In this document: one piece after another, positions 1 to 64,000 of the stretch | Numbering within the stretch: position 1 is the first letter of the stretch | Layout: each line of letters begins with the position of its first letter | Virus record (IMG/VR): IMGVR_UViG_3300045009_000924 | Span: 1-64,000 of that record | Origin: a virus | DNA: 64,000 nucleotides | Strand: one strand, 5' to 3' | Position numbers and translations under genes: made by a program | Notes under the pieces: generated by a model | Told to the model about the DNA's origin: nothing | Databases searched by the model: none | What the model saw: the letters and a program-made list of their open reading frames with translations, nothing else

Positions 1-1
1 C

Positions 2-88
2 AAACTAAAAGAAAAGTACCGTCTGTTCGAACAGGCAAAATTGAGCAAAGGAATACTCAGGGAGATTCAAGCAAATTTGATGGATTAG
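2..88 (+). CDS. C-terminal fragment of an unidentified protein (cut by window edge)
   Basis: From base 2 one plus-strand frame is open for 28 codons to a TAG at 86-88. The peptide is charged and helical-looking, and it ends in NLMD. Its stop overlaps the stop of the minus-strand glycosyltransferase gene by four bases (TTAG, 85-88), a compact convergent arrangement common in phages. The piece is too short to name. The open frame could be chance, but its composition and the tight junction favour a real gene end. Confidence 0.45.
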   Translation, partial: KLKEKYRLFEQAKLSKGILREIQANLMD

Positions 89-1002
89 GACTTGATTGTT
101 CTATCGGCGAAATTCAACCCGCTGAATTCCTCAAACTCCCGCAACGTCCTCGCGGAACCGAGCGCGCCTTCCCCGATTCGTCGGTCCGTAAATATCGACA
201 AGTACTCCGCTTTGGATGCGGCGTCCAATTCGCCCCACAAAGCGGGGAAGTCAGTCCACACATGATGTCTGCGGGTTTTGTGGAATGGCTGATTGGAATG
301 ATACAAATGCCAGACGTTAGGCGCCAGCGGCATCACCAAATCGAACCCGTGAGTGAACGCCCTGGCCGCGATTAGTGGCTCCTCCCCCCAAAAGGCTATC
401 TTCTTGTTGGGCTTTATGGAAGCGAATTCGCCGAGCGTAAATATGAACCCGCCGGAAACGGAGGCAACGTAACCACACAGCGGTTCGACGTGAACTGCGG
501 TTTGGGACGGAATGAGAGTTTCGGCGAATTGCTCGGGCTTTTCGCGGAAACTTATTCTGGCGTTGCTGAAGTTGTGGTCGTCCCTCGGCATCTCGTTTCC
601 GTGGTCGTCATATCCGTAGTGTGGCGGATATTGACTTATCAATGGTTTGTCTATGCCGAGTTTTTTGTATCGGTCGATTGTTTCAATCAACGTCGAATCC
701 CAACCGCGCGCGAATCGCATGTGCGAATCTATTTGCAGGTAATAGTCTTCGCCGTCGTAAAATTCGTTGGCTATGTATCTCGCGGTCTGCAGACCTATAT
801 TTTGCGGCGCGATGCTCTCGTGGTAACTCACCCGGACCGAAGAACGTTCCGGTTTTGGTCTCTCTGTTTCGCCGGCAAAAAGCAAACAATTGTGGATGCC
901 GAAATGCAGGGGATATTTCCCGGAGGACTTGTCGATTGCGTCGGCTACCGTCTTGGTTAGTTCCCAATCTCTGTATGCCGGTATCTGAATGAATACCGAC
1001 AT
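85..1002 (-). CDS. GlcNAc-type glycosyltransferase
   Basis: This 305-aa protein resembles the GlcNAc glycosyltransferase family (the Skp1-type cytoplasmic GlcNAc transferases, Pfam GlcNAc). The N-terminus has the GT-A-like start IQIPAYRD. A QIDSHMRF block near residues 92-99 occupies the place of the metal and nucleotide-sugar binding DxD motif, followed by WDSTLIETI. Further on are an acidic WGEEPLIAARAFTHGFD region and a His-rich C-terminal part (VWHLYHSNQPFHKTRRHH), both typical of the family. The gene lies at the distal end of the tail cluster, next to fibre and Thr-rich surface protein genes, so I infer it glycosylates a virion or host-surface component. Its base composition is visibly more G+C-rich than the baseplate genes, which hints at separate acquisition. 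It starts at an ATG and overlaps no upstream gene. Confidence 0.75.
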   Translation of the reverse strand: MSVFIQIPAYRDWELTKTVADAIDKSSGKYPLHFGIHNCLLFAGETERPKPERSSVRVSYHESIAPQNIGLQTARYIANEFYDGEDYYLQIDSHMRFARGWDSTLIETIDRYKKLGIDKPLISQYPPHYGYDDHGNEMPRDDHNFSNARISFREKPEQFAETLIPSQTAVHVEPLCGYVASVSGGFIFTLGEFASIKPNKKIAFWGEEPLIAARAFTHGFDLVMPLAPNVWHLYHSNQPFHKTRRHHVWTDFPALWGELDAASKAEYLSIFTDRRIGEGALGSARTLREFEEFSGLNFADRTIKS

Positions 1003-1023
1003 GTCATCGGTTTTCTTTTGTTC

Positions 1024-1263
1024 TCATTTGTCTATCGGACCCCATTTGTCTATCGGACACTTTGCGGCCGCTAGTTTTGTTTTGAGATTCATGAGACATC
1101 CGCATTCTTTGCACTGTTTCGTAGCCCTGAATAATCGGGGGCACTCCTCGCATATCGCCATGCGGCGATTGGCGGTTTCTTCGTCGGCGTAATTATTGGG
1201 ATTGACGACGTCCCAGGGTCTTGTGTTGCCGAGTTTCTTTTTGTATTCCTGCCAAGCAGACAT
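1024..1263 (-). CDS. Small four-cysteine zinc-ribbon-like protein
   Basis: This is a 79-aa protein with a compact cysteine pattern: CEECPRL, then CKECGCLM about 13 residues later, then AKCPIDKW. The spacing suggests one structural zinc site. Small proteins with this arrangement (reminiscent of DUF6171) are common beside tail fibre and glycosyltransferase genes in aquatic phages. No catalytic residues are apparent. The gene ends 21 bases before the glycosyltransferase start and follows the next small gene after two bases, so the three are probably co-transcribed. Its function is unknown. Binding to a glycan-modifying partner would be speculation. Confidence 0.6.
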   Translation of the reverse strand: MSAWQEYKKKLGNTRPWDVVNPNNYADEETANRRMAICEECPRLFRATKQCKECGCLMNLKTKLAAAKCPIDKWGPIDK

Positions 1264-1265
1264 GT

Positions 1266-1508
1266 TTACTCACTCGGAGGAATGAAATTCGTGCCGTCGT
1301 ATTGCCAGCCCGTGCTTGGGCTTACCCGTCCGCGCAAATCGCCCGTGATTTCCACAATTATTGGCTGCGACTGCATACAGGCAATAATCCGCTCCGAGCG
1401 TTCGTGAACTTGGAATATGTGCACATGCCCAACTTCCCCATCTACGACATAAGCAAAAAACTTGTAGTCGTCTGGATTGTCGGCTGCAACTTGGATGATA
1501 TCGCTCAT
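1266..1508 (-). CDS. Hypothetical 80-aa protein, tail-region accessory
   Basis: This is a small acidic protein of 80 residues with no membrane segment. The N-terminal half is beta-rich (YKFFAYVVDGEVGHVHIFQVHE). The C-terminus ends in TGWQYDGTNFIPPSE, a GWxYDGxxFxxP-type ending seen in small proteins next to phage tail fibre genes, some of which act as tail assembly helpers. The start is well supported: on the minus strand AGGAG lies a few bases upstream of the ATG. It sits between the FnIII/Thr-rich gene and the zinc-ribbon gene. The role is not established. Confidence 0.55.
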   Translation of the reverse strand: MSDIIQVAADNPDDYKFFAYVVDGEVGHVHIFQVHERSERIIACMQSQPIIVEITGDLRGRVSPSTGWQYDGTNFIPPSE

Positions 1509-1550
1509 GTTTTGTTCTCCTGAAGTGTTCGTATTTACAACGTCAAAATA

Positions 1551-2258
1551 CTAGCAATACGGCGGACCGCACTCGACGCAGAATAGGAAGCACGCCAACG
1601 ATGGACATCCAGCCTTGTCGTATTGTTGATAACGGGTCGCTTCACAACACCCGCAAATTCCAAACGGATTGTCGTAAGCCTCAATGACCGGACCAGGGCT
1701 GTAACCCTCCAAAGAACTGCAGTTACCGTCGCAAACCGGCGGCGGCAGTGTTGTGGTCGTCGTAGTGGTCGGCGCAGCAGTAGTGGTAGTGGTAGTGGTA
1801 GTGGTCGGCGCAGCAGTAGTGGTAGTGGTAGTGGTCGGCGCAGCAGTAGTGGTAGTGGTAGTGGTAGTGGTCGGCGCAGCAGTAGTGGTAGTGGTAGTGG
1901 GCGCAGCAGTAGTGGTAGTGGTAGTGGGCGCAGCAGTAGTGGTAGTAGTAGTGGGGGCAACTGGTGTCACACACGCCTGCGCGGAAGAATCCGAATTCAC
2001 CCCGTACGGAGTTTCCAGAGCGACAGTGAAACAGTATTGCGTACCATTGGACAGACCCGTAACCGTGATTGAGTTACAGGGGGAAGAACACGTTCCAGAT
2101 ACGGCACCCGCAGTCGCCCGATACGTTCCCGAATTGTTTTTGCCGCGATACGTGGACTCGGTGAACGATACAGTCGCCTGACCGTTGCCCGCAGAAGCAC
2201 CGCCAATGGTCGGCGTCGTCGGCTTCTTGCCCTGGCTAGATGTATTGCCCGGAATCAC
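1551..2258 (-). CDS. FnIII domain, Thr-rich stalk and Cys-rich head protein
   Basis: The protein has 235 aa in three parts. Residues ~15-100 form a fibronectin type III-like beta sandwich (ATVSFTES ... ITVTGLSNGTQYCFTVAL). Residues ~101-170 are a low-complexity stalk of TTTTTTAAP-type units. Residues ~171-235 are a compact domain with about a dozen cysteines (CDGNC ... ICGCC ... CVECGPPYC), probably disulfide- or metal-stabilised. The start is GTG at 2256-2258, which overlaps the TGA of the upstream fibre gene (GTGA), so translation is likely coupled. I infer a decoration or receptor-contact protein on the fibre or baseplate tip. Mucin-like Thr runs could be glycosylation targets of the adjacent glycosyltransferase; this is inference only. 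Confidence 0.65.
   Translation of the reverse strand: MIPGNTSSQGKKPTTPTIGGASAGNGQATVSFTESTYRGKNNSGTYRATAGAVSGTCSSPCNSITVTGLSNGTQYCFTVALETPYGVNSDSSAQACVTPVAPTTTTTTAAPTTTTTTAAPTTTTTTAAPTTTTTTTTTAAPTTTTTTTAAPTTTTTTTTTAAPTTTTTTTLPPPVCDGNCSSLEGYSPGPVIEAYDNPFGICGCCEATRYQQYDKAGCPSLACFLFCVECGPPYC
1750..1955. repeat. Triplet-rich minisatellite encoding Thr/Ala-Pro stalk
   Basis: The sequence is an array of GTAGTGGTA-type hexamers interrupted by a GGCGCAGCAG unit. It gives runs of five to nine threonines separated by AAP on the minus strand. Unit lengths differ between copies, as expected from slippage, so the stalk is likely to vary in length between related phages. Confidence 0.9.
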
Positions 2259-3010
2259 GAGGCACTCAAATCACCCATCAGCATCCAGACGTTCGTATCG
2301 GCGCACTTCAGGAGTGTCGCCGACGAATACTGCGCCCTCAAGAATTTGCCCGGAGTGGCATAGATGAATACGGCGCCAGATTCCCCGACAACTTCCAAAG
2401 TGCCCGACCCGTATCTGATGATATGAATTTGCGCGCCTTCGGGAAAATTTGCGGTGTCCTGCAAGGGAACCGTGATGGTTCTGTTGCTTGACGAATTCAT
2501 TTTGATGAATTTGTTTTTGTCGGTCAATACAAGCGAATAATTGGCGGTTTTCATGTTGATTGTGGCATCTGCCAGTTTGCCCAATTCAATCGCCGCCGCC
2601 GCGTTGATGTCGGCGTTGACGATTGCGCCGTCGGCGATTTTCGCCGATGTCACGGCGCTGTCGGCGATTTTCGCCGATGTCACGGCACTGTTGGCGATTT
2701 TTGCAGTTGTCACAGCATTATCTTCAACCGTAAACTGGTCAGCCGATTGCCATTGTGACCCGTTGTAATATTGAATTTGGTTTAATGGCGTTGTGCCATC
2801 TGACTGATACTGTACGAAACACACCATTCCCGGAGAAAGAGACGGTTTTCCACTACCCCCAACAGAAATGGGCACCCCATCACCAAATGCAGAATCCCTT
2901 GCTGACGCTGTTAAAAATTTCATGATTACCTGAGACATGAAATAGCCATTTACGTCATCAGCAGAAAGAACGTCCCCCTGAATAAATAATTTTGTACCCA
3001 AACCCGGCAT
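2255..3010 (-). CDS. Tail fibre / fibre-tip protein
   Basis: This 251-aa fibre-like protein has an N-terminal attachment region with DVLSADDVNGYFMSQVI. A central stretch of three ten-residue repeats follows (AVTTAKIANS, AVTSAKIADS, AVTSAKIADG), the [ST]AKIADxAV repeat common in trimeric phage fibres. The C-terminal beta-rich domain (KMNSSSNRTITVP ... NVWMLMGDLSAS) resembles fibre tips that end in W-x-L-x-GDL. It lies directly downstream of the gpI-like baseplate gene, the usual position for a fibre. The G+C content rises towards the 3' end of the gene. The short length suggests it is one segment of a longer, multi-protein fibre. Confidence 0.75.
   Translation of the reverse strand: MPGLGTKLFIQGDVLSADDVNGYFMSQVIMKFLTASARDSAFGDGVPISVGGSGKPSLSPGMVCFVQYQSDGTTPLNQIQYYNGSQWQSADQFTVEDNAVTTAKIANSAVTSAKIADSAVTSAKIADGAIVNADINAAAAIELGKLADATINMKTANYSLVLTDKNKFIKMNSSSNRTITVPLQDTANFPEGAQIHIIRYGSGTLEVVGESGAVFIYATPGKFLRAQYSSATLLKCADTNVWMLMGDLSAS
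2625..2714. repeat. Three tandem 30-bp repeats in fibre gene
   Basis: Three head-to-tail 30-base units begin at 2625, 2655 and 2685. The first two are almost identical and the third is diverged. They encode the ten-residue fibre repeat. Confidence 0.9.
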
Positions 3011-3043
3011 ATATTCTCCTAATCAATTTTACTAGTCACGTTA

Positions 3044-4267
3044 TTAATCTAATGGAAAGTTTGAGCCGATAACACCGAGGGATATGTCGTCAAGTGTAAA
3101 TAAAAAAATATTCTCTGTTGTGTGAGTTATTTTATATCCCATTGGTCTTGCTTTTTCTATGGCGCGAAGAACCAAAGAACTTGAATCTCCAGCATTTGCG
3201 ACATCAAGTGTCTCATTCGTCAAAGTTTTTATACTAATAGAAAAAGGGTCACCACCAAAATATGGTGTCAAAGCCACTACACGAGTTGACGGTTCCCCAT
3301 TTTTCGTTTTTATTAATACTTGCCTAGCTGAATCAATCATTGCTTCCCTGGTGCCACCATTGCTTCCATAACGCCTAGTCCTCAACTGCCATTCAATAAA
3401 GTCCCTAGATAAAAAATGATTATCAAAATAATAACTACCGTTGTCGCTTTGGATATTTTTGATAACATTCTCACCAGTAAATTGAGAAATCCAAGGAACA
3501 TATTCATCTCTAACTTTTGACACGTCAACAAGAGAACTTTCTGTCCAGTAATCTGAAATCCATTCGGGATTTTTTAGCTCTTCTATTTCAAATCCATACA
3601 TTGCGCCGTATTCAATTCTTGTGTCACCGATAGAATGTGTAAGAGCATCTATAAATTTAAAAAATGGAAATGACGGAGCAGAAGATTGAGAATCAAATTC
3701 CCAATAAAAATCTGAAAGATATCTTCTTATTAATCCAATAATAGGATTATTATTAAAAGCTAAATCATGAATAAGATGAGGACATGTAAAAAATATCGGT
3801 CGCTGTGAATGTCCTGATATTGTTAATTCTATTGTTGCTGTATGATTTGTGTCGTCGTCTTCAACTGTAGCAATATTTGACTGAATAGCATTGTATTTTC
3901 CACTTGATAAAAATTGCTCGTTTGGCTGAACTGAGGAATCATTATCTATATATAATTTGCACGATGTTGAAATTTGGGAATCGCATTTAATTTTTGAATT
4001 AAAGGACAAAACTCTACCGTTATCGCTCAAAAACAAATCTACATTTTGAAGTTTTATTGTTACCGGATTAATATTCGCCGGGTAAACGGCAATCACATAT
4101 CTAGACGAAACAACAAAATCAGTTGAAATTAATTCAGAGGTAACAGTATTTTGTCCCGATACAGCAGTCCATGAAGTTGACAAATCAGCAACCAAAACGT
4201 TATTGTTGGCTTCATCATAATTCAACAATGCATCATTGTTCGGCAATAAATTAAATACTACAGGCAT
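3044..4267 (-). CDS. Baseplate/tail protein I-like (gpI family)
   Basis: This is a 407-aa protein. The N-terminal ~190 residues are beta-rich and unrecognised. From about residue 200 the sequence looks like phage tail protein I: FPFFKFIDALTHSIGD, DEYVPWISQFTGENV, then WQLRTRRYGSNGGTREAMIDSARQVL, with a closing beta region (VALTPYFGGDPF). In P2-like baseplates gpI sits next to gpJ and links the wedge to the fibre, which matches the gene order here (gp25, gpJ, gpI, fibre). It is immediately adjacent to gpJ. The long N-terminal extension relative to P2 gpI (about 176 aa) suggests an added carbohydrate-binding-like domain. Confidence 0.75.
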   Translation of the reverse strand: MPVVFNLLPNNDALLNYDEANNNVLVADLSTSWTAVSGQNTVTSELISTDFVVSSRYVIAVYPANINPVTIKLQNVDLFLSDNGRVLSFNSKIKCDSQISTSCKLYIDNDSSVQPNEQFLSSGKYNAIQSNIATVEDDDTNHTATIELTISGHSQRPIFFTCPHLIHDLAFNNNPIIGLIRRYLSDFYWEFDSQSSAPSFPFFKFIDALTHSIGDTRIEYGAMYGFEIEELKNPEWISDYWTESSLVDVSKVRDEYVPWISQFTGENVIKNIQSDNGSYYFDNHFLSRDFIEWQLRTRRYGSNGGTREAMIDSARQVLIKTKNGEPSTRVVALTPYFGGDPFSISIKTLTNETLDVANAGDSSSLVLRAIEKARPMGYKITHTTENIFLFTLDDISLGVIGSNFPLD

Positions 4268-5734
4268 TTATTCCACATCCCAAACATTAAATGTCAAATT
4301 AAGATTTTCTGCTGCGATTATTGGAAGTGTTCCTTTATTAAGAAATAACAAATCGTCTCCATGTTTTGGCAACCAACCTTTACCAACTGAAGAAATAATT
4401 ATGTCATCAACATAAACAACCCCAGGAGTAGAAGCAATAAGCGAAATTATTTGATTTTTTCTAACTCTGTCTAATGCAAACGGATAATTATTTGGGCTTA
4501 AATAATCAATCAGTATGTTTTGAATAGAAATTTCAACTTCATCCACATCATAACTTTCGTCAACCACTACTGTTCCCTGTATATTGAAAGTTACCAATGT
4601 TGGGTTAAGTATTTCAAATGTTAAACCAGCAACTGATTTTGAGCGAACATCTGAAAGAATTTGACTCTTTTGTAAATTTGTTAAAAAATCATTTAATCCA
4701 TAAGCAAAAATAACAACATATCCAGCTGCCTCCACCCCAGCATATGCAGAAGCTGTAACGCTTGTGCTTGCAGTGTTTGCTGCAACTTTATTGAATGAAA
4801 AAGTCGTATCTCCAGTAGCAACAATTTCATGAGTTCCATTAAATGTTGCACTAGCCGAGTTTCCAAAAATTGTTATATCAACAACGTCGCCCACTACATA
4901 AAGATGATTTTCTTCTGTGTTTACAGTTGCAAGATTGTTATTTAAAAAGATTGTGTCTATGCCAAATTCTCTATTTACTGTTATATTTTTTGTTTCTGCT
5001 TGACTATTTTTTGTCAAATCATAAGTTTTTACTCTACTAATAATGTCCGGATATGAAGTCAAAAGATATGCATCAACCTGGCTATCTTTCGTTAGGGCAG
5101 ACGTCAAAGAGCGAAGATACGTTGCCGATTTTGACAAATAATCTTCATCCGTATCAGCATTTATTCCGTTTAAAAAATTATTTGGAGTATTTGTTATACA
5201 TGATTGAATAGACAAACCAGAGGAAATAATCTTTAACTGTAAATTATCATTAATTGGTGGAACAATCCCGCCCTGAAGGCAAACAAGAGTTGTGGATGCA
5301 GATGGATAATTTTGTGTTATTTCTAAATCAACTTCGTCTATTTCAAGCATTTCTGTTGTTAGAAATGCAATTTCAATTAACTCATCTTCAAATGTTGTCT
5401 CATAACTAAAAACTGTACCTGCTGGAATTATTCCACCGGCATATGTATTTAGCGTTATGGTTGCGTCAACAACAGCTGGAACAGATTCTTGCCGTGAATA
5501 TCCAAAAATTGAAATTATCCCAGCCATTAATCTATTGGGAAGTCTGTTTATCGCAGCAATATTTAGTGAAGAAATATAAGCCATTGCCTGAAATATTGCA
5601 TCTTCCGGCGTTCCTGTTCTTAAATTGAATTCCGGAAGAGCCAATCGCGCAATTTCCAGAGCGTCCCTATATATATCTCCCGGCTCTTTGTCAAAAATTT
5701 TCAAATTGATATATTCTGCAAAATCTGATGGCAT
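4268..5734 (-). CDS. Baseplate wedge protein, gpJ/gp6 family
   Basis: A 488-aa baseplate J-like protein. Family features are the N-terminal YRDALEIARLALPEFNLRTG and SSLNIAAINRLPNRLMAG, the central NADTDEDYLSKSATYLRSL block (residues ~190-210), and a C-terminal VRKNQIISLIASTPGVVYVDDI segment. It polymerises around the hub with gp25-like and gpI-like partners. Residues ~250-325 hold an inserted beta module (HLYVVGDVVDITI ... SATFNGTHEIVATGDTTFSF) that resembles the Ig-like modules scattered through phage structural proteins. The gene abuts gpI with no gap and follows gp25 closely, in standard P2/T4 baseplate order. Confidence 0.88.
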   Translation of the reverse strand: MPSDFAEYINLKIFDKEPGDIYRDALEIARLALPEFNLRTGTPEDAIFQAMAYISSLNIAAINRLPNRLMAGIISIFGYSRQESVPAVVDATITLNTYAGGIIPAGTVFSYETTFEDELIEIAFLTTEMLEIDEVDLEITQNYPSASTTLVCLQGGIVPPINDNLQLKIISSGLSIQSCITNTPNNFLNGINADTDEDYLSKSATYLRSLTSALTKDSQVDAYLLTSYPDIISRVKTYDLTKNSQAETKNITVNREFGIDTIFLNNNLATVNTEENHLYVVGDVVDITIFGNSASATFNGTHEIVATGDTTFSFNKVAANTASTSVTASAYAGVEAAGYVVIFAYGLNDFLTNLQKSQILSDVRSKSVAGLTFEILNPTLVTFNIQGTVVVDESYDVDEVEISIQNILIDYLSPNNYPFALDRVRKNQIISLIASTPGVVYVDDIIISSVGKGWLPKHGDDLLFLNKGTLPIIAAENLNLTFNVWDVE

Positions 5735-5737
5735 AGT

Positions 5738-6037
5738 TTATTGTCTTTCTATTTCGAATGAAAATGAAATGTTTACTTTTGAATCTATACTTTCCGACGT
5801 TGATATATCAATTATCCGAATCTCCGGAACGTATCTGGCCGCATTTAATATAAACAAACCTTTATCTATTGTTCTAAAAACTGGGTCATATGAACCAAAT
5901 TGCGGAGTCATTGGATGTGTTAGTGGTTCCGTAAGTATCGAAATTGACAAAAGTTGTGAGTAGTATTCGTAACTCCCTTCCGGTAATTTTTTTAACCCAG
6001 TTGAGTCAAATTTTAATGGAAATTGAATCATGTCCAT
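5738..6037 (-). CDS. Baseplate wedge subunit gp25/gpW-like
   Basis: This 99-aa protein has the size and shape of the T4 gp25 / P2 gpW baseplate family (IraD/Gp25-like fold). The central LTHPMTPQFGSYDPVF corresponds to the family R-x-x-PxFG segment, though the arginine commonly found before the loop is not conserved here. The C-terminus (VNISFSFEIERQ) matches the terminal beta strand. Its position directly before gpJ strongly supports the call. Despite the old lysozyme name, no catalytic function is implied. Confidence 0.75.
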   Translation of the reverse strand: MDMIQFPLKFDSTGLKKLPEGSYEYYSQLLSISILTEPLTHPMTPQFGSYDPVFRTIDKGLFILNAARYVPEIRIIDISTSESIDSKVNISFSFEIERQ

Positions 6038-6042
6038 AACTG

Positions 6043-6447
6043 TTAATCCGTTTGTTTAAAAGATTGAAGATTTATATTTCCTAGCTGTAAAGCAGAACGC
6101 AAAGAATTTATTTGGTTTTGCAGTTGGTCAATAAGCAAGTTAAATTTTTCTTTACCAGCAAATGTATCCTTTTTTAATTTTTCTGTTCCAAACACAATAA
6201 TTTCTTTGAAAAATTCATCTGTAAAAGTACACACAGCAGAATCACCAAATGACAGTTTATTTCTTGTTGTCGTTCCTATTGGCAATACAGGGCCGAATGA
6301 AACATTTATTTCGTGTATTAGTACGGTCACCCTCCCAACAGAATCAACACTTTCGACTGTACATGAATAAAATCTTCCGGGTTGCAGCGGATGCGACGAA
6401 GCTTTATCTGTAGAAATAATATCTGGTCTTTTATTTTTTAATGACAT
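6043..6447 (-). CDS. Small OB-fold baseplate protein (gpV/gp5-like N-domain)
   Basis: The protein has 134 aa. Residues ~20-90 read as an OB-fold: GRFYSCTVESVDSVGRVTVLI, FGPVLPIGTTTRNKLSFGDSAVCTF. This resembles the N-terminal domain of spike proteins (P2 gpV, T4 gp5). The C-terminal ~45 residues form a short helix (LLIDQLQNQINSLRSALQLG) rather than a beta-helical needle or PAAR tip. It lies between hub and gp25 genes, the usual place for the spike. I see no separate PAAR gene in the window. It may form the hub centre with a missing or unrecognised tip. Confidence 0.6.
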   Translation of the reverse strand: MSLKNKRPDIISTDKASSHPLQPGRFYSCTVESVDSVGRVTVLIHEINVSFGPVLPIGTTTRNKLSFGDSAVCTFTDEFFKEIIVFGTEKLKKDTFAGKEKFNLLIDQLQNQINSLRSALQLGNINLQSFKQTD

Positions 6448-6479
6448 CTATTTACACTCCCAACCTACTAACAATTTTA

Positions 6480-8390
6480 CTAAATCCATAGTGAATCCGA
6501 ACCCCCGGGGGTATTTGGTATTGTTCCCAACCCACCCACTGAATTTGCATATTGCGGAAACCTGTGTTTTAAAACAAGCGTTTGCTGCAATGAAATTAAT
6601 TTTGCATAATCTCTTGCATTTCTAATTGCGTCCTTTTTGGTTGTTCCACGAAGAACCCCAAGATGTTTTCCCGAACCCTCATACCCACCAGCATTCCAAA
6701 ATTTTTGCTCCACCTCTTGAAGTGAATTTTCTAAAGTTACAGCAACGTTGTTTTGAGTGTAGATTAGTGGCAAAAGAATTGCCCTATATTCACTGCCATA
6801 CGGTTCCGTAATTGTGTAGGAATAAATTGTTTTTGGATTTTCGTTTCCATCCGGCAGAACTGGTCTGGTATATAAATCTAAATTGCCGGCATAGATAAGA
6901 CTATTTCTATCCCCAGTGCTTTTTTCTGTAATTTTGTCGTTTGTTATTAAATTTATAAAGGCTGGATAAGCAATTGTCAAATCAGCATATTCCATTCTGG
7001 GATATCTGTCTAATTGACCGGCGGCTTGTGGAAATGGAAATAGTCTTGCGTCTTGTCTTATTCCAGATTGTGATTGCCCTGCAGAATTTCTTGTTTTATC
7101 CTGAACAGCTCTTACTGAAATTTCCGTGTCTGCATATGTTTGTATATATCTGATTCCGACTGGCAATTCTTTCTTTTTGTATTTTTCTTCATCTCTTTGT
7201 TGTGTTCTAAATGTTACGCTAACCGGGTCTGGGGCCATTTCATTGTAACTAACACTGTCAATCAAATAGTATCCAGACATCCACGGTATGTTTCCAACAT
7301 ATGCGGTCATTCCTGGACGTATTTGTGTTCCGTTTATTCTTTCGACAGTGCAACTTCCGTCAGCTTCGCGAGGGTCGTTGTCAGATTTTGTTATTGATGG
7401 ATGTTCTGTTAAATTGAAAATTCCCTCTCTGCCAATATAATTTTCTCCGCTATTTGGAAACTGCAAAGATATAAAACGAACAGTCTTATTTACTGTTTCT
7501 TTTTTTACTTCTGTTACTGTTTTGTAAATTGGAGAATTTTTTCCCTTATCTTCTTCGTATCCAATAAGAACTTTTTTGGTTACTTTTTTGTTTTTTGTTT
7601 TTGGGATAACCATTGAATTATTTCCCCACTTGTCAATAAGCCATTCTTCTGAACCAAAAATTAAAAGACCGTCAACTTCAAACAAAACAAATTTTGCATC
7701 GTCTGATAATCTTTTCATTATGTCCCACAGGGAGTCGGCTTGCTTGTTTCCAGAAGATTTTACTTGTTGTGATTTTGATGTTTGCTGCCCATAAAATGCA
7801 AGACCAAATTTTGCTGCAGCGTTTCTAACGAACTCTGTTCCAGTTCCCTTTATGGATGATGCACTTTTTCTGTCTCGTTTCATTTGCTGTATTGCTTTTG
7901 TATAACACTTAATTGAAAAATTCGGACTCATTCCCGGACCCTGGGAAACTGTCACGTTAGCTATTTCAAAAAGTTGTTGAACAAAAACGATGTTTGGTTC
8001 GTATGGTTGAATTCTGCCAAGTGTTTGAGTTTGATAAATGACATCTCTTGTCAACGTAAAATAATTCTTTTCCGCCATTTGTAAATTTGGGTCAACTATT
8101 TCAAAAGAAAGTTCAGAAGCCAAATCCATTGTGTAGCTGACGCTTATTCTTGTTGCAAGCGATGATACATCGGTAAATGCTTTATTCGGAAGATTTGGCA
8201 AATCAGCGATAAGTATTTTTCTTTCGTATGGCCCCCTGTTTTGTTTTGCCATTTGCCACTCGGAAAATGAAATATTTTGAACGTTTCTTCCGCTCATTGC
8301 TGTTTGTGTTTTATTTTTCCCTTGTTCGGCAAATTGTCTTCTTATTTCCAATATTTTGTCCCATGAATCTGCTGACGGCATAAAAATCAC
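6480..8390 (-). CDS. Baseplate hub protein (gpD/gp27-like late control D family)
   Basis: At 636 aa this is large for a hub protein. The N-terminal part has hub-type segments (RISVSYTMDLASELSFEIVDP, here abbreviated; TLGRIQPYEPN; IANVTVSQGPG) and FVRNAAAKFGLAFYGQQ with DSLWDIMKRLSDDAKFVLFEVDG. These match the paired tube-like beta domains of P2 gpD and T4 gp27. A C-terminal extension of ~200 residues after the hub domain carries FPFPQAAGQLDRYPRMEYADL and is unassigned. The first codon is GTG at 8388-8390, overlapping the previous stop as GTGA; an in-frame ATG lies nine bases later. It forms the socket between tube and spike. Confidence 0.75.
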   Translation of the reverse strand: MIFMPSADSWDKILEIRRQFAEQGKNKTQTAMSGRNVQNISFSEWQMAKQNRGPYERKILIADLPNLPNKAFTDVSSLATRISVSYTMDLASELSFEIVDPNLQMAEKNYFTLTRDVIYQTQTLGRIQPYEPNIVFVQQLFEIANVTVSQGPGMSPNFSIKCYTKAIQQMKRDRKSASSIKGTGTEFVRNAAAKFGLAFYGQQTSKSQQVKSSGNKQADSLWDIMKRLSDDAKFVLFEVDGLLIFGSEEWLIDKWGNNSMVIPKTKNKKVTKKVLIGYEEDKGKNSPIYKTVTEVKKETVNKTVRFISLQFPNSGENYIGREGIFNLTEHPSITKSDNDPREADGSCTVERINGTQIRPGMTAYVGNIPWMSGYYLIDSVSYNEMAPDPVSVTFRTQQRDEEKYKKKELPVGIRYIQTYADTEISVRAVQDKTRNSAGQSQSGIRQDARLFPFPQAAGQLDRYPRMEYADLTIAYPAFINLITNDKITEKSTGDRNSLIYAGNLDLYTRPVLPDGNENPKTIYSYTITEPYGSEYRAILLPLIYTQNNVAVTLENSLQEVEQKFWNAGGYEGSGKHLGVLRGTTKKDAIRNARDYAKLISLQQTLVLKHRFPQYANSVGGLGTIPNTPGGSDSLWI

Positions 8391-9967
8391 TTAGCCTTTG
8401 GTTTGCAATCAGTTTGTGGTTGACCCAGGGGACCGGGTGTTGTGTCTGTTGTCCACAGATTGACACATGGCTCATCGGTATTTGTTGGGGGAGGCGGAAC
8501 TTGTGGAATATCTTTTGGTGGACGTGGCATAACAATTAAATTCGGTCCCTCTAATGGAAGTTCCTGTATTGTCATGCTCACAGTTGCTCTATTTATGCTT
8601 CCGGGTGGAGCATCGCCCTGATTAGGCGGAGAAGACCCGTCACCAGGACGCGAACGTTGAGCTGAGGTTATTTGCATATCTACTATTGCAAAAACTATTC
8701 CGCTTCCACCAGTCATGTTGGGAATGACAATTTGTTCTTGAAACATCGCATCAAAACCAAGAAAAGTTACTGGCGATGGCCTCATTGACATTGTTCTTAG
8801 CAATTTCAATTTGTTGTCAACTGAGCTATACAAATTGCCCGCATCCCCAACAACAAACTCAAAATTTATTTTCATTAATCTAAAATTTTTAAAATCTATG
8901 TATGGAGTGTTGTTTATTCTTTCTATCTCTGTCCACTCAGAGCCAAGATTTGAATAAGTTACGTTATTCGGTCTATAATCAAAAACAAATCTATCTGGTG
9001 CCGATGCCGTTGAACCGTCTTTTTTTGTGTAGTACTGAATCATTTGTGGTTTATCAATTGAAAAACTACCAAATTCACCAAGAGATTTACCCCCTCCAAG
9101 TATTCCAGTTCCAACGCGACGCGTAACCCTAACTGTTGTTGTTCTTGAACTTCCCATCCCGTCATCCGAATCATATTGTTCAGCATCATCTGGTGATTGT
9201 TTTAAGAATCTTCCATCAAGCGACCATGAACCTGGAATTTTTTCTCCAGTCATTGAACGCATGGTGCTGGAGTTCAAATTTTCTATAACCTGAGTTGCTC
9301 CAGGAAATGGAACTCCCGTTGAAACAAGTTCTTGTATTTGTCTAATTGTAAAATTTTCTAGATTTATTTCAGTTGCATCACCCGTAAAGGAATCCCATTT
9401 GGAATTATCAAATTCTTTCACAATCGGAATTGCTGTTGAATCTACGTATTTTTGTCCAATTGGAAAAAATCTTCTTAGCAAAGGATGATACCAGAAATAT
9501 ACTGGAGTTAAACTTGTATCACTAATTCTTTTCCACAGTGGTATTTTTTCTGAATCGTATGGATTTTTTGATTCCGGAAAACCGGTGTCTTGCCATTTGA
9601 ATATTTTATCCAATGATTGATATATATCATTTGCAAAAATTACTCTTGTTCCTGTTGCGATTGCAGAAACAGATTGTTTATTTGGTTGTGGTTTTGCGGC
9701 TTCTGCCGCTCTTGCATATTTTTCAATATCAAATGTAAATTCATCACCATCTGTATATTCAATGTAATTTGCTTCCCATGTTGAAATGTCTTGAAATGGA
9801 AACCAATATTTTTGATTACTGTAAAGCGTGTATGAATTGGGATATTCTGGTGTGTTTGTAACAATACTTTGTTTAAATTTTTTCTTCACGGGATAATTTT
9901 TGTACAGACTTGCCACACTTGCTGAAGTCCACTGAACCGTAAAAAGTTTTATGTCGCCGTAAGCCAT
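8387..9967 (-). CDS. Baseplate/tube-attachment protein (CIS tube / gp53-like region)
   Basis: The protein has 526 aa. The region around residues 325-380 (FVFDYRPNNVTYSNLGSEW followed by IERINNTPYIDFKNFRLMKI) follows the pattern of tube-associated baseplate proteins: a FxFNPxxV-type start, a W-x-x-I-x-R segment, then a hydrophobic strand. These include the CIS tube proteins and the T4 gp53-type family. The C-terminus is a proline-rich tail (PRPPKDIPQVPPPPTN). No clear LysM repeat is visible after the domain. It lies between tape measure and hub, the normal place for this factor. It overlaps the hub gene by four bases, so translation is probably coupled. Confidence 0.6.
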   Translation of the reverse strand: MAYGDIKLFTVQWTSASVASLYKNYPVKKKFKQSIVTNTPEYPNSYTLYSNQKYWFPFQDISTWEANYIEYTDGDEFTFDIEKYARAAEAAKPQPNKQSVSAIATGTRVIFANDIYQSLDKIFKWQDTGFPESKNPYDSEKIPLWKRISDTSLTPVYFWYHPLLRRFFPIGQKYVDSTAIPIVKEFDNSKWDSFTGDATEINLENFTIRQIQELVSTGVPFPGATQVIENLNSSTMRSMTGEKIPGSWSLDGRFLKQSPDDAEQYDSDDGMGSSRTTTVRVTRRVGTGILGGGKSLGEFGSFSIDKPQMIQYYTKKDGSTASAPDRFVFDYRPNNVTYSNLGSEWTEIERINNTPYIDFKNFRLMKINFEFVVGDAGNLYSSVDNKLKLLRTMSMRPSPVTFLGFDAMFQEQIVIPNMTGGSGIVFAIVDMQITSAQRSRPGDGSSPPNQGDAPPGSINRATVSMTIQELPLEGPNLIVMPRPPKDIPQVPPPPTNTDEPCVNLWTTDTTPGPLGQPQTDCKPKAK

Positions 9968-9970
9968 AGA

Positions 9971-12900
9971 TTAACGCTCTCGATACTGTCTTTCTCTGTC
10001 GTCGAGCTTTGCCATAACCATACTTGCTATTGCTTCTGGCGAAGCATTTGCGCCATTGATATTAATTGTGTAATTGGCTGGCCCGGTGGAATAATTCATG
10101 GGGGAGGAAGCTCCCCCATTGTTTGCTGGAACTGGCGTATCACCAACACCAGGAACAGGACCAGGCACAACATGCAAATGTCTAGATGCAAGATTGCCAT
10201 GAAATTCCGCAAAACCACCATTGGCGTGTATCAATTTCGCATACTGCCCAAGATTTTGTCCCTTCAAATCATATGCTCTTCCAGTCACATGGTCAGAATT
10301 AACAGAACCAAGATTGTGATTTCTCCATGCAGATGTAATTTGTCTCTTTCCGGTTAATTGTGCATTTATTGCTTGATGTCTTGCCATTGTTTGTGAAAGG
10401 CGAGACGTTGTTGTGTCACCCATTTGACCACCGCGCGGAGTTGCGGTATCACCACCATCATCGGGCAACAATCTAAATGTTCCTCCCTGATTTGTTGCTT
10501 TAAGTCCTTTTTTCCACCAATCGGGAGCGCCACTGTCTCCAGTGAAAAACTTTTCCGTAACTAACTTGTAATTATTGACTGCTCCCTTAAAAATTTCATA
10601 ATCAATTCCAAATTTCGTGGCTATTGCTTCCATATCCCCAACAAATGGGTCAAGAGCGTTTTCTTCTAGTGGGTCAACCAATGATGTTAGGCGACCTGGC
10701 ATGGTTGTGGAAAAATTCAAGCGTTTTAATACGGCTTCTATTGAGCCTTGTGTTGTTTCCCCAGTAGCTGAATCTCTGAAGTCGAATCCCTCTGACATAA
10801 TGCTTGTGCTTAGAGTTTTCAACTTAGCATCATCCATGTTTTCTATTTGTTTTTGCAAAACTCCAGCATCTATCGAATACCCACTCGCTTGCGCCATTGC
10901 GGCAAGTTGCTGGGAATAGGTTTTTGCAATGGCATTTCGCATTTCGTCAGCTGTTTGAACACCTTTTATCTGGGCATCAGTTCCCCCCAAACCCGAAAGC
11001 GACCCACCTTCAGCGAATGCTGTTCCCCCAACAAACTTGCCAGTTTTTTTATCTATGGAGCCAAATCCCATACGAGCAGCTTCATAAGCAGCAAATGCAT
11101 CTCCACCAGTAGCAGCTATTTGTTGAGCCGCATAATTCTCAAAATATGCATCTGATGCAATATCTTTTTCCTCGTCTGTTGCGCCCGGGCTTAAGTATTT
11201 ATCTCTTAGTTCGGTTGTGGCAAAGTTGATTGCTTTTTGTGCTTCTCTTTGCTCTCTCTTTTTTCTAAACTTGTCTCCGGTTTGCAACATTAAATCCGTT
11301 ATTGCATTATTCATTTGACCAGAAGTTAATATTAATGCTGCTCCCATTTTTACAGCTATGTCTTTATATTTTACGGTTGCATTATATAAATCCACACCAA
11401 GTTCCTGTGCCAGTAATTCAAGTTCAGCTTCTGATTTTCCGGTGTCTTTAGCCAACTGCGCAAATCTTGCATCACCAATATTGTCAAGCATCGTCATTAC
11501 TTTGTCATGTTGTTCAGCTCGGCCTATCAATCCCTGCAATGATTCTTCTGGTCTTTTCTTCATATCTTTTAATTGTTCTTCTGAAATGCTTATTCCCAAT
11601 CTTGTTTGATTATCAAATGCATACTGAAGAGTTTCTGAGGCTGTCTTTCCTACCTTTTTTTCTGCAGTCCTTTTTTTAGAAGAACCCTTATAATATTCGT
11701 CGCTTGCTGCTTTCCATTCAGCCGGAGTCGCGTCGTACGATGGTATCGAGCTGAACTCCATTCCTTTTCTATCCGCGTCAACAAGGTCTTGGGCTGTTAT
11801 TCCGGCAACATCTCTAAGCTTGTCCGCCACGTTTGCTCGAGCCGCTATAAATTTTGCACCGAAACCTTGAAAAGCTCGTTTTCTACGGGATATATCTATG
11901 CCTTTTTCCTGCATTTCTCTGGTTACAGTGAAAGTTCTAGATGCTCGTTCTGAAATCCCAGTAAACAAGCTGAACAATGCGAATTCTGCTGCTTCTTTGG
12001 CTTCTTTCAATTCATATTTTCCTTTATTTACGGCACCAGAAATAGCACCAACAAGAGTTCCAATCCCCGCTCCTATCGCCGCGCCATATGGTCCAAAATA
12101 TTGTCCGACCGCAGCTCCACCAACCAAGCCAGCAGCTGCACCAGTGCCCGCGCTTCTTGCTTTTAGTGCACCACCAACGCCAGCAACAGCCAAACCCAGT
12201 CTTGGGTCAATCATCGAAACCATTCCGCCGAGTGCCATTGCCCCCCTCATTTCTTCTGGGGCATATTGACTAGCCAAAGAAAGACCCATACTTGTGCCCA
12301 TTCGGCCAGTTCCACTTTGTGCAAATCGTTTGCTTGCTGCGCCAAATTTTGTTTCAGAACGAGAGATTCTCATCATTTCTCGCATGTATGAAAGTCGAGT
12401 GGTAAATCTTCCCCTATTCTGCTGCTCTCTTTGGTCTTTCATTCTTTGAAGGGCTTCTTGTCTCATTTTTGTAACATTTACGAAATCTCCTTTTCCGTCA
12501 TTTAGGGTTGGGTCGAATCTTCCACTATTCGCGTAGGCCATGACACCCTGCGCTGAACCAGCTACTCCAGCAAATTTATTACCAACATACGCGCCAACAT
12601 CCTGAAGTCTCCCCCTTGCCCGCATGGCCGCTTTTGTAAGACTTTCCCGAGCTGTCAAACCGGGGTCTCTCATTATTTTTTGGGTTGTTTTTGTTCCGTC
12701 TGGTGCTGTTGTGGTTACATCTTTGAAATATCTCTTATAAGCCGGTCCATATTTGAATGCATGACTCATTTGTGCTTCGTACCGCGCTTGTTGTGGTGTG
12801 CCTTGTACTTTAACTGCTTCAGCGGCAAGCATTCTGTCTCTATCATTTTTTTGCAACAATCGAACAATGTCAGCGTTTGAGCCACTGGCATCAAGACCGC

Positions 12901-15481
12901 GAGCGCGCGCTAAGCGACGAAGACGTTTGTCGCCCATGCGTGAATAATCAACATCCGCACCCTTACTAACCCCGAGTGAAGGTCGTCCTGGTGTTGCGGC
13001 TGGTCCGCCGGGTGTGTGAACGCCGGTAAGAGGCGTTGCACCATAACCGGCATTCAGTATTTCCCGACGCTCAAACGCCCTCTGGTCCATTCCTGCCCTA
13101 AATCTGTCGCCTTTTGCAAATCCCTGCTTTGCCAATCTGCCAACCTGCATTGCTTCACTTAATCGCATTCTGTCGTCGACCAGAAGTCGACTAAATGAAG
13201 ATTGATTATTTTGAGAAAAAGTTAATGGTATTCCTCTCTCGTTGACATAAACACCACCAAGATGTCTTGTGTCTCTATAAACAGCTGCACCCCTGTTATT
13301 CTGCCCTCGGGAATCTTTTCCAATAACGCTAGTGTCAGTAATCGCTTGTGTTTTTATTGCATCAGTATCTGAAACTATCTGTCTCGTGAATGGCAATCCC
13401 GTTGCTGGGTCCATCATCATTGTTGCCCTTATTGATTGTGCGCCAGGCGTAAATTGGCCAGATGATATTGCAATACCCCCACCATATTGGCGTGCATCGG
13501 CTTGTTGGAATGTGCTTGACATCATTCTTCCACCCATGACATTTTGTTTTTCTGCAAAATCACTCAATTGACTACCAGATGAAACTCCATATATTCTTGA
13601 AAGGAATGGTCCGCGATAATGCATTAAATTAGATATTGCTGGTCCATACACCGGAAGTGCGCCACCCGGTGCCCCAGGGCCAAGGGCTGGATATGGCGCC
13701 ATGGGAGCTGCCGGATACCCACCACTCGAAAGCCTGCCAGACGAAGCGGCTGGAGAAGAAATTTGGGGTGACCCACCTGCAACTTGATTTCCGTTTACAT
13801 AAACATTTTGTGCTTGAATCGGCATATTTTGCAAATTAGAAAACGGAAGAGAACGACCTATTCCGGTTCCCATAGGCATCATTTTTCCAGCTGCCCCCAT
13901 CATTCTTCTGCCAAATATTTGAAAAGCCAATAGTGGCGCAAGTGCTCTCATAAATCCACCATTACCACCACCAAAACCGGTAAGCAGCTGGGTCATGCCG
14001 CGTATCAACATTCCTATTCCACTTAAAACATCGTTTAAGAATGGAAGTATTTCGAAAAATACTCCTTTCATTTTGAACAACAAATCAGATGCATCTCTTA
14101 TGAGGTCGCCTATTTTCGTACCGAATTGGACAACTGTGTCCTCGTTGCCCATGAGCAATTCTCTAAACCTGGTCATGTTTTCGACACCATCTTTAATCGC
14201 TAGCCAGATTTGACCAAATGATTTTTCAACAACTCTCGCGCCATCTATTAGGGGTCTTAATTTTTCGATAATAATATTCCAGCCACGTTTAAAATTGCTC
14301 ATCCATTCACCAAGTCTTTTAAACATTCCCTGAAAACCCGGAAGGTACTGACGAATTGTTTTAACCATCCAATTGCTAACTTTTTCTACACCGTCGACAA
14401 ATCCTTTTATCATTCCCTCAGAACCGAATTGAGCTTGAACAGTAAGAAGAATTCTTTGCATGTCTCTGGAAATTATTTCAAAAAGTCTTTGAAACGCTTC
14501 TTTTCCTGGTTTTAAGAACTGCATTCCAAAATCGGCAAATTGACCACGCAATAAAGTAAAATATCTTGTCAATTCACTAATTAATGTTGTATTAACTGCC
14601 TCAAATTGACCAAGCACGCCTCCCTTTTTAGCCAATTCTCCAGAGAACAAAAGTTCTTTAAATTCTTTTTTTGTTTTTATTTTTGTGTCTTTAAGAGCTT
14701 TTTCCATTTCTGGGCCAAGTTTTTTTGCTTCTGAAAGAACATTGCTTATCGTTTTCTTTTCGTCTTCCAATGCAGCTACTACTGTCCCAACTTGGGCAGC
14801 AGCTTTTTTCGGGTCTTGTCCTGCAGCGCCAAAGTCCATAAGCGCTTTCAATGATTTGCTACTTGCATTTATTTGAGATACATTCATCGTTTTTGACATT
14901 GAAGCAAATGCACCATTTAGGGCTTCCACTCCAAGGGAGGCAAGGTCTGCATTCATTTGCAAATTTCGCATAGCCATTACGGTTTGATTCATTGAAGTTT
15001 TGTATTGAGAAGCGCCCTTTCCTCGGTATGCGTACATTGCTGCCTGCTGTTCTCTTATCGCCGCAGACGCCCCTGCTAGGGCAACGGTGAATGCAGCCGC
15101 ACCACCGGCAAGTAACTGCATTACCCCCCTATACGCTTTTACCGCATACTGTCCAGCAATAACCAAGGCATGCCACGCAAGCATGGTGGCAGCAAGTATT
15201 CCCATTTCAATTATGACACCCTTTATGGCTGTTGTTAAAAATTTAGTTAATACTTTTCCAAAACCACGTATTACTGAATCAACAAAGTCAAAGTGTTTCT
15301 TCCATTTGCCTGTTGCTCTATTTAGTGCAGCGCTGGTTGCGTTTGCATATTTTTGTACGTTTTTTCCAGAGGAGAGACGACTCTCCATCGCTTCTGCTGC
15401 ACGAAGTTTTGCAATAAGAGCATCAAGCTGTTTAGTCTTGGTTATTACCTTGACTACTATGCTTACTTTTTCGTCGGCCAT
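9971..15481 (-). CDS. Tape measure protein with C-terminal M15-type peptidase
   Basis: At 1,836 aa this is the longest tail gene. The N-terminal ~100 residues are helical, followed by hydrophobic segments (GVIIEMGILAATMLAWHALV, QLLAGGAAAFTVALAGASAA) and long amphipathic helices typical of tape measure proteins. A Gly-zipper region (VGGAAVGQYFGPYGAAIGAG) lies near the middle. The last ~110 residues form a D,D-carboxypeptidase-like M15 domain: the SDHVTGRAYD zinc motif (H1731, D1738) and RHLHV (H1768/H1770). The domain could cut peptidoglycan during DNA entry. Two RLSSG motifs, at residues 35-39 and 583-587, are identical to the linker motif of the phage polyproteins. By analogy, the N-terminal ~39 and ~550 following residues may be processed. 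Confidence 0.9.
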   Translation of the reverse strand: MADEKVSIVVKVITKTKQLDALIAKLRAAEAMESRLSSGKNVQKYANATSAALNRATGKWKKHFDFVDSVIRGFGKVLTKFLTTAIKGVIIEMGILAATMLAWHALVIAGQYAVKAYRGVMQLLAGGAAAFTVALAGASAAIREQQAAMYAYRGKGASQYKTSMNQTVMAMRNLQMNADLASLGVEALNGAFASMSKTMNVSQINASSKSLKALMDFGAAGQDPKKAAAQVGTVVAALEDEKKTISNVLSEAKKLGPEMEKALKDTKIKTKKEFKELLFSGELAKKGGVLGQFEAVNTTLISELTRYFTLLRGQFADFGMQFLKPGKEAFQRLFEIISRDMQRILLTVQAQFGSEGMIKGFVDGVEKVSNWMVKTIRQYLPGFQGMFKRLGEWMSNFKRGWNIIIEKLRPLIDGARVVEKSFGQIWLAIKDGVENMTRFRELLMGNEDTVVQFGTKIGDLIRDASDLLFKMKGVFFEILPFLNDVLSGIGMLIRGMTQLLTGFGGGNGGFMRALAPLLAFQIFGRRMMGAAGKMMPMGTGIGRSLPFSNLQNMPIQAQNVYVNGNQVAGGSPQISSPAASSGRLSSGGYPAAPMAPYPALGPGAPGGALPVYGPAISNLMHYRGPFLSRIYGVSSGSQLSDFAEKQNVMGGRMMSSTFQQADARQYGGGIAISSGQFTPGAQSIRATMMMDPATGLPFTRQIVSDTDAIKTQAITDTSVIGKDSRGQNNRGAAVYRDTRHLGGVYVNERGIPLTFSQNNQSSFSRLLVDDRMRLSEAMQVGRLAKQGFAKGDRFRAGMDQRAFERREILNAGYGATPLTGVHTPGGPAATPGRPSLGVSKGADVDYSRMGDKRLRRLARARGLDASGSNADIVRLLQKNDRDRMLAAEAVKVQGTPQQARYEAQMSHAFKYGPAYKRYFKDVTTTAPDGTKTTQKIMRDPGLTARESLTKAAMRARGRLQDVGAYVGNKFAGVAGSAQGVMAYANSGRFDPTLNDGKGDFVNVTKMRQEALQRMKDQREQQNRGRFTTRLSYMREMMRISRSETKFGAASKRFAQSGTGRMGTSMGLSLASQYAPEEMRGAMALGGMVSMIDPRLGLAVAGVGGALKARSAGTGAAAGLVGGAAVGQYFGPYGAAIGAGIGTLVGAISGAVNKGKYELKEAKEAAEFALFSLFTGISERASRTFTVTREMQEKGIDISRRKRAFQGFGAKFIAARANVADKLRDVAGITAQDLVDADRKGMEFSSIPSYDATPAEWKAASDEYYKGSSKKRTAEKKVGKTASETLQYAFDNQTRLGISISEEQLKDMKKRPEESLQGLIGRAEQHDKVMTMLDNIGDARFAQLAKDTGKSEAELELLAQELGVDLYNATVKYKDIAVKMGAALILTSGQMNNAITDLMLQTGDKFRKKREQREAQKAINFATTELRDKYLSPGATDEEKDIASDAYFENYAAQQIAATGGDAFAAYEAARMGFGSIDKKTGKFVGGTAFAEGGSLSGLGGTDAQIKGVQTADEMRNAIAKTYSQQLAAMAQASGYSIDAGVLQKQIENMDDAKLKTLSTSIMSEGFDFRDSATGETTQGSIEAVLKRLNFSTTMPGRLTSLVDPLEENALDPFVGDMEAIATKFGIDYEIFKGAVNNYKLVTEKFFTGDSGAPDWWKKGLKATNQGGTFRLLPDDGGDTATPRGGQMGDTTTSRLSQTMARHQAINAQLTGKRQITSAWRNHNLGSVNSDHVTGRAYDLKGQNLGQYAKLIHANGGFAEFHGNLASRHLHVVPGPVPGVGDTPVPANNGGASSPMNYSTGPANYTININGANASPEAIASMVMAKLDDRERQYRER
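13721..13735 (-). other. RLSSG motif 2 in tape measure protein
   Basis: Codons 583-587 encode RLSSG within a Pro/Gly/Ala-rich linker (SSGRLSSGGYPAAP). A flexible linker is where an accessible protease site is expected. Cleavage here would split off the N-terminal third of the tape measure protein. Confidence 0.5.
15365..15379 (-). other. RLSSG motif 1 in tape measure protein
   Basis: Codons 35-39 of the tape measure gene encode RLSSG followed by K. This is the same pentapeptide that separates domains in the two polyproteins. It is a candidate prohead protease cleavage site that would remove a short N-terminal peptide. Confidence 0.5.
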
Positions 15482-15543
15482 TACGTCTCCAAGTGATGGT
15501 TAATCACGTGAGTGTAAAAGCGCCGAGCTGTGTGGCCAGTATG

Positions 15544-16253
15544 CTACACAGTCTTCGACTTGCGCTCTTGCTCTTCGCGGTCGTTACGTATAACTCTAGC
15601 ACAGGCAAGCAGAATTAACCAGCTATCGTCGTCAACATCTAACAAAGAAAGTGGATTTTGGCCAAACAACTCGCCAAGACGAGCGGCGGCAGATACGCGG
15701 GAGTCTTTGACTAATTCGTCGTAGACTCCTTCGTAGGGTCCACTGCCGTGACCGTATCGGAATATCCTGCGGCATCAAGAATAGCCAAAGCAGCTGACTC
15801 CACATGTGGGTCAACACCGAACATGGCGCGAACCGCATCCGGGACGGGTCGTGTCGTGTCTGTCATTTCCAAAATCGTTGGATGTGCAAAATTCAGATAG
15901 TTGCCATCCGAATCAAAAACTTCTTCGTCATCGATAAAAATTCCGACCGTTGTATTACCGATTACCAAACATGCAAATTTTGTTGCATCAAGACCGTTTC
16001 TCGTATCTTCACCAGCATTTTTGCGCCAGTTTTTCATTTGTGATTGTGTAATATTTGGACTTACCTTAATACTTACGCCAGGACGTTCGGGAACAGCAAT
16101 AAGAACATGTTGGCGCTCAACTTTTTTCTTAATTATGCTGCGAAGCCGGTCAAGTTGTGTTTCTTCCTTGACCTGTGGCAATGAAGTATCTTTTGAAGAT
16201 TGCTTCTTTTTTGATGAATCTTGATTGTCTGATGTATAAAGTGTTTCGCTCAT
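15544..16253 (-). CDS. Tail assembly chaperone, long -1 frameshift form (gpGT-like)
   Basis: After the region 15,735-15,760 the -1 frame stays open past the stop of the short form and encodes about 63 residues ending at a TAG at 15,544-15,546. The added peptide starts YEGVYDELVKDSRVSAAARL and continues with GELFGQNPLSLLDV and a charged tail. It has no start codon of its own. This is the typical T-domain layout of gpG/gpGT pairs, and the extension would bind the tape measure. The -1 frame carries a stop at about 15,774-15,776, so the slip must lie between there and 15,711. The predicted product is about 236 aa. The exact slippery codon cannot be proven. Confidence 0.65.
15711..16253 (-). CDS. 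Tail assembly chaperone, short form (gpG-like)
   Basis: This 180-aa protein lies between the tube and tape measure genes, the universal position of gpG-type tail assembly chaperones. The N-terminal third is charged and disordered-looking. The middle contains VLIAVPERPGVSIKVSPNITQ and LVIGNTTVGIFIDDEEV, and the C-terminal part (IPDAVRAMFG-like helices) ends in PTKESTTN. Chaperones of this class coat the tape measure protein before tube assembly. The stop lies inside a longer coding stretch that continues in the -1 frame, which indicates programmed frameshifting (see the long form). Confidence 0.7.
   Translation of the reverse strand: MSETLYTSDNQDSSKKKQSSKDTSLPQVKEETQLDRLRSIIKKKVERQHVLIAVPERPGVSIKVSPNITQSQMKNWRKNAGEDTRNGLDATKFACLVIGNTTVGIFIDDEEVFDSDGNYLNFAHPTILEMTDTTRPVPDAVRAMFGVDPHVESAALAILDAAGYSDTVTAVDPTKESTTN
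15733..15741 (-). other. Candidate -1 slippery site (GGACCCTAC)
   Basis: Within the short window where both frames are open, the minus strand reads GGACCCTAC. The zero-frame CCT can slip back to CCC. An AAGGAG Shine-Dalgarno-like sequence follows just downstream. This is the best candidate I see, but it is not a perfect X-XXY-YYZ heptamer. Confidence 0.35.
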
Positions 16254-16300
16254 AACACGAAAACTATCACACTACGTATCCAATTATTGCAACTATCTAA

Positions 16301-16801
16301 TTATGACGCATTCTCTACATCGGAAATCGCAAACGTGAGGGCAAATGTTGACGGAGCGCCAGAAGATGAGTCGCCCTCTGGTTCAGTCAAGCCGACCAAC
16401 AATGCGTTGTAATATACGCGGTCGTTTGTTGGGTCTTTAATATCACAGTCGTAAACTGATACTGTAATATTGTAATAAGCAATTCCAACATATCTTCTCA
16501 AAGTTTTAAGTTTTGCCCCAATTCCAGCAGCAGTTTCCGCCGAGACCATATCATCGTCGTAGTGTGCGGTTAGTGTTATATCGCCAATTTCTGATGGCGC
16601 ACACAATACCGTTGGACGAGATTTGCCACCCTCGTAAATTTTTTCTACGGATGCAGTGATTTCCCCACCAGAAACCTGTGCAAATTTAAAGAGAGTCCAT
16701 TTTGGAAGGTTTTTCTGCACGTTGAGTTGTTGCTTGGTTGCGGCACCAAATGATGACGGCACAATGTCTGCCAATACTTGTCTTTGCGCTATTTTTGCCA
16801 T
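16301..16801 (-). CDS. Tail tube protein
   Basis: A 166-aa protein immediately downstream of the sheath gene. It has the mixed beta pattern of contractile-tail tube proteins: VEKIYEGGKSRPTVLCAPSE, EIGDITLTAHYDDDMV, VGIAYYNITVSVYDCD and a closing strand in STFALTFAISDVE. It forms the inner tube through which DNA passes. A strong GGAGG lies upstream of the ATG at 16,801, in keeping with high expression. The order sheath, tube, chaperone, tape measure is standard for myoviruses. Confidence 0.85.
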   Translation of the reverse strand: MAKIAQRQVLADIVPSSFGAATKQQLNVQKNLPKWTLFKFAQVSGGEITASVEKIYEGGKSRPTVLCAPSEIGDITLTAHYDDDMVSAETAAGIGAKLKTLRRYVGIAYYNITVSVYDCDIKDPTNDRVYYNALLVGLTEPEGDSSSGAPSTFALTFAISDVENAS

Positions 16802-16815
16802 TTTTTATTCCTCCG

Positions 16816-18267
16816 TTACACCACTGAAGTGGTTAGATTTGATTTAACAATATCGATTTCAATTTGGTCGCCTACGCTGCTAACTCTCAATCCAATCCTT
16901 GCCTTTATAAGACCATCGTTTAGCTGTGAAGTTGGATTGATTGTTTTGTCACACTTGACCACAAATCCCGGGTCAAGCAACCTTCCACTTGAATCATATG
17001 CTGGATATAGGGCTCCAGTGTCTCGCATTGTTGCAAGAACCGAAACCAATCTTGCTGAAATATTTGAAAATATTTCGTTTCTGCCATCAATTGGACTAAA
17101 TACCAAATCCTCAAGTGAGAGATAAGATTCAGCAACAATCGTGTTTACGACATCCTGTTGTGTGATGTACTTGAAATTGTCAGTGTCAATTGAGCAGGAG
17201 CGAGCACCATAAATTCTTACAGTGTTTTGAATTACTCTGATTGCGTTAACAGAATTCTCATCGAGGTCATCGCCAACAGTTTTGTCTACATCAAATTTTA
17301 CGCCAGTCACAAATCGCGAGGTTGAAATCAATCCGGCAGCTGGAGTGTGAGTTCCGCTTTGATTATGAGCAACGGCTCTTTTCGCTGCGACGTAACCAAC
17401 CGGCGGAACCATTTTTGTTATTCCAGCAATTGACGTAGGAATTTCCACCCATGGGTAGTAGTAAGCGGAATGTTCGGCATGGTTCAACTGTCGAACTGCA
17501 AATGCAGCTGCTTTGGCCTGTGCTACCGTTTGTGTTTCTGGACCAGAAAGCAAAGCAATCCTGTTATATGCATTTGCATGCTCTGTCAAATATTCATTCA
17601 TTGCTTCTGTTTGATTTTCTGGACATGCAACAGCACCAACACCCAATGCGTCATTGAACAGCAAAAGTGAACTGTTGAAATCGTCTTCATCAAGGGAGGT
17701 GTCTAGTGCGCTGCCAGCACTTAGTGACGTTGCCGCAATCGTGGATGGCAATAAGTTTACATTATCCACTGCCGCACTAAGATAACGAGATGCAACCGCA
17801 CTTGAATTAATTCTTCCCACGGCCTGCGATGAGCTGGTTACATTTCCGGTTGAGTAAACCAAATTATCTTCAAAATATACAAGTATTCTGAATGAGGTGT
17901 TCGAGTTAATTACCTGTATATCGACATCTTCCGACCAGCTGCCAGCTCCGTTAGCCGTGAGTGTTATTACATCGTTGTCGCCATTCAAAAGCGTTAATTC
18001 ACCAGCAGTTGCAGAAGCCCCAACAGAACGAGCAACATATGCTCTCGTACCACCCTCTTCAAAGAATGTCTCTACCGTTGGGTGAAGATATGAGTCTGAA
18101 CGATATTCACCGAAAATATCTTCAAATTCAGCAAGACTTTCAACAAGCACTGCCTCATTGCTCGGCCCACGCTGAGCAAGACCAACAACAAAAAGCTGCG
18201 ACGATTCACGAACCGTCGCTGTCGACGGGCCGGTTCTAACTGAGGTTGATATAACTACACCAGGCAT
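16816..18267 (-). CDS. Tail sheath protein
   Basis: The protein has 483 aa. The N-terminus is typical of contractile sheath proteins: PGVVISTSVRTGP, then SQLFVVGLAQRGP and EAVLVESLAEFEDIFGEY, followed by FFEEGGTRAYVARSVG. The C-terminal core (SRFVTGVKFDVDKT, YGARSCSIDTDNFKYI, RDTGALYPAYDSSG, QIEIDIVKSNLT) matches the conserved handshake domain. It drives tail contraction. An AGGAAGG ribosome site lies just upstream of the ATG at 18,267. The 116-bp region between this start and the upstream gene is untranslated on either strand and probably carries a promoter, with a TACAAT hexamer as the only -10-like element I see. Confidence 0.93.
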   Translation of the reverse strand: MPGVVISTSVRTGPSTATVRESSQLFVVGLAQRGPSNEAVLVESLAEFEDIFGEYRSDSYLHPTVETFFEEGGTRAYVARSVGASATAGELTLLNGDNDVITLTANGAGSWSEDVDIQVINSNTSFRILVYFEDNLVYSTGNVTSSSQAVGRINSSAVASRYLSAAVDNVNLLPSTIAATSLSAGSALDTSLDEDDFNSSLLLFNDALGVGAVACPENQTEAMNEYLTEHANAYNRIALLSGPETQTVAQAKAAAFAVRQLNHAEHSAYYYPWVEIPTSIAGITKMVPPVGYVAAKRAVAHNQSGTHTPAAGLISTSRFVTGVKFDVDKTVGDDLDENSVNAIRVIQNTVRIYGARSCSIDTDNFKYITQQDVVNTIVAESYLSLEDLVFSPIDGRNEIFSNISARLVSVLATMRDTGALYPAYDSSGRLLDPGFVVKCDKTINPTSQLNDGLIKARIGLRVSSVGDQIEIDIVKSNLTTSVV

Positions 18268-18383
18268 AGGACCTTCCTATTTTGTTTTGTTCGGGTTGGA
18301 ATCCCTTATGTTGATTTCAATTGTACAGACAAGAAGTGATTATTTTGTGCAACTATCAAATTGCTTTATTTTTAACATTCTCA

Positions 18384-19043
18384 TTATGGTCTCGGAATGA
18401 TAACGCTTGCAGAAACGCCATAATCACTGTCAAGCGATGGCATTTCCTCGTCAACTCCAACTTGTTTTGCACCAAGATGTATTTCATCAATTACACCAAG
18501 GTCTGTTCTTGTAACAACTTCATCCATTTCAAGAGTGTAAGCAATAAAAGAACCAGACATAAATCTGTCACCTTTTAATAGTGTTGTATCGGAAAACTCT
18601 TCTCTTATTGAAGATTCGTCAATAATTATTCTGAAATTAGACCTAGCGTCGTATGCTTTCAGGCATGGATAATCAAGAATTGCCGAACGAACAACCGTGG
18701 TTAACCTATCCCTCATTAATGGACATTGTTCTATTCCCTCTGTTCTAACCCAGCAGTAAGTTCTCATACTGTAAGAAACTCTGTACAAGGGGTGTCCAAA
18801 CTCAAAACCAATTCTGCTTAATTGATTTGTTGACAATACAATCGTAATGATAGATGGCCATCTATCTATTGCCAATGGCTCATATGCAATATATTGTTCC
18901 GGATTCGGCAAAAGACCACTATCGAGATTCCAGCCATTTCTATATCTGATTAATCGAGTCGGTAAATCATTTTCCAAATACGAATTAACGAAATCTTTTG
19001 CGAAATGAGTTCCGTTCATTAGATAATTTTGATATGAAGTCAT
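18384..19043 (-). CDS. Neck/tail terminator-like protein
   Basis: This 219-aa protein lies between the gpS-like neck protein and the sheath, where the tail terminator or tail completion protein is found in myoviruses. Visible features are an N-terminal helix (HFAKDFVNSYLENDLPTRL), a beta region FGHPLYRVSYSMRTYCWV and LTTVVRSAILDYPCL. This combination of a helix and a four-stranded sheet suits gpU/gp15-type terminators. It overlaps the preceding gene's stop by four bases (ATGA). The exact family is uncertain. A neck protein role is the safest statement. Confidence 0.6.
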   Translation of the reverse strand: MTSYQNYLMNGTHFAKDFVNSYLENDLPTRLIRYRNGWNLDSGLLPNPEQYIAYEPLAIDRWPSIITIVLSTNQLSRIGFEFGHPLYRVSYSMRTYCWVRTEGIEQCPLMRDRLTTVVRSAILDYPCLKAYDARSNFRIIIDESSIREEFSDTTLLKGDRFMSGSFIAYTLEMDEVVTRTDLGVIDEIHLGAKQVGVDEEMPSLDSDYGVSASVIIPRP

Positions 19044-19543
19044 GTCACCCTGCTTCCCTCAACAATGTACTTTGCTAAATGTTTTCCTATTGTTCTATCG
19101 AAATCTCTGGGAACAAAAACAATCGGTCTAGCTGGCATATTTTTTGTTCCAAATTGATGCCATCTTGCTATTCGTCCCGGAACGACAAGTTCCATTGATT
19201 GGTCGTCTATATCGCTTTCCGGATTTGACGAAGCATTGCTAACAAGTGTGTAAAGTTTTCCGGTTTGAACAAGAATTTGTTCCGCCGTTGCTGGATATCT
19301 TATTTTTTTCCAAGCGTAGTAACTTGGACTCAGTGGTTTCCATCCACCCTTGAGCATTGCCTTTGCCGAAAGAAGTCCCATTGTTGTAAAGTTGTCCCCC
19401 CATACGCGCTCCAGGTCCTCTGCTGCTTTTTTTAATACAGGACGTACATTTCGTGTTCTATCTTTTATATCTTTTAATCTGGCTTTTGCCTGCTTGGCGT
19501 CAACTTTTGTTATTACTACATCAATGCTATAAGTTTTTCCCAC
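19040..19543 (-). CDS. Virion morphogenesis protein (phage tail protein S / HK97 gp10-like)
   Basis: A 167-aa protein with the family's diagnostic C-terminal motif HQFGTKNMPARPIVFVP. A WKPLSPSYYAWKKI segment lies earlier, where the substrate-free family shows W-x-P-L-x-x-x-T-x-x-x-K. These proteins (P2 gpS, HK97 gp10) act at the head-tail junction or tail completion. The N-terminus has a basic coiled region (KVDAKQAKARLKDIKDRTRN). It sits between the connector and tail terminator genes, as expected. Confidence 0.82.
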   Translation of the reverse strand: MGKTYSIDVVITKVDAKQAKARLKDIKDRTRNVRPVLKKAAEDLERVWGDNFTTMGLLSAKAMLKGGWKPLSPSYYAWKKIRYPATAEQILVQTGKLYTLVSNASSNPESDIDDQSMELVVPGRIARWHQFGTKNMPARPIVFVPRDFDRTIGKHLAKYIVEGSRVT

Positions 19544-19544
19544 A

Positions 19545-20192
19545 TTAAATCCTGTTTCGTTTATATTTTCTTAAAGAAACCAATTCGGAATCCAAAAACC
19601 CAGTCTCAACTATTGCAACACCGCGAGGATTTAAATCTTTTACTCCAACAACATCGTCGTGCATATTTTGCATCTCTCTCGTGGCGGCTCGCAAAATCAT
19701 AAGTTTGAAAATTGGTATGTTTGCTCCATCAAGGCCTGCCGTATATGTAACCGTGATTAAATCATTTGGATATCCGTAATAAAAATCTATTCCGTATGGT
19801 CTTTTTATATAATCTTTTTCTATTGTTAATTCTTTCTCTGAGCCAAATGGTGGTTTAACTGTAACTCTAGTTATAGAAACAATCGGAGTATTTTTTAAAT
19901 ACACAGCAGGCGGTGGCGTCGACCAATTTGTTAAATCATTTGTATTACTTTGTTCGAAACTTGTACTATACGTATTTTCGGCGGTTGTCAAAAACGTTCC
20001 CATCGGAACTCCGGAATGCATCGCATCAAGGCGTTGTTCTTCGATAAAAGTCTCCACCTCAATCGGCCTACGCAAAAATGCCTCAAGTTCACCCTGTAAA
20101 CCAGCAAGTATCAGTTCTGCGGCATCTTCCTGGCGTGCCGTAAGGGATATGTCCATGTATGTTTTTAAATCAGAAAGTGAAACAATGCTCAT
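19545..20192 (-). CDS. Head-tail connector / adaptor protein (gp6-like)
   Basis: The protein has 215 aa. The N-terminal SLSDLKTYMDISLTARQEDAA and LILAGLQGELEAFLRRPIEVE are typical of gp6/gp15-type adaptor proteins that bind beneath the portal ring. The middle has ITRVTVKPPFGSEK and YTAGLDGANIPIFKLMILRAATRE, also seen in this group. The C-terminal extension GFLDSELVSLRKYKRNRI would reach the next neck ring. It is the first structural gene of the tail operon. A 75-bp divergent region separates it from the plus-strand gene to its right. Confidence 0.78.
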   Translation of the reverse strand: MSIVSLSDLKTYMDISLTARQEDAAELILAGLQGELEAFLRRPIEVETFIEEQRLDAMHSGVPMGTFLTTAENTYSTSFEQSNTNDLTNWSTPPPAVYLKNTPIVSITRVTVKPPFGSEKELTIEKDYIKRPYGIDFYYGYPNDLITVTYTAGLDGANIPIFKLMILRAATREMQNMHDDVVGVKDLNPRGVAIVETGFLDSELVSLRKYKRNRI

Positions 20193-20216
20193 GAATTCTC
20201 CGGATGTAAATAGATA

Positions 20217-20245
20217 TTGGGATTAAATACTTAAAACATTAAATT
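20217..20245 (+). promoter_or_regulatory. Weak candidate promoter for the plus-strand acidic gene
   Basis: TTGGGA (20,217-20,222) is followed after 17 bases by TAAATT (20,240-20,245), 23 bases before the start codon at 20,268. Each hexamer matches four of six consensus positions. The gene has no same-strand neighbour, so it needs its own promoter. The leader has no obvious Shine-Dalgarno. Confidence 0.3.
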
Positions 20246-20267
20246 TTAACATCAATATCACATCTAA

Positions 20268-20705
20268 ATGAATGATACACCAATCAAATCAAACAACCGT
20301 GATAGTGTTATCCGCATGTCAAACCCAATCAAAAACGTAAAAAAAATAGATTCTCTTAAACAAAAAAAACTCCAAGCAAAGCTAATCAATCACATTACGT
20401 CTGTTTATTTTTTCTTTACTTCAGGTGATGAAGATTTTGAAGAGACGGATATTGATGATTTTATTTTAGACAATTGGGACAATGCAATAATCACAGCAGC
20501 AGCCCTGGGATTGCGTGTAATTGGTGAAACAGAAGATGGGAAAATAGTTGCGGAATTAAAACCGGTGGAAAGTGTCAAAAAGTTTTTGATTGATGGCAAT
20601 TGGGGCGGAGAGGAAGATATTTACATGGAAGATATTGACGAAGAAGACGTCACGGCCTCCCCAGAGGAAATTGATTGGGGACAATTTTCAGAAATTTTCG
20701 ATTAA
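20268..20705 (+). CDS. Acidic hypothetical protein, moron-like
   Basis: This 145-aa protein is the only plus-strand gene within the minus-strand block. The first ~40 residues are basic (KNVKKIDSLKQKKLQAKL). The rest is strongly acidic (DEDFEETDIDDFILDNWD, then a C-terminus with about a dozen D/E in MEDIDEEDVTASPEEIDWG). It has no membrane segment and no recognised domain. Its stop lies five bases from the stop of the opposing basic protein. The isolated orientation, own leader and unusual charge suggest a moron. An acidic C-terminus could act as a DNA mimic or bind the neighbouring basic protein; both ideas are inference. Confidence 0.6.
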   Translation: MNDTPIKSNNRDSVIRMSNPIKNVKKIDSLKQKKLQAKLINHITSVYFFFTSGDEDFEETDIDDFILDNWDNAIITAAALGLRVIGETEDGKIVAELKPVESVKKFLIDGNWGGEEDIYMEDIDEEDVTASPEEIDWGQFSEIFD

Positions 20706-20710
20706 GTAAA

Positions 20711-21604
20711 TTACTTTTTTCTTCCTCTTCTTACATTTGTTTTTCTTCCGGCTTTCTTTACGGTTGCTTTTCTCGCTCGGTTGGCGGCTTTCGCCCTAGT
20801 CGCTGATTTCGCTTTTGGCGGCTTTTGGGGCAATGCGGTTAAGCGACCTCTAGCAATTTCCTTACCTTTGGAAATTTTCAATCTTGCAATGTCCGCTTTT
20901 CCGCCTTTCATATATGGCCTTATTTTTATTCTTTGGGTTCCCCTGTCGCTAACCACTCCCTGCTTGTTTCTTTTCATTCTTCTGTCAAAGCGAGACATCG
21001 CATCTCTCAGACGTTTTGGATTTGTTCGACCAAGGTAGCTAAGGCCACCCGAATCCCTGCTAGCCGTAGCCAAATTTATTCTATCTTCTACTTCTTTTTT
21101 AGTTGGTTTTCTGTATACAAGCCTTCCCCTTTTGTCGCGTTTTTGTTTTCCGGTTCTTGGATTTCTAACCGCTATTCTTCGATTTGCCTCTCTGATAATT
21201 TCCTTGTTTGTGGCCTCCGACCTTGACAGTATGGTTCTTCCTTTAGGTTTTTCGTCAAAAAGAGTTTGACGTCTGCCTTCTTCCATTATTGAGCGTTTCA
21301 TAAGTTTTCCCGTTCTTTTATTACGTGCCATTTTTCCGCGTTTATAAAATCCTCTTTTTGAGCCTACTTTGCGAGCCCCTTCGCCATATTCGGCCAAAAT
21401 TTTTAGGTCTTTGTAACGTCCCTTTTCTATGTCTTTGTCAGTTAGGCCAAAAAGCTGCTTAGCCATTTTCGCTGCGCGGTTATACCTACGACGAACATCC
21501 CTTTCGACTTTTCCCGCTTTTGTCTGTTCCTTAAATAAAAGAATGTCAGACAACATTTGTGCTGCATCATCCGTTATATCTGGGCCGTAGCGTACTCCGG
21601 GCAT
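20711..21604 (-). CDS. Very basic histone H1-like virion/DNA-binding protein
   Basis: The protein has 297 aa with extreme Lys/Arg content. The N-terminal ~60 residues are less basic (VRYGPDITDDAAQMLSDILL). The middle has many KRG/KRDKRGR turns. The last ~50 residues are an Ala/Lys/Arg tail (PPKAKSATRAKAANRARKAT ... GRKTNVRRGRKK) like bacterial and phage H1-like proteins. I infer binding to DNA in the capsid or neck. It lies between the IbrB-like gene and the connector gene, so it may belong to head completion. No RLSSG motif is present. Confidence 0.6.
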   Translation of the reverse strand: MPGVRYGPDITDDAAQMLSDILLFKEQTKAGKVERDVRRRYNRAAKMAKQLFGLTDKDIEKGRYKDLKILAEYGEGARKVGSKRGFYKRGKMARNKRTGKLMKRSIMEEGRRQTLFDEKPKGRTILSRSEATNKEIIREANRRIAVRNPRTGKQKRDKRGRLVYRKPTKKEVEDRINLATASRDSGGLSYLGRTNPKRLRDAMSRFDRRMKRNKQGVVSDRGTQRIKIRPYMKGGKADIARLKISKGKEIARGRLTALPQKPPKAKSATRAKAANRARKATVKKAGRKTNVRRGRKK

Positions 21605-21666
21605 TTTAACTCCAGTAAATATTTACATATTTGTATTGCTATCTAGATAATACCAGAAAATTTAAT

Positions 21667-22221
21667 TTACCTGTCTGCATTGGGCGGAGATTCAAATTCC
21701 ATCACTTTTGACGATTGTGCATTGGGGGGTGCCTCAATCGGAACCCAGGCTTTTGAATAGTTGTGCTCTTTTATATTTCTTTGCTTTATCAAGTCACCAT
21801 CAACAAGAACTGACAATTCTTCATTGCCCATTGACAAATACATTTTCAAATCGGAGACAGAATAGTCACCAGTTTCGTATATTGTTTTAACAACTTTAGA
21901 CAGTTTTTCTGTAACTATTTTTGAATGTCCTCGATTCAGTCTGATGTGAAGCATCATTGAATCTATCACATCCAGGTCGTGAACAACGGCTGGAATTTTA
22001 GAATTACAGCGCTCGGATATTTCTTTTATTGATTTTGCCAGCAAAAATCTTTCCGAACCATCAATTATTTCTCCAGTTGATTTTCTAACATGAATGGGGT
22101 GAATAAAACCGAATTCAATTAACGAACCAGCTATCAACATAAGCTCCGGTCTGAGTGTGTGTGTAACTTTCCAACTTGGAACCGATAGCTCGGAAAATTT
22201 AATTTCTTTGATTTCAATCAT
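21667..22221 (-). CDS. ParB-like (IbrB-type) protein, downstream copy
   Basis: This 184-aa protein has a ParB/sulfiredoxin-like N-domain: IKEIKFSELSVPSWKVT, SLIEFGFIHPIHVRKSTGEIIDG-type lines with the IIDGSER core (about residues 53-59), and AVVHDLDVIDSMMLHIRLNRGH. The DGSER core replaces the DGxxR motif of ParB nucleotide-binding folds. It overlaps the upstream sulfotransfer-like gene by four bases, so the two are translationally coupled. IbrB (ParB-like) and IbrA (PAPS-reductase-like) are known as a paired module in enterobacterial phages and prophages. This is one of two ParB-like proteins flanking the IbrA-like protein here. Confidence 0.7.
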   Translation of the reverse strand: MIEIKEIKFSELSVPSWKVTHTLRPELMLIAGSLIEFGFIHPIHVRKSTGEIIDGSERFLLAKSIKEISERCNSKIPAVVHDLDVIDSMMLHIRLNRGHSKIVTEKLSKVVKTIYETGDYSVSDLKMYLSMGNEELSVLVDGDLIKQRNIKEHNYSKAWVPIEAPPNAQSSKVMEFESPPNADR

Positions 22222-23348
22222 TCTGTTATTTCACTTTCTTCCATTGTTCGAACTGTGTGCGCTCTGGTTTTCGGACCAACTGGCGTTGGTGAGTTTACAT
22301 CGATTTCGTGTAACAATAAGTTTCTTATGAGTAGGCTTAGTGGATATCCCCTTGGGTCAGAAGAATGTTTTTTTCTAAATTTTGAAACGTATACTTTTGC
22401 TTCCATTTTTCTTCTTTCGCCAACTAGGTATTTTTCTATAAACTCAGACGCTCCGTCAAACCCCTTTTTTGAATAACTCATGATAAGTTTTTCCACATCA
22501 AAATCCGGCCATAAATTTCTTTGTGCATCTATGTATGGAAAACATTCAAAAAGCCTGTCGTAAAATTCCGGCTCTGTCGCTATTACGTCGCCAATTCTTC
22601 TTATTGCGGTTGCGTGAAGCGGAATTCCAACCCTGGTATTGCTTCCAGTTATTGAAGCCAAGTCATAATATTTACAATATTCAGCGTTGTGCTCTTCGAT
22701 TATATATTTAAAAACATCGTTTGTATTCCAATCATAAATTATTTTTGCAAATTTTAAAGGTATTCCGCGTTTTAATTTATATGGAGTAACTATGTAATTT
22801 TCGTGCAACTTCTGAACAAGGGAGCGATATCTGACCATTGATTCACTTGCCCTTACTCCAGTTAGGAAAGCAACGTTTCCCCTTTTCCCTTGCATTGTGT
22901 AGTAATCAGTTTGTTCCGGTAGAGAAACGGTGTGGTCAAGTCCAAAATCATTTGCATTTATTGCCCAATCGGGCATGTCGCGAACCCATCTGTCCTGAAG
23001 CATTCTTTGATAACTCCATAAGAGTGTGGTTATTCTTCTTCCCAAAACCCATATCTCTGCCGGATATGGAAGACAGTACCACTCCATGTCAATCCATTCG
23101 TAATTTCTGACTTTTTGAACATAATCAATTACTAGCGGACTAACCATCTCTTCGTCTCTAAAAATAACTTTCACTGGGCCGAGACCCCTTTCTTCGTGCA
23201 CCTCTTTTGCTAGATACAAAACAGCAGTTGAATCTTTTCCACCCGAAAACTGGACACAAACAGTATCAAATATGTCGTAAACGTGTCTGATTCTTTTTCG
23301 CGCAGCCTCGACACATGTCATGTCAAGAAATAAGCGCTGTCTGGTCAT
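22218..23348 (-). CDS. PAPS reductase/ATP pyrophosphatase family protein (IbrA-like)
   Basis: This 376-aa protein has a PP-loop SGGKDST at residues 35-41, the ATP-binding signature of adenylyl-transferring sulfotransfer enzymes. After it come VIFRDEEMVSPLVIDYVQ, MEWYCLPYPAEIWVLGRR, and WVRDMPDWAI, then TGVRASESMVRYRSL, which resembles IbrA and related DUF3440-type proteins more than sulfate-assimilating CysH. The C-terminal part has IYDWNTNDVFKYI and a basic closing region. I chose the ATG at 23,346-23,348, which overlaps the upstream stop as ATGA; longer in-frame starts run into the ParB-like gene. Function in phages is unproven. Nucleic-acid modification or host regulation are the plausible options. 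Confidence 0.78.
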   Translation of the reverse strand: MTRQRLFLDMTCVEAARKRIRHVYDIFDTVCVQFSGGKDSTAVLYLAKEVHEERGLGPVKVIFRDEEMVSPLVIDYVQKVRNYEWIDMEWYCLPYPAEIWVLGRRITTLLWSYQRMLQDRWVRDMPDWAINANDFGLDHTVSLPEQTDYYTMQGKRGNVAFLTGVRASESMVRYRSLVQKLHENYIVTPYKLKRGIPLKFAKIIYDWNTNDVFKYIIEEHNAEYCKYYDLASITGSNTRVGIPLHATAIRRIGDVIATEPEFYDRLFECFPYIDAQRNLWPDFDVEKLIMSYSKKGFDGASEFIEKYLVGERRKMEAKVYVSKFRKKHSSDPRGYPLSLLIRNLLLHEIDVNSPTPVGPKTRAHTVRTMEESEITE

Positions 23349-24181
23349 TGTGAATGTTTTGTGATAAACGAAATTAATTTTTCTGCTGTAGTTGAACCTG
23401 GGTAAATTGGATTCAATTTTAGTGATTTTATAAATTCGTACCACAAAGACTGCTGTTCTGTGGTGTCAAAAGTTATTTGTACTGTTATTGCTGCACTTGG
23501 CGCGGCAGAGCTTTTCAATGCCGTTGTAGAACCGCGAATCGCCGCATCGGAATGGTCAAAATCAGAATTTAATTTAATTTCTTGTCCATCTTTTGTGCGG
23601 TTGATAGATACGGCAGAAGAATCAAAAACAGGAACTATCTTACTCGTCGAATCTTCGTCGTTATTTGATTTTTCCTCTTCCGAAAAATAGGTCGACTTAT
23701 CAATAATTACTGGAGGAACATAGGAACCGGATTGAATAATTTGATTTTGTTGTCGAACTGATGTTTGTTCCATTTCCGCAAGTTCAAACTCATCCCAACC
23801 AAGACTATCCACCAACTCTGGGTAGTAATCGCTTATCTCCACGACCAACTCGTTAAGTATTTCTGGTTCCGTATATCCAAGCTCCATCGTTCTATTGTCT
23901 GCTATTGCAAAAGCAATTGCTCTTTCATCATCAACGTCGTATTGAACGGCAGCTATTTTGTCCCATCCAAGCTGTTTTGCTGCTTCAAGTTGGTGATTGC
24001 CAGCGACCACCGTAAATAAACCGTCACCTTTGGGTCTAACAACTATGGGTTTTATTTGTCCAAATTCCTCATAAGAAGCAACAATTGCTCTTAGATTTCC
24101 TTTTCGTGGATTTTTTTCTAGAGGCTCAAGAAGTTTTATTTCAATAGCCAGTGGCAAAAGGGACTCATGAATATTGTTCAT
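23345..24181 (-). CDS. ParB-like nuclease-domain protein (IbrB-type), upstream copy
   Basis: The protein has 278 aa. Residues ~10-120 form a ParB/Srx domain: LEKNPRKGNLRAIVASYEEF, GQIKPIVVRP, TVVAGNHQLEAAKQLGWDKI, ERAIAFAIADNRTMELG. The GNHQ-x-x-A core replaces GxxR. The C-terminal half has a Ser-rich linker and a separate region (ITVQITFDTTEQQSLWYEFI ... GSTTAEKLISFITKHS) with no assigned fold. Tight ATGA coupling on the downstream side to the IbrA-like gene supports a common module. The protein could be a ParB-like nuclease, an adenylation-type enzyme or a transcription regulator. Confidence 0.75.
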   Translation of the reverse strand: MNNIHESLLPLAIEIKLLEPLEKNPRKGNLRAIVASYEEFGQIKPIVVRPKGDGLFTVVAGNHQLEAAKQLGWDKIAAVQYDVDDERAIAFAIADNRTMELGYTEPEILNELVVEISDYYPELVDSLGWDEFELAEMEQTSVRQQNQIIQSGSYVPPVIIDKSTYFSEEEKSNNDEDSTSKIVPVFDSSAVSINRTKDGQEIKLNSDFDHSDAAIRGSTTALKSSAAPSAAITVQITFDTTEQQSLWYEFIKSLKLNPIYPGSTTAEKLISFITKHSQ

Positions 24182-24519
24182 GATATAACTTGTGTTCTAA
24201 CATTTGCATTCAAAGTTCTAAGTGCGTCAATTGACGTACGCAAAGATAGCAAAGCTTCTCTTTTTGCCTTAACTAAAGCTTCTGCACACCTATATTCATG
24301 ATTCTGTTGGTCCATTTTGTAGTCCGCCCATGCTTCTCTTTCTTTAATTGAACCTTTTGCGGACAAATATTCTTTCGCCCAATTGCTTTTATACATCGCT
24401 TCCTTTTTGGAACAATCCATAGCAATTGTTTCAAATTGTTCAGTTTCATTTTCAAGTCGGTCCATCAAGCGAAGAATTTCCTGTTCCACCTCAACTTGAC
24501 TGATTGGAACGCTTCTCAT
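24178..24519 (-). CDS. Hypothetical helical (coiled-coil) protein
   Basis: 113 aa, almost entirely helical and charged (VEVEQEILRLMDRLENETEQ, EAMYKSNWAKEYLSAKGS, ALVKAKREALLSLRTSIDAL). It contains one tryptophan-rich YKMDQQNHEYR segment and no enzyme motif. It overlaps both neighbours by four bases (RuvC-like upstream, ParB-like downstream), so it belongs to the same translational block. Similar short helical proteins occur next to recombination genes in other phages, but I cannot assign a role. Confidence 0.6.
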   Translation of the reverse strand: MRSVPISQVEVEQEILRLMDRLENETEQFETIAMDCSKKEAMYKSNWAKEYLSAKGSIKEREAWADYKMDQQNHEYRCAEALVKAKREALLSLRTSIDALRTLNANVRTQVIS

Positions 24520-25046
24520 TTGTCGTCCTTTTCTATTGATTCAATTGATGTCCAATCTACTTTATTTAAAACATCCAAACTTGATTTAGGCCATTCATAA
24601 CGCTGTTTTCCGATTTTTGCCCTAGCCATTTCCTCCAAAATCCACGCATCACATTTGTCGTCGGCGCCGGGATTTTTCCATATAATTCCAGTTTTTGCTG
24701 AAATAAATGAAACAACTTCATTTTTTGAAGCGTTTCCTTTTCCGGTTGAAAATTTTGCGCGACAGGTTGGCGGTATTTCTACATATGGAATGTCCATTCG
24801 ATAAAGCATTGTTCTGACAACACCGCCCAGCTCACCTATTGAGTGGGCTTGAGAATTTCTGGAAGAAAACGCATACCCCTCTATTACCACTGCCTTTATT
24901 TTAAATTCAACAATTAAATTTCCTATTGATTCTGAAATTTCTATAAGTCTTTTTGGCCCAGTGGAGTCAACAGAAATAACATCACAATTATTATTATTTG
25001 AATATCCAGTTGAAGTCAAAGAAAGGTCAATTCCGAGAAAATTCAC
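24516..25046 (-). CDS. RuvC-like Holliday junction resolvase
   Basis: This 176-aa protein has the RNase H-like resolvase layout. It starts MNFLGIDLSLTSTGY, with the first catalytic Asp at residue 7. The next block is AVVIEGYAFSSRNSQAHSIGELG, with the second acidic residue Glu. Later segments are VEIPPTCRAKFSTGKGNASK and DDKCDAWILEEMARA, with the last acidic pair. It cuts branched DNA to prepare the concatemer for packaging or repair. It is in the recombination block with Rad52-like and RecB-like genes. The 146-bp leader upstream of its start is unusual (see 25,078-25,140). Confidence 0.85.
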   Translation of the reverse strand: MNFLGIDLSLTSTGYSNNNNCDVISVDSTGPKRLIEISESIGNLIVEFKIKAVVIEGYAFSSRNSQAHSIGELGGVVRTMLYRMDIPYVEIPPTCRAKFSTGKGNASKNEVVSFISAKTGIIWKNPGADDKCDAWILEEMARAKIGKQRYEWPKSSLDVLNKVDWTSIESIEKDDK

Positions 25047-25077
25047 GAACCGACACTACATCTGATGCGGTACGCCC

Positions 25078-25140
25078 AAAAGCAGGGCAGAAGATATTTC
25101 CCCCCACCCCGCTTTTGAACCTATAACGGTCCTAAGTGAT
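25078..25140 (-). promoter_or_regulatory. Structured leader with a 16-nt 23S rRNA-like match
   Basis: The 146-bp interval 25,047-25,192 has no open frame worth calling. It contains an inverted repeat (25,078-25,087 with 25,107-25,116; nine of ten pairs, 19-nt loop). Then come 16 bases (25,121-25,136, plus strand CTATAACGGTCCTAAG) identical to the universally conserved 23S rRNA helix 69/71 segment, which is also the core of the I-CeuI homing site. On the transcribed minus strand it would be complementary to 23S rRNA. Its role is unknown. Confidence 0.5.
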
Positions 25141-25192
25141 AATCAGTGTATTGAATTAATAAATAATGAAAGTGTTAATTTTCGAACTAATA

Positions 25193-25552
25193 TTATTTAT
25201 TCCAACTTTGTTTTGCAAGACCCAATTCAAAAGCCAATTCAGGATTTGCCGTGATTCTGACGTGGCATGGACGACAAACAGCAAGAATGTTTGACTCATC
25301 GAGTATTGAGCCACCCTGCGACCTGCGAACCATTTCGTGCAAATCCCTGCTCAGGTGGTGATTGTATGTAACTTTTCCATCGTGTTTTGCAAAGACTTTG
25401 CATGCTTCACACAGTGGACGTTCTTTTAGAACTTTCTGAACAAGTTTGCGCCGCTCAACATAAACTTCTTCCGTTTTTTTGCTTCTTTTTGCAAGTGAAG
25501 TTTTTTGTTTTAGGGGTTTTTTCGTTTTATTTTTTTTATTTTTTTGAAACAT
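25193..25552 (-). CDS. HNH endonuclease
   Basis: A short HNH nuclease. The Lys-rich N-terminus (KNKKNKTKKPLKQKTSLAKR) precedes the zinc-binding CEACKVF, then the catalytic segment VTYNHHLSRDLHEM with the HH pair, the N/S-rich middle (ILDESNILAVC), and the final CRPCHVRIT. I chose the ATG at 25,550-25,552, with GGAG six bases upstream; ATGs at 25,558 and 25,564 are in frame but poorly placed for a ribosome site. Lone HNH proteins in phages may be homing nucleases or packaging cofactors. Packaging is less likely here because the gene is not next to the terminase. The nearby 23S-like sequence keeps homing open. Confidence 0.82.
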   Translation of the reverse strand: MFQKNKKNKTKKPLKQKTSLAKRSKKTEEVYVERRKLVQKVLKERPLCEACKVFAKHDGKVTYNHHLSRDLHEMVRRSQGGSILDESNILAVCRPCHVRITANPELAFELGLAKQSWNK

Positions 25553-25554
25553 TT

Positions 25555-25574
25555 TCATCTCCATGGAGAGATGA
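25555..25574. repeat. Palindrome over the HNH gene start
   Basis: TCATCT and AGATGA arms flank a CCATGG core with a two-base bulge. The element covers the upstream in-frame ATG codons and sits next to the GGAG ribosome site. It could fold in the mRNA or act as an operator. Confidence 0.4.
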
Positions 25575-25583
25575 AATTATATC

Positions 25584-26099
25584 TCAAAGGTTGTTTTCGT
25601 TTATGAAATCAAAGTTCCATTCATCATCCAATGCATCCCAAAGAGCTCTATCAATCGCTGTTTCTTCCATATCGAATTCCCTCATTAATTTTCTATGTTG
25701 AGCGATAGCTCTTCGATAAAACTCAACTTTCTCCCAGCCGTCTGTTTTGATTTCCGAACCAGTTTCAATCATTATTGAAACTTCATCAAGTCTTTTGTCT
25801 ACATGAAACTTGAATCTCTTGATGCGAGTTGCTTTTGCGTCATAATAATTGTTTGAATCATTTGAAAGAAATTTTCCATCTCTCCCCATTGACGAGTAGC
25901 GCTCTCGGTCCGATTCTGCGTCGGCTTCGACATCGTCAATTTGATTTTGAAGATTTTCAGACAATGCGAAAAGTGCATCACGCCATCTAGTCCAGTTTTC
26001 TTTTTTGAGAAGAAATTGTTTATGAACTGGAGAAAGTTTGTTCTTTACTTCTTCAGCGACAAGGCGAGCAAACTCATCGTCGCTAACCTTTCCGCTCAT
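25584..26099 (-). CDS. Hypothetical helical protein
   Basis: 171 aa from the ATG at 26,097-26,099; a longer in-frame start would run deep into the nuclease gene. The sequence is helical and charged, with SDDEFARLVAEEVKNKLSPV, RWRDALFALSENLQNQIDDVE, and MREFDMEETAIDRALWDALD. There is no recognised domain, signal or membrane segment. The gene overlaps the RecB-like gene by 17 bases and is followed closely by the HNH gene, so it belongs to the DNA metabolism operon. The function is unknown. Confidence 0.6.
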   Translation of the reverse strand: MSGKVSDDEFARLVAEEVKNKLSPVHKQFLLKKENWTRWRDALFALSENLQNQIDDVEADAESDRERYSSMGRDGKFLSNDSNNYYDAKATRIKRFKFHVDKRLDEVSIMIETGSEIKTDGWEKVEFYRRAIAQHRKLMREFDMEETAIDRALWDALDDEWNFDFINENNL

Positions 26100-26922
26100 A
26101 ATGCCCACCCCACGCTGGGCAGAGCGGTTTGAACGAGCACCATCCACATAAAACCGATTTTTTGTGTTGGAAGTTTCCCGATTTACAACAGTCATCTATG
26201 TCCCTTTTCGTTTGTTGAATTATTTCTATGGTCTTATTTAGGTCACTATCTGTAACCTGGCGCTTAAATCTAACCCCATCTTTTAAATATAACAACTCAA
26301 CCGAAACCCTTTTTTCTTTGCCTATTTTCAGGTGTGACAAAAGTCCTGAATAGGCAAATAACTGAAAAAATTTTTCATCAAAGTCGCTTTCCCTGGTGGG
26401 CGTTTTCCCTGTTTTGTAGTCGCTAATTACTACATCAGAAATTTCATCATTGTTATTTGTGAATAAATCTTTATTATTTAAAAGCAAACGGTCGATATAG
26501 CCGCGAACTTTGACACCACCAATCTCCCCGGTAACAAAACACTCCATTTTCCATGGATTGGTTTGGGTTGGGTCTTCAAGATGCCAAAGATTCTCCACAC
26601 ACCACCACGCCGACCACATGAATAGATTTAAGTCTTTTTTGCTGAATATAACCCCATTTGCTTTTTTCCCCCATTCGGAATTCCACAGTTCGCGAAGAAT
26701 TTGATTTGCTCTTTCTTGTGTTCTTTCGTCTGGCTCTAGTTTGTATAACTGCTCAAGAACGGCATGAACATAATTTCCGAGTATTGCTTCCTGTCCACTC
26801 GGGTCTGGCAGGCCGTCAATTTTCGAGTATTTAAATTTTAGTGGACATTGACGAAAGGTGTTTATTGAACTGGGAGAAAGAAATTCTGGAGCTACAAGCT
26901 CATTGCTGTTTTGGTTGTTCAT
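26083..26922 (-). CDS. RecB/Cas4-like PD-(D/E)xK exonuclease with Fe-S cysteines
   Basis: The protein has 279 aa. SPSSINTFRQCPLKFKYSKI (residues ~17-36) holds the first cysteine. The nuclease core reads VRGYIDRLLL, then VVISDYKTGKTP with the D-x-K pair. The C-terminal SVLCGWCSFKPLCPAWG supplies three further cysteines, giving the one-plus-three pattern of 4Fe-4S nucleases such as AddB, Cas4 and phage RecB-like exonucleases. It would resect DNA ends for the Rad52-like protein encoded just upstream. It overlaps the upstream gene by 23 bases. Confidence 0.85.
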   Translation of the reverse strand: MNNQNSNELVAPEFLSPSSINTFRQCPLKFKYSKIDGLPDPSGQEAILGNYVHAVLEQLYKLEPDERTQERANQILRELWNSEWGKKANGVIFSKKDLNLFMWSAWWCVENLWHLEDPTQTNPWKMECFVTGEIGGVKVRGYIDRLLLNNKDLFTNNNDEISDVVISDYKTGKTPTRESDFDEKFFQLFAYSGLLSHLKIGKEKRVSVELLYLKDGVRFKRQVTDSDLNKTIEIIQQTKRDIDDCCKSGNFQHKKSVLCGWCSFKPLCPAWGGHYERKG

Positions 26923-27637
26923 CTACGTATGTCCCATCAAAATTTAGACGAATGATTTCGGTGATTAAAACATCAAGCTCTTCTGGGGTGACTGTGTTTT
27001 TCTTTGGTTTTGGTTTTCCTCCAGAATATTTTTCCCAAAAGGAATTAAGCTCCGCTTTTTTGTCAGCGCTAAGCTTTTTTGCTGAATCTACGAAATTATT
27101 CCATTTTTCGTCAAATTCTGTTTTTTGTTGCACTTGATGTTGCACTTGGTGTTGCTCCTCGTGCTCCTCTTCGTATGTGGTTAACATTGCTTCCTCTGCA
27201 TCAATTGCATCCATGGAGCGAGAAAGATATAAACCGACACCAAGTTGTTGGGCTGCCTTTTTGAGAGCGTCCGAAACTGCCATCTTAAAAGAATTTCCAA
27301 GGTCTACGGGTTTCCCTGTTGATTTGATTCTTTTTATGCTTGTTCCGCCAACGCCGTGCTTTACAACTTTTTTTCCAGCTATTTCGGCAGTCAGGCTCAC
27401 ATGTGCAATAATTTCATCTGGCTCGTGCTGGTCTCGCTCGAGTTTAATTATTTCAGACGACCAAGCGTCAACACCAAGAACTTTGTTGAGTCGATTGATA
27501 ACTTCACTAACTGGAATAAATCGCAACTCAACTCCAGAAACTGTAAAAATCTTTTCCATTTCTAAAGGAAATTGAGCATAAAGGGAGCGGGTTACTTCGT
27601 TTAGTTGTTTTATGTGTGTTTCTGTTGTTTCGGTCAT
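26900..27637 (-). CDS. Rad52/Rad22-like single-strand annealing protein
   Basis: The protein has 245 aa. The Rad52-family core is clear: LEMEKIFTVSGVELRFIPV, RLNKVLGVDAWSSEIIKLE, ISAHVSLTAEI-like strands, KHGVGGTSIKR and LGNSFKMAVSDALKKAAQQLGV (split by the family loop). After ~150 residues comes a Glu/Gln-rich linker (EEEHEEQHQVQHQVQQ) and a helical tail. It anneals complementary single strands in recombination-dependent replication. The gene lies beside the RecB-like nuclease, forming the usual phage exonuclease/annealing pair. Confidence 0.88.
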   Translation of the reverse strand: MTETTETHIKQLNEVTRSLYAQFPLEMEKIFTVSGVELRFIPVSEVINRLNKVLGVDAWSSEIIKLERDQHEPDEIIAHVSLTAEIAGKKVVKHGVGGTSIKRIKSTGKPVDLGNSFKMAVSDALKKAAQQLGVGLYLSRSMDAIDAEEAMLTTYEEEHEEQHQVQHQVQQKTEFDEKWNNFVDSAKKLSADKKAELNSFWEKYSGGKPKPKKNTVTPEELDVLITEIIRLNFDGTYVDEQPKQQ

Positions 27638-27643
27638 TTTTAT

Positions 27644-28138
27644 TTATTGGTCCTTTGCCTTTCTGACGATAATACTTGTTTTTAACTCTCCAACCTCACA
27701 GTAGTTATCTGCGTTAATACCTATTTTATTTAACTCTTTGATTCGCCAATACGAAGGTGCGCAGTATGTCAAAACATCAGCAATCATTTCTTGTGTGGTT
27801 TTCAAAACCTCCCCCGTTTGCATGTCTATCGATAGCTTAACGATTTTGTCCGCGACTGCATTTCCGAGGGATTTATGGTCCCACCCCTTTCTGTCATACG
27901 CTGATTTTTTTTCAATTTGGGCGCCGTTGGCCAAAGCGACATTTTCCTGGTCGCCCATTATTCCAATCATCGCGTATGAAAATGTGTCATAAACAAGACC
28001 GACATCTCTTTTAAGGAGATTCATTTCGGCAAGGTATTCGCAGGCTTGTATTAGGTCTGGTGAATTCGACACATAATTAAATATTTCTTCATCAAGTTCG
28101 GTCAAAAATTTTTTAATCGTGTTTATTTTATCAATCAT
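27644..28138 (-). CDS. Conserved hypothetical recombination-operon protein
   Basis: 164 aa, no named domain. Notable stretches are IEKKSAYDRKGWDHKSLGNA, SIDMQTGEVLKTTQEMIADV and YCAPSYWRIKELNKIGINAD, with the final CEVGELKTSIIVRKA. The pattern suggests a compact helical/beta protein. I have the impression that homologues accompany Rad52-like genes in other phages. It lies between the terminase and the Rad52-like gene with 6 and 28 bases separating them. Possible roles are a replication or recombination cofactor. Confidence 0.55.
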   Translation of the reverse strand: MIDKINTIKKFLTELDEEIFNYVSNSPDLIQACEYLAEMNLLKRDVGLVYDTFSYAMIGIMGDQENVALANGAQIEKKSAYDRKGWDHKSLGNAVADKIVKLSIDMQTGEVLKTTQEMIADVLTYCAPSYWRIKELNKIGINADNYCEVGELKTSIIVRKAKDQ

Positions 28139-28166
28139 TTTTGCCCCTTTAATTTCTTGCAGGTTG

Positions 28167-29483
28167 TTAAATGAGTATAGACACCTTTCTTCTTTGTGGC
28201 AACCCCAATCCAGTCAAATATGTGTATGCACCAACGGAAGAGTCAACTTGGTCGTCGTGAACTGCTGCTTCGGGGAAAGAGCTAAATTCGTCAAGAAATG
28301 ATGTTAACCACGGACTTCGAACAATTCGGACATTCCCATTTGCCACAGCCGCAGCAAACGGCCTAGCCCTTGTTTCTTTGTCTCCGGTTGAGCGCATGGC
28401 AGAAAAATCATAACCGGTTAATACATATCTGGCGTATTGGTCAACCAATGCTTTTCCGCTAGAGCCTGGCTCTTGCTCCATTCTTATTGACACGGCATGG
28501 CCATCTTCGGCTGCTGTTTGTGCTATTAGTTGCTCAACTTTCTCTCCACGAGCTCTTATTTTTCTTACGTCCAAAATGTAGGCAATACCCTCATTTAGCA
28601 TCATCAGTGTTCCAACCGTCCAGTCGGGGTCGGTATTGGTGGAGGAAACTTCCGTTGCGGCCAAGTCCCAATAGCGAACCACTCTGCACGAGCTTGTTAT
28701 TAACGGTATTTCATTTTGGTCAATTATTATAAAAGAAGTTCTATCAAATAAACTCCCCAAAGTCGTTGACCACCAATCACCTTCTTCGAGCCGCTTCCTT
28801 TCCACGGGGTCCAAAGCGGATAGAGATTGTCTATATGAATCCGCGTCAATCCCTGGGTTGTCCTTTAGGGTAGAGGGAACAAAAATCCTACCTTCTTCTT
28901 TGCCCTCGACAATAAATCTCTGCCTAACCCAATTTGGTGCCGGGTTTGAGGCGCACCTCATTCGAAGGGGAACCTGAGAAACAGGACCGGAAGCGGGTCG
29001 GCGCAAACGGGAAAAGAGATAGCGATAGTCAGATTCCCTTATTTCCGTAACTTCATCCATTCCTATGAACTGAAATTCCGAGCCCTTGTATCTCAAATAA
29101 TCATTAGCATTATTTAAATAACCAAAAGAAATTCTTGCACCGGATGGAAATGTTGCAATAAATGTATTGCTATTCCAGTGAACATCTTCGTAATCATTCA
29201 TCCATAAACGAAATCTATCCATCAGCGCACCCGGAAGAGACAGGTCGGCAAACGTGCGTCTAAACAAAATTGCAGAATATCCAGGAACATCAACATATTG
29301 AAGGGCGGCCATGAGCAATGCGGATGATTTGCCACCACCAGCAGCGCCACCAAATAGGGCCTCTATTGAATTCGTTCTCAAAAACACTTTTTGATTTATT
29401 GACGGTTCCTCGGGACAGAATATCGGCATTTTGGGCTGGAGAAATTCCCAAATTTTGGTCCAATCTTGTTTTTTTTCTGTCAC
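28167..29483 (-). CDS. terL: Terminase large subunit
   Basis: The protein has 438 aa. The ATPase domain has Walker A GGAAGGGKSSA (residues ~44-54), an arginine-containing SAILFRRTFADL, and Walker B with FIGMDEVTEI. The nuclease domain has the three acidic stations of the RNase H fold: RYWDLAATE, RMEQEPGSSGK and HDDQVDS. It cuts and pumps DNA into the prohead. The start is GTG at 29,481-29,483 with TTAGGA seven bases before it. It is the first gene of the minus-strand block and diverges from the portal genes. No small terminase is recognisable in the window. Confidence 0.94.
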   Translation of the reverse strand: MTEKKQDWTKIWEFLQPKMPIFCPEEPSINQKVFLRTNSIEALFGGAAGGGKSSALLMAALQYVDVPGYSAILFRRTFADLSLPGALMDRFRLWMNDYEDVHWNSNTFIATFPSGARISFGYLNNANDYLRYKGSEFQFIGMDEVTEIRESDYRYLFSRLRRPASGPVSQVPLRMRCASNPAPNWVRQRFIVEGKEEGRIFVPSTLKDNPGIDADSYRQSLSALDPVERKRLEEGDWWSTTLGSLFDRTSFIIIDQNEIPLITSSCRVVRYWDLAATEVSSTNTDPDWTVGTLMMLNEGIAYILDVRKIRARGEKVEQLIAQTAAEDGHAVSIRMEQEPGSSGKALVDQYARYVLTGYDFSAMRSTGDKETRARPFAAAVANGNVRIVRSPWLTSFLDEFSSFPEAAVHDDQVDSSVGAYTYLTGLGLPQRRKVSILI

Positions 29484-29564
29484 AAATAAATCCTAACTTT
29501 AATAAAACGCACAACTCTTGATTCTCTTAGTTTTATCATCGATTTGTGCGCTACTGTATGTTAT

Positions 29565-29765
29565 ATGCCAAAATTTACCCAAGATTGGAACAAGTTTGTT
29601 TTTTGGCTACGTAGCAAAACAAATCGTAACACCTTCGCCAACATATTAATGGTTTCATTTATAATATTTACAAGTATTGGTGCTGGATTAATATTTCCTC
29701 CAGCTGGTCTGGTGGTTGTGGGTATCACATGCGGAATATTTGGATTTCTTTTAGGTTCGGAATAA
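29565..29765 (+). CDS. Small membrane protein with two transmembrane segments
   Basis: This is a 66-aa protein from the ATG at 29,565. A basic N-terminus (MPKFTQDWNKFVFWLRSKTN) is followed by two hydrophobic segments, ILMVSFIIFTSIGAGLIF and AGLVVVGITCGIFGFLLG. It ends in SE. It could be a holin-like protein or a membrane-associated factor. The position, alone between the terminase and portal genes and not next to a lysin, is not decisive. The 81-bp divergent region upstream probably contains promoters for both strands, but I found no convincing -35/-10 pair. Confidence 0.6.
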   Translation: MPKFTQDWNKFVFWLRSKTNRNTFANILMVSFIIFTSIGAGLIFPPAGLVVVGITCGIFGFLLGSE

Positions 29766-29776
29766 CTAAATAAATT

Positions 29777-31858
29777 ATGGCTTGGAATAGTTCACCGAAT
29801 AATAAATTGTTGGGTCGAGAGCGAATTAAAGCTCTTGGTTATGGCTTGCCAATATCGGCCAATCCCTCTTTTGCAGATAAACCATATAAAGATGGCTGGG
29901 ATATCGAGCGCGCCTACCGCGAGGGCATGTCGAAAATTACGTGGGTCAATAGGTGTATTGATGCCATAGCGGGAAATCAGGCAAGATTGCCAGTGATGTT
30001 GAGGAAAGACAATTCCAAATATGGCGAAAAAGTAAAAGGGAGGGAAGCCGATAGGTCAAAAACACTTGAATTGCTAAATAATAAAGCAAACATCGGTGAA
30101 AACTCTTTCATTTTCAGATACAGACTCTCGGCACAGCTTTTACTTGGCACCAGGGGGGCTTTTATAGAAAAAGTTAGGGGTCGAGACGGTGGGGTAGTCG
30201 CACTAAATTTGCTTCCCCCACAATCAACAGCGCCAATACCACACGTCAAAAATTTTGTGTCCGGATATGAAGTGTTAATGCCGTACGGAGTAAAAAAAAT
30301 ACTAAAACCAGACGACGTGTGTTGGATTAGAAGACCACACCCACTTGACCCATATTTATCCTTAACTCCACTTGAGGCTTCTGGAGTGGCCATAGAAATC
30401 GAAAATTTAGCAAAACTTTATAATAGAAACTACCTCCTCAATGACGGTCGTCCGGGTGGATTGCTGGTTGTTCGTGGCGAAATTGATGACGACGATAAAG
30501 AGGAATTGCGAAGTAGGTTTAGGGGGAATTTGGCGAAAACCGGTCAAACAACGGTAATTTCTTCAGATGAGGGTGTTGATTTTGTTGACACGTCAGCATC
30601 TCCGAGAGATGCCGCCTACATGCAAATGCGACAAATAACCAAAGAGGAAATACTTTCAGCTTTTGGTGTTCCCGAGTCTGTTATTGGAAATGCTGCGGGA
30701 AGAACTTTCTCAAATGCGGCCGAAGAAATAAGAGTGTTTTGGGTTGAAACAATGAGCCCCCATTTAGAAGTTGTTGCGAGAGCGATAGATGAACTGGACG
30801 AAGAATATTATATAGATTTTGATACTTCGGAAGTTCCAATTCTGATGCTCTACAAACAGGAACGAGAACGCTACTTAATGCAAGAACTTCAAGCTGGATT
30901 AATTAGTGTCAATGAATATAGACTTGGTTCGGCAAGAAAAGAAGTTGAATCGGATTTGGCAGATTCATTACTAATGAATCCCAACCTGATACCGATTGCA
31001 AATACAAAAAAGAAAATGGAAGAAAACGCTGCACAAATACCCGGAGCCCAAGGGGCAGCGCCCGGAATGCCCGGAATGCCCGGAATGCCCGGAATGCCTG
31101 GAATGCCCGGAATGCCCGGAGCAGAACAGCAACCCCTAGACCCCAACACAATGCAGGGGGCAATGGCTGGGCTTGCCAACGCCGAGTCACAAATGGCCCA
31201 GGATATGCTGGCCCCAAGCACTCTTCCACCCGAGGCAACCGGAGCGGCACCACAAACTGGCCAAGTTCCACAAGCAATGACGACGGCGTCGGATTCGGGA
31301 ATTCAAACAAAATCAAACGAACAAGAAGAAAATTCACAGTTTGCAATGGAGAGATGGTCTGAAATACTTTCACGTGGAATAGAGAGAATTATCGAAAGAC
31401 AACAAAGAGTTGTTTTGGAAAAAGCAAGCGGAGCCAAATCAAGAAAAGCATTATCCTCCGGAACTCTTGATATCGATTCAATTATTTCAGTTGACACATG
31501 GAACAAGCAGATAGAGGAAGATATAAAACCAGTAATTGTGGCAATAATCAATGACGGCCTTGAAAACAGAAATAATTTTTACGAGAAAAAGGGAATAAAA
31601 ACCAAATCTCTTCAACCAGTTGAAATAATTATGTTTGCCGACAAAAGAATTTCTGAAATTAAAAAATTAAACAAAGACGTTCATGCGGAAATTTCCTCTT
31701 TAATGATTAAATCATTTTCAATGAAAGACGAAGAAGAAAGATTTATTCAATTTAGACAAGGAATAATTGAAATGTATGCAAATGTTTTTGCAAAAGAACA
31801 AGTTGCTGTTGCTGAATCAGAAACAATCCTCGCTTGGAATTTTGGTCAACAAATTTAG
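29777..31858 (+). CDS. HK97-family portal protein with extended C-terminus
   Basis: The protein has 693 aa. Portal features: ITWVNRCIDAIAGNQARLPV, RYRLSAQLLLGTRGAFIEK, NLLPPQSTAPIP, DDVCWIRRPHPLDPY and FGVPESVIGNAAGRTFSNA. HK97-type portals usually have 400-500 residues. Here a C-terminal extension of ~260 aa begins with a Gly-Met-Pro repeat at ~430-447 and a Gln/Ala-rich linker. A helical domain follows, in which KALSSGT (residues 557-563) resembles the RLSSG linker of the polyproteins. The prohead protease encoded just downstream may trim this tail, but that is inference. The 12-membered ring is the DNA entry vertex. Confidence 0.93.
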   Translation: MAWNSSPNNKLLGRERIKALGYGLPISANPSFADKPYKDGWDIERAYREGMSKITWVNRCIDAIAGNQARLPVMLRKDNSKYGEKVKGREADRSKTLELLNNKANIGENSFIFRYRLSAQLLLGTRGAFIEKVRGRDGGVVALNLLPPQSTAPIPHVKNFVSGYEVLMPYGVKKILKPDDVCWIRRPHPLDPYLSLTPLEASGVAIEIENLAKLYNRNYLLNDGRPGGLLVVRGEIDDDDKEELRSRFRGNLAKTGQTTVISSDEGVDFVDTSASPRDAAYMQMRQITKEEILSAFGVPESVIGNAAGRTFSNAAEEIRVFWVETMSPHLEVVARAIDELDEEYYIDFDTSEVPILMLYKQERERYLMQELQAGLISVNEYRLGSARKEVESDLADSLLMNPNLIPIANTKKKMEENAAQIPGAQGAAPGMPGMPGMPGMPGMPGMPGAEQQPLDPNTMQGAMAGLANAESQMAQDMLAPSTLPPEATGAAPQTGQVPQAMTTASDSGIQTKSNEQEENSQFAMERWSEILSRGIERIIERQQRVVLEKASGAKSRKALSSGTLDIDSIISVDTWNKQIEEDIKPVIVAIINDGLENRNNFYEKKGIKTKSLQPVEIIMFADKRISEIKKLNKDVHAEISSLMIKSFSMKDEEERFIQFRQGIIEMYANVFAKEQVAVAESETILAWNFGQQI
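31064..31117. repeat. Six 9-bp repeats (GGAATGCCC) in portal gene
   Basis: There are six head-to-tail nine-base units with one base change. They encode six Gly-Met-Pro triplets, a short collagen-like or flexible linker between the portal core and its C-terminal extension. Confidence 0.93.
31448..31462 (+). other. ALSSG, degenerate polyprotein-linker motif in portal
   Basis: Codons 558-562 encode ALSSG, preceded by K and followed by T. Four of five residues equal the RLSSG motif, and the capsid protein has a similar ALNNG. This may be a cleavage site for the prohead protease. Confidence 0.3.
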
Positions 31859-31956
31859 AAATTATTTTCTTTATACGAGACATCAAAAATTCAAAACTTG
31901 CAATGGGGCAGAAATACTTGCCGTATTATAAATAAACAAAATAGAAAGAATTATTG

Positions 31957-33882
31957 ATGCAGGAAAAATTTCAGTACAAATCTAGCCATATTGCTACGTT
32001 GGGGCCAAAGTCAAGCTCGCTCAATCTGGATGAGGCTCAGGGAATAGTTGAATGTTTTGTTGCTGGAATAGGCAACAAAGACAGCGTCGGCGACATTGTC
32101 GCGGCTGGTGCCTTCACAAAGAGCTTGCAGCGCAGAAAACCAAGAGTTGTCTGGGGACACAATTGGAATGACCCAATCGGCAAGGTTTTGGAAATATATG
32201 AAGTTCAATCTTCTGACCCACGTCTGCCAATGAAGATGAAAGTTGCTGGAATAGGTGGTCTCTTTGCAAAAGTTCAATTTAATCTTAACTCAGAAAAAGG
32301 AAGAGAAGCTTTTGCGAACGTTGCATTTTTTGGAGAAGAACAAGAATGGTCAATCGGTTATAAAACACTGAGAGCGCAGTTTGACCAGAAATCGCAGGCA
32401 AATGTAATTTTTGAACTTGAACTTTATGAAGTTTCACCAGTTCTTCATGGAGCAAATCAACTTACCGGAACTATTTCTGTAAAGAACGACATGCTCGCAG
32501 AGCAGCAAACAACCCCGGCAGGTATTTCGGTTGTGCTACCAGGCGAACAGTCGATTGATAGAGAAGAAATACAAAAGCAACTCTGCAATATGTATGGTTC
32601 AAAAATACATGTTGTTGATGCAGATGCGGAAACGGTTACTTTCGTTAAACCAGGAGAAAAGGGGGGATATGAAAAATATAAATGTCACTGGATTAGGAAC
32701 GGTGGAACATTTATGTTTGGAAATCCACAAAGAGTTTTTACGCCACAAGAGCTTCCCCAGCAGCCACAGGTTGTCATTTCCCCGCCATCACCCCACATTC
32801 ACCCAGCGCAGCCGCAAAGAATTGTCAGACCACAGCAAATGCCGGCAATACCGGTTGCAATAAAACCAAATCCAATCGGACCGGGAACAGTGATGGTTCC
32901 ACTTCCAAAAATTGAATATGAAGGCGACTCGCCCCAAATAGATAAAAATAATCTGGACAAAGAGGAAGCGGAATTGCGCGACGCGTTGTTAAAAATTGTA
33001 AAACGACATGGAAAATTCAATGAAGATGGAACTGGTGTTTGGGCTGGGTATTATCCTCCAGAAAAAAATCCAGTTGCGGGAATCGGCGTAAAATGCGCAA
33101 ATTGTGTTCTTTACAATGGTGGTTCATCTTGCAAAATAATTTCTCTCCCTGTTCACCCAGAGGGCAAATGTAGATTTGCGGTAATACCGAATGGCGTCGT
33201 AAAAGGCTATGAATCTGATAAAAAAGCAGCCGAAAAATTTGAGGACGATGAACGGGAAGACTACCTAATTGAAATGGAAGCAAAATATCCAGGTGAACTT
33301 CTTTTGGCTGGCTTACGTGGTGCTGTCGGTAGGTTGAGAAAAAAGAAAAGAAAGAAAAAATATAAAGACTTAGCAGAATTCAACGAAGACGAAATAGACG
33401 AAAAGGGTTATTGTATTGGAATTGACCCAGAAGATGCATTCGCGGTCAAACAAATCCTTGACCCAATCTTTGATTACTACAAAGCTGAAACATTTGTAGA
33501 TGTTGATGGAATAGTAATTCAGTCTGGCATTAGTTACGATTTGATAGAAGCTGTAGATAACGCGCTCGAAAACAACGAGATAAAAAAAAAATTATTAGTT
33601 GAGTCTGGCGTTCAGGTAAAAAACCTCGGAAGAAGAATTGCTTCTTACGGTGCCGCTCGTTTAATAGATAGACCCAATCTTGGTGGTCGTTCTCGCAGGG
33701 GTGGCAAGCGCGGATTTGGCGTTCCGGAGGGCGACCTCAACCCAGATACACGCGTAGACAAAAATAGAAACGGTTTGCTATTCGATGGATTTCCGGGGTG
33801 GGAGCAACCAGACCCAACTCCATACGGACCCGGCTCAATGTACAACACAGACGTCACACCAGAACAACGAATAGACAGCGGG
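31957..33882 (+). other. Polyprotein 1, residues 1-642: HK97-type prohead protease and Cys4 module
   Basis: Residues ~15-180 are a U35/S78 prohead protease. GIVECFVAGIGNKDSVGDIV and AGAFTKSL start it. VVWGHNW provides the catalytic His (H68), EEQEWSIGYK the catalytic Ser (S132), and FELELYEVSPVLHGAN closes the domain. A Pro/Gln-rich linker follows. Residues ~345-420 hold a module with VKCANC, SSCKI and EGKCRF (C380, C383, C392, C405), like a small HiPIP-type or zinc site. A basic patch (RKKKRKKKYKD) and a helical region lie before the first RIDSG motif at 638. A protease that heads its own substrate chain could cut in cis first. Confidence 0.85.
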
Positions 33883-36800
33883 AAAATTGGGACAGAGGGA
33901 AAGCCAATTGGGGGAGATGGTGCAGTAACGGACCTGGTTAAGCGCCCAGAGGACAAGCCCCAGTTGCGGAGCGGTCCAGCGCGCCCCACCGATGAAAACT
34001 TTGTTCAGCCGCTTGATGAAAAACCCAAGCCGCAAAAACCAAAATCAAATGAACAAAGAAGAATTAAATCTGGAAGAAATCTGGCACGACATGGACTCGG
34101 CAGGGAACATGAACAAAAATTTGGTGTCAGCAGAGATGAAAAACAAAGAAGAGAAGATTTTGACAAAATAGTTCAAAATTGGATTGATTCAGGGTTCAAT
34201 TGGGAACAATCACCAAGAAGTTCATCTGACAAAAAAGTTTCAGAAAATTATCTTCGTGGTAAAGAAATGGGGAGAAATCAAGCTCGAGTTGCATGGAGGG
34301 GAACTAATAGGGGGAGCGGAAAGCGACCGGAAGGTTTCAATGAAAAAAATAAATCGAGCAAAGAGTATGCAGACTGGTTTTTTATGTATGCCGGTCACCT
34401 TGGAAATTTTGCACGAGCTCTAGATTCGAAAAAAATAAAAAACAGAGAAGAATATGATAAGGGAATAAAAAAGGGAATATCTGAACATTTTGCAGACAAG
34501 CTTCCAGATACTTCAAGTTGGGATATTGATAAAACAAAAAAATACAACAACTGGCTAAATGAATTCGGATATGAAACAAATGTTTCCGACGGAAGGCTTT
34601 CCTCCGGTGATTTGCGCGAACGAACCGCCAGGGGGGGACAAACAAAAATTGAAGGATTGGATGGGGGTTTTGACCCCGACAATCCATTTGGCGACGAAAA
34701 TATGCCATACGACTTGGGCTTTGATGTATACGACAAAATAATTGAAGAATTCCTGGGAGAGGAAACTCCGAAGAAATTTAGGCCAAAACAAGACGAACCG
34801 CAAGCCTGGAGTGATGAGGAAATATATCGAAGAAGAATGAGCGGTGCAACCCTACAGGAGGTTGCCGATATTCTCGGCTGGAGTCGCCAGGAAGTTAGAC
34901 AAGCAGAACAAAGACACATGTACTTCTTGCGAAGCGGCAAAAAAATCGAAAGACCAAAAAGACTTAATAAATTGAGAAAACGAAGAAAAGAAAATAAGGA
35001 AAAAGTAAAAGCATTAAAAGAAAAACAAAAAGCGGAAAAAGAAAAAGAAAAAACAGAAAGAATCGCCAAAGAAAAAGAAGAAGCAGAAAGAATCGCTCAA
35101 GAAAAATTAGACAGAGAAGAAAATCGCGGACGCCTTTCCTCTGGTGGAAATGAAAAATTAGATAACGCAGGGCCGGTTGGTCACGTACTCAGCCAGGTTT
35201 CCCCTCGGAGAGCAGAAAGACTTTCTTCTGGGGCCAATCTAAATGAAGCTGAATTGGAAAAATATTATGACAACATGAAGTTTCAAATTCTTTCTTCAAT
35301 ACAGGAAGCATTAAAAAATCCGGATTTGAAATTTGATAGACCATGGGCGCGCACTGACAATTATGCAAGAAACCCAACAAACAAAAGACGAAACGTAGCG
35401 GGAAGGGCATACGAGGGCAGCGGACAGTTAATTTTGTCCATGAAAGGTTTCACGCAAAAATACCCAGTGGCAAAATGGGCTGGGGCAAAGCAGTGGAAAG
35501 AAATTGGCGGGAGAATCAGAAAAGGCGAAGCACCAACATGGATTCTTGCCCCAACAATAAAAAACGGGAGAAGAACTGGCGAGTTCCACATGACGGCGGT
35601 GTACAACATTGCCCAAGTGGAAGGATTGCCACAGGCAATGTACAAGGCAATGCCAGATGTGATTTCAGAAGAACAAAGAGTACAAAACGTTCAAAATATA
35701 ATTAACGAAATCGGGCCAGTTGTTGAAGAAGGAAATTTCGGAGGTGCATTCTTCAATAACACAAGAGATACCATATTCATGCCTAAATTCGGACAATTTG
35801 ATAGCGCTGTTGATTATTACGCCACTTTGATGCACGAGATAACACACTGGACCGGCCACGAATCAAGACTTAGACGGAAAAAGGGGAAAATGACAGCTCC
35901 GGAGTTTTCCGACGAATTCAGGCAGTATGCGTTTGAGGAATTAATTGCTGAAATCGGCTCTTCTTTGATAATGGGAATGCTCGGAATAACGCACAAATTC
36001 AGACAAGACCATGGAACATATCTAAAAGAATGGGCAAGCCAATTGAGCACGGACCCAACCGCAATTAGGAGAGCAATGGTTGAAGCACAAAAAGCTGTTA
36101 ACTATGTCCTAAATCGCTCCGCGACGCTCAGAAGACTTGGTGGTTTTGAACCCGACGAAAGAAGAAGCGAAGGTGACCTCAAGTATGAAATTCCACTTAT
36201 TGAGGGAATGGTTGATTCTCCTTCGGTGCCCAGGGGTGGGGTTATTCGCGGAACATTTGAACAAATAGATGATGACGATTCAAGACTTTCATCCGGGAAA
36301 ATAGAAGATTTTGCAACTCGACCACACAAAGCTGGAAAAACGCACAAGATAGGAACAAGAGGCTGGAGCGCAATAGATAGACAAAACGGCGATAGAGAGG
36401 TTTATCACTATTCGACAATGATGGGAATCATACGAGGCAATGAATACTTTGAAATTTCAAAGGGCTGGGACTCCACATCAGACAAACAGGGAATAAATAA
36501 AATACTCAAAGCTCTGGGGCAAAAGGAACCAAGAAGAGCAGCAGAACTAGAAATTACAAACAGGCTCAACTCTGGCAAGATAGAAGATTTTGCAAACAGA
36601 CCACACGTCCCCAGCAGGCGAATAAAAGCAGGTAGCGGTGGGGCCTGGAGCTCTTTTGATTTGGCAAATGGTGATAGGGAAATTTACCACTACTCAACAA
36701 AAATGGGTTTTATACGAAACGGAGCATTTTACCAAGAATCCGATGGGTGGGGTTCTGTTTCCGACAAACAGGGAATAAATAAAATACTTAGAGCTTTGGG

Positions 36801-39800
36801 GCAAAAAAATGCCATAAGAGTTCAACAAATTGCAAACCTAAATACAGACGATGATGACAGATTTGTATCTTTGCCGAAAAAAGATGAAAATGGAAAAGTA
36901 ATAGACGCAACTGGGAGACTTTCGAGCGGCGGGGGAATCATAAACTCCGTAAAAAACCCCAAAGATAAAGACAAACAAATCAAAAGAACAGAAGACGTTT
37001 CATTTCAACTTGCTCACCAGCTTCCAAATGAGCCCACCCAGCAGCAAAAAGATATTATCGAAACTGCAATGATGGCCATAACCGGAAAATTGCGACCATA
37101 TAAAAATAAACAGGGAAGAATGGTGTACCCGGTCATATCCGTCCAAGCCGCAGCGGGAACGGGAAAAACAACAACACTCAAATGGCTTGCTAGAACATTA
37201 GACGATTTGTTTAATTTGGAAATTGGAAACGAAGCAGAAAGAAAAGAAAAATTAAGTTTTCTATCGCAAAGATTTGATGTTGATTTTTCGAAAATGACCG
37301 ATGAGCAAATAAAAAAGACAGTCGAAAGCTTAAAGGATAAGTATGGTTCTAAATCACTTTATTACGCCGTATTCAACGTAAAAAACCAAGAAGAGGCCGA
37401 AGCTGTTTTTCCACAAAATACCGGCGTAGCTACGCTCGACAAATTGGCACGATGGGGCGTGATGATGGGTGCTGCAAACGAAAAGTTTGGAGACCATATT
37501 GCAAGAAAGCTTACGGCAGCTGGGGCGAGAGTCGACAGGGCGAGAGATTTTGATGACCAAGGAAAACCGATAGGCGGCGCTGTAACCACACTCAAAAACG
37601 ATGGAACACCATATCAATTCACTTATGTCGACTACGCAACTGGCGAAAGAAAACAAACAGGGCCACACCCAACAGCAAAATTGCCAGACGGTTCACCCGC
37701 TGGGCAAAAGCCAACACTTGAACACACGGGATTAATAACTCTAGAAACAACAGATGATTTCCTGCGATTTCTAAAATTACAACCAGATTCAAGAAATCTT
37801 CCGGGTTCCGACAGATTGCCAGACCTGGATGGAATGACACTCGCCGAAATAATTAGGCATGCAGTAGAAAGATGGACACTAAGCACAGATGAAAAATTGT
37901 CAGCAAAGCATTTTTCTTATGATGAAGAAGACATTCTATCAAGGCAATCTGGCTATAACCAACGAGTTGCAACGGGACAGGCAACATTAGATGTTGGATA
38001 TGAACAAAAACTTGATGAGGTGGGTGACCCGGTTTTCGATGACGAGGGCAAACCAGTAATGGTGAGAGCGAAGGAAGCTATCGGGAGCACAGATTTCAAC
38101 CCGCGTTTTTGGGTACGCGTACAGGAGGACCCAGAAGCAAATATTCCTGAAGAATGGCTAAAAATGGGCCAAAAAGTTGTCGAGAATATATTGCAAGAGT
38201 TTTATGTAGACGAAAAAGGTAAAAAACAAAAAACACTTGTTCTTCCGAGCCAGGGGCAAATCGCAAAAATATTTGCTCTTTCAAACCCGGACCTTTCAGA
38301 AGCAAAATACATGGTCGGTCACGCAAAAGGTGTAACAAGGCGTGATGCAGTTCGCACAAGTGCTAAAGTCGGGGACGTAGTAGACAAAGACGGCAATGTT
38401 ATAAAAGATGTTAGAAAACTTCCTCCAGACTTTCCGTTGTGGATTGTTACTGCAATAGATGGTGCTGGTGCTATTGAAAAACCCAAAAAAGGAGGTAAAA
38501 CTCCAAGCGTTGAATCGTCCAAAAGAACTGCAACCATCAGAAGAGTATTTGCCGACCCATTAAGAAAATTGAATGCTTTATTTATTGATGAAGCACAAGA
38601 CCTTAACCCAACATTCATGTCAGTTCTTGAAAACAACAGAGATAAATTCCCAATAATTCTCGTTGGCGACGAAAGACAGTCCGTTTACAATTTCAGAAAT
38701 GCAGTAAATGCAATGGAGTTAATGGACCCAGATTATATTTTGCCGCTCAATGAATCATTTAGATTTGGTAATAGGCTAGCTCATCAAGCAAATATACTTC
38801 AAGCATATTTGAATCTTGACGATGAAGAACTTGCGGCGACAAGGGGCGAACTACCACCGCGAAGACAATGGGTGACGGGTCATCATCACATGCTTGTTGC
38901 GAAACAATTTGATGACGCAATAGAATTGCTTAAAAAATCAGATTCATTAGACAAAAGAGACAAAACAACGCTATTGAGAATTTTGAGCGCACTGGACAAA
39001 GAATTCAAATTGTCTCAAGAATTCACAGAAAAAACAAAATCACCAGAGTATGTTCTCATTACCGATGAGGGTATTTCAGCAAAAGACAAAATTAAATTTC
39101 TCGAAAAAAGAAAAGCTAGTGCCGTAGAAGAATCGGAAGGAAGAATACACAATCGATTTGCCTATGTGCTGGATGAAAATGGGCAAAGAATACCGGAACT
39201 CGACAGTGATGGCCAACCACAACGAGATAAAGACCACAATATTGTGTACAGAAGAGTTGGCCCACTACTTCCTAAAATTGGAGAAACTTTTGCATTTCTT
39301 GCTGGCACAAATGAGGAATTAATACAAAAAGCATTTGAGTACGCCCAACTTTTGAACAACGAAGTCCAGATGGAAACACTTGCATGGATTATTAGAAATC
39401 CCGGCAAGACTCCACCACCAGGGCTTGTTCCTCAAATAACTATCGCTCCCAAAAAATTCGACGATATTCTTACGTTTCTTAAGCACTACGCCTGGGTTTT
39501 GGATAGCGCAAAGGGACGTGCAGGAAAAAAACCGCCCAAATCTCCATTTATAGGAAACCTGTGGACTAGAGAACAAATTAAAAGAGAAGCTTTAAGGCCG
39601 GGCAAAACACAGCTTAGAACAATGTGGAGAATACTTCACCCCCGCAACGGCCAACCAATGCACCCACGAAGACTTATACACCTAATGGAGGGAGGAATGC
39701 GAAGAACTGGTGTTTTGGGACCAGACGGCCGAGAGACACTTGTGTTCGAACCAGCAGTCATTCTCCCTGAACGCAAGGTACTAAAAATTGAAACACAATT

Positions 39801-42800
39801 TCATTTTCTTCATGCAAAAAAAGAAAAAGGCGAATTAAGCATCGAAGAATTGAAAAATCAACCAACAACAAAATTAAGCAACAGAGCAGACGTAACCGAC
39901 ACCTCTCTTAATAAAGTGACCGTGTTGGCTGGCAAAGGCAAAGGCGACTCTGCGCAACAGTCGGATATTCACTGGCATCTTGAAATGGAACAACAAGATA
40001 GCAGTGGTAAATGGAAAGTAATTGACGGAACATGGGACCACAACTCCAAAAAACCAGGACGATGGACTGGGCGAGTCATACTAACTGGACAGGGACTCAG
40101 TGGCTCAAAGTTAAGGGGAGGCGGACAAGGTAAACGAAGACCAGCTGGGTATTATCAAGAAGATGTAAAAAGAATAACCACAAGAGACCCCAGATTCAAA
40201 AAATATTTTGTTTATGAAGAAAGCATGGGAGTGATTAGGCGTGCCGCCGCTGCAGGGCAGGGTGAAACAACTTCACGAAACGACCAATATGCGATAGACA
40301 TAAAAGACGTTGATGGAAGCGAAGAAAGACTGTCAGAAATAATACGGGAAGTTTCACAGGAAATACTCAAAGCGGCAAACACAAATGGGGCAGATGCAAC
40401 GATAACGACAGCGCAACTATTTAAAGGACTCGAAGCACATACCATCGTGATAGGTGAGGCTTTCCAAAATGCATTTGACGAAGAAAGAGAAGCGTTTAAA
40501 AGAGTCGGTAAAAAATCACCACAAATGAGAGAAATGTTGAATACTGTATATGTCGCTTTAACTAGAGCAGAAAAACAAATTGACATTGGCGAAAGAATCG
40601 CCAAACTTTATTTTAATAGAGATAGCAGGCGGCGAGCCATAGACCACATAAATGACGAAATTGCAAAACTTAGAAAATCTGGAAAGCCAGAAGATTTGAC
40701 ACTTGCAGATGCTCTCGAAATTCCCCAAAATCATTTTTACGGCATTGATGACGACGACCCGAGAAGACCAGGACTACCAACCCCCACCTCACGGTCGGAT
40801 GATGACGATACACGGGTGAATGAGGAGGCAGATAATGCCGAAATAGAAGTAGATAATGCCGAACTAGAAGAGGATGAAAACATAGTTCCCAACAAAGATA
40901 ATGATGATGATGATGGGGAACCAACTGTTGATGAAGACAACATTGCCGGCAAGGATGATGAACAAAATGAGGATGAAACCTCTTATGTCAACTCTGGCAG
41001 GGTGAGCTCCGGAAGAGAAAATAACATAGTGGCAGTGTTGGGCAACCGGCCACGACGAGGAGTTCTCTCTCGGGAAGCTCAAAAAATTTGGGATACAAAC
41101 TTCCCCGAGCAATTGAATAAAATAATAAAAAATAACAATAAAAATGATGTATTGTCCCTTTATTCAGATACAACAAAATCAGAAATATCAAAAATATATA
41201 GAGGAAAAAATCGCTCATCGACTTTTTCGGAGAACCCGGATTTGGGGTTGGACCCAGACCACGAAGAGACGGAGTTTGATTTCTTCAATGTAAACCAAAA
41301 AGATTTTGAAAAAGCAAACAAGTTAATTAATCGGGTCGGCAAAGTATCAAATGTTGTCTGGGCACTGAAAAATTCAAACGATAAAAATTCAAGTCCCAAA
41401 ACACAGCTGGCTGCGAAAAAAATACTCAATGATGCACGGTATGACCGACTTTCATCTGGCAGGGCCGACAGAAGAGTAATTAAGAGTCTTGACGACGTCA
41501 AACAAAACATGAAGTATGACCACAGCAGGGCTGCGGATTACAAAATGACGGACGAGCAAATAAATATATCCGATGCAGTAATGACAGGGGACAACATTGT
41601 TGTTCGAGCCCTTGCGGGAACTGGAAAAACCTCAACCTTGCTGTCGACCGCAAAACGATTGCTTGACCAAGAGCCAGACAAGAGAATTGTCTATTTGACG
41701 TTTACAAGAAAAATGGCAGAAGAAGCAAGAAAAAAATTTAAAGATTACCCCAATGTTGAAGTTAGAACTTGGGACTCCGTTGGATTTGGAATTATTGGAA
41801 CAAACGAAAAACTTGCACGAAAAACAAATTCACAAAATCCAGGAATAATCGGCGTCGGAAATAATGAAGATGTTGCTAACCATTACGGATTTCAGGATGA
41901 TTTTGAACAAATTCAAGTAAAAAACAAACAGGGAGATTTGGTTCCAGAAACTGTTGGCTTAACCAGAAGACAAAGAGCTGCACTAATGGCAAGAGCGGCA
42001 ACAGAATTTTCAACTGGAAAAAATCAAAAAACTAACAGACCCTATACGGAAATGAACAAATCTCTAATTGGAATCGCTGCTTCTAAAATGGGGATAAATA
42101 GACTCAGTGACAGACAAATCGAAGAACTCGTCCGTCAAGCTCAAAAATTTTGGAACGATTCATTCGATGAAAATAGTCCACTGGAAATGTCAAGAAGTTA
42201 TATTTTGAAAAAATGGTCATTAACAAACCCCGACCTTGGCACTGGCGCTGGTATGAAAAAAAATGTTGATGGCAATGACATAATTTTCTTCGATGAAGCA
42301 CAAGATGCCAATCCGGTGATGACTGATGTCATTAGAAATCAAAAAATTCAATGGATAGCGGTGGGCGACAGTAATCAAGCAATTTATGAATTCAGGGGCG
42401 CCGTTGACGAATTGGAAGACCTTGAAGCTCCATATCAACTAACGCTCACAAAAACATTTAGATTTGGCAAAGAAATACAGGCTATTGCAAACAGATTTCT
42501 CAAAGCTCATGAAACAAAACTGACAAACGAAGAAGACGAAACACCAATATTCGCAAAATTGAGAATCGACGCAGCTGGTCCAGAGGGAATAATTCTCGAT
42601 TCCGAGGAAATGTTTCCCAAAGGAATTGCCGTTTCTGCAACTAGGGAAACAAAGAAAAATGGAAGTAAGGAAACACTTGCATTTTTGTCACAAACAAATG
42701 CAAAATCTTTTGAAAGAATAATTAATGAACAAGACAATGGTCGAAAAACAGGGTCAACAACTACATTTAAGAATGACCTGACCGGAATGATTGACCACAT

Positions 42801-45800
42801 GGAATGGTTGCAGGGTGGTAAGAAGACTGAAAAACCTAAGAATGTATTTCCGCCGCTGTGGAGCGTAAAAAATTGGGACGAACTTGCCAAGGCCGCAGGC
42901 CCACTTGGAGAGGGGGGAGCAACCGAGCTAGGAGGGGGAGCACCGGAAGAATCAGTTGAAAATGTCGACGTAAGTCAACAGGCACTTACCGCTTACAGAT
43001 TATTTGCTAAATATAACTTTAACTGGTCAAAAATGAGACAACATGTAGCAAATATACAAACACTTGATGGCGGAGATGTAATAAGTAGAAAGATAACTGC
43101 TGCAGATTTGCTCGATGAATTTGAACCAGTGGAAATTGTTGATGGCGGAGTTTTGTCGGCAAGCTGGAACCCACGAACAAAACAAATTGTTTTGAAAAAC
43201 GAGGGGGGAGATTGGGGGCAATTCACTGCTTACAAAGACCTATTGATAAAAGGCAAATACAAATTTACCTGGGGGGACCCAGCCGGTAAATACGGCAGAA
43301 AAACAGAACAACCAGGATGGCACCTGGAAGTTCCCAATGTTGATGCTGCTGCTTCAACTCTCAATAATCTTGCTAAAGATATTGAAATTGGTATACCGGG
43401 TGGTGATTCTCCGGAGTTTTCTTCACTTCAAACTTTTTCCCCCATTGTTGAGGGGAGCGGGAGCATACCCAATTATTTGAGCGGCGCGAAATACATCGAT
43501 GATAAAAGAAACACAAAAACAGTTAACTCCGAAATAACACTTCGTTTCAAGCGAGCAGATGGAAAATTTGTTGCCGTGGCGGATGGAAACACATTCCAAG
43601 TAAAAAACGTACTCAAGGGACAAGACCCCAAAACCAAAAAGTCAACATTTGCATGGTCGTCAAAAGATAAACCCCAATTTGGCGAACCAAATAAATGGGT
43701 TACCTCAGCAGACACAATTGAGGAATTGTACGAAAAACTTGAAAACCTCCGAAAAGTTAATAATTTAAGCGGTGGTTCCTCCTTCTTGCTGCAACCAACA
43801 CCATTGCAGGGGGCGGCGAAGAATAGTGTTGACATAGTTGCGCAAACAGCACATAGGTCCAAAGGACTGGAATTCGACAATGTTATTTTGGCGGGTGATT
43901 TCAAGGCACCGAAATGGGAGGAACTAGCTGAGGAATTAATAGTAAAAATGCAAAAAGATGGAAGAGTTATATCTAAAGAAGACATTGGTTCTCTTAAGGA
44001 ATTTTTGGAACTTCTTACACCCAAAGAGAGAGAAGAATTTAAGAAAAAGATAATTAAATCGATGGGAGCTGAAGAAATTCGATTGCAATATGTTGCCGCA
44101 ACAAGGGCAATGCGAAGACTTGTTCCGGGTTCACTTTCATGGATATTCGACGTCACCGACAATGAGGACGAAGAATTTAAAAAAGTGGACATTTCGAAAC
44201 CAAAGACACCAACAAGAAGAGCGGAAAGAAGAAATAGAAACACACAAGAGGGGGATGACAGGGTCTCGTCTGGCAGAGACCGAGACGAATCTGAAATTGA
44301 CCCCGATTATCCAATCGCAACAGAGGAAGAGCGTAGACAGAACGAATATGAAATGGGCCTGGATAATGAGGTAGACGAAAGAATTAGAGAAGGAGACAAA
44401 AAGAGCAGGAGACAGATAGAAAAGGAAATAAACCAAAGAGACGTAGATGCTGGAGATGAACAGGCAAAAGTAAAACAAAGAGAAATTATCGATAGAGATA
44501 AAAGATTGCAAAGTTCTGAAATTGACCCCGATTATCCAATCGCAACAGAGGAAGAGCGTAGACAGAACGAATATGAAATGGGCCTGGATAATGAGGTAGA
44601 CGAAAGAATTAGAGAAGGAGACAAAAAGAGCAGGAGACAGATAGAAAAGGAAATAAACCAAAGAGACGTAGATGCTGGAGATGAACAGGCAAAAGTAAAA
44701 CAAAGACAAATTATCGATAGAGATAAAAGATTGCAAAGTGGCGCTGACCAAACGACAGAAGAGGGAAGGCTGGCAAGAAGAAACAGAAAAAACAATAATA
44801 TTGACGATTCTGGCGATGGGCGAATCAGCAGTGGCCGCGACACGGTGTCTGCTCGAATCGTAGAAAAAATGCACGGCTTTAGTGCTGACAATGATGAAAA
44901 TGAATCGGCGAGACGCGCATGGGAGAGAATAAAAGAAAAAGGTTGGTTGATTGACCCATCGGGTGTCACTGGCGAGGGAATAGACAAAAAGAAAATCGAA
45001 TCAACATCTATTGGAATGGCAAATATTGGTTCGAGAATAGCCGCCAGAAACAGAAAAATAAAAATTGGTGACATATCAAAAAATAATCCTGATTCAGCAA
45101 ATCAAGAAACATGGATGCTTCCTGTTGAAAAACTTAAAAAAATGATACGAATACCCACCAAATGGGACCCCGAAACTGGCGACGTAATTGAAAGACGGGA
45201 ATTAAGTAGCGCAGAATTGGGGACAATGCTCAATTTGACTATTAGCGAATCCAGAAAATTAAATTCACCCAATGCGGGATTGTCGTTTAATGATGTCATG
45301 TATTTGATTGCAGAAATCGGAAACGAGCCAAGATTTGATTCATGGAGACTTTTCTCGCCGACAACTCTTGATGAATCTGGAGTTTCCGAATCAGACTATA
45401 TGCAGAGAGCTATAGATAATTTAGGAAGAGCAAAACTTAGGGAGAGATTTGTTCTGGAAACATTTGGCAAAGATGCATTCCCCATGTACATCGGGAGAAA
45501 CGAAAAAAATAGGATATCCCAATCCGAATATGAAAAAATGGACTCTGATAAAAGATTTGAATATGGTGGAATTTTTAAAGATGATGGTTCTTCGGAAGAT
45601 GCAAATACGGAATTGATGTATGAAGGAATGCGGTCTGATTCCCCAATTCCATTCACGCAAAATATAAATAAAACAAATACGACAACGCCAATTTCTCCCG
45701 TTTCTTCAAATGCAAAAACAATGAGAGCAGAATTCAGATTGAGCGAATTATTGGCAGCTCTGGGAATATCGGGAGAAGAAACAATTGCCGAAAAAGATAA

Positions 45801-46368
45801 AAAATTAAATTCATTTCTTAGCAGAAGTTCAATAGGTGAACAATCGAGAAAAACTATTGGAAGATGGGAAGCGATGGGTGTTCCCACTTCCGTTATTTCC
45901 GAAATGATTAAATCCGGGATTATAAAAGACGCAGCATCAGTGTTTAAAAATACCGATGTCGGAAGAAGGCTTGACATGGAATTGTCGAGACCAAAATATT
46001 CAGTTTATGAAGCGTTGCTTAATTTTATTAAAGAAACACAAGGTAGTTCGCCAAAAAATACAAGAAAAACAGTTTCCGACATACTTGACGCAACTGATGC
46101 TTACAACTACCTTCCGCAAATAGCAAAAGCCAAAGGTTCGATGCCATATTCTGCAAACGTCGGCGATATTCCCAGGTACTCAGATTCCGAATTGCAGCAA
46201 ATAGTAAATCGTTTCAATAATATTTTTGGAACCCAACACACAATTGATGATATTTTTAGCGACGAGCAAATTCGGCAGGCAAGAGAGAGAATAGAAAAAG
46301 ATGGAATTCATACGCCAATCGGCAAACCGAATGTAAGAACAAAACTAAAAAATGAAAATAATGAGTAA
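31957..46368 (+). CDS. Giant polyprotein: prohead protease plus internal-protein domains
   Basis: 4,803 aa, one uninterrupted frame. I use the ATG at 31,957, which follows a TTG; AGAAAG precedes it. Residues 1-~180 are an HK97-type prohead serine protease. Unrelated domains follow, split by R-[LIV]-x-S-[GS] motifs. These start at residues 638 (RIDSG), 702 (RIKSG), 880, 1059, 1088, 1443 (all RLSSG), 1536 (RLNSG), 1654 (RLSSG), 3015 (RVSSG), 3164 (RLSSG), 4102 (RVSSG), 4183 (RLQSS), 4258 (RLQSG) and 4289 (RISSG). Domains between them are given as separate entries. Placement between folded domains, and recurrence in the second polyprotein and tape measure, point to protease sites. A phage gene of this size normally encodes a tape measure; this one clearly does not. 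Confidence 0.93.
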   Translation: MQEKFQYKSSHIATLGPKSSSLNLDEAQGIVECFVAGIGNKDSVGDIVAAGAFTKSLQRRKPRVVWGHNWNDPIGKVLEIYEVQSSDPRLPMKMKVAGIGGLFAKVQFNLNSEKGREAFANVAFFGEEQEWSIGYKTLRAQFDQKSQANVIFELELYEVSPVLHGANQLTGTISVKNDMLAEQQTTPAGISVVLPGEQSIDREEIQKQLCNMYGSKIHVVDADAETVTFVKPGEKGGYEKYKCHWIRNGGTFMFGNPQRVFTPQELPQQPQVVISPPSPHIHPAQPQRIVRPQQMPAIPVAIKPNPIGPGTVMVPLPKIEYEGDSPQIDKNNLDKEEAELRDALLKIVKRHGKFNEDGTGVWAGYYPPEKNPVAGIGVKCANCVLYNGGSSCKIISLPVHPEGKCRFAVIPNGVVKGYESDKKAAEKFEDDEREDYLIEMEAKYPGELLLAGLRGAVGRLRKKKRKKKYKDLAEFNEDEIDEKGYCIGIDPEDAFAVKQILDPIFDYYKAETFVDVDGIVIQSGISYDLIEAVDNALENNEIKKKLLVESGVQVKNLGRRIASYGAARLIDRPNLGGRSRRGGKRGFGVPEGDLNPDTRVDKNRNGLLFDGFPGWEQPDPTPYGPGSMYNTDVTPEQRIDSGKIGTEGKPIGGDGAVTDLVKRPEDKPQLRSGPARPTDENFVQPLDEKPKPQKPKSNEQRRIKSGRNLARHGLGREHEQKFGVSRDEKQRREDFDKIVQNWIDSGFNWEQSPRSSSDKKVSENYLRGKEMGRNQARVAWRGTNRGSGKRPEGFNEKNKSSKEYADWFFMYAGHLGNFARALDSKKIKNREEYDKGIKKGISEHFADKLPDTSSWDIDKTKKYNNWLNEFGYETNVSDGRLSSGDLRERTARGGQTKIEGLDGGFDPDNPFGDENMPYDLGFDVYDKIIEEFLGEETPKKFRPKQDEPQAWSDEEIYRRRMSGATLQEVADILGWSRQEVRQAEQRHMYFLRSGKKIERPKRLNKLRKRRKENKEKVKALKEKQKAEKEKEKTERIAKEKEEAERIAQEKLDREENRGRLSSGGNEKLDNAGPVGHVLSQVSPRRAERLSSGANLNEAELEKYYDNMKFQILSSIQEALKNPDLKFDRPWARTDNYARNPTNKRRNVAGRAYEGSGQLILSMKGFTQKYPVAKWAGAKQWKEIGGRIRKGEAPTWILAPTIKNGRRTGEFHMTAVYNIAQVEGLPQAMYKAMPDVISEEQRVQNVQNIINEIGPVVEEGNFGGAFFNNTRDTIFMPKFGQFDSAVDYYATLMHEITHWTGHESRLRRKKGKMTAPEFSDEFRQYAFEELIAEIGSSLIMGMLGITHKFRQDHGTYLKEWASQLSTDPTAIRRAMVEAQKAVNYVLNRSATLRRLGGFEPDERRSEGDLKYEIPLIEGMVDSPSVPRGGVIRGTFEQIDDDDSRLSSGKIEDFATRPHKAGKTHKIGTRGWSAIDRQNGDREVYHYSTMMGIIRGNEYFEISKGWDSTSDKQGINKILKALGQKEPRRAAELEITNRLNSGKIEDFANRPHVPSRRIKAGSGGAWSSFDLANGDREIYHYSTKMGFIRNGAFYQESDGWGSVSDKQGINKILRALGQKNAIRVQQIANLNTDDDDRFVSLPKKDENGKVIDATGRLSSGGGIINSVKNPKDKDKQIKRTEDVSFQLAHQLPNEPTQQQKDIIETAMMAITGKLRPYKNKQGRMVYPVISVQAAAGTGKTTTLKWLARTLDDLFNLEIGNEAERKEKLSFLSQRFDVDFSKMTDEQIKKTVESLKDKYGSKSLYYAVFNVKNQEEAEAVFPQNTGVATLDKLARWGVMMGAANEKFGDHIARKLTAAGARVDRARDFDDQGKPIGGAVTTLKNDGTPYQFTYVDYATGERKQTGPHPTAKLPDGSPAGQKPTLEHTGLITLETTDDFLRFLKLQPDSRNLPGSDRLPDLDGMTLAEIIRHAVERWTLSTDEKLSAKHFSYDEEDILSRQSGYNQRVATGQATLDVGYEQKLDEVGDPVFDDEGKPVMVRAKEAIGSTDFNPRFWVRVQEDPEANIPEEWLKMGQKVVENILQEFYVDEKGKKQKTLVLPSQGQIAKIFALSNPDLSEAKYMVGHAKGVTRRDAVRTSAKVGDVVDKDGNVIKDVRKLPPDFPLWIVTAIDGAGAIEKPKKGGKTPSVESSKRTATIRRVFADPLRKLNALFIDEAQDLNPTFMSVLENNRDKFPIILVGDERQSVYNFRNAVNAMELMDPDYILPLNESFRFGNRLAHQANILQAYLNLDDEELAATRGELPPRRQWVTGHHHMLVAKQFDDAIELLKKSDSLDKRDKTTLLRILSALDKEFKLSQEFTEKTKSPEYVLITDEGISAKDKIKFLEKRKASAVEESEGRIHNRFAYVLDENGQRIPELDSDGQPQRDKDHNIVYRRVGPLLPKIGETFAFLAGTNEELIQKAFEYAQLLNNEVQMETLAWIIRNPGKTPPPGLVPQITIAPKKFDDILTFLKHYAWVLDSAKGRAGKKPPKSPFIGNLWTREQIKREALRPGKTQLRTMWRILHPRNGQPMHPRRLIHLMEGGMRRTGVLGPDGRETLVFEPAVILPERKVLKIETQFHFLHAKKEKGELSIEELKNQPTTKLSNRADVTDTSLNKVTVLAGKGKGDSAQQSDIHWHLEMEQQDSSGKWKVIDGTWDHNSKKPGRWTGRVILTGQGLSGSKLRGGGQGKRRPAGYYQEDVKRITTRDPRFKKYFVYEESMGVIRRAAAAGQGETTSRNDQYAIDIKDVDGSEERLSEIIREVSQEILKAANTNGADATITTAQLFKGLEAHTIVIGEAFQNAFDEEREAFKRVGKKSPQMREMLNTVYVALTRAEKQIDIGERIAKLYFNRDSRRRAIDHINDEIAKLRKSGKPEDLTLADALEIPQNHFYGIDDDDPRRPGLPTPTSRSDDDDTRVNEEADNAEIEVDNAELEEDENIVPNKDNDDDDGEPTVDEDNIAGKDDEQNEDETSYVNSGRVSSGRENNIVAVLGNRPRRGVLSREAQKIWDTNFPEQLNKIIKNNNKNDVLSLYSDTTKSEISKIYRGKNRSSTFSENPDLGLDPDHEETEFDFFNVNQKDFEKANKLINRVGKVSNVVWALKNSNDKNSSPKTQLAAKKILNDARYDRLSSGRADRRVIKSLDDVKQNMKYDHSRAADYKMTDEQINISDAVMTGDNIVVRALAGTGKTSTLLSTAKRLLDQEPDKRIVYLTFTRKMAEEARKKFKDYPNVEVRTWDSVGFGIIGTNEKLARKTNSQNPGIIGVGNNEDVANHYGFQDDFEQIQVKNKQGDLVPETVGLTRRQRAALMARAATEFSTGKNQKTNRPYTEMNKSLIGIAASKMGINRLSDRQIEELVRQAQKFWNDSFDENSPLEMSRSYILKKWSLTNPDLGTGAGMKKNVDGNDIIFFDEAQDANPVMTDVIRNQKIQWIAVGDSNQAIYEFRGAVDELEDLEAPYQLTLTKTFRFGKEIQAIANRFLKAHETKLTNEEDETPIFAKLRIDAAGPEGIILDSEEMFPKGIAVSATRETKKNGSKETLAFLSQTNAKSFERIINEQDNGRKTGSTTTFKNDLTGMIDHMEWLQGGKKTEKPKNVFPPLWSVKNWDELAKAAGPLGEGGATELGGGAPEESVENVDVSQQALTAYRLFAKYNFNWSKMRQHVANIQTLDGGDVISRKITAADLLDEFEPVEIVDGGVLSASWNPRTKQIVLKNEGGDWGQFTAYKDLLIKGKYKFTWGDPAGKYGRKTEQPGWHLEVPNVDAAASTLNNLAKDIEIGIPGGDSPEFSSLQTFSPIVEGSGSIPNYLSGAKYIDDKRNTKTVNSEITLRFKRADGKFVAVADGNTFQVKNVLKGQDPKTKKSTFAWSSKDKPQFGEPNKWVTSADTIEELYEKLENLRKVNNLSGGSSFLLQPTPLQGAAKNSVDIVAQTAHRSKGLEFDNVILAGDFKAPKWEELAEELIVKMQKDGRVISKEDIGSLKEFLELLTPKEREEFKKKIIKSMGAEEIRLQYVAATRAMRRLVPGSLSWIFDVTDNEDEEFKKVDISKPKTPTRRAERRNRNTQEGDDRVSSGRDRDESEIDPDYPIATEEERRQNEYEMGLDNEVDERIREGDKKSRRQIEKEINQRDVDAGDEQAKVKQREIIDRDKRLQSSEIDPDYPIATEEERRQNEYEMGLDNEVDERIREGDKKSRRQIEKEINQRDVDAGDEQAKVKQRQIIDRDKRLQSGADQTTEEGRLARRNRKNNNIDDSGDGRISSGRDTVSARIVEKMHGFSADNDENESARRAWERIKEKGWLIDPSGVTGEGIDKKKIESTSIGMANIGSRIAARNRKIKIGDISKNNPDSANQETWMLPVEKLKKMIRIPTKWDPETGDVIERRELSSAELGTMLNLTISESRKLNSPNAGLSFNDVMYLIAEIGNEPRFDSWRLFSPTTLDESGVSESDYMQRAIDNLGRAKLRERFVLETFGKDAFPMYIGRNEKNRISQSEYEKMDSDKRFEYGGIFKDDGSSEDANTELMYEGMRSDSPIPFTQNINKTNTTTPISPVSSNAKTMRAEFRLSELLAALGISGEETIAEKDKKLNSFLSRSSIGEQSRKTIGRWEAMGVPTSVISEMIKSGIIKDAASVFKNTDVGRRLDMELSRPKYSVYEALLNFIKETQGSSPKNTRKTVSDILDATDAYNYLPQIAKAKGSMPYSANVGDIPRYSDSELQQIVNRFNNIFGTQHTIDDIFSDEQIRQARERIEKDGIHTPIGKPNVRTKLKNENNE
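34075..34608 (+). other. Polyprotein 1, residues 707-884: helical domain of unknown function
   Basis: About 178 residues between RIKSG and RLSSG. The segment is basic and helical (REHEQKFGVSRDEKQRREDF, WFFMYAGHLGNFARALDSKK, KKGISEHFADKLPDTSSWDI). It has no cysteines, membrane segments or enzyme motif I can name. Its size fits a small capsid-internal protein. Confidence 0.45.
34609..35145 (+). other. Polyprotein 1, residues 885-1063: HTH and basic coiled coil
   Basis: A helix-turn-helix of the sigma-region-4/resolvase type is visible: SDEEIYRRRMSGATLQEVAD then ILGWSRQEVRQAEQRHM. It is followed by a long Lys/Glu coiled coil (KALKEKQKAEKEKEKTERIA) that ends at RLSSG. I infer a DNA-binding protein made to be released from the precursor. 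It could package DNA or act on host promoters after injection. The next motif, at 1088, leaves a 29-residue spacer. Confidence 0.55.
35233..36297 (+). other. Polyprotein 1, residues 1093-1447: ArdC-type antirestriction protein
   Basis: The segment between two RLSSG motifs is 355 aa, about the size of a complete ArdC protein. The N-terminal half resembles the ArdC single-strand-DNA-binding domain (KFDRPWARTDNYARNPTNKR, FTQKYPVAKWAGAKQWKEIG, APTWILAPTIKNG). The C-terminal half is the matching metallopeptidase: YYATLMHEITHWTGHESRL with HEITH at 1293-1297, and EELIAEIGSSL with the third zinc ligand E1332. ArdC proteins protect incoming DNA from restriction or serve as TraC-like factors. Release from a capsid precursor would place it next to the entering genome. 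Confidence 0.82.
36298..36930 (+). other. Polyprotein 1, residues 1448-1658: tandem duplicated ~93-aa domain
   Basis: Two copies, 1448-1540 and 1541-1658, each begin KIEDFA directly after a cleavage-like motif (RLSSG, RLNSG). Shared blocks are NGDRE[VI]YHYST, [GM]WxS.SDKQGINKIL and ALGQK. The fold is unassigned; the YHYST region suggests a small alpha/beta domain. Both linker and domain are duplicated, so one cleavage would release each copy. Confidence 0.7.
36931..41013 (+). other. Polyprotein 1, residues 1659-3019: UvrD-like SF1 helicase I
   Basis: About 1,360 residues between RLSSG and RVSSG. SF1A helicase motifs: Q-motif-like NEPTQQQKDIIE, Walker A AAAGTGKTTTL (K1737), Walker B LFIDEAQDLNP (2211-2215), motif III VGDERQSVYNFRNA, motif IV-like NESFRFG, motif V AQLFKGLEAHTIV, and motif VI VYVALTRAEKQ (R2870). 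Very large insertions follow motif I and motif IV, the latter with a beta-rich region near 2,620-2,790. The last ~80 residues are an acidic linker. Helicases of this kind unwind or remodel DNA. The presence of a complete set of motifs argues that it is active. Confidence 0.85.
41014..41460 (+). other. Polyprotein 1, residues 3020-3168: unassigned linker domain
   Basis: 149 residues between RVSSG and RLSSG. Mostly helical with a charged middle (LSREAQKIWDTNFPEQLNKI, EETEFDFFNVNQKDFEKANK, LAAKKILNDARYD). No fold or motif recognised. Its position between the helicases suggests a separate small product. Confidence 0.4.
41461..44274 (+). other. Polyprotein 1, residues 3169-4106: UvrD-like SF1 helicase II
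   Basis: A second SF1A helicase of 938 residues, distinct from helicase I. The motifs are: MTDEQINISDAV (Q region), RALAGTGKTSTL (Walker A, K3224), VYLTFTRKMAEEAR (Ia), IFFDEAQDANPV (D3446-D3450), AVGDSNQAIYEFRGA (III), TFRFGKEI (IV), IVAQTAHRSKGLEFDNVILA (V) and YVAATRAMRRL (VI, R4050). A beta-rich insertion lies around 3,600-3,800. It is the more canonical of the two. A pair of helicases delivered together could act on recombination intermediates, replication starts or the entering phage DNA. Confidence 0.9.
44275..44835 (+). other. Polyprotein 1, residues 4107-4293: duplicated charged 75-aa peptides and spacer
   Basis: Two 75-residue copies (EIDPDYPIATEEERRQNEYE ... IIDRDKRLQS) lie head to tail. 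Each ends in RLQS and may be cut from the chain. The sequence is very charged, helical and acidic/basic mixed, without a hydrophobic core. A further 31-residue spacer ends at RISSG. See the DNA repeat entry. Confidence 0.7.
44290..44739. repeat. 225-bp tandem duplication (two copies)
   Basis: Copy one is 44,290-44,514 and copy two 44,515-44,739. By eye they differ at a single base (AGAGAA against AGACAA near each 3' end, Glu to Gln). Near-identity including third codon positions indicates a recent duplication. The unit includes one complete cleavage-like motif. Confidence 0.95.
44836..46368 (+). other. Polyprotein 1, residues 4294-4803: C-terminal domain of unknown function
   Basis: 510 residues after the last RISSG motif. 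Helical with several small HTH-like stretches (SSAELGTMLNLTISESRKLN, VPTSVISEMIKSGIIKDA). A possible globular unit starts at ~4,560 (FRLSELLAALGISGEE) and runs to the end. No enzymatic motif. Similar Ser/Asn-rich linkers are absent from the rest of the chain. Not assigned. Confidence 0.4.
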
Positions 46369-46403
46369 AGAGAAGTAATAAACTTTTTAAATATTGCTAA
46401 TAC

Positions 46404-46431
46404 ATGACAGTTGGTCGTGATAGGTTATAAT
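46404..46431 (+). promoter_or_regulatory. Sigma-70-like promoter for the scaffold-like gene
   Basis: ATGACA (46,404-46,409) and TATAAT (46,426-46,431) are separated by 16 bases, matching 5/6 and 6/6 consensus positions. It lies in the 126-bp gap after the first polyprotein, 63 bases before the ATG at 46,495. It is the best promoter match I found in the window. Confidence 0.7.
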
Positions 46432-46494
46432 TTAGAGACATTTAAATAACGGTTAATGCCAGCAACGGTATTTTCCTGCACACACAGGAGTTCT

Positions 46495-48165
46495 ATGAGC
46501 TACAGCGAAAAGGCAAATGTAAGCGTCGACGCGGACGGGAATGTACTCAAATGCGCCAAAGGCGCTAACGCTGGCGAATGCGGTTTTGTCAAGGGTGCTG
46601 CGATTTGTGCTAAATGCGGCGCAATACCAGTGGAAATGAAAATGGTGCCTGTTTCCGAAGTTGAAGAAGAAGAAATGATGGAAGAAACCGAAGGGGAAAT
46701 GCCGAAAAAAACCAGAAAGAAGAAACTTAAAAAAGAATCCGGTGCTTATGCGTCAATGGATGATGACGAGGAAGACATGGAGGGGGAGGAGATGGGCAAA
46801 AAGGAAATGGCAATGGATGATGATGATTCCGAAATGATGGAGGATGAAGTTACCGAAGAGGAAGAAGTTCCTACAAAGTCTAAAAAATCTTGGAAAAGAA
46901 CAAAAGGAAAAGCCGCCCATGCATCCATGGACGACGAAGAGGAAATGGACGAAGAGGAAATGCCATCCGAAGAGGAGGAGGAAGTCGTTGAAGAGACGGG
47001 AGAGGAAGACGAGGAAGTTGAAGTTGAAGAAGAGGTAGACGAGGAGGAAATTGAAGAAGACGAAATGAAGTCCAGTTATGCGCGTCGCCGAAAAATGGGC
47101 AAAAAAGCAGCCGTTGATATGGAGGCGGAAGACGAAGAAGAGCTCGAAGACGAAGAGGTGACGGACGAAGAAGAGGAAATGACGGACGAAGAAGAGGAAA
47201 TGGGTGAAAAATCTTTTACTCCATCAGATACTTATTGGGAAGAGGTTCGTCGCTCAAGAATAAATTCACTTGGAATCAAATCGGCAGACCTGGGTGCTTT
47301 TGGTTATTTGTGTGCTCTTGAAAGAAAGGCATATCCGGGTTCGTCTCCGGTTTGTGATGATTGCCCTGGTGGCTGCGTTGCGGAGAAGGGTCTGCCCGGC
47401 ATTCTTCACGCCGAGGGCGTGGCAGAACAAATGTTTGACGGCGTCGTCATTGACTCTGGATATTCGCCAGATGCGGATATGTTTGTCGTTGACGTACAAG
47501 GAAAAGATGGTGTAGTAAAAGAAGTCTTTGTTGACGGAACAAGTGCCGAAATAATGGGATTTCATAAACTAGACATTTCCGAATTCGAACAAAAATCGGA
47601 TTATTCAGAATACAAACTTATTGATTTTACCGAAGCCGCAGAAATAGCGATTAAATCAATTGACGGCCATGTTGTGGCTGTCGAACCGGACGTATTTGAA
47701 GGTTTTGATACATACGCTGTTGAAATTGAGGGATTTGACGGGAAATCATATGATGTTTTTGTTTCTCTTGATGGAGAGGTTCTTGGATACGACAGATACG
47801 AGCAAGATGAAGCAATTGAAATAGAAGCCGAAGCGGCAGAAATAGCGATGAAGCGTGCTTTTTCTGAAGAAAAGCGGCAAGAGTTGGCTAAATCCGGCAT
47901 GGCGTTACCGGATGGCTCTTATCCAATAGTTTCGGAAACTGACTTGAGAAATGCCATTCAAGCATTTGGTCGCGCCAAAGACAAGGAATCCGCAAAGAAG
48001 CACATAATGAAACGCGCAAGAGCGCTAAAACTCGAGAGCTTAATTCCTGCAAACTGGCTTGCTGGCGCAAGCGAGAAAAGTGAAAAAGAGGTGGATGATG
48101 CTTCATTCATGGCTTCACTTGTTGAATTCCAGCTTCTCGAAGACCAAATCGACAGCGACAATTAA
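46495..48165 (+). CDS. Acidic scaffold-like / head-associated protein with Cys and PepSY-like domains
   Basis: The protein has 556 aa from the ATG at 46,495, with AGGAG four bases upstream; an earlier in-frame ATG at 46,456 lacks a ribosome site. Residues 20-41 contain a CX8CX8CX2C motif (CGFVKGAAICAKCGA). Residues ~50-240 are strongly acidic with KESGAYASMDDD and GKAAHASMDDE repeats. Next come a Cys cluster (CDDCPGGCVAEKG) and two PepSY-like beta units (FVVDVQGKDGVVKEVFVDGT; YAVEIEGFDGKSYDVFVSLD). The C-terminal domain (LAKSGMALPDGSYPI, LRNAIQAFGRAKD, MKRARALK) resembles DUF6582-type domains seen beside prohead proteases. The acidic middle fits a scaffold, but no experiment exists. Confidence 0.65.
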   Translation: MSYSEKANVSVDADGNVLKCAKGANAGECGFVKGAAICAKCGAIPVEMKMVPVSEVEEEEMMEETEGEMPKKTRKKKLKKESGAYASMDDDEEDMEGEEMGKKEMAMDDDDSEMMEDEVTEEEEVPTKSKKSWKRTKGKAAHASMDDEEEMDEEEMPSEEEEEVVEETGEEDEEVEVEEEVDEEEIEEDEMKSSYARRRKMGKKAAVDMEAEDEEELEDEEVTDEEEEMTDEEEEMGEKSFTPSDTYWEEVRRSRINSLGIKSADLGAFGYLCALERKAYPGSSPVCDDCPGGCVAEKGLPGILHAEGVAEQMFDGVVIDSGYSPDADMFVVDVQGKDGVVKEVFVDGTSAEIMGFHKLDISEFEQKSDYSEYKLIDFTEAAEIAIKSIDGHVVAVEPDVFEGFDTYAVEIEGFDGKSYDVFVSLDGEVLGYDRYEQDEAIEIEAEAAEIAMKRAFSEEKRQELAKSGMALPDGSYPIVSETDLRNAIQAFGRAKDKESAKKHIMKRARALKLESLIPANWLAGASEKSEKEVDDASFMASLVEFQLLEDQIDSDN

Positions 48166-48195
48166 AAAAACGTCGCCCGCATTATCGGGTGGAAA

Positions 48196-51100
48196 ATGAA
48201 AAAAACACGTCACATTATTTCAGAGCGTCTATTCGCGCCCAAAAAATGCTGCGATGGACAAAATGAAAGAGCAATTGCATTTAAGAGGGCAATATATATT
48301 TCTGCTAAAACAGAAATATTGAATCCCGATATAGCCGTAAAAGCAGCAATGTCGATTGGCGATTCCTACGGCGGAGGAGAAAAAAGAACAACGTACGAAG
48401 ATACGGATAATAGAAAAAGAGATTTCAGCGGAGATTTGCCGCCAGGTTTAGAAAAAGATGAATTGGGAAATATTTGGGACAAAAATAAAAAATACACACC
48501 GGGTGACAGGCTTGTTCTTTTCCCGAATAGATTAACAAGAAACAGATTACCACAGACTCCAAATTTTGGTTGGATTTCTCCACCCGCTCAAAAAAATGTT
48601 GAAAAATCAGAAGAAAATGAACCAGTCATTGTATTAAAAAAATACAAAGTAAATCCAAAAACTGACGACATAATTCCATCAACTGAAAAAATTTTAAATC
48701 CCCTAAATCATTCTTCCGGCGACAGCATGGATGACTTTATAAACGGAATTACAAAAAGTAATAAAATAAATACGAAAATACTCCCTGGCAGACCCCTGAA
48801 AGACAGAATACCGGGAGGAAGGCTCATTGCCAGAGCAGCCGCAATGATTGGCATAATAACAGACGCAAATAATAAATTTAGATGCCCACCGGGAACTCCA
48901 GCAGCAAATCAATTCACCGATATGCGTGGAACAACTTGTTTTGGATTTAGTGCATCAAGGTTTGCAAAATTTGCCGCAGAAAAAGCCGTAGAACTAACCG
49001 ACGCAGGAGAATTGCAAGGTTTTAAGCGATTCGTAAGTAGGGCCATGAACTGGGTTAATGGTGGCTCATGGGATGACGACCAAGGAATAAGCAACCTTCC
49101 AGTCAACAGACCTATTGAATACTTTTTTGGAAGAACACCAGGTTTCGACCCCGTCACGGGAACAACCGCAAGACCGGACTGGGCATCTGCCGATGTGCCA
49201 GATTCTGCTGGCGGCAGAACTTTTAAAAACACAATGATTGAAGGTCAAAGAAGAATTGATGAAGCAAAAAAAATAGTAGATGATTTAATGTCATCACTTG
49301 GCGTGGATACTTCTGCTCCAGCAAGGGAAAACAACTCCGATATATATGAAACTTTTGACAGACTCAAGGAAAACGGACAGTGGGATGTTCAAATAGAAAG
49401 ACTAGATGACAACGAAGTTAGAGCATTGGTTGTAAAAGAACTGAGGAGAAGATTTAGAGCCTTAAAAGCATCAGGAGAAACAACACTAACATTCGACTCC
49501 CTGCCACCAGAAATAAAAGAAAGCTTAATTAAATCCGAAACAGCAAGATTCAGAGTTACGGAAAGAGCTGTTGCCAGCACCATTCTTGAACAATTTGCGT
49601 TAATGCCAGAACATATGAAAAAAATAAAAACTATTCGTTTAACAAAAAATGAACCTGGCACAAAACATCCGGATGAAGGTTCTTTCGGATTTATGCAAAA
49701 CGCAGAAACGGGAGAAATAGCATCTTCGATATTTTTTAATTTTGACACGATTTTAGAAAATCAAACAAAGAATGTTCCTGGAATAAAATTTGACGAAAGA
49801 CTTTTGGTGACAGCAATTGATGGAATGTCTGATGCCGAAAGGGCTGAAGCAGTAGCAGATTTTATAACAAGTGCAAATGATTTTGCAAAAAATAGAGCCT
49901 CACTTGTTTCTGGAGTTGAATCATTTTCCAGATTTATAGCTTTGCACGAAATAGGTCACTCTATTCAGGGCGAAGCGTTTGTTGCGTATTTGAAACGCAA
50001 CTTTGACGAAACTGGAAAACTTGAATTTGTTGATTCGGCAGGAAAATTGCGCTCATTTACATCAATTACAGAAATGACAGCCAGTGATTTTAACAGCGCT
50101 CTCGTGGCGTTTTCGCGAGATGCGATTGAGTCAAACCCCGCATTAAAAGAACAATTATTAAAACTTGCCGATGTTTACGGCAAATACCCCCGTGGATACC
50201 TTGATAACGGAGGGAGTGGATTTTTTCTTTTAGAAGCCCAAGCAGAGATGTGGGCTATGCGAGAAATGGGATTAATACATGGTGATGATATTGACCTCGC
50301 GCTCTCCTCAATGGACGAATACGAAAACGCAGAACTAAGAAAACAAAGGCTCAAAAAAGCATCTTCCATTGTCGAAGAATCAAAAGAAAAAAGAAAAATA
50401 GAAAGCATGAAGAGGCCGTGGGAAAAAACAGATAAACAAATAGATTCTGATATGAAAAAAATTAAAGACAGAATTAAGGACAGAGAGGGAACTGATAATT
50501 CAGATTTATTGAATATCGCCGCAGTGGCCGAACTTGAGATGGATGATGCCAAAAATAATTACGACTTGGCGAGTAAGGAATATGACAGAATCAAAGAAGC
50601 AATTGAAAAGGGTGAAGATGTTGACTTTGATTCGGCTTCAAAACTTGATGTTTTGGCAAGCGCCAAGGAAAACGCTAAAAAAGATTTTGAATATTTTAAA
50701 AAAATAAGAGAAATGACTAAAAAAGAATGGATGAGCAGAAACACCATTGGCGACAGGGGGGCCTCAAGAGAGTTTGAGGATGCTCTTTACAAATTTAGAG
50801 AAGAAAAAGGAATTTTGAAAGGGTCAGAAAAAGCAGAAATTGTTGAAAAATTAAAAATACAAGAGCTAAAAGCTCAAGCAGAAAGACTTGACGACAAATC
50901 TCTGGTTGACGATTACACAAATATTATGTCCATTATCGACAAGGGTGAATATTCTTCGCCAGAAGAATACGATGAGATGCTTAAACAAAGCGAAATACTG
51001 TTAGACGAATACATCAGAAGAGCCAGAGCTGCTGGTGATACAAGAAGAAAAAGCACAATACGAAAAAGTCTGCTTGAAAAAGTAGATGAAAAATCTTCTC

Positions 51101-51900
51101 CAAAATCCAAAAAAATTAAAAAATTTAAAAGCGGAGCAGATGCAAAAAATCATGCTCAAAAAGAAAGAAAAAATCTTCGCAGAAAAATATCAAAAGAGCA
51201 AGCGCAGGCAGTTAGGGAAATGGGGGATTTCAAGTCGAATTCAATATCCAGAATTTTGCACCCAGAATCAAATGCACAATCCGGAAGAGCAATGAATAGG
51301 GCAAACGCAAGATTGCGAAGACTTGGCCTCGAGATAGATAAAAAAACAACTTCCGACGGGTCAATGGAAGACCAAGTAAAAAATATTTTGATTCCAACCA
51401 TGGAGGCCATGGACCTATCGTCGGCTTCCGAGCCATTCGAAATGGAAGCAATAATTGAATTAGAGCCAGGCGAATTAAGCGGAAAAGCATTGGGTAAAGA
51501 ATTTGACCATAAGGGCTTTGTTAACGGAAGGGTAATCAGCAAAGGCCATAAGAAGGGTGACGTCTCTAAAAAGAAAAATCCACAAACGGGCAAAAAGCAA
51601 AATCGAGTTATTGTGACCGTCAAGGAAGGTGACAGGGGGATATTCCCATCGGCTGGAGCCGATGAAAAACAAATGTTTGTTATTCCGCCAGGAAAAATGA
51701 GGGTAATCGGGAGAGACCCAGATGGAACAGTAAGAGTTGAAATTTCTTCGCAAAAAGGTACGACCGAAGTTCTTGATGATTTGGCAAGGGATTTGGCAGA
51801 GGGTTCCGGTGATGCAATCTGGAGAAAATCAGCAGCTGCGAAAATCCAAAAAATTTCCGACAAAAGAGTCGTTGATGTTCCATCACGTCTTTCGTCTGGC
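48196..51900 (+). other. Polyprotein 2, residues 1-1235: metalloprotease-like, coiled coil and ART-like segment
   Basis: Residues 229-248 hold FRCPPG ... FTDMRGTTC, a motif shared with the 669-aa protein at 57,879. Residues ~560-690 contain ALHEIGHSIQGEAF (HEIGH at 584-588) and LLEAQAEMWAMREMG (E680/E684), a zinc-metallopeptidase pattern. A long coiled coil follows (~710-1,030). The last part has LSGKALGKEFDHKGFVNGRV, VTVKEGDRGIFPSAGA and MFVIPPGKMRVIG. This recalls the beta region of phage ADP-ribosyltransferases, but the expected ExE pair is not clear, so that reading is tentative. Confidence 0.5.
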
Positions 51901-54900
51901 AGAACGTCAGTATCAAAAGACAAAGAAGCAGTGTCCAGGGAGCTGGTTAAATCACTAAAAGATAAAGGCTCCACTTTTGGTTCATATTCAGAAGTTGACG
52001 ACATGATGGACGAAATAAAAGACCCAGACAGCCCAATGTTTTTACTTAAAGGGGACACAGATGTAAAAATAAATAATTTAAGAACATATTTTGAACGCTC
52101 AGTGCCCAAGGGGGACAGAGAATCATTTATGAAACATTTCGAACAAACTATGAGCGAAATAGAAAAACTCATAGACAGAAGTTCAACCAAGGGGAGCATG
52201 GGACAGGTAGAACCCCCAGAATTTGTTGTTAGAATCCAAAAAGAAATAGAAAAAAACCTTGTTAGGTTAACAACTAGAGATTTTTTGGGGAAAGACCCAT
52301 ACGGAGAACAACAATTCGTTGATGAAGATGGCGTTGAATATGGATGGGTAACGACAAGTCGGGGAGGCGGAAAGGGGCGTTGGGTTCCAACTGGAAGAAC
52401 CGGACGAAAACCAACACCGTTTTTTCCTGTTCAAAAAATAGACAAAGACGAACTCGACCCCAAAGTAGAAAATTTAATATCCACTTCCTCCACAAAAGAA
52501 ATAGAAAAAATAATTGAGCAAGCAGCTATAAGATTTCACCAAGGTCTCGATTCGAGGCCAAGAGTACGAATGCGCGAATCAGAACTTGATGATTTTGCTG
52601 AAACTGGAAAAATAAGAGCAACAAAACGCACTGGCTCATCTGCTGTTTCGGGTATATCGAGAAGAACAGAAAGACTTTCATCTGGGGCTGAAAGAACATA
52701 CAAACCGGGCGCAATAAAAGACGAAATTGAGTTTGCTGAAAAAGCTAAAGAAAAAATAATAGAACTTTATGAAAAAGTTGACCCCCCGGTAATTCCAGAA
52801 GGAACATCCCCGGCGGCAAGAGAAGAAATTAAGAGAAATCACCTAAACAATTTTTTTGCCTCACTTACTGATGTTCAACTTTCAGCGATGGGCCTAGAAA
52901 AACTATACGACGAAAATGGAAATCCCAAAGTGAGCGTCACTACGGGTCAAATTGTTTTTGCAGTCAAAAACGCAGAAATGGCAATAGCAATGTTGGCAAT
53001 GGGTCAGACTGTTCGGATTGACGACGGAAAGCGAAAAGATGAACCCAGAATGGTGGAAAATGCAGCAAATCAAATAAATAAACTTTTGAAAGACGTTAAA
53101 GACTCCAAAGGAATTTTGCAAACTATTGATTTATGTAGAGTTTATTCTGAGGGCGATAATGTTTGGTGCTCAGAAAATATAGGCGTTGATAGAAAAGAAA
53201 TGCCACAGGTCGGCGGGATGGCAGCAGACCACCGAAGTCTTGCCATGAGATTGTGGAAGTCGCAATTCGCAACAGCAGAAACAATAAATGCTCACTTCGT
53301 AAACAGTGACGGCAAAAAACTTAAAAAAGAATTGAAAATCACAGAACAAATTAAAAAATTAAGACAAGATGGAAAAGTTGCGGAAGCGGATGAATTAGAA
53401 AAAGCATGGGGTCGACTTGAGGGAATATGCCATCAACATGATGGCGTTAGTTCAAAAAAATTAAACGGAAAAGATGAAATAAAAATAGAATACAAAATTG
53501 ATGGTAAAAAAATAAAAGAAACCATCTCCCCGGAAGAAGCCAGAGCAGTAATGGAGCGTTTTGGGGTTAAATTAACCGGAAAAGATATAAAAGAACTTGG
53601 TGAAAGATGGAATCGAGAAGGAGAACTTAAAAAAATTAAAAGCATGCCCGATGGGGAAGAAAAAGAGAAATTACTCGAAAAATTTGTTGTTTTCCAACCG
53701 TTGAGCAAAGAAGAAAAAGAATTGTTTTTTAGTCATCTCGATTATCCATATGTTGAGCCAGATGGACTTGACCAATTTATTGATTTCTTGGATTTGTTGA
53801 ATGTGAAAGTCGATAGTGAAGAAATCGTTTCAGCAAAAACACTAAAAGCGTCACAACGGCAAATAGATGCTGGAAAAACCGACATGCTGGGCGAGGTGAT
53901 GAAGTATGCACTTAAGGACATATTGAAAGAATATGAAAAAATACTTGAAACAGACGGAAAAGAAGCTGCAGATTTGTGGAGAGAAAATGAAATTGCGAAA
54001 CTAAGAAGGGAACACGGTCTTTTCAAAAAAATTATTATTTCAAGCGACGGATACATTGTTGATGGACACCACAGGGTGGTGGGAAGAGTTCTTTCTGATG
54101 CAGTTGAGGATAATCCACTTCTTCAACTTGGGATGACGATAAGACGAGTCGACATGCCGATTGTTGAATTGTTAACTGTCTCTCGCGTATATCAGGACCA
54201 TCTTGGTCTTAAGCCTGCAAGCTTGGAAAAGGGTGCTCCAGAAACATATATCGAACAAGGAATAGATGCAATCCAAGAAATCGACAAAGACACCATTGAC
54301 GCCATGCACGGCAAGCTTCTTTTTGAACTCGATGACAGACTGGCAGATATTTACGACAAGGGAACATTTATCCAAGTTGAATCAGTTGGCCTACGCCAAA
54401 AAAGCAGCGAATATGTGGACGCATTACTAGAAAAACGAAGAGTAGCTTCACTAAAGACACGCTTTAGAAGGAAAAAATCACCCGGAACGCCAGTCGAAGA
54501 ATTCGAAGAAAAGGTAAAACAGCGTTCACAAAAAGGAGAATTGGTCGAAAGTGGTTCGGGAAGGCTTTCCTCTGGGGCCGAAAAACAGTTGGATGCGGGG
54601 GAAGTAGCAAAACAATTACGGCCCATTGATTACATTTCAAAGCGAGTCAAACTTGAAAAATCAATAGACAAAGAATTTAAAAATTCCGTCGATTCTGTTT
54701 TCCAAAAGATAAACAAACTTTCAGCATCTGAAATATATGGAGCAAAAAGTAAATACATTGGAAATAAACAATTCAATGAATACGCAGAAAAATTCATAAA
54801 AAGCTTACCCGGCACCATTCCGGAAGAAGAAATCAGCAATTTTAGAAAACTAACTAAAGCTGTTGGAGAATTGGTTGATAAATATGCAGAAAGCAAAACC

Positions 54901-56706
54901 ATGAGAACTGGAACAAAATCTGCAGCAAGAATGATTATTACCGCATTAAAAATAATTCTCGACAATAAATATTTTAATAATTCGATGTCGGCGATTATGG
55001 TGCCGGGCACTGGCGGGCAAGGGGCTTTTACTTTTCTTGATGCATGGATTGACACCGGCGCAAGAGAAATCTCCAAATCCGAAGGTATTAAATCAGTAAT
55101 TGACATGTTGGTGATTGCGGCGGTCCTTGGAATATCGAGGGGACCCAGAGCCACCAAATTACTTAAAAAATATTTTAAGAAAGATAAAAAAGATAAATCT
55201 CCATCAGATTCCGGTCAAAGACTATCTTCCGGTTTGGCTCCACCTGGAAAAAGAAATGCGTTGAATTCAGCACAAAAAATTTTGAAGAAAACAAATATCA
55301 ATTCAGAATCTTCAGAAAAAATAATGTTTGCCTACTCCGGAATTTTAAATTATGAAAAAGGTTCCACAAATACGGAATTAGAAACAATGGCTCGCCGAGT
55401 AAAATTCAACTCTGGTGAAACAATAACAAAAATGATGATGGAAAAACTTGTTGACGCAGACAAAATAACAGAAGAACAAAAAACAGTAATGATAGAAAAA
55501 CTCGGATTAAATATAAACGATTTTGATGGAATGGAGTCTAAATCGAAAGCAATCAAAAATGCATTCAATGATGGCATCGATGCTTTGGATTTTTACATAA
55601 CAAACCAAGACAAAGAAGAATATTCCGGGAGAAAAGTTGGATATGGCTATGCAAAAAGAAAATTCGGGCCGGATGAATTTGATATAGATGAAGAAGATGT
55701 CTCAACGAACATGTCCCTTTCTGCCCTGAGAAGAGGATATTGGGCGGATAATGGATTAAACGAAAATATTCAAGATGATGAAATGCCAGTATCTGGCTAC
55801 CTTATTCACAATTCACAAATTGAAGCAAAGAAAAAAATGATTAAAAAGAATGGTTCAATAAACATCGACGATGACGCAATATTTGAAATTGGAGATAGTG
55901 ATATTTTCGGTGATGGCCTAACAGCACAGGGAGAGATAGAAGTTGTGTTGTCTCCAGAGGTTTCGTCAAGAACTGCTTACGGAAGGGGTTCAGCGCTAAA
56001 AAATGGACAAAAACCAGTATCGATGAGGTCTGCATCAAGAAGAGATATAGCACAAGCGCTAGTTGGCTCAAATCAATCGATGGATACACAGGCGGCAATA
56101 AATATGCTGGCGGCTTCATTTGATAATGATTTTTCCGCAGTTGCGTCCAGGAAGCCGAGCGGCTCAAGATATAAACAGATTGGTCAATCAATTCCAGAAG
56201 ATTTCGAACATGAACAAATACAGGCACACATTCTCGGGGGATTTGATAAAGACGAAGTCGAATCAATCAATTACCCATTTTCAAAAATCCAAAAACTTTC
56301 TCAAAAGGAAGACTTAAAAGATATAGCAGATGAAAAATCAATAGCAGCGATGCTGAGAAAAGCCGGTTTCACGGAAGCGGAAATAAAATATTTTTATTCA
56401 ATATCTGATGGAAAACCGTTTAACACACAAAGCATGCAGGCGTTGAAGTCATATCGCGCAGCTCAAAAAATAAGAGAAAAATATAAAAGACAAGGATTCA
56501 ATAAAATTAATTTTGCTCACCCACAAGGAATCAATATCGACAATCCGGCCACATACAACATAAATGCCACACCTAGTCAATCAGTTGAGGAAGTTCTTAA
56601 GAAAAATATTGCAAAAGAAATAGCAGAACAAGCAAAAAGGGTTTTGAGAGAAATGAGGAGCAATACAATTCCCAACTTTGAGATTTTGACTGGGAGAAAA
56701 AAATGA
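48196..56706 (+). CDS. Second giant polyprotein, RLSSG-linked
   Basis: 2,836 aa in one frame from ATG 48,196. Four exact RLSSG motifs at residues 1231, 1493, 2123 and 2342 divide it into five parts of about 1,235, 262, 630, 219 and 490 residues. It encodes no protease of the prohead type, so processing would have to be by the enzyme in polyprotein 1, in trans. The parts include a HEIGH metalloprotease-like domain with coiled coil, a ParB-like DGHHR domain and unassigned domains. The stop overlaps the next gene by four bases (ATGA). A GGTGG ribosome site precedes the ATG. The whole is the second-largest gene of the window and also sits between portal and capsid. Confidence 0.9.
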   Translation: MKKTRHIISERLFAPKKCCDGQNERAIAFKRAIYISAKTEILNPDIAVKAAMSIGDSYGGGEKRTTYEDTDNRKRDFSGDLPPGLEKDELGNIWDKNKKYTPGDRLVLFPNRLTRNRLPQTPNFGWISPPAQKNVEKSEENEPVIVLKKYKVNPKTDDIIPSTEKILNPLNHSSGDSMDDFINGITKSNKINTKILPGRPLKDRIPGGRLIARAAAMIGIITDANNKFRCPPGTPAANQFTDMRGTTCFGFSASRFAKFAAEKAVELTDAGELQGFKRFVSRAMNWVNGGSWDDDQGISNLPVNRPIEYFFGRTPGFDPVTGTTARPDWASADVPDSAGGRTFKNTMIEGQRRIDEAKKIVDDLMSSLGVDTSAPARENNSDIYETFDRLKENGQWDVQIERLDDNEVRALVVKELRRRFRALKASGETTLTFDSLPPEIKESLIKSETARFRVTERAVASTILEQFALMPEHMKKIKTIRLTKNEPGTKHPDEGSFGFMQNAETGEIASSIFFNFDTILENQTKNVPGIKFDERLLVTAIDGMSDAERAEAVADFITSANDFAKNRASLVSGVESFSRFIALHEIGHSIQGEAFVAYLKRNFDETGKLEFVDSAGKLRSFTSITEMTASDFNSALVAFSRDAIESNPALKEQLLKLADVYGKYPRGYLDNGGSGFFLLEAQAEMWAMREMGLIHGDDIDLALSSMDEYENAELRKQRLKKASSIVEESKEKRKIESMKRPWEKTDKQIDSDMKKIKDRIKDREGTDNSDLLNIAAVAELEMDDAKNNYDLASKEYDRIKEAIEKGEDVDFDSASKLDVLASAKENAKKDFEYFKKIREMTKKEWMSRNTIGDRGASREFEDALYKFREEKGILKGSEKAEIVEKLKIQELKAQAERLDDKSLVDDYTNIMSIIDKGEYSSPEEYDEMLKQSEILLDEYIRRARAAGDTRRKSTIRKSLLEKVDEKSSPKSKKIKKFKSGADAKNHAQKERKNLRRKISKEQAQAVREMGDFKSNSISRILHPESNAQSGRAMNRANARLRRLGLEIDKKTTSDGSMEDQVKNILIPTMEAMDLSSASEPFEMEAIIELEPGELSGKALGKEFDHKGFVNGRVISKGHKKGDVSKKKNPQTGKKQNRVIVTVKEGDRGIFPSAGADEKQMFVIPPGKMRVIGRDPDGTVRVEISSQKGTTEVLDDLARDLAEGSGDAIWRKSAAAKIQKISDKRVVDVPSRLSSGRTSVSKDKEAVSRELVKSLKDKGSTFGSYSEVDDMMDEIKDPDSPMFLLKGDTDVKINNLRTYFERSVPKGDRESFMKHFEQTMSEIEKLIDRSSTKGSMGQVEPPEFVVRIQKEIEKNLVRLTTRDFLGKDPYGEQQFVDEDGVEYGWVTTSRGGGKGRWVPTGRTGRKPTPFFPVQKIDKDELDPKVENLISTSSTKEIEKIIEQAAIRFHQGLDSRPRVRMRESELDDFAETGKIRATKRTGSSAVSGISRRTERLSSGAERTYKPGAIKDEIEFAEKAKEKIIELYEKVDPPVIPEGTSPAAREEIKRNHLNNFFASLTDVQLSAMGLEKLYDENGNPKVSVTTGQIVFAVKNAEMAIAMLAMGQTVRIDDGKRKDEPRMVENAANQINKLLKDVKDSKGILQTIDLCRVYSEGDNVWCSENIGVDRKEMPQVGGMAADHRSLAMRLWKSQFATAETINAHFVNSDGKKLKKELKITEQIKKLRQDGKVAEADELEKAWGRLEGICHQHDGVSSKKLNGKDEIKIEYKIDGKKIKETISPEEARAVMERFGVKLTGKDIKELGERWNREGELKKIKSMPDGEEKEKLLEKFVVFQPLSKEEKELFFSHLDYPYVEPDGLDQFIDFLDLLNVKVDSEEIVSAKTLKASQRQIDAGKTDMLGEVMKYALKDILKEYEKILETDGKEAADLWRENEIAKLRREHGLFKKIIISSDGYIVDGHHRVVGRVLSDAVEDNPLLQLGMTIRRVDMPIVELLTVSRVYQDHLGLKPASLEKGAPETYIEQGIDAIQEIDKDTIDAMHGKLLFELDDRLADIYDKGTFIQVESVGLRQKSSEYVDALLEKRRVASLKTRFRRKKSPGTPVEEFEEKVKQRSQKGELVESGSGRLSSGAEKQLDAGEVAKQLRPIDYISKRVKLEKSIDKEFKNSVDSVFQKINKLSASEIYGAKSKYIGNKQFNEYAEKFIKSLPGTIPEEEISNFRKLTKAVGELVDKYAESKTMRTGTKSAARMIITALKIILDNKYFNNSMSAIMVPGTGGQGAFTFLDAWIDTGAREISKSEGIKSVIDMLVIAAVLGISRGPRATKLLKKYFKKDKKDKSPSDSGQRLSSGLAPPGKRNALNSAQKILKKTNINSESSEKIMFAYSGILNYEKGSTNTELETMARRVKFNSGETITKMMMEKLVDADKITEEQKTVMIEKLGLNINDFDGMESKSKAIKNAFNDGIDALDFYITNQDKEEYSGRKVGYGYAKRKFGPDEFDIDEEDVSTNMSLSALRRGYWADNGLNENIQDDEMPVSGYLIHNSQIEAKKKMIKKNGSINIDDDAIFEIGDSDIFGDGLTAQGEIEVVLSPEVSSRTAYGRGSALKNGQKPVSMRSASRRDIAQALVGSNQSMDTQAAINMLAASFDNDFSAVASRKPSGSRYKQIGQSIPEDFEHEQIQAHILGGFDKDEVESINYPFSKIQKLSQKEDLKDIADEKSIAAMLRKAGFTEAEIKYFYSISDGKPFNTQSMQALKSYRAAQKIREKYKRQGFNKINFAHPQGINIDNPATYNINATPSQSVEEVLKKNIAKEIAEQAKRVLREMRSNTIPNFEILTGRKK
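51901..52686 (+). other. Polyprotein 2, residues 1236-1497: unassigned domain
   Basis: 262 residues between RLSSG motifs. The first ~110 are helical (AVSRELVKSLKDKGSTFGSY, DRESFMKHFEQTMSEIEKLI). The middle holds a DFLGKDPYGEQQFVDEDGVE region followed by YGWVTTSRGGGKGRWVPTGR. It has no cysteine or membrane segment and no recognised enzyme motif. Confidence 0.4.
52687..54576 (+). other. Polyprotein 2, residues 1498-2127: ParB-like DGHHR domain protein
   Basis: 630 residues. Near the middle KIIISSDGYIVDGHHRVVGR (DGHHR at 1956-1960) is the core of ParB/sulfiredoxin-like domains found in phage head proteins. The following TIRRVDMPIVELLTVSRVYQ fits the fold. N-terminal segments (DLCRVYSEGDNVWCSENIGV, FGVKLTGKDIKELGERW) are not assigned. 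It may process DNA ends or bind a nucleotide. It is the third ParB-like domain in the window, after the two Ibr-like genes. Confidence 0.6.
54577..55233 (+). other. Polyprotein 2, residues 2128-2346: domain with one hydrophobic helix
   Basis: 219 residues. Mostly helical; DMLVIAAVLGISRGPRATKL near the C-terminal end contains one hydrophobic stretch followed by a basic tail (LLKKYFKKDKKDK). A membrane-active or membrane-anchored internal protein is conceivable. There is no catalytic signature. Confidence 0.4.
55234..56706 (+). other. Polyprotein 2, residues 2347-2836: C-terminal unassigned domain
   Basis: 490 residues. The best-conserved-looking parts are PVSGYLIHNSQIEAKKKMIK, ISDIF-type acidic turns and GEIEVVLSPEVSSRTAYGRG. 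A helical tail follows (EVLKKNIAKEIAEQAKRVLR). The VSSRTAYGRGSAL block looks enzymatic and has the feel of an ART or phospho-transfer active-site loop, but I cannot identify it. Confidence 0.4.
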
Positions 56707-57227
56707 GAGCAATACTTGTTGCGGCAGTCGAGGATGACAAAATCTATTACGACCTAGATGCAAAAAATGAACAAAAAGATGCAATTTTGGTTAGGCCAGA
56801 TGGGTCAATGGTAAAAGTAGATTTTTTTGATTTTGCCAATTCTTGTGGCGGTCTATTAAAAATAAGAACTTCTAAATTTCATAAATTCATGTGGGATGGT
56901 GCGGCAGGGAAAAAAGCAAACCTTTGGAAAAGTGTTTTTATTGATAAAACGAAAGATGTGAGCGAGTCGGTCTTGGAAAATGTCGATGTGTTTGAGTCTT
57001 TGGGCAAAAACAGAAAAAAAATGCTGAAAACTGATAAAAAAGCAAAAGCTTTCAAAAAAACAGTTGACAAAAAATCAAAACAAAAGGTGCAGACAAAATC
57101 TGCGCAGCCCTGCTGCGATAACGAAATGGTAAAGTTTGATATGAAGAATCTTGTTTTCGGGGATGCCCAAACAAGAAAGCAAGCATGGACAGCCATGATT
57201 CTCCTTCGCCAATTGGAAAGTAATTAA
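56703..57227 (+). CDS. Hypothetical protein following polyprotein 2
   Basis: The 174-aa protein is translationally coupled to polyprotein 2 by an ATGA overlap. The N-terminal 80 residues are beta-rich (DAILVRPDGSMVKVDFFDFA, NSCGGLLKIRTSKFHKFMWD). A Lys-rich middle (KKMLKTDKKAKAFKKTVDKK) and a short end with CCDNEMV and DAQTRKQAWTAMILLRQLES follow. No known domain. Likely a small virion or assembly component because of its place in the head gene block. Confidence 0.6.
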   Translation: MRAILVAAVEDDKIYYDLDAKNEQKDAILVRPDGSMVKVDFFDFANSCGGLLKIRTSKFHKFMWDGAAGKKANLWKSVFIDKTKDVSESVLENVDVFESLGKNRKKMLKTDKKAKAFKKTVDKKSKQKVQTKSAQPCCDNEMVKFDMKNLVFGDAQTRKQAWTAMILLRQLESN

Positions 57228-57229
57228 AA

Positions 57230-57886
57230 ATGAAAGAAAATTTAATAAAAGCCGACCCACTTGGTGGAATAATTCCGCAAGAGCTCATAACCGGAGACAT
57301 CTTGCGCGGATATGGGCCTCGCAGGGGAAATTTGGAAAGACTGTTGCGCTATTGGCGACCAATCATGAGAAAACCTGGCGGATTTAGAAGATGCAGATTG
57401 ATACTTGCAAATCACCCAGAACTGTACCCATTAAACAATATTTGTGCATGGCTCCATCACGAAGTAACTGGTGTTTGGCCAAACGAGGGGTGCCATCATC
57501 CCGGCATGAGAAATTGCAGAGGAAAACTTCGCAAATTGATGAATTGGAACGACAGTCAATTTTCTTCATATATAAGAAGTGGTTTTAAAAAGAAGCCAAA
57601 AAATCTGATGCGAAACGCAAAAGATTTGTCTATTGAGGATGATGAGGTTTTCTTTTATGAATATATCAACCCATCCGTCAAGTCGGACGAACAAAACGTG
57701 GTAACAGAGGAGGACGCCAATCATGCAATAAATGTTCTTTTTGATTTTATCGAAATGGAAAAAAAATTTATTGATTATTTAAGAAATGATGATAACTGGG
57801 AACAGGTGGGGGAAGGGAACAACGGAGAAATGAAATCTTCTCCAAGAATCAAAACAAAATCTTTGGAAGAGGAATGCTGTGGATAA
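57230..57886 (+). CDS. Cys/His-rich hypothetical protein, probably zinc-binding
   Basis: The protein has 218 aa. The central block is striking: GGFRRCRLILANHPELYPLN, then ICAWLHHEVTGVWPNEGC and HHPGMRNCRGKLRKLMNW. The spaced Cys and His residues (C, HH, C, HH, C) suggest one or two zinc sites. I recall similar NICAWLHHExTGxWPNEGC blocks in other aquatic phage proteins without function. The C-terminal third is acidic and ends in EEECCG. The two-base gap to the upstream stop suggests one operon. Confidence 0.65.
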   Translation: MKENLIKADPLGGIIPQELITGDILRGYGPRRGNLERLLRYWRPIMRKPGGFRRCRLILANHPELYPLNNICAWLHHEVTGVWPNEGCHHPGMRNCRGKLRKLMNWNDSQFSSYIRSGFKKKPKNLMRNAKDLSIEDDEVFFYEYINPSVKSDEQNVVTEEDANHAINVLFDFIEMEKKFIDYLRNDDNWEQVGEGNNGEMKSSPRIKTKSLEEECCG

Positions 57887-59888
57887 CCATAAAAACAATG
57901 TTTATATTTACAGGGTTGTACTTGCGAAAATGGAAAACCAACAACCCAAAGACCATTTGCGCGGAATGACAATTCGAAATGACAAAAACATAGTTATGTT
58001 CAAAGCTCTTTCAAAAAGACACGGAAATAATAGGAGAAAAGTTGTTTCGGCTGATTTGGGTGGGATGCAATTCAAGGCAAATGTGGGTAGGCAGATTGCA
58101 AGAAGCGTAATCAGCACAATAGTTCCCGGGGACATGAGTCCGTATCGCTCTCCGGTTAGGTCGGCATTTTGGAGAACGGTAACACCGGGCTTTGGTGGGG
58201 GTAGGCGCGGTGGCTCAATGCCTGGGGAAAATCGCGGATATAGATGCCCGGAGGGCTATCAATATGGCGGAAGATTTACCGATAATAGATTGTCGACATG
58301 TGGTGCACAATTGTTCGATATACCATCTCCGCTTGGCGCTGCGTTGAGAGCCATTAGAAATGCAATAAATCCGAACGTATCAAGAACAACCGGAAAACCG
58401 ATATCGGGAATTCGTGGAGATAGTGAAATAATAGTTCGGCGAGCTCCGGTTATTCCAAAAGTTTCTTCTGATAACAGGGCAGAAGTTTCTCGAGTTGTCT
58501 TAGACCTCGTGAACCAAATAGGAAAATTTAATAAATCTTCAAACGAAATAGCCAGAAGAATGGTTAGGCGTGATGGATTTGTTCTAGAACCGGTTGTGCC
58601 AAATAAGGTTTTACGTGCAATACCAGATAACAGAGACATGGAGGGCGCAACAATGTTGATGTCGGCAATCTCTGCGGCGGGCATAGGGGGAGAAGAGTTG
58701 GGTTTGCTTTCAAACACCGGGATTAAATCTTTGATTTATGTTCTTCCCGGTGGTTCAACATTAACACTAGAAAAAGCAAGAAAGCTTTCGATTGGCGAAA
58801 GAAGAAAACTTGGCAGAGTCGTAAATTCCGCTGCAGAATTAGACAATAGAGACGACCCGGCAAAAAGGCTTCAATTTGTTGCGTCGGAAATAGGTTCTGG
58901 AATATCTTATACAGAAAATTTCGTCGGTATAAAAAATCCAAACGAGCGAATCGGAAAAAACCTTGCCTGGGTCAACACTCTTTTCAAAAATAGAAAATTG
59001 ATTAAACCAGAAATGACCGGAACAGAAAGAGAAACTATTTCATTTGCTGCAAAAAGAAAACTAATAAAAAATACCGAATACGCACTAAGGCATATTGCGT
59101 CTGGTGGAAACATTTCCGATATTCATCCATCAATAATAGCGGAAGTGCTAAAACGTTCTTTAAATGTTTCAAAAAGAGAACTACAGGGAAACATAACCGC
59201 AATAGATGTGAACGGAAGGGGTTATTTGATTTACGGTAAACCGAAAAAATTTCAACATATCGGTGAAAGATTTGCCTCTGATGTTCAGCAACATTTGGGA
59301 CTGGAATCGCCCGATGTATTTTTCATTGGGAAACAGGGGAATGTGAGAAGCTATTTGAGAGATGATATTTCTTCTGTTATTCCCGACGGTGTTTTCAATC
59401 CTCAAAAAACTTTTAATGAATTAGATATGAATGATGTGGCCAGAATTATGGTTGCAGATTTTTTGACAGACCAAAGAGAAAGACCAAATACATCAATTTA
59501 CGCAGTAGACACAAATGAGGGTACGCGTGCGGTTTTGGCACAAAATACAAGTTCCGGATTGGCGGATTTGTCGAAATTGGAAATAACAAAAAGAATGAAA
59601 ATCAGACTCTCTGATTTTTACGAGTCTGGTCTTGTCCCTGCATATTCGGATTACTATCAGAAACTAAGAGCAGAACAAAGAATTTTATTCATAAAGTTTA
59701 TTTCACAAATGATTAACAGAGCAAAATCATTTAATCCATCAAAATTCGCAGACAATCTAAATGTATATGGAATTTCTGAAGGTGAAAGAATACATCTTGA
59801 AATAATTACAAAATTGTTTAATGACAGAATTGAAGTTTTGTCAACTCAAAAAGAATTACTCAGAGAAATTTTAACGGAAAGAAAATAA
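57879..59888 (+). CDS. Virion-like protein with RCP-FTD-TC motif and possible kinase-like fold
   Basis: 669 aa from GTG 57,879, with GAGG six bases upstream and overlapping the previous gene. Residues 122-141 hold RCPEGYQYGGRFTDNRLSTC, the same cysteine-bracketed motif as in polyprotein 2 (residues 229-248). The C-terminal part, KRELQGNITAIDVNGRGYLI, PKKFQHIGERFASDVQQHLG and NDVARIMVADFLTDQRERPN-type segments followed by RAVLAQNTSSGLADL, follows the order of HipA/PI-kinase-like domains (lysine, glutamate, D-x-x-D, DxD). The catalytic DFG-like residue is not obvious, so this is only a structural hint. No RLSSG motif is present. Confidence 0.5.
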   Translation: MDNHKNNVYIYRVVLAKMENQQPKDHLRGMTIRNDKNIVMFKALSKRHGNNRRKVVSADLGGMQFKANVGRQIARSVISTIVPGDMSPYRSPVRSAFWRTVTPGFGGGRRGGSMPGENRGYRCPEGYQYGGRFTDNRLSTCGAQLFDIPSPLGAALRAIRNAINPNVSRTTGKPISGIRGDSEIIVRRAPVIPKVSSDNRAEVSRVVLDLVNQIGKFNKSSNEIARRMVRRDGFVLEPVVPNKVLRAIPDNRDMEGATMLMSAISAAGIGGEELGLLSNTGIKSLIYVLPGGSTLTLEKARKLSIGERRKLGRVVNSAAELDNRDDPAKRLQFVASEIGSGISYTENFVGIKNPNERIGKNLAWVNTLFKNRKLIKPEMTGTERETISFAAKRKLIKNTEYALRHIASGGNISDIHPSIIAEVLKRSLNVSKRELQGNITAIDVNGRGYLIYGKPKKFQHIGERFASDVQQHLGLESPDVFFIGKQGNVRSYLRDDISSVIPDGVFNPQKTFNELDMNDVARIMVADFLTDQRERPNTSIYAVDTNEGTRAVLAQNTSSGLADLSKLEITKRMKIRLSDFYESGLVPAYSDYYQKLRAEQRILFIKFISQMINRAKSFNPSKFADNLNVYGISEGERIHLEIITKLFNDRIEVLSTQKELLREILTERK

Positions 59889-59889
59889 A

Positions 59890-60687
59890 ATGAAAAAAAT
59901 TAATAAAATATCAATAGTCAAAGACGTATTTACAAACACCCCACACGTTATGGCAATTTCGTCCGACGAAGAAATAAAAATTAAAGCAATTACCGAATAT
60001 GGAAAATTGATAATTAAGGAATATAATTATCAAAATGGGTATATAAATGCTGGTGTTCCAGATGGATTCGTAAAAACAGACTTCAAGCAACTTACTCCCA
60101 ACATGGAAAAAATGTTTTCTGCTGCATTTGACGAAATAGGCTGGAACACGCAAAAAGTTAACGAAATGACAACAAAAATAATTAATTATCAAAAAACAAA
60201 ATCTTTTATATCAAGAAACGCAAATATAAGGAAATCAAACTCATTTAAGAGCCCTTCAAGCAGGTCTCTGTTCAAATTTAAAAATAAAATAAACAAGATA
60301 AATATTTTAAATTACAAAGCAAAAACATTCAAAGATAACAACACAACAAGTGCTTTGGTTGAAAAAATAAAATCAAGAGAACTTGCATTTGACAGAAAAA
60401 CAAATACAATCGCCGCGAAAAAAAACGATTTATTTTCTCAAAATACGCTTGATTTAATAAATCAAGATTCAAAAAATATTCGTCTGCTTAGACGACATTT
60501 CGGTGAAAAAAACGAAGACTTTATTAATATGGCGAAAAAATACAAGAGACGGACATTGCGAAGAGCGACAAAAATATCAGAAAAAAAATTATTTGACGAT
60601 ATTGAAGAGAAAAACATTTTCGGATTTCAAAAGTTTAATACTTCAATAAGAACAAAACTTAAAAGAAAAACCGGGAAGAAAAAATGA
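59890..60687 (+). CDS. Basic hypothetical protein
   Basis: A 265-aa protein. The first ~100 residues are mixed alpha/beta (KAITEYGKLIIKEYNYQNGY, NMEKMFSAAFDEIGWNTQKV). The rest is strongly basic with many Lys and Arg clusters (KKYKRRTLRRATKISEKKLF). There is no recognised motif. The gene begins one base after the preceding stop, and the next gene overlaps it by four bases. It is plausibly a nucleic-acid-binding internal or head protein. Confidence 0.55.
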   Translation: MKKINKISIVKDVFTNTPHVMAISSDEEIKIKAITEYGKLIIKEYNYQNGYINAGVPDGFVKTDFKQLTPNMEKMFSAAFDEIGWNTQKVNEMTTKIINYQKTKSFISRNANIRKSNSFKSPSSRSLFKFKNKINKINILNYKAKTFKDNNTTSALVEKIKSRELAFDRKTNTIAAKKNDLFSQNTLDLINQDSKNIRLLRRHFGEKNEDFINMAKKYKRRTLRRATKISEKKLFDDIEEKNIFGFQKFNTSIRTKLKRKTGKKK

Positions 60688-61454
60688 AAGAGTTAATTAA
60701 AAAAGCGCAAGCTCTAAAAACCGCACGTGAAATAGGATGCAGTGGTGCGCACAAAGACAAAAATGGAAATTGGATGCCGTGCTCTTCTCACGAAGAATTA
60801 ATTCGAATATCAGAGTTGGCAGAAACTTCAAAATGGAGAACTGTTGTTCCTGGTGAATCAAAGAAAGCATTAAGAAAAATCGGAAAAAATAAAAGAAAAA
60901 GATTTCAAGACGAGTGGGCAGAAATAAAAAAACAAAACCAGGGAGAGTGGGAGGAGCTCAGGGAGAAGCCCATATCGGGAATAGAGTCCCTACCCGGCGG
61001 CGGTCTTGTTTCCGGCGACCTTTTTGCCGGGAAATCAGCGAATGGCCCGTGTTGGCCCGGATACAAACAGGTAGGTATGAAAATTGGGAAGAGGGGCAAG
61101 CTGGTGCCGAATTGTGTTCCTGTCGACAATAAATCTGCAAAGGGTCCAGAATATGTTCGAGATAATGACCCCGATGTTTTTATTGATGCCGAATCGGCGC
61201 GAGCGAGAGCCAGGCAAATCGGTTGTATAGGGATTAGTAGAAGAATTAGTAAAACCGGTCGGTCGGTCTGGATGCCATGCACAAATATGACCGATTATGC
61301 AAATAGAACAGGTTCAACACCATTGGGTAAATTAAATATTGAAAAAAGAAGAAACGATGAAACCAGCAGGGCAGTGCGAACAATTCTTGCAGCACGAGAC
61401 AAAGTGAGATTAAAAAGAAAAGTTTCTTTATTCCAACAATTAAAATCAAAATGA
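60684..61454 (+). CDS. Protein with two AR-x-IGC-x-G ... WMPC repeats
   Basis: 256 aa. Two copies of a cysteine motif flank the protein: AREIGCSGAHKDKNGNWMPC (residues ~14-33) and ARQIGCIGISRRI ... VWMPC (~174-198). Between them lies a GPCWPGYKQVGMKIGKRGKL then VPNCVPVDN block. This resembles small Cys motifs I recall from phage polyproteins near prohead proteases. The Cys pairs may bind metal or form disulfides. The ATG overlaps the upstream stop. It is the last gene before the major capsid protein. Confidence 0.6.
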   Translation: MKELIKKAQALKTAREIGCSGAHKDKNGNWMPCSSHEELIRISELAETSKWRTVVPGESKKALRKIGKNKRKRFQDEWAEIKKQNQGEWEELREKPISGIESLPGGGLVSGDLFAGKSANGPCWPGYKQVGMKIGKRGKLVPNCVPVDNKSAKGPEYVRDNDPDVFIDAESARARARQIGCIGISRRISKTGRSVWMPCTNMTDYANRTGSTPLGKLNIEKRRNDETSRAVRTILAARDKVRLKRKVSLFQQLKSK

Positions 61455-61457
61455 CTA

Positions 61458-61486
61458 TTTACACACTTTTGATAACAAAATTAAAT
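61458..61486 (+). promoter_or_regulatory. Candidate promoter of the major capsid gene, within an inverted repeat
   Basis: TTTACA (61,458-61,463) and TTAAAT (61,481-61,486), 17 bases apart, match 5/6 and 4/6 positions. ATTTACAC at 61,457-61,464 and GTGTAAAT at 61,501-61,508 form perfect 8-bp inverted arms around the element. The ATG follows at 61,601. Confidence 0.4.
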
Positions 61487-61600
61487 AGTTCCACTATTAA
61501 GTGTAAATAATCTGTTATTTTGGAATATCACAGGGCTGGGTGCTTTCCTGAGCCGAGTAAAAAAAAAATCAATCCAACCCTCTCAATACAGGAGAAAAAA

Positions 61601-63004
61601 ATGTCGCAAGACAAAGCAAGAATCGATGAGCTTCAAACAGCCCTTCGCTCAAAGATGGCAGAGAATAAAAACATCGCTGATTCATTTAAAGTTGAAGACG
61701 GCACTGTCGTTGTTTCGGCAGAACAGAAAACAACATTCGACAAAAACATGCGTGACATCAAAGAAATCAAGTCACTCATTTCCGACCTCGAGTCAATGCA
61801 GGAAGTTTCCTCATGGGGCTCGGAGCAGAAAGAGACAAGTGTTGGTGCCGAATATTCAGCTGCAAATGCCGAAGTTGGTCAGTTGACATCACGTGAGCTT
61901 AAGACAATTGGCGAAATGTTCACGGAATCGCCAGAATTTAAAGCTCTAAACAACGGTCGCAATGGTGCAAACATGTCATCCCCATGGCAGATAAAGGCTT
62001 CATTGACCGGCCTGCAAGTGAAGGATGTCTTCACGGCGATGCCGACAGTCGGCAATCTCTCAGGATTCACCCGTGGAGGTGGCCTTGGTGATTTCGGCAG
62101 TGTTCAGCGCGATGCGATGATTACTCCGCCACAGAGAACACGTCGCGTGCGCGACCTGTTTCCAGTTCGTCGCACAACGGCTGCTGTAATTGAGTACTTC
62201 CGTCAGATTGGCTTCACATCGCTTGAGGCCCCAGGCGTAGACCACGCCAATGGCGTAACATACTCAACAAACAATGCAGCATCAACAGTTGCCGAGCGCT
62301 CCGGGAACGCGTTTGGAGCCAAGCCGCAGTCGTCATTCAAGTTCGTTGGTGAGCAGGCACCGGTTCGCACAATGGCGCACTGGGAAGCTGCACATCGCAA
62401 CGTTCTTGCCGATGAGCCGCAGTTGCGGTCAATCATTGACAATGAGCTGATGTACGGTCTGCGCCTTCTTGAGGATGCACAGATTCTCAATGGCAACGGC
62501 GCCGGCGAAAACCTCATGGGTGTCATGAATACGCCGAGCATTCAGGAGTACTCATGGTCAGATGGTGCCACTGAGCCAGTTTCGGACACAAAAGCCGACG
62601 CACTCCGTCGCGCCGCAACCCTCTCGTTCCTCGCGTACTACGAGCCATCTGGCATTGTGATGCACCCGAACGATTGGGAAGACATCGAGTTGACAAAAGA
62701 CGCAAACGGTCAGTACCTCCTTGCTGTGTCAATCGCACAGGGTGGCGCGCCACGCGTCTGGAGAATGCCGATTGTTGACACGCCGGCCATGCCAGAGGGC
62801 TTCGCCCTTGTTGGAGCATTCGGTACAGCTGCACAACTTTACGACAGAGAGGAAGCAAGCATACGCATTAGCGAACAGCATGCAGACTTCTTCATTCGCA
62901 ATGCAATCGTGATTCTTGCCGAGCAGCGCCTTGCGCTGGCTGTCAAGCGTCCGGAGGCTTTCGTCAAAGTTGAATTCGATGGGGCACCCTCCGTCTCCAT
63001 CTGA
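61601..63004 (+). CDS. Major capsid protein, HK97 fold
   Basis: 467 aa from the ATG at 61,601, with AGGAGA eight bases upstream; a longer in-frame start has no support. Residues ~1-115 form a charged helical delta domain (RIDELQTALRSKMAENKNIA ... ISDLESMQEV). The HK97 core follows: VKDVFTAMPTVGNLSGFTRG, RTRRVRDLFPVRRTTAAVIE, LADEPQLRSIIDNELMYGLR and LYDREEASIRISEQHADFFI. The prohead protease probably removes the delta domain. KALNNGR (114-120) resembles the portal's KALSSGT and is a candidate site. This gene is much richer in G+C at third positions than its neighbours, as expected for a highly expressed capsid gene. Confidence 0.95.
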   Translation: MSQDKARIDELQTALRSKMAENKNIADSFKVEDGTVVVSAEQKTTFDKNMRDIKEIKSLISDLESMQEVSSWGSEQKETSVGAEYSAANAEVGQLTSRELKTIGEMFTESPEFKALNNGRNGANMSSPWQIKASLTGLQVKDVFTAMPTVGNLSGFTRGGGLGDFGSVQRDAMITPPQRTRRVRDLFPVRRTTAAVIEYFRQIGFTSLEAPGVDHANGVTYSTNNAASTVAERSGNAFGAKPQSSFKFVGEQAPVRTMAHWEAAHRNVLADEPQLRSIIDNELMYGLRLLEDAQILNGNGAGENLMGVMNTPSIQEYSWSDGATEPVSDTKADALRRAATLSFLAYYEPSGIVMHPNDWEDIELTKDANGQYLLAVSIAQGGAPRVWRMPIVDTPAMPEGFALVGAFGTAAQLYDREEASIRISEQHADFFIRNAIVILAEQRLALAVKRPEAFVKVEFDGAPSVSI

Positions 63005-63036
63005 TTCGAATAGCTTGGGCTAAATCACCAAGAACG

Positions 63037-63079
63037 GGCCCCTGGGCAAAGGCTGCAACATAGCCTGAACCCGGGGGTC
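63037..63079 (+). terminator. Hairpin after the major capsid gene
   Basis: The arms 63,039-63,046 and 63,070-63,077 pair over eight bases, seven of them G-C. An inner five-pair stem (63,050-63,054 with 63,062-63,066) and a three-by-three internal loop lie between. The outer stem extends by two more pairs (G37-C79, G38-U78). A moderately T-rich run (ATTCTTTCT) follows. It probably terminates or attenuates the capsid transcript. Confidence 0.7.
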
Positions 63080-63134
63080 AATTCTTTCTATCTGCATGTA
63101 TTGACTGTGAGAGAATATATAGGTGGGTGTACCA

Positions 63135-64000
63135 ATGAAAGACAAAAACAAAGACGACGAAAATTTGTTTTTAGAACTTGAAGCAATTGGCGAAGCAATC
63201 GAAATAGAAAATGAAATTCTAGAGGCTTCGGAAAAATCATTTGTAGAATTGAAACAAGAAGAATTTAATCCAATTTATGATGAGTACTATAATTCAAAAG
63301 TAGTTGGCAAATTTGTGTTTGTTGACATTGAAGAAAAATCAGCATCCGGGAAAAAACTAAAAGACCCACGAGGGGGATTAACGGCAGCCGGACGTGCGCA
63401 TTTTAAAAAAACAGAGGGCGCAAACCTAAAACCAGGAGTAAGAGGTCCGGCAAATACCCCAGAAAAAATGCGCCGAAAAGGTTCATTTTTGACTCGTTTT
63501 TTTACAAATCCATCCGGACCAATGAAGGATAAAAAAGGAAGAGCAACCAGGCTGGCCTTGTCGGCATCAGCGTGGGGCGAACCGGTTCCGGGTGATGCAG
63601 AAGCGGCAGCACGCCTAGCGGCAAAAGGTAGAAGATTGCTAGAACGCTATGCAAAGACAAAGAAAAAAGAACTTGAATCTTTTGAAAATATTCAATCAAA
63701 AGAAGTTAATGAAATTTTTTCTAAAGCACTCGGACAGTCCATAGGGCAGATGGCCGGAGCAAAACCCAGTGCAGACGAGGCAATCGACCACGACATGGAT
63801 GGCATGATTTTTGATGGAACCCCCCAGGAACAGAGAAAACCATACAAAAAGGGAAGCGACTCTTGGGGGCGCGAACAGGGAATGGATTACGAAAAGCGAA
63901 GAAGAGCCTTTGTTCGCCAAGAACTTGCACGTCAGGGTATAAAGCGCCGAAGGGGTCCACAGCGAACAGAAGCGGAGCGGCTTGCTCGCACCCGCGCACG
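63135..64000 (+). CDS. DUF6321-like protein, N-terminal part (runs off window)
   Basis: The open frame from ATG 63,135 continues without a stop to the end of the window (at least 288 residues). A GGTGGG ribosome-site-like sequence precedes the ATG. The core reads LKDPRGGLTAAGRAHFKKTE, LKPGVRGPANTPEKMRRKGS and FLTRFFTNPSGPMKDKKGRA, ending in ALSASAWGEPVPGDAEAA. This strongly resembles the DUF6321 family of marine and freshwater phages. The part after ~190 is charged and may be a separate domain. SASGKK just before the core resembles the cleavage-like motif but lacks R-L. Function is unknown. Confidence 0.8.
   Translation, partial: MKDKNKDDENLFLELEAIGEAIEIENEILEASEKSFVELKQEEFNPIYDEYYNSKVVGKFVFVDIEEKSASGKKLKDPRGGLTAAGRAHFKKTEGANLKPGVRGPANTPEKMRRKGSFLTRFFTNPSGPMKDKKGRATRLALSASAWGEPVPGDAEAAARLAAKGRRLLERYAKTKKKELESFENIQSKEVNEIFSKALGQSIGQMAGAKPSADEAIDHDMDGMIFDGTPQEQRKPYKKGSDSWGREQGMDYEKRRRAFVRQELARQGIKRRRGPQRTEAERLARTRA

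What the first reader, a model, noticed from the sequence alone, without database searches (positions are those of the whole stretch)
31957..46368. A prohead protease heads a 4,803-aa polyprotein with RLSSG-separated domains
The chain starts with an HK97-type prohead protease (H68, S132). It carries about fourteen R-[LIV]-x-S-[GS] motifs, six of them exact RLSSG, and nearly all fall between recognisable domains rather than within them. I infer self-cleavage and processing in the capsid, making a virus-like polyprotein strategy in a tailed phage. T4 gp21 cutting of internal proteins is the closest known parallel, but there the substrates are separate genes.
Basis: partly seen in the sequence, partly recalled or inferred. 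Interest (0 to 1): 0.97.

Follow-up and report, generated by a model that had tools for sequence, protein, structure and literature searches.

The report
Phage giant proteins with private cut-motifs
An uncultured, probably actinobacterial phage fuses its capsid protease to a 4,803-residue chain of enzymes joined by a repeated five-residue motif, and related phages each use their own spelling of that motif in several giant proteins, which looks like a viral polyprotein system with a phage-specific processing code.

Summary
ORF 31957-46368 is open, 4,803 aa, starts with an S78 prohead protease and has exactly 14 R[LIV]xS[GS] sites, six of them RLSSG (about 0.6 and 0.01 expected in locally shuffled sequence). 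One site (RIDSG, 638) is not conserved; thirteen remain plausible. (1) The motif is not private to this chain: it is in all four giants of the phage (4,803, 2,836, 5,254 aa and the 1,836-aa tape measure) and in none of 76 other proteins. (2) Related phages carry the same kind of junction motif in a different spelling (SLSSG, KLSSG, FSSG, GMRSR, STRSxR, GSKSxT, LGSRS, GFASRG, ISGRMG), uniform across the giants of one phage and nearly absent from other phages' giants. The 20 RLSSG sites use 20 different DNA words, so selection is on protein. Some motif-bearing phages lack the metallopeptidase; two have an unfused S78. A shared phage-specific recogniser, most simply a protease acting also in trans, is well supported. 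That S78 is the enzyme is the best guess, not shown: major capsid proteins lack the motif and their likely cut sites do not follow its spelling. New variant of polyvalent proteins.

The parts
31957..46368 (+). 4,803-aa S78-headed polyvalent chain, including stop
32041..32490 (+). Peptidase_S78 prohead protease domain (res 29-178; H68, S132)
   Evidence: PF04586 43 bits; H68 and S132 invariant in 25 relatives
31957..34071 (+). S78 unit, res 1-705, upstream of the first conserved motif; corresponds to the stand-alone 460-468 aa S78 genes of G041 and G058
34060..34074 (+). junction motif RIKSG (702), aligned with RLSSG in L003/L005/L010
34594..34608 (+). junction motif RLSSG (880), in pLDDT<50 segment
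35131..35145 (+). junction motif RLSSG (1059), in pLDDT<50 segment
35218..35232 (+). junction motif RLSSG (1088), just before ArdC
35284..35550 (+). ArdC-N domain (res 1110-1198)
   Evidence: PF08401
35686..36075 (+). MPTase-PolyVal zincin (res 1244-1373, HEITH)
   Evidence: PF18818 109.7 bits; HExxH invariant in 25 relatives
36283..36297 (+). junction motif RLSSG (1443)
36295..36543 (+). repeat domain copy 1 (KIEDF...)
36562..36576 (+). junction motif RLNSG (1536); RLSSG in relatives
36574..36825 (+). repeat domain copy 2
36916..36930 (+). junction motif RLSSG (1654); S and G invariant in all 25 aligned relatives
36934..40986 (+). helicase module 1 (approx. res 1660-3010), no motif inside
   Evidence: Pfam stretches at 1727-1750 and 2189-2249; conserved hel1N/hel1C blocks
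40999..41013 (+). junction motif RVSSG (3015)
41446..41460 (+). junction motif RLSSG (3164)
41572..44124 (+). UvrD-type helicase module 2 (res 3206-4056)
   Evidence: PF00580, PF13245, PF13361
44260..44274 (+). junction motif RVSSG (4102)
44503..44517 (+). junction motif RLQSS (4183), in a duplicated ~75-aa unit
44728..44742 (+). junction motif RLQSG (4258)
44821..44835 (+). junction motif RISSG (4289)
44824..46365 (+). C-terminal module conserved in most fused relatives of the RLSSG clade, no known family
48196..56706 (+). second giant, 2,836 aa, RLSSG at res 1231, 1493, 2123, 2342
9971..15481 (-). 1,836-aa tape measure protein (by synteny with tail chaperone and tube), RLSSG at res 35 and 583
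46456..48165 (+). acidic scaffold-like protein; its C-terminal ~70 aa match the C-terminus of the protease-scaffold gene of GMA6; no motif
61520..63004 (+). major capsid protein; likely N-arm boundary ...QLTSRELKTIGEMF; no motif
29777..31858 (+). portal protein
   Evidence: PF04860

Best explanation
The phage packs its early-acting enzymes as a few giant polyvalent proteins. One is fused to the prohead protease, which may pull it into the prohead. Modules are joined by flexible linkers that carry a phage-specific motif, here R-[LIV]-x-S-G. A phage-specific recogniser, most likely the S78 protease itself, cuts at the motif in cis and in trans, including the other giants and the tape measure, and releases single enzymes (ArdC, metallopeptidase, helicases, exonuclease) for ejection with the DNA. 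Shown: the motif, its placement, its protein-level conservation, its confinement to giants and its concerted change between phages. Inferred: cleavage, S78 as the enzyme, the cut position (perhaps LxS|G), packaging and ejection.
For: Motif far above chance and found de novo as top recurrent pattern. Confined to giants: 27 hits in 5 giant reading-frame pieces against 0 in 76 other proteins of this phage; near-diagonal genome-by-motif table over 9 phages. Concerted spelling within one protein: mutual information 1.42 against a shuffle maximum of 0.89 for the residue before the core, 0.49 against 0.39 for the hydrophobic one. Twenty RLSSG sites use 20 distinct DNA words and varied Ser codons. Same junction before the helicase kept in all 25 aligned relatives while flanks vary. 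Avoids conserved blocks: 87 of 159 against 75.7% expected, P=6e-9. 0 of 32 motifs inside tandem KTSC domains of two relatives. Tape measure carries the local spelling near residue 600 in five phages. S78 catalytic residues invariant. Motif present in records without MPTase, some of 114-138 kb. Homologous prohead proteases are known to differ in specificity (PMC5694885).
Against: No cleavage is observed anywhere. The major capsid protein never has the motif and its putative site does not follow the spelling. S78 is slow-evolving: 95% identity separates LRSSG from GLASS phages, 89% separates STRS from GSKS. The stand-alone S78 genes of G041 and G058 lack their own phage's motif. Tape measure is a tail protein, not an obvious prohead substrate. 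Most records are fragments.
Confidence: 0.5

Rival explanations
1. The motif is a cleavage site, but of another protease: an unrecognised phage enzyme or a host protease. S78 only matures the capsid.
For: Major capsid protein lacks the motif and does not follow its spelling. Spelling changes faster than S78. Tape measure, a tail protein, carries the motif. A 174-aa gene at 56703 has relatives in all seven other motif phages first examined and in neither motif-free one.
Against: No other peptidase among the 25 of 37 Pfam families shown for the small proteins. The 174-aa gene is not found in G033, which does have a motif, and resembles no known structure. A host protease would not explain a phage-specific spelling.
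Confidence: 0.22
2. The motif is not cut. It is a docking, packaging or modification site bound by a phage-specific partner such as scaffold or portal.
For: Concerted drift only needs a shared partner. P1 and T4 use short capsid-targeting sequences for internal proteins (PMC9024508, PMC9958956). Serine is kept in most spellings.
Against: One signal per protein would suffice, yet there are up to 22 copies, placed at module junctions. Tape measure is not a capsid cargo.
Confidence: 0.2
3. The ArdC-linked metallopeptidase (MPTase) does the cutting, as proposed for other polyvalent proteins in PMC5512222.
For: HExxH intact and invariant; MPTase present in every full-length fused relative of the RLSSG clade.
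Against: PF18818 not found in motif-bearing records G041 (86 kb), G042 (137 kb), G057 (114 kb) or G033 (138 kb). Records may be incomplete.
Confidence: 0.05
4. Chance, low complexity or a repeated DNA element.
For: Leu codons at the sites are biased to CTT, 16 of 20.
Against: 20 of 20 DNA words distinct and varied Ser codons; expected counts below 1; confined to giants.
Confidence: 0.02

Closest known systems
Polyvalent proteins (Iyer et al. 2017, PMC5512222)
   Same: Giant multidomain phage proteins with ArdC-N, zincin MPTase and helicases; likely packaged; peptidase-driven domain release and the polyprotein analogy already proposed there
   Different: There the assemblin-like (prohead) peptidase is always C-terminal; here it is N-terminal. 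A repeated, phage-specific junction motif shared by several giants was not found in what was read of that paper
Prohead protease processing of ejection proteins in phiKZ, 201phi2-1, SPN3US (PMC5694885, PMC10052503)
   Same: Capsid protease cuts many internal proteins at a three-residue rule (A-X-E, S/A/G-X-E); specificity varies among homologues
   Different: Mostly N-terminal propeptides of separate genes; the major capsid protein shares the site there, here it does not; P1 is Glu there
T4 gp21 and internal proteins (PMC9958956)
   Same: Prohead protease trims injected internal proteins
   Different: Separate genes, no junction motif array, no protease-cargo fusion
Phage P1 DarA/DdrB and Pro (PMC9024508, PMC5512222)
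   Same: Processed antirestriction proteins packaged in the head
   Different: Separate proteins, cut site of DarA not determined, no repeated motif
Protease genes of Gordonia phages GMA6, ChisanaKitsune and Brevibacterium phage Cantare
   Same: S78 domain 39-40% identical, same neighbourhood of portal, protease, major capsid protein
   Different: 417-501 aa protease followed by an acidic region (with a C-terminal domain like that of 46456-48165 in GMA6 and ChisanaKitsune), no giant fusion and no motif

Membership tests
HK97-type prohead protease (Peptidase_S78, PF04586) | Profile match above curated cut-off | tested here: met
   43 bits against 21; 49.3 bits
HK97-type prohead protease (Peptidase_S78, PF04586) | Conserved His and Ser active-site positions | tested here: met
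   H68 and S132 invariant in 25 relatives
HK97-type prohead protease (Peptidase_S78, PF04586) | Located among head genes | tested here: met
   portal 29777-31858 upstream, scaffold-like 46456-48165 and MCP 61520-63004 downstream
HK97-type prohead protease (Peptidase_S78, PF04586) | Cleaves MCP N-arm and scaffold; same site in substrates | tested here: inconclusive
   MCP boundary [LIFY]-[KRQE]-[ST]-[IV]-G is not the motif and does not follow its spelling
Polyvalent proteins (Iyer 2017) | Several unrelated conflict or replication domains in one chain, including ArdC-N and MPTase | tested here: met
   PF08401, PF18818, PF00580
Polyvalent proteins (Iyer 2017) | Packaged and delivered with the DNA | not testable with these tools
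   no virion data
Polyvalent proteins (Iyer 2017) | Assemblin-like peptidase, where present, at the C-terminus (a regularity of that data set rather than a definition) | tested here: not met
   S78 is N-terminal here and in all fused relatives (PMC5512222)
Viral polyprotein | Protease inside the chain plus repeated specific sites between functional units | tested here: met
   for the sites (their being cut is not shown); for the protease
Viral polyprotein | Demonstrated proteolysis into mature products | not testable with these tools
   needs proteomics

The most novel reading that the evidence does not exclude
A large group of uncultured phages runs a true polyprotein system with a private, drifting processing code. 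Each phage's protease recognises its own short motif in several giant proteins and in the tape measure, in cis and in trans, and the code changes in concert across all substrates.
Probability: 0.45. Interest if true: 0.93.

Novelty: new variant of a known kind. Interest (0 to 1): 0.85.

Why it matters
Polyvalent proteins have been compared to viral polyproteins, but I found no published cut-site code for them. If right, these phages give about ten natural protease-motif pairs, a direct way to parse thousands of residues of unannotated phage giants into their functional units, and a system in which protease-substrate co-evolution can be read across many sites at once. It also makes the question whether phage capsid proteases process injected enzymes in trans directly testable.

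Tried and rejected
Metallopeptidase as the recogniser: PF18818 not found in several motif-bearing records. DNA-level element or recent duplication: rejected by codon diversity. Portal LSSG at residue 559 as an additional site: kept in only a few relatives. RIDSG at 638: not conserved. Major capsid protein as a test of S78 specificity: no co-variation with the motif. A general [hydrophobic]-x-S rule over all spellings: holds for most, fails for ISGRMG in G033. A rival recogniser by gene content: only a 174-aa gene at 56703 tracks the motif, and it is missing in G033. Cultured system: no cultured phage found with the fusion or the C-terminal module; the 4.6-kaa protein of Streptomyces phage Gilgamesh has no comparable recurrent motif. 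AlphaFold of the N-terminal 1,078 aa models the S78 domain poorly, probably because the alignment is shallow. Solved structures: no match to the S78 domain by sequence.

Full report
OBSERVATION. The frame 31957-46368 is open and encodes 4,803 aa. Pfam finds Peptidase_S78 at 29-178, ArdC-N at 1110-1198, MPTase-PolyVal at 1244-1373 and UvrD-type helicase matches in two regions, with the clear one at 3206-4056. The 14 R[LIV]xS[GS] sites and six RLSSG are exact. Shuffling within 50-residue blocks gives 0.56 and 0.008 on average. An independent contig is identical over the first 1,946 aa and many relatives share the architecture.

ANATOMY. If every conserved site marks a junction, the units are 1-705 (S78 and its extension), 178, 179, 29, 355 (ArdC-MPTase), 93 and 118 (two copies of one repeat domain), 1,361 (helicase 1), 149, 938 (helicase 2), 81, 75, 31 and 511 aa (cut position assumed after LxS). 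The two long helicase units contain no site. In AlphaFold models built from the phage family, six of the first seven conserved sites sit in or at segments below pLDDT 50. Motifs avoid blocks conserved between lineages (87 of 159 where 75.7% of residues lie, P=6e-9), and none of 32 motifs in two relatives lies inside their tandem KTSC domains.

THE MOTIF IS NOT PRIVATE TO THIS CHAIN. RLSSG also occurs four times in the 2,836-aa neighbour 48196-56706 and twice in the tape measure 9971-15481. It recurs about a dozen times in a 5,254-aa giant at 73953-89717 of the same record, outside the window. In the whole 103-kb record a slightly stricter pattern is found 27 times in giants and never in 76 other proteins. 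In 160 loci of related phages L[SA]SG has a density of 1.87 per 1,000 aa in the S78-headed chains; most other gene families have none or about 0.1, the highest being 0.54 and 0.46 in two small families with single hits.

THE SPELLING CHANGES IN CONCERT. An unbiased search for recurrent patterns gave LSSG as the top pattern in most relatives, preceded by R in some, by S in others (L050, L072, L076, L081) and by K in L080. L049 and L055 appeared to lack it, but the alignment shows FSSG or FASG at the same places. Within one protein the variable residues agree far more than shuffled labels allow. In more distant relatives (major capsid protein about 60-72% identical) the giants carry GMRSR, STRSxR, GSKSxT, LGSRS, GFASRG, LRSSG, GLASS, FASTS or ISGRMG. 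In nine phages examined over most or all of their records, each spelling is common in its own phage's giants and nearly absent elsewhere. The patterns were picked per genome, so the diagonal counts are selected; the off-diagonal zeros and the confinement to giants are the tests. The tape measure carries the local spelling near residue 600 in five phages with five spellings. The twenty RLSSG sites use twenty different DNA words, so this is neither copying of a DNA element nor recent duplication.

WHO RECOGNISES IT. S78 is in every motif-bearing record whose head region was read, and its active-site residues are invariant. In G041 and G058 S78 is a separate 460-468 aa gene while the motif-rich giants are other genes, so if S78 is the recogniser it works in trans there. 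The metallopeptidase is not found in several motif-bearing records. The motif class follows the S78 tree, 12 changes where 11 is the minimum, but so would any phage gene. Three observations weigh against S78: the major capsid protein lacks the motif in all phages examined in full and its N-arm boundary does not follow the spelling; S78 proteins 89-95% identical go with different spellings; and the stand-alone S78 proteins lack their own motif. On the other side, homologous giant-phage prohead proteases are known to differ in specificity at a three-residue rule (PMC5694885, PMC10052503), and most spellings here share [hydrophobic or small]-x-Ser. From my own knowledge, T4 gp21 (L/I-x-E) and herpes assemblin (V/L/I-x-A|S) have the same geometry; this is a lead, not a test.

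ORIGIN OF THE FUSION. In GMA6 and ChisanaKitsune one 484-501 aa gene holds S78, an acidic stretch and a C-terminal domain of about 70 aa; Cantare has a 417-aa version. In the window that C-terminal domain sits in the separate acidic protein 46456-48165. The ancestral protease-scaffold gene thus appears to have been split, with cargo joined to the protease half. In relatives the S78 frame ranges from about 460 to 4,900 aa, so cargo has been gained or lost repeatedly. ArdC-MPTase is near the start of the cargo in some chains and near the end in others, which fits modules being shuffled at motif-flanked junctions.

KNOWN OR NEW. Polyvalent proteins, their packaging and even the polyprotein analogy are published (PMC5512222), where the assemblin-like peptidase is said to be always C-terminal. 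No paper in the held library mentions RLSSG in this sense or a comparable junction code; the library is incomplete. The host is probably an actinobacterium: the record encodes WhiB and the nearest cultured relatives infect Gordonia and Brevibacterium.

LIMITS. Most records are fragments and absence of a gene is weak evidence. Tape measure and scaffold are assigned by synteny and partial similarity. No proteolysis has been observed.

Noticed in passing
record position 73953-89717 (L279:154-15918): A 5,254-aa giant with an RNase_T exonuclease domain and, by eye, several zincin-like and ADP-ribosyltransferase-like stretches, joined by the same R[LIV]xSG motif.
   Followed up: partly
RLSSG sites of the window and L279: The Leu codon is CTT in 16 of 20 sites (entropy 0.88 where 2.21 is expected), although the other codons vary freely.
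   Followed up: no
window 56703-57227: A 174-aa protein with relatives in all seven other motif-bearing phages first examined, not in motif-free G052 and G047 nor in motif-bearing G033; in some relatives it heads an 800-1,080 aa protein. No known family or structure.
   Followed up: partly
L280, L281, L282: Relatives of the S78 gene in MAG contigs labelled Phycisphaerae and Gammaproteobacteria, probably misbinned phage contigs; L280 has a 2,690-aa frame at the S78 position with a GLxSxR-like motif.
   Followed up: no
window 46456-48165: Acidic scaffold-like protein whose C-terminal ~70 aa match the C-terminus of the protease-scaffold gene of GMA6 and ChisanaKitsune, pointing to a split of an ancestral protease-scaffold gene.
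   Followed up: partly
G033 (L232, L285 and others): Spelling ISGRMG, which does not fit the [hydrophobic]-x-S shape of most other spellings.
   Followed up: partly
L228 and L229 polyproteins: Tandem KTSC domains (seven and eight matches by an iterated model) interspersed with motifs.
   Followed up: yes
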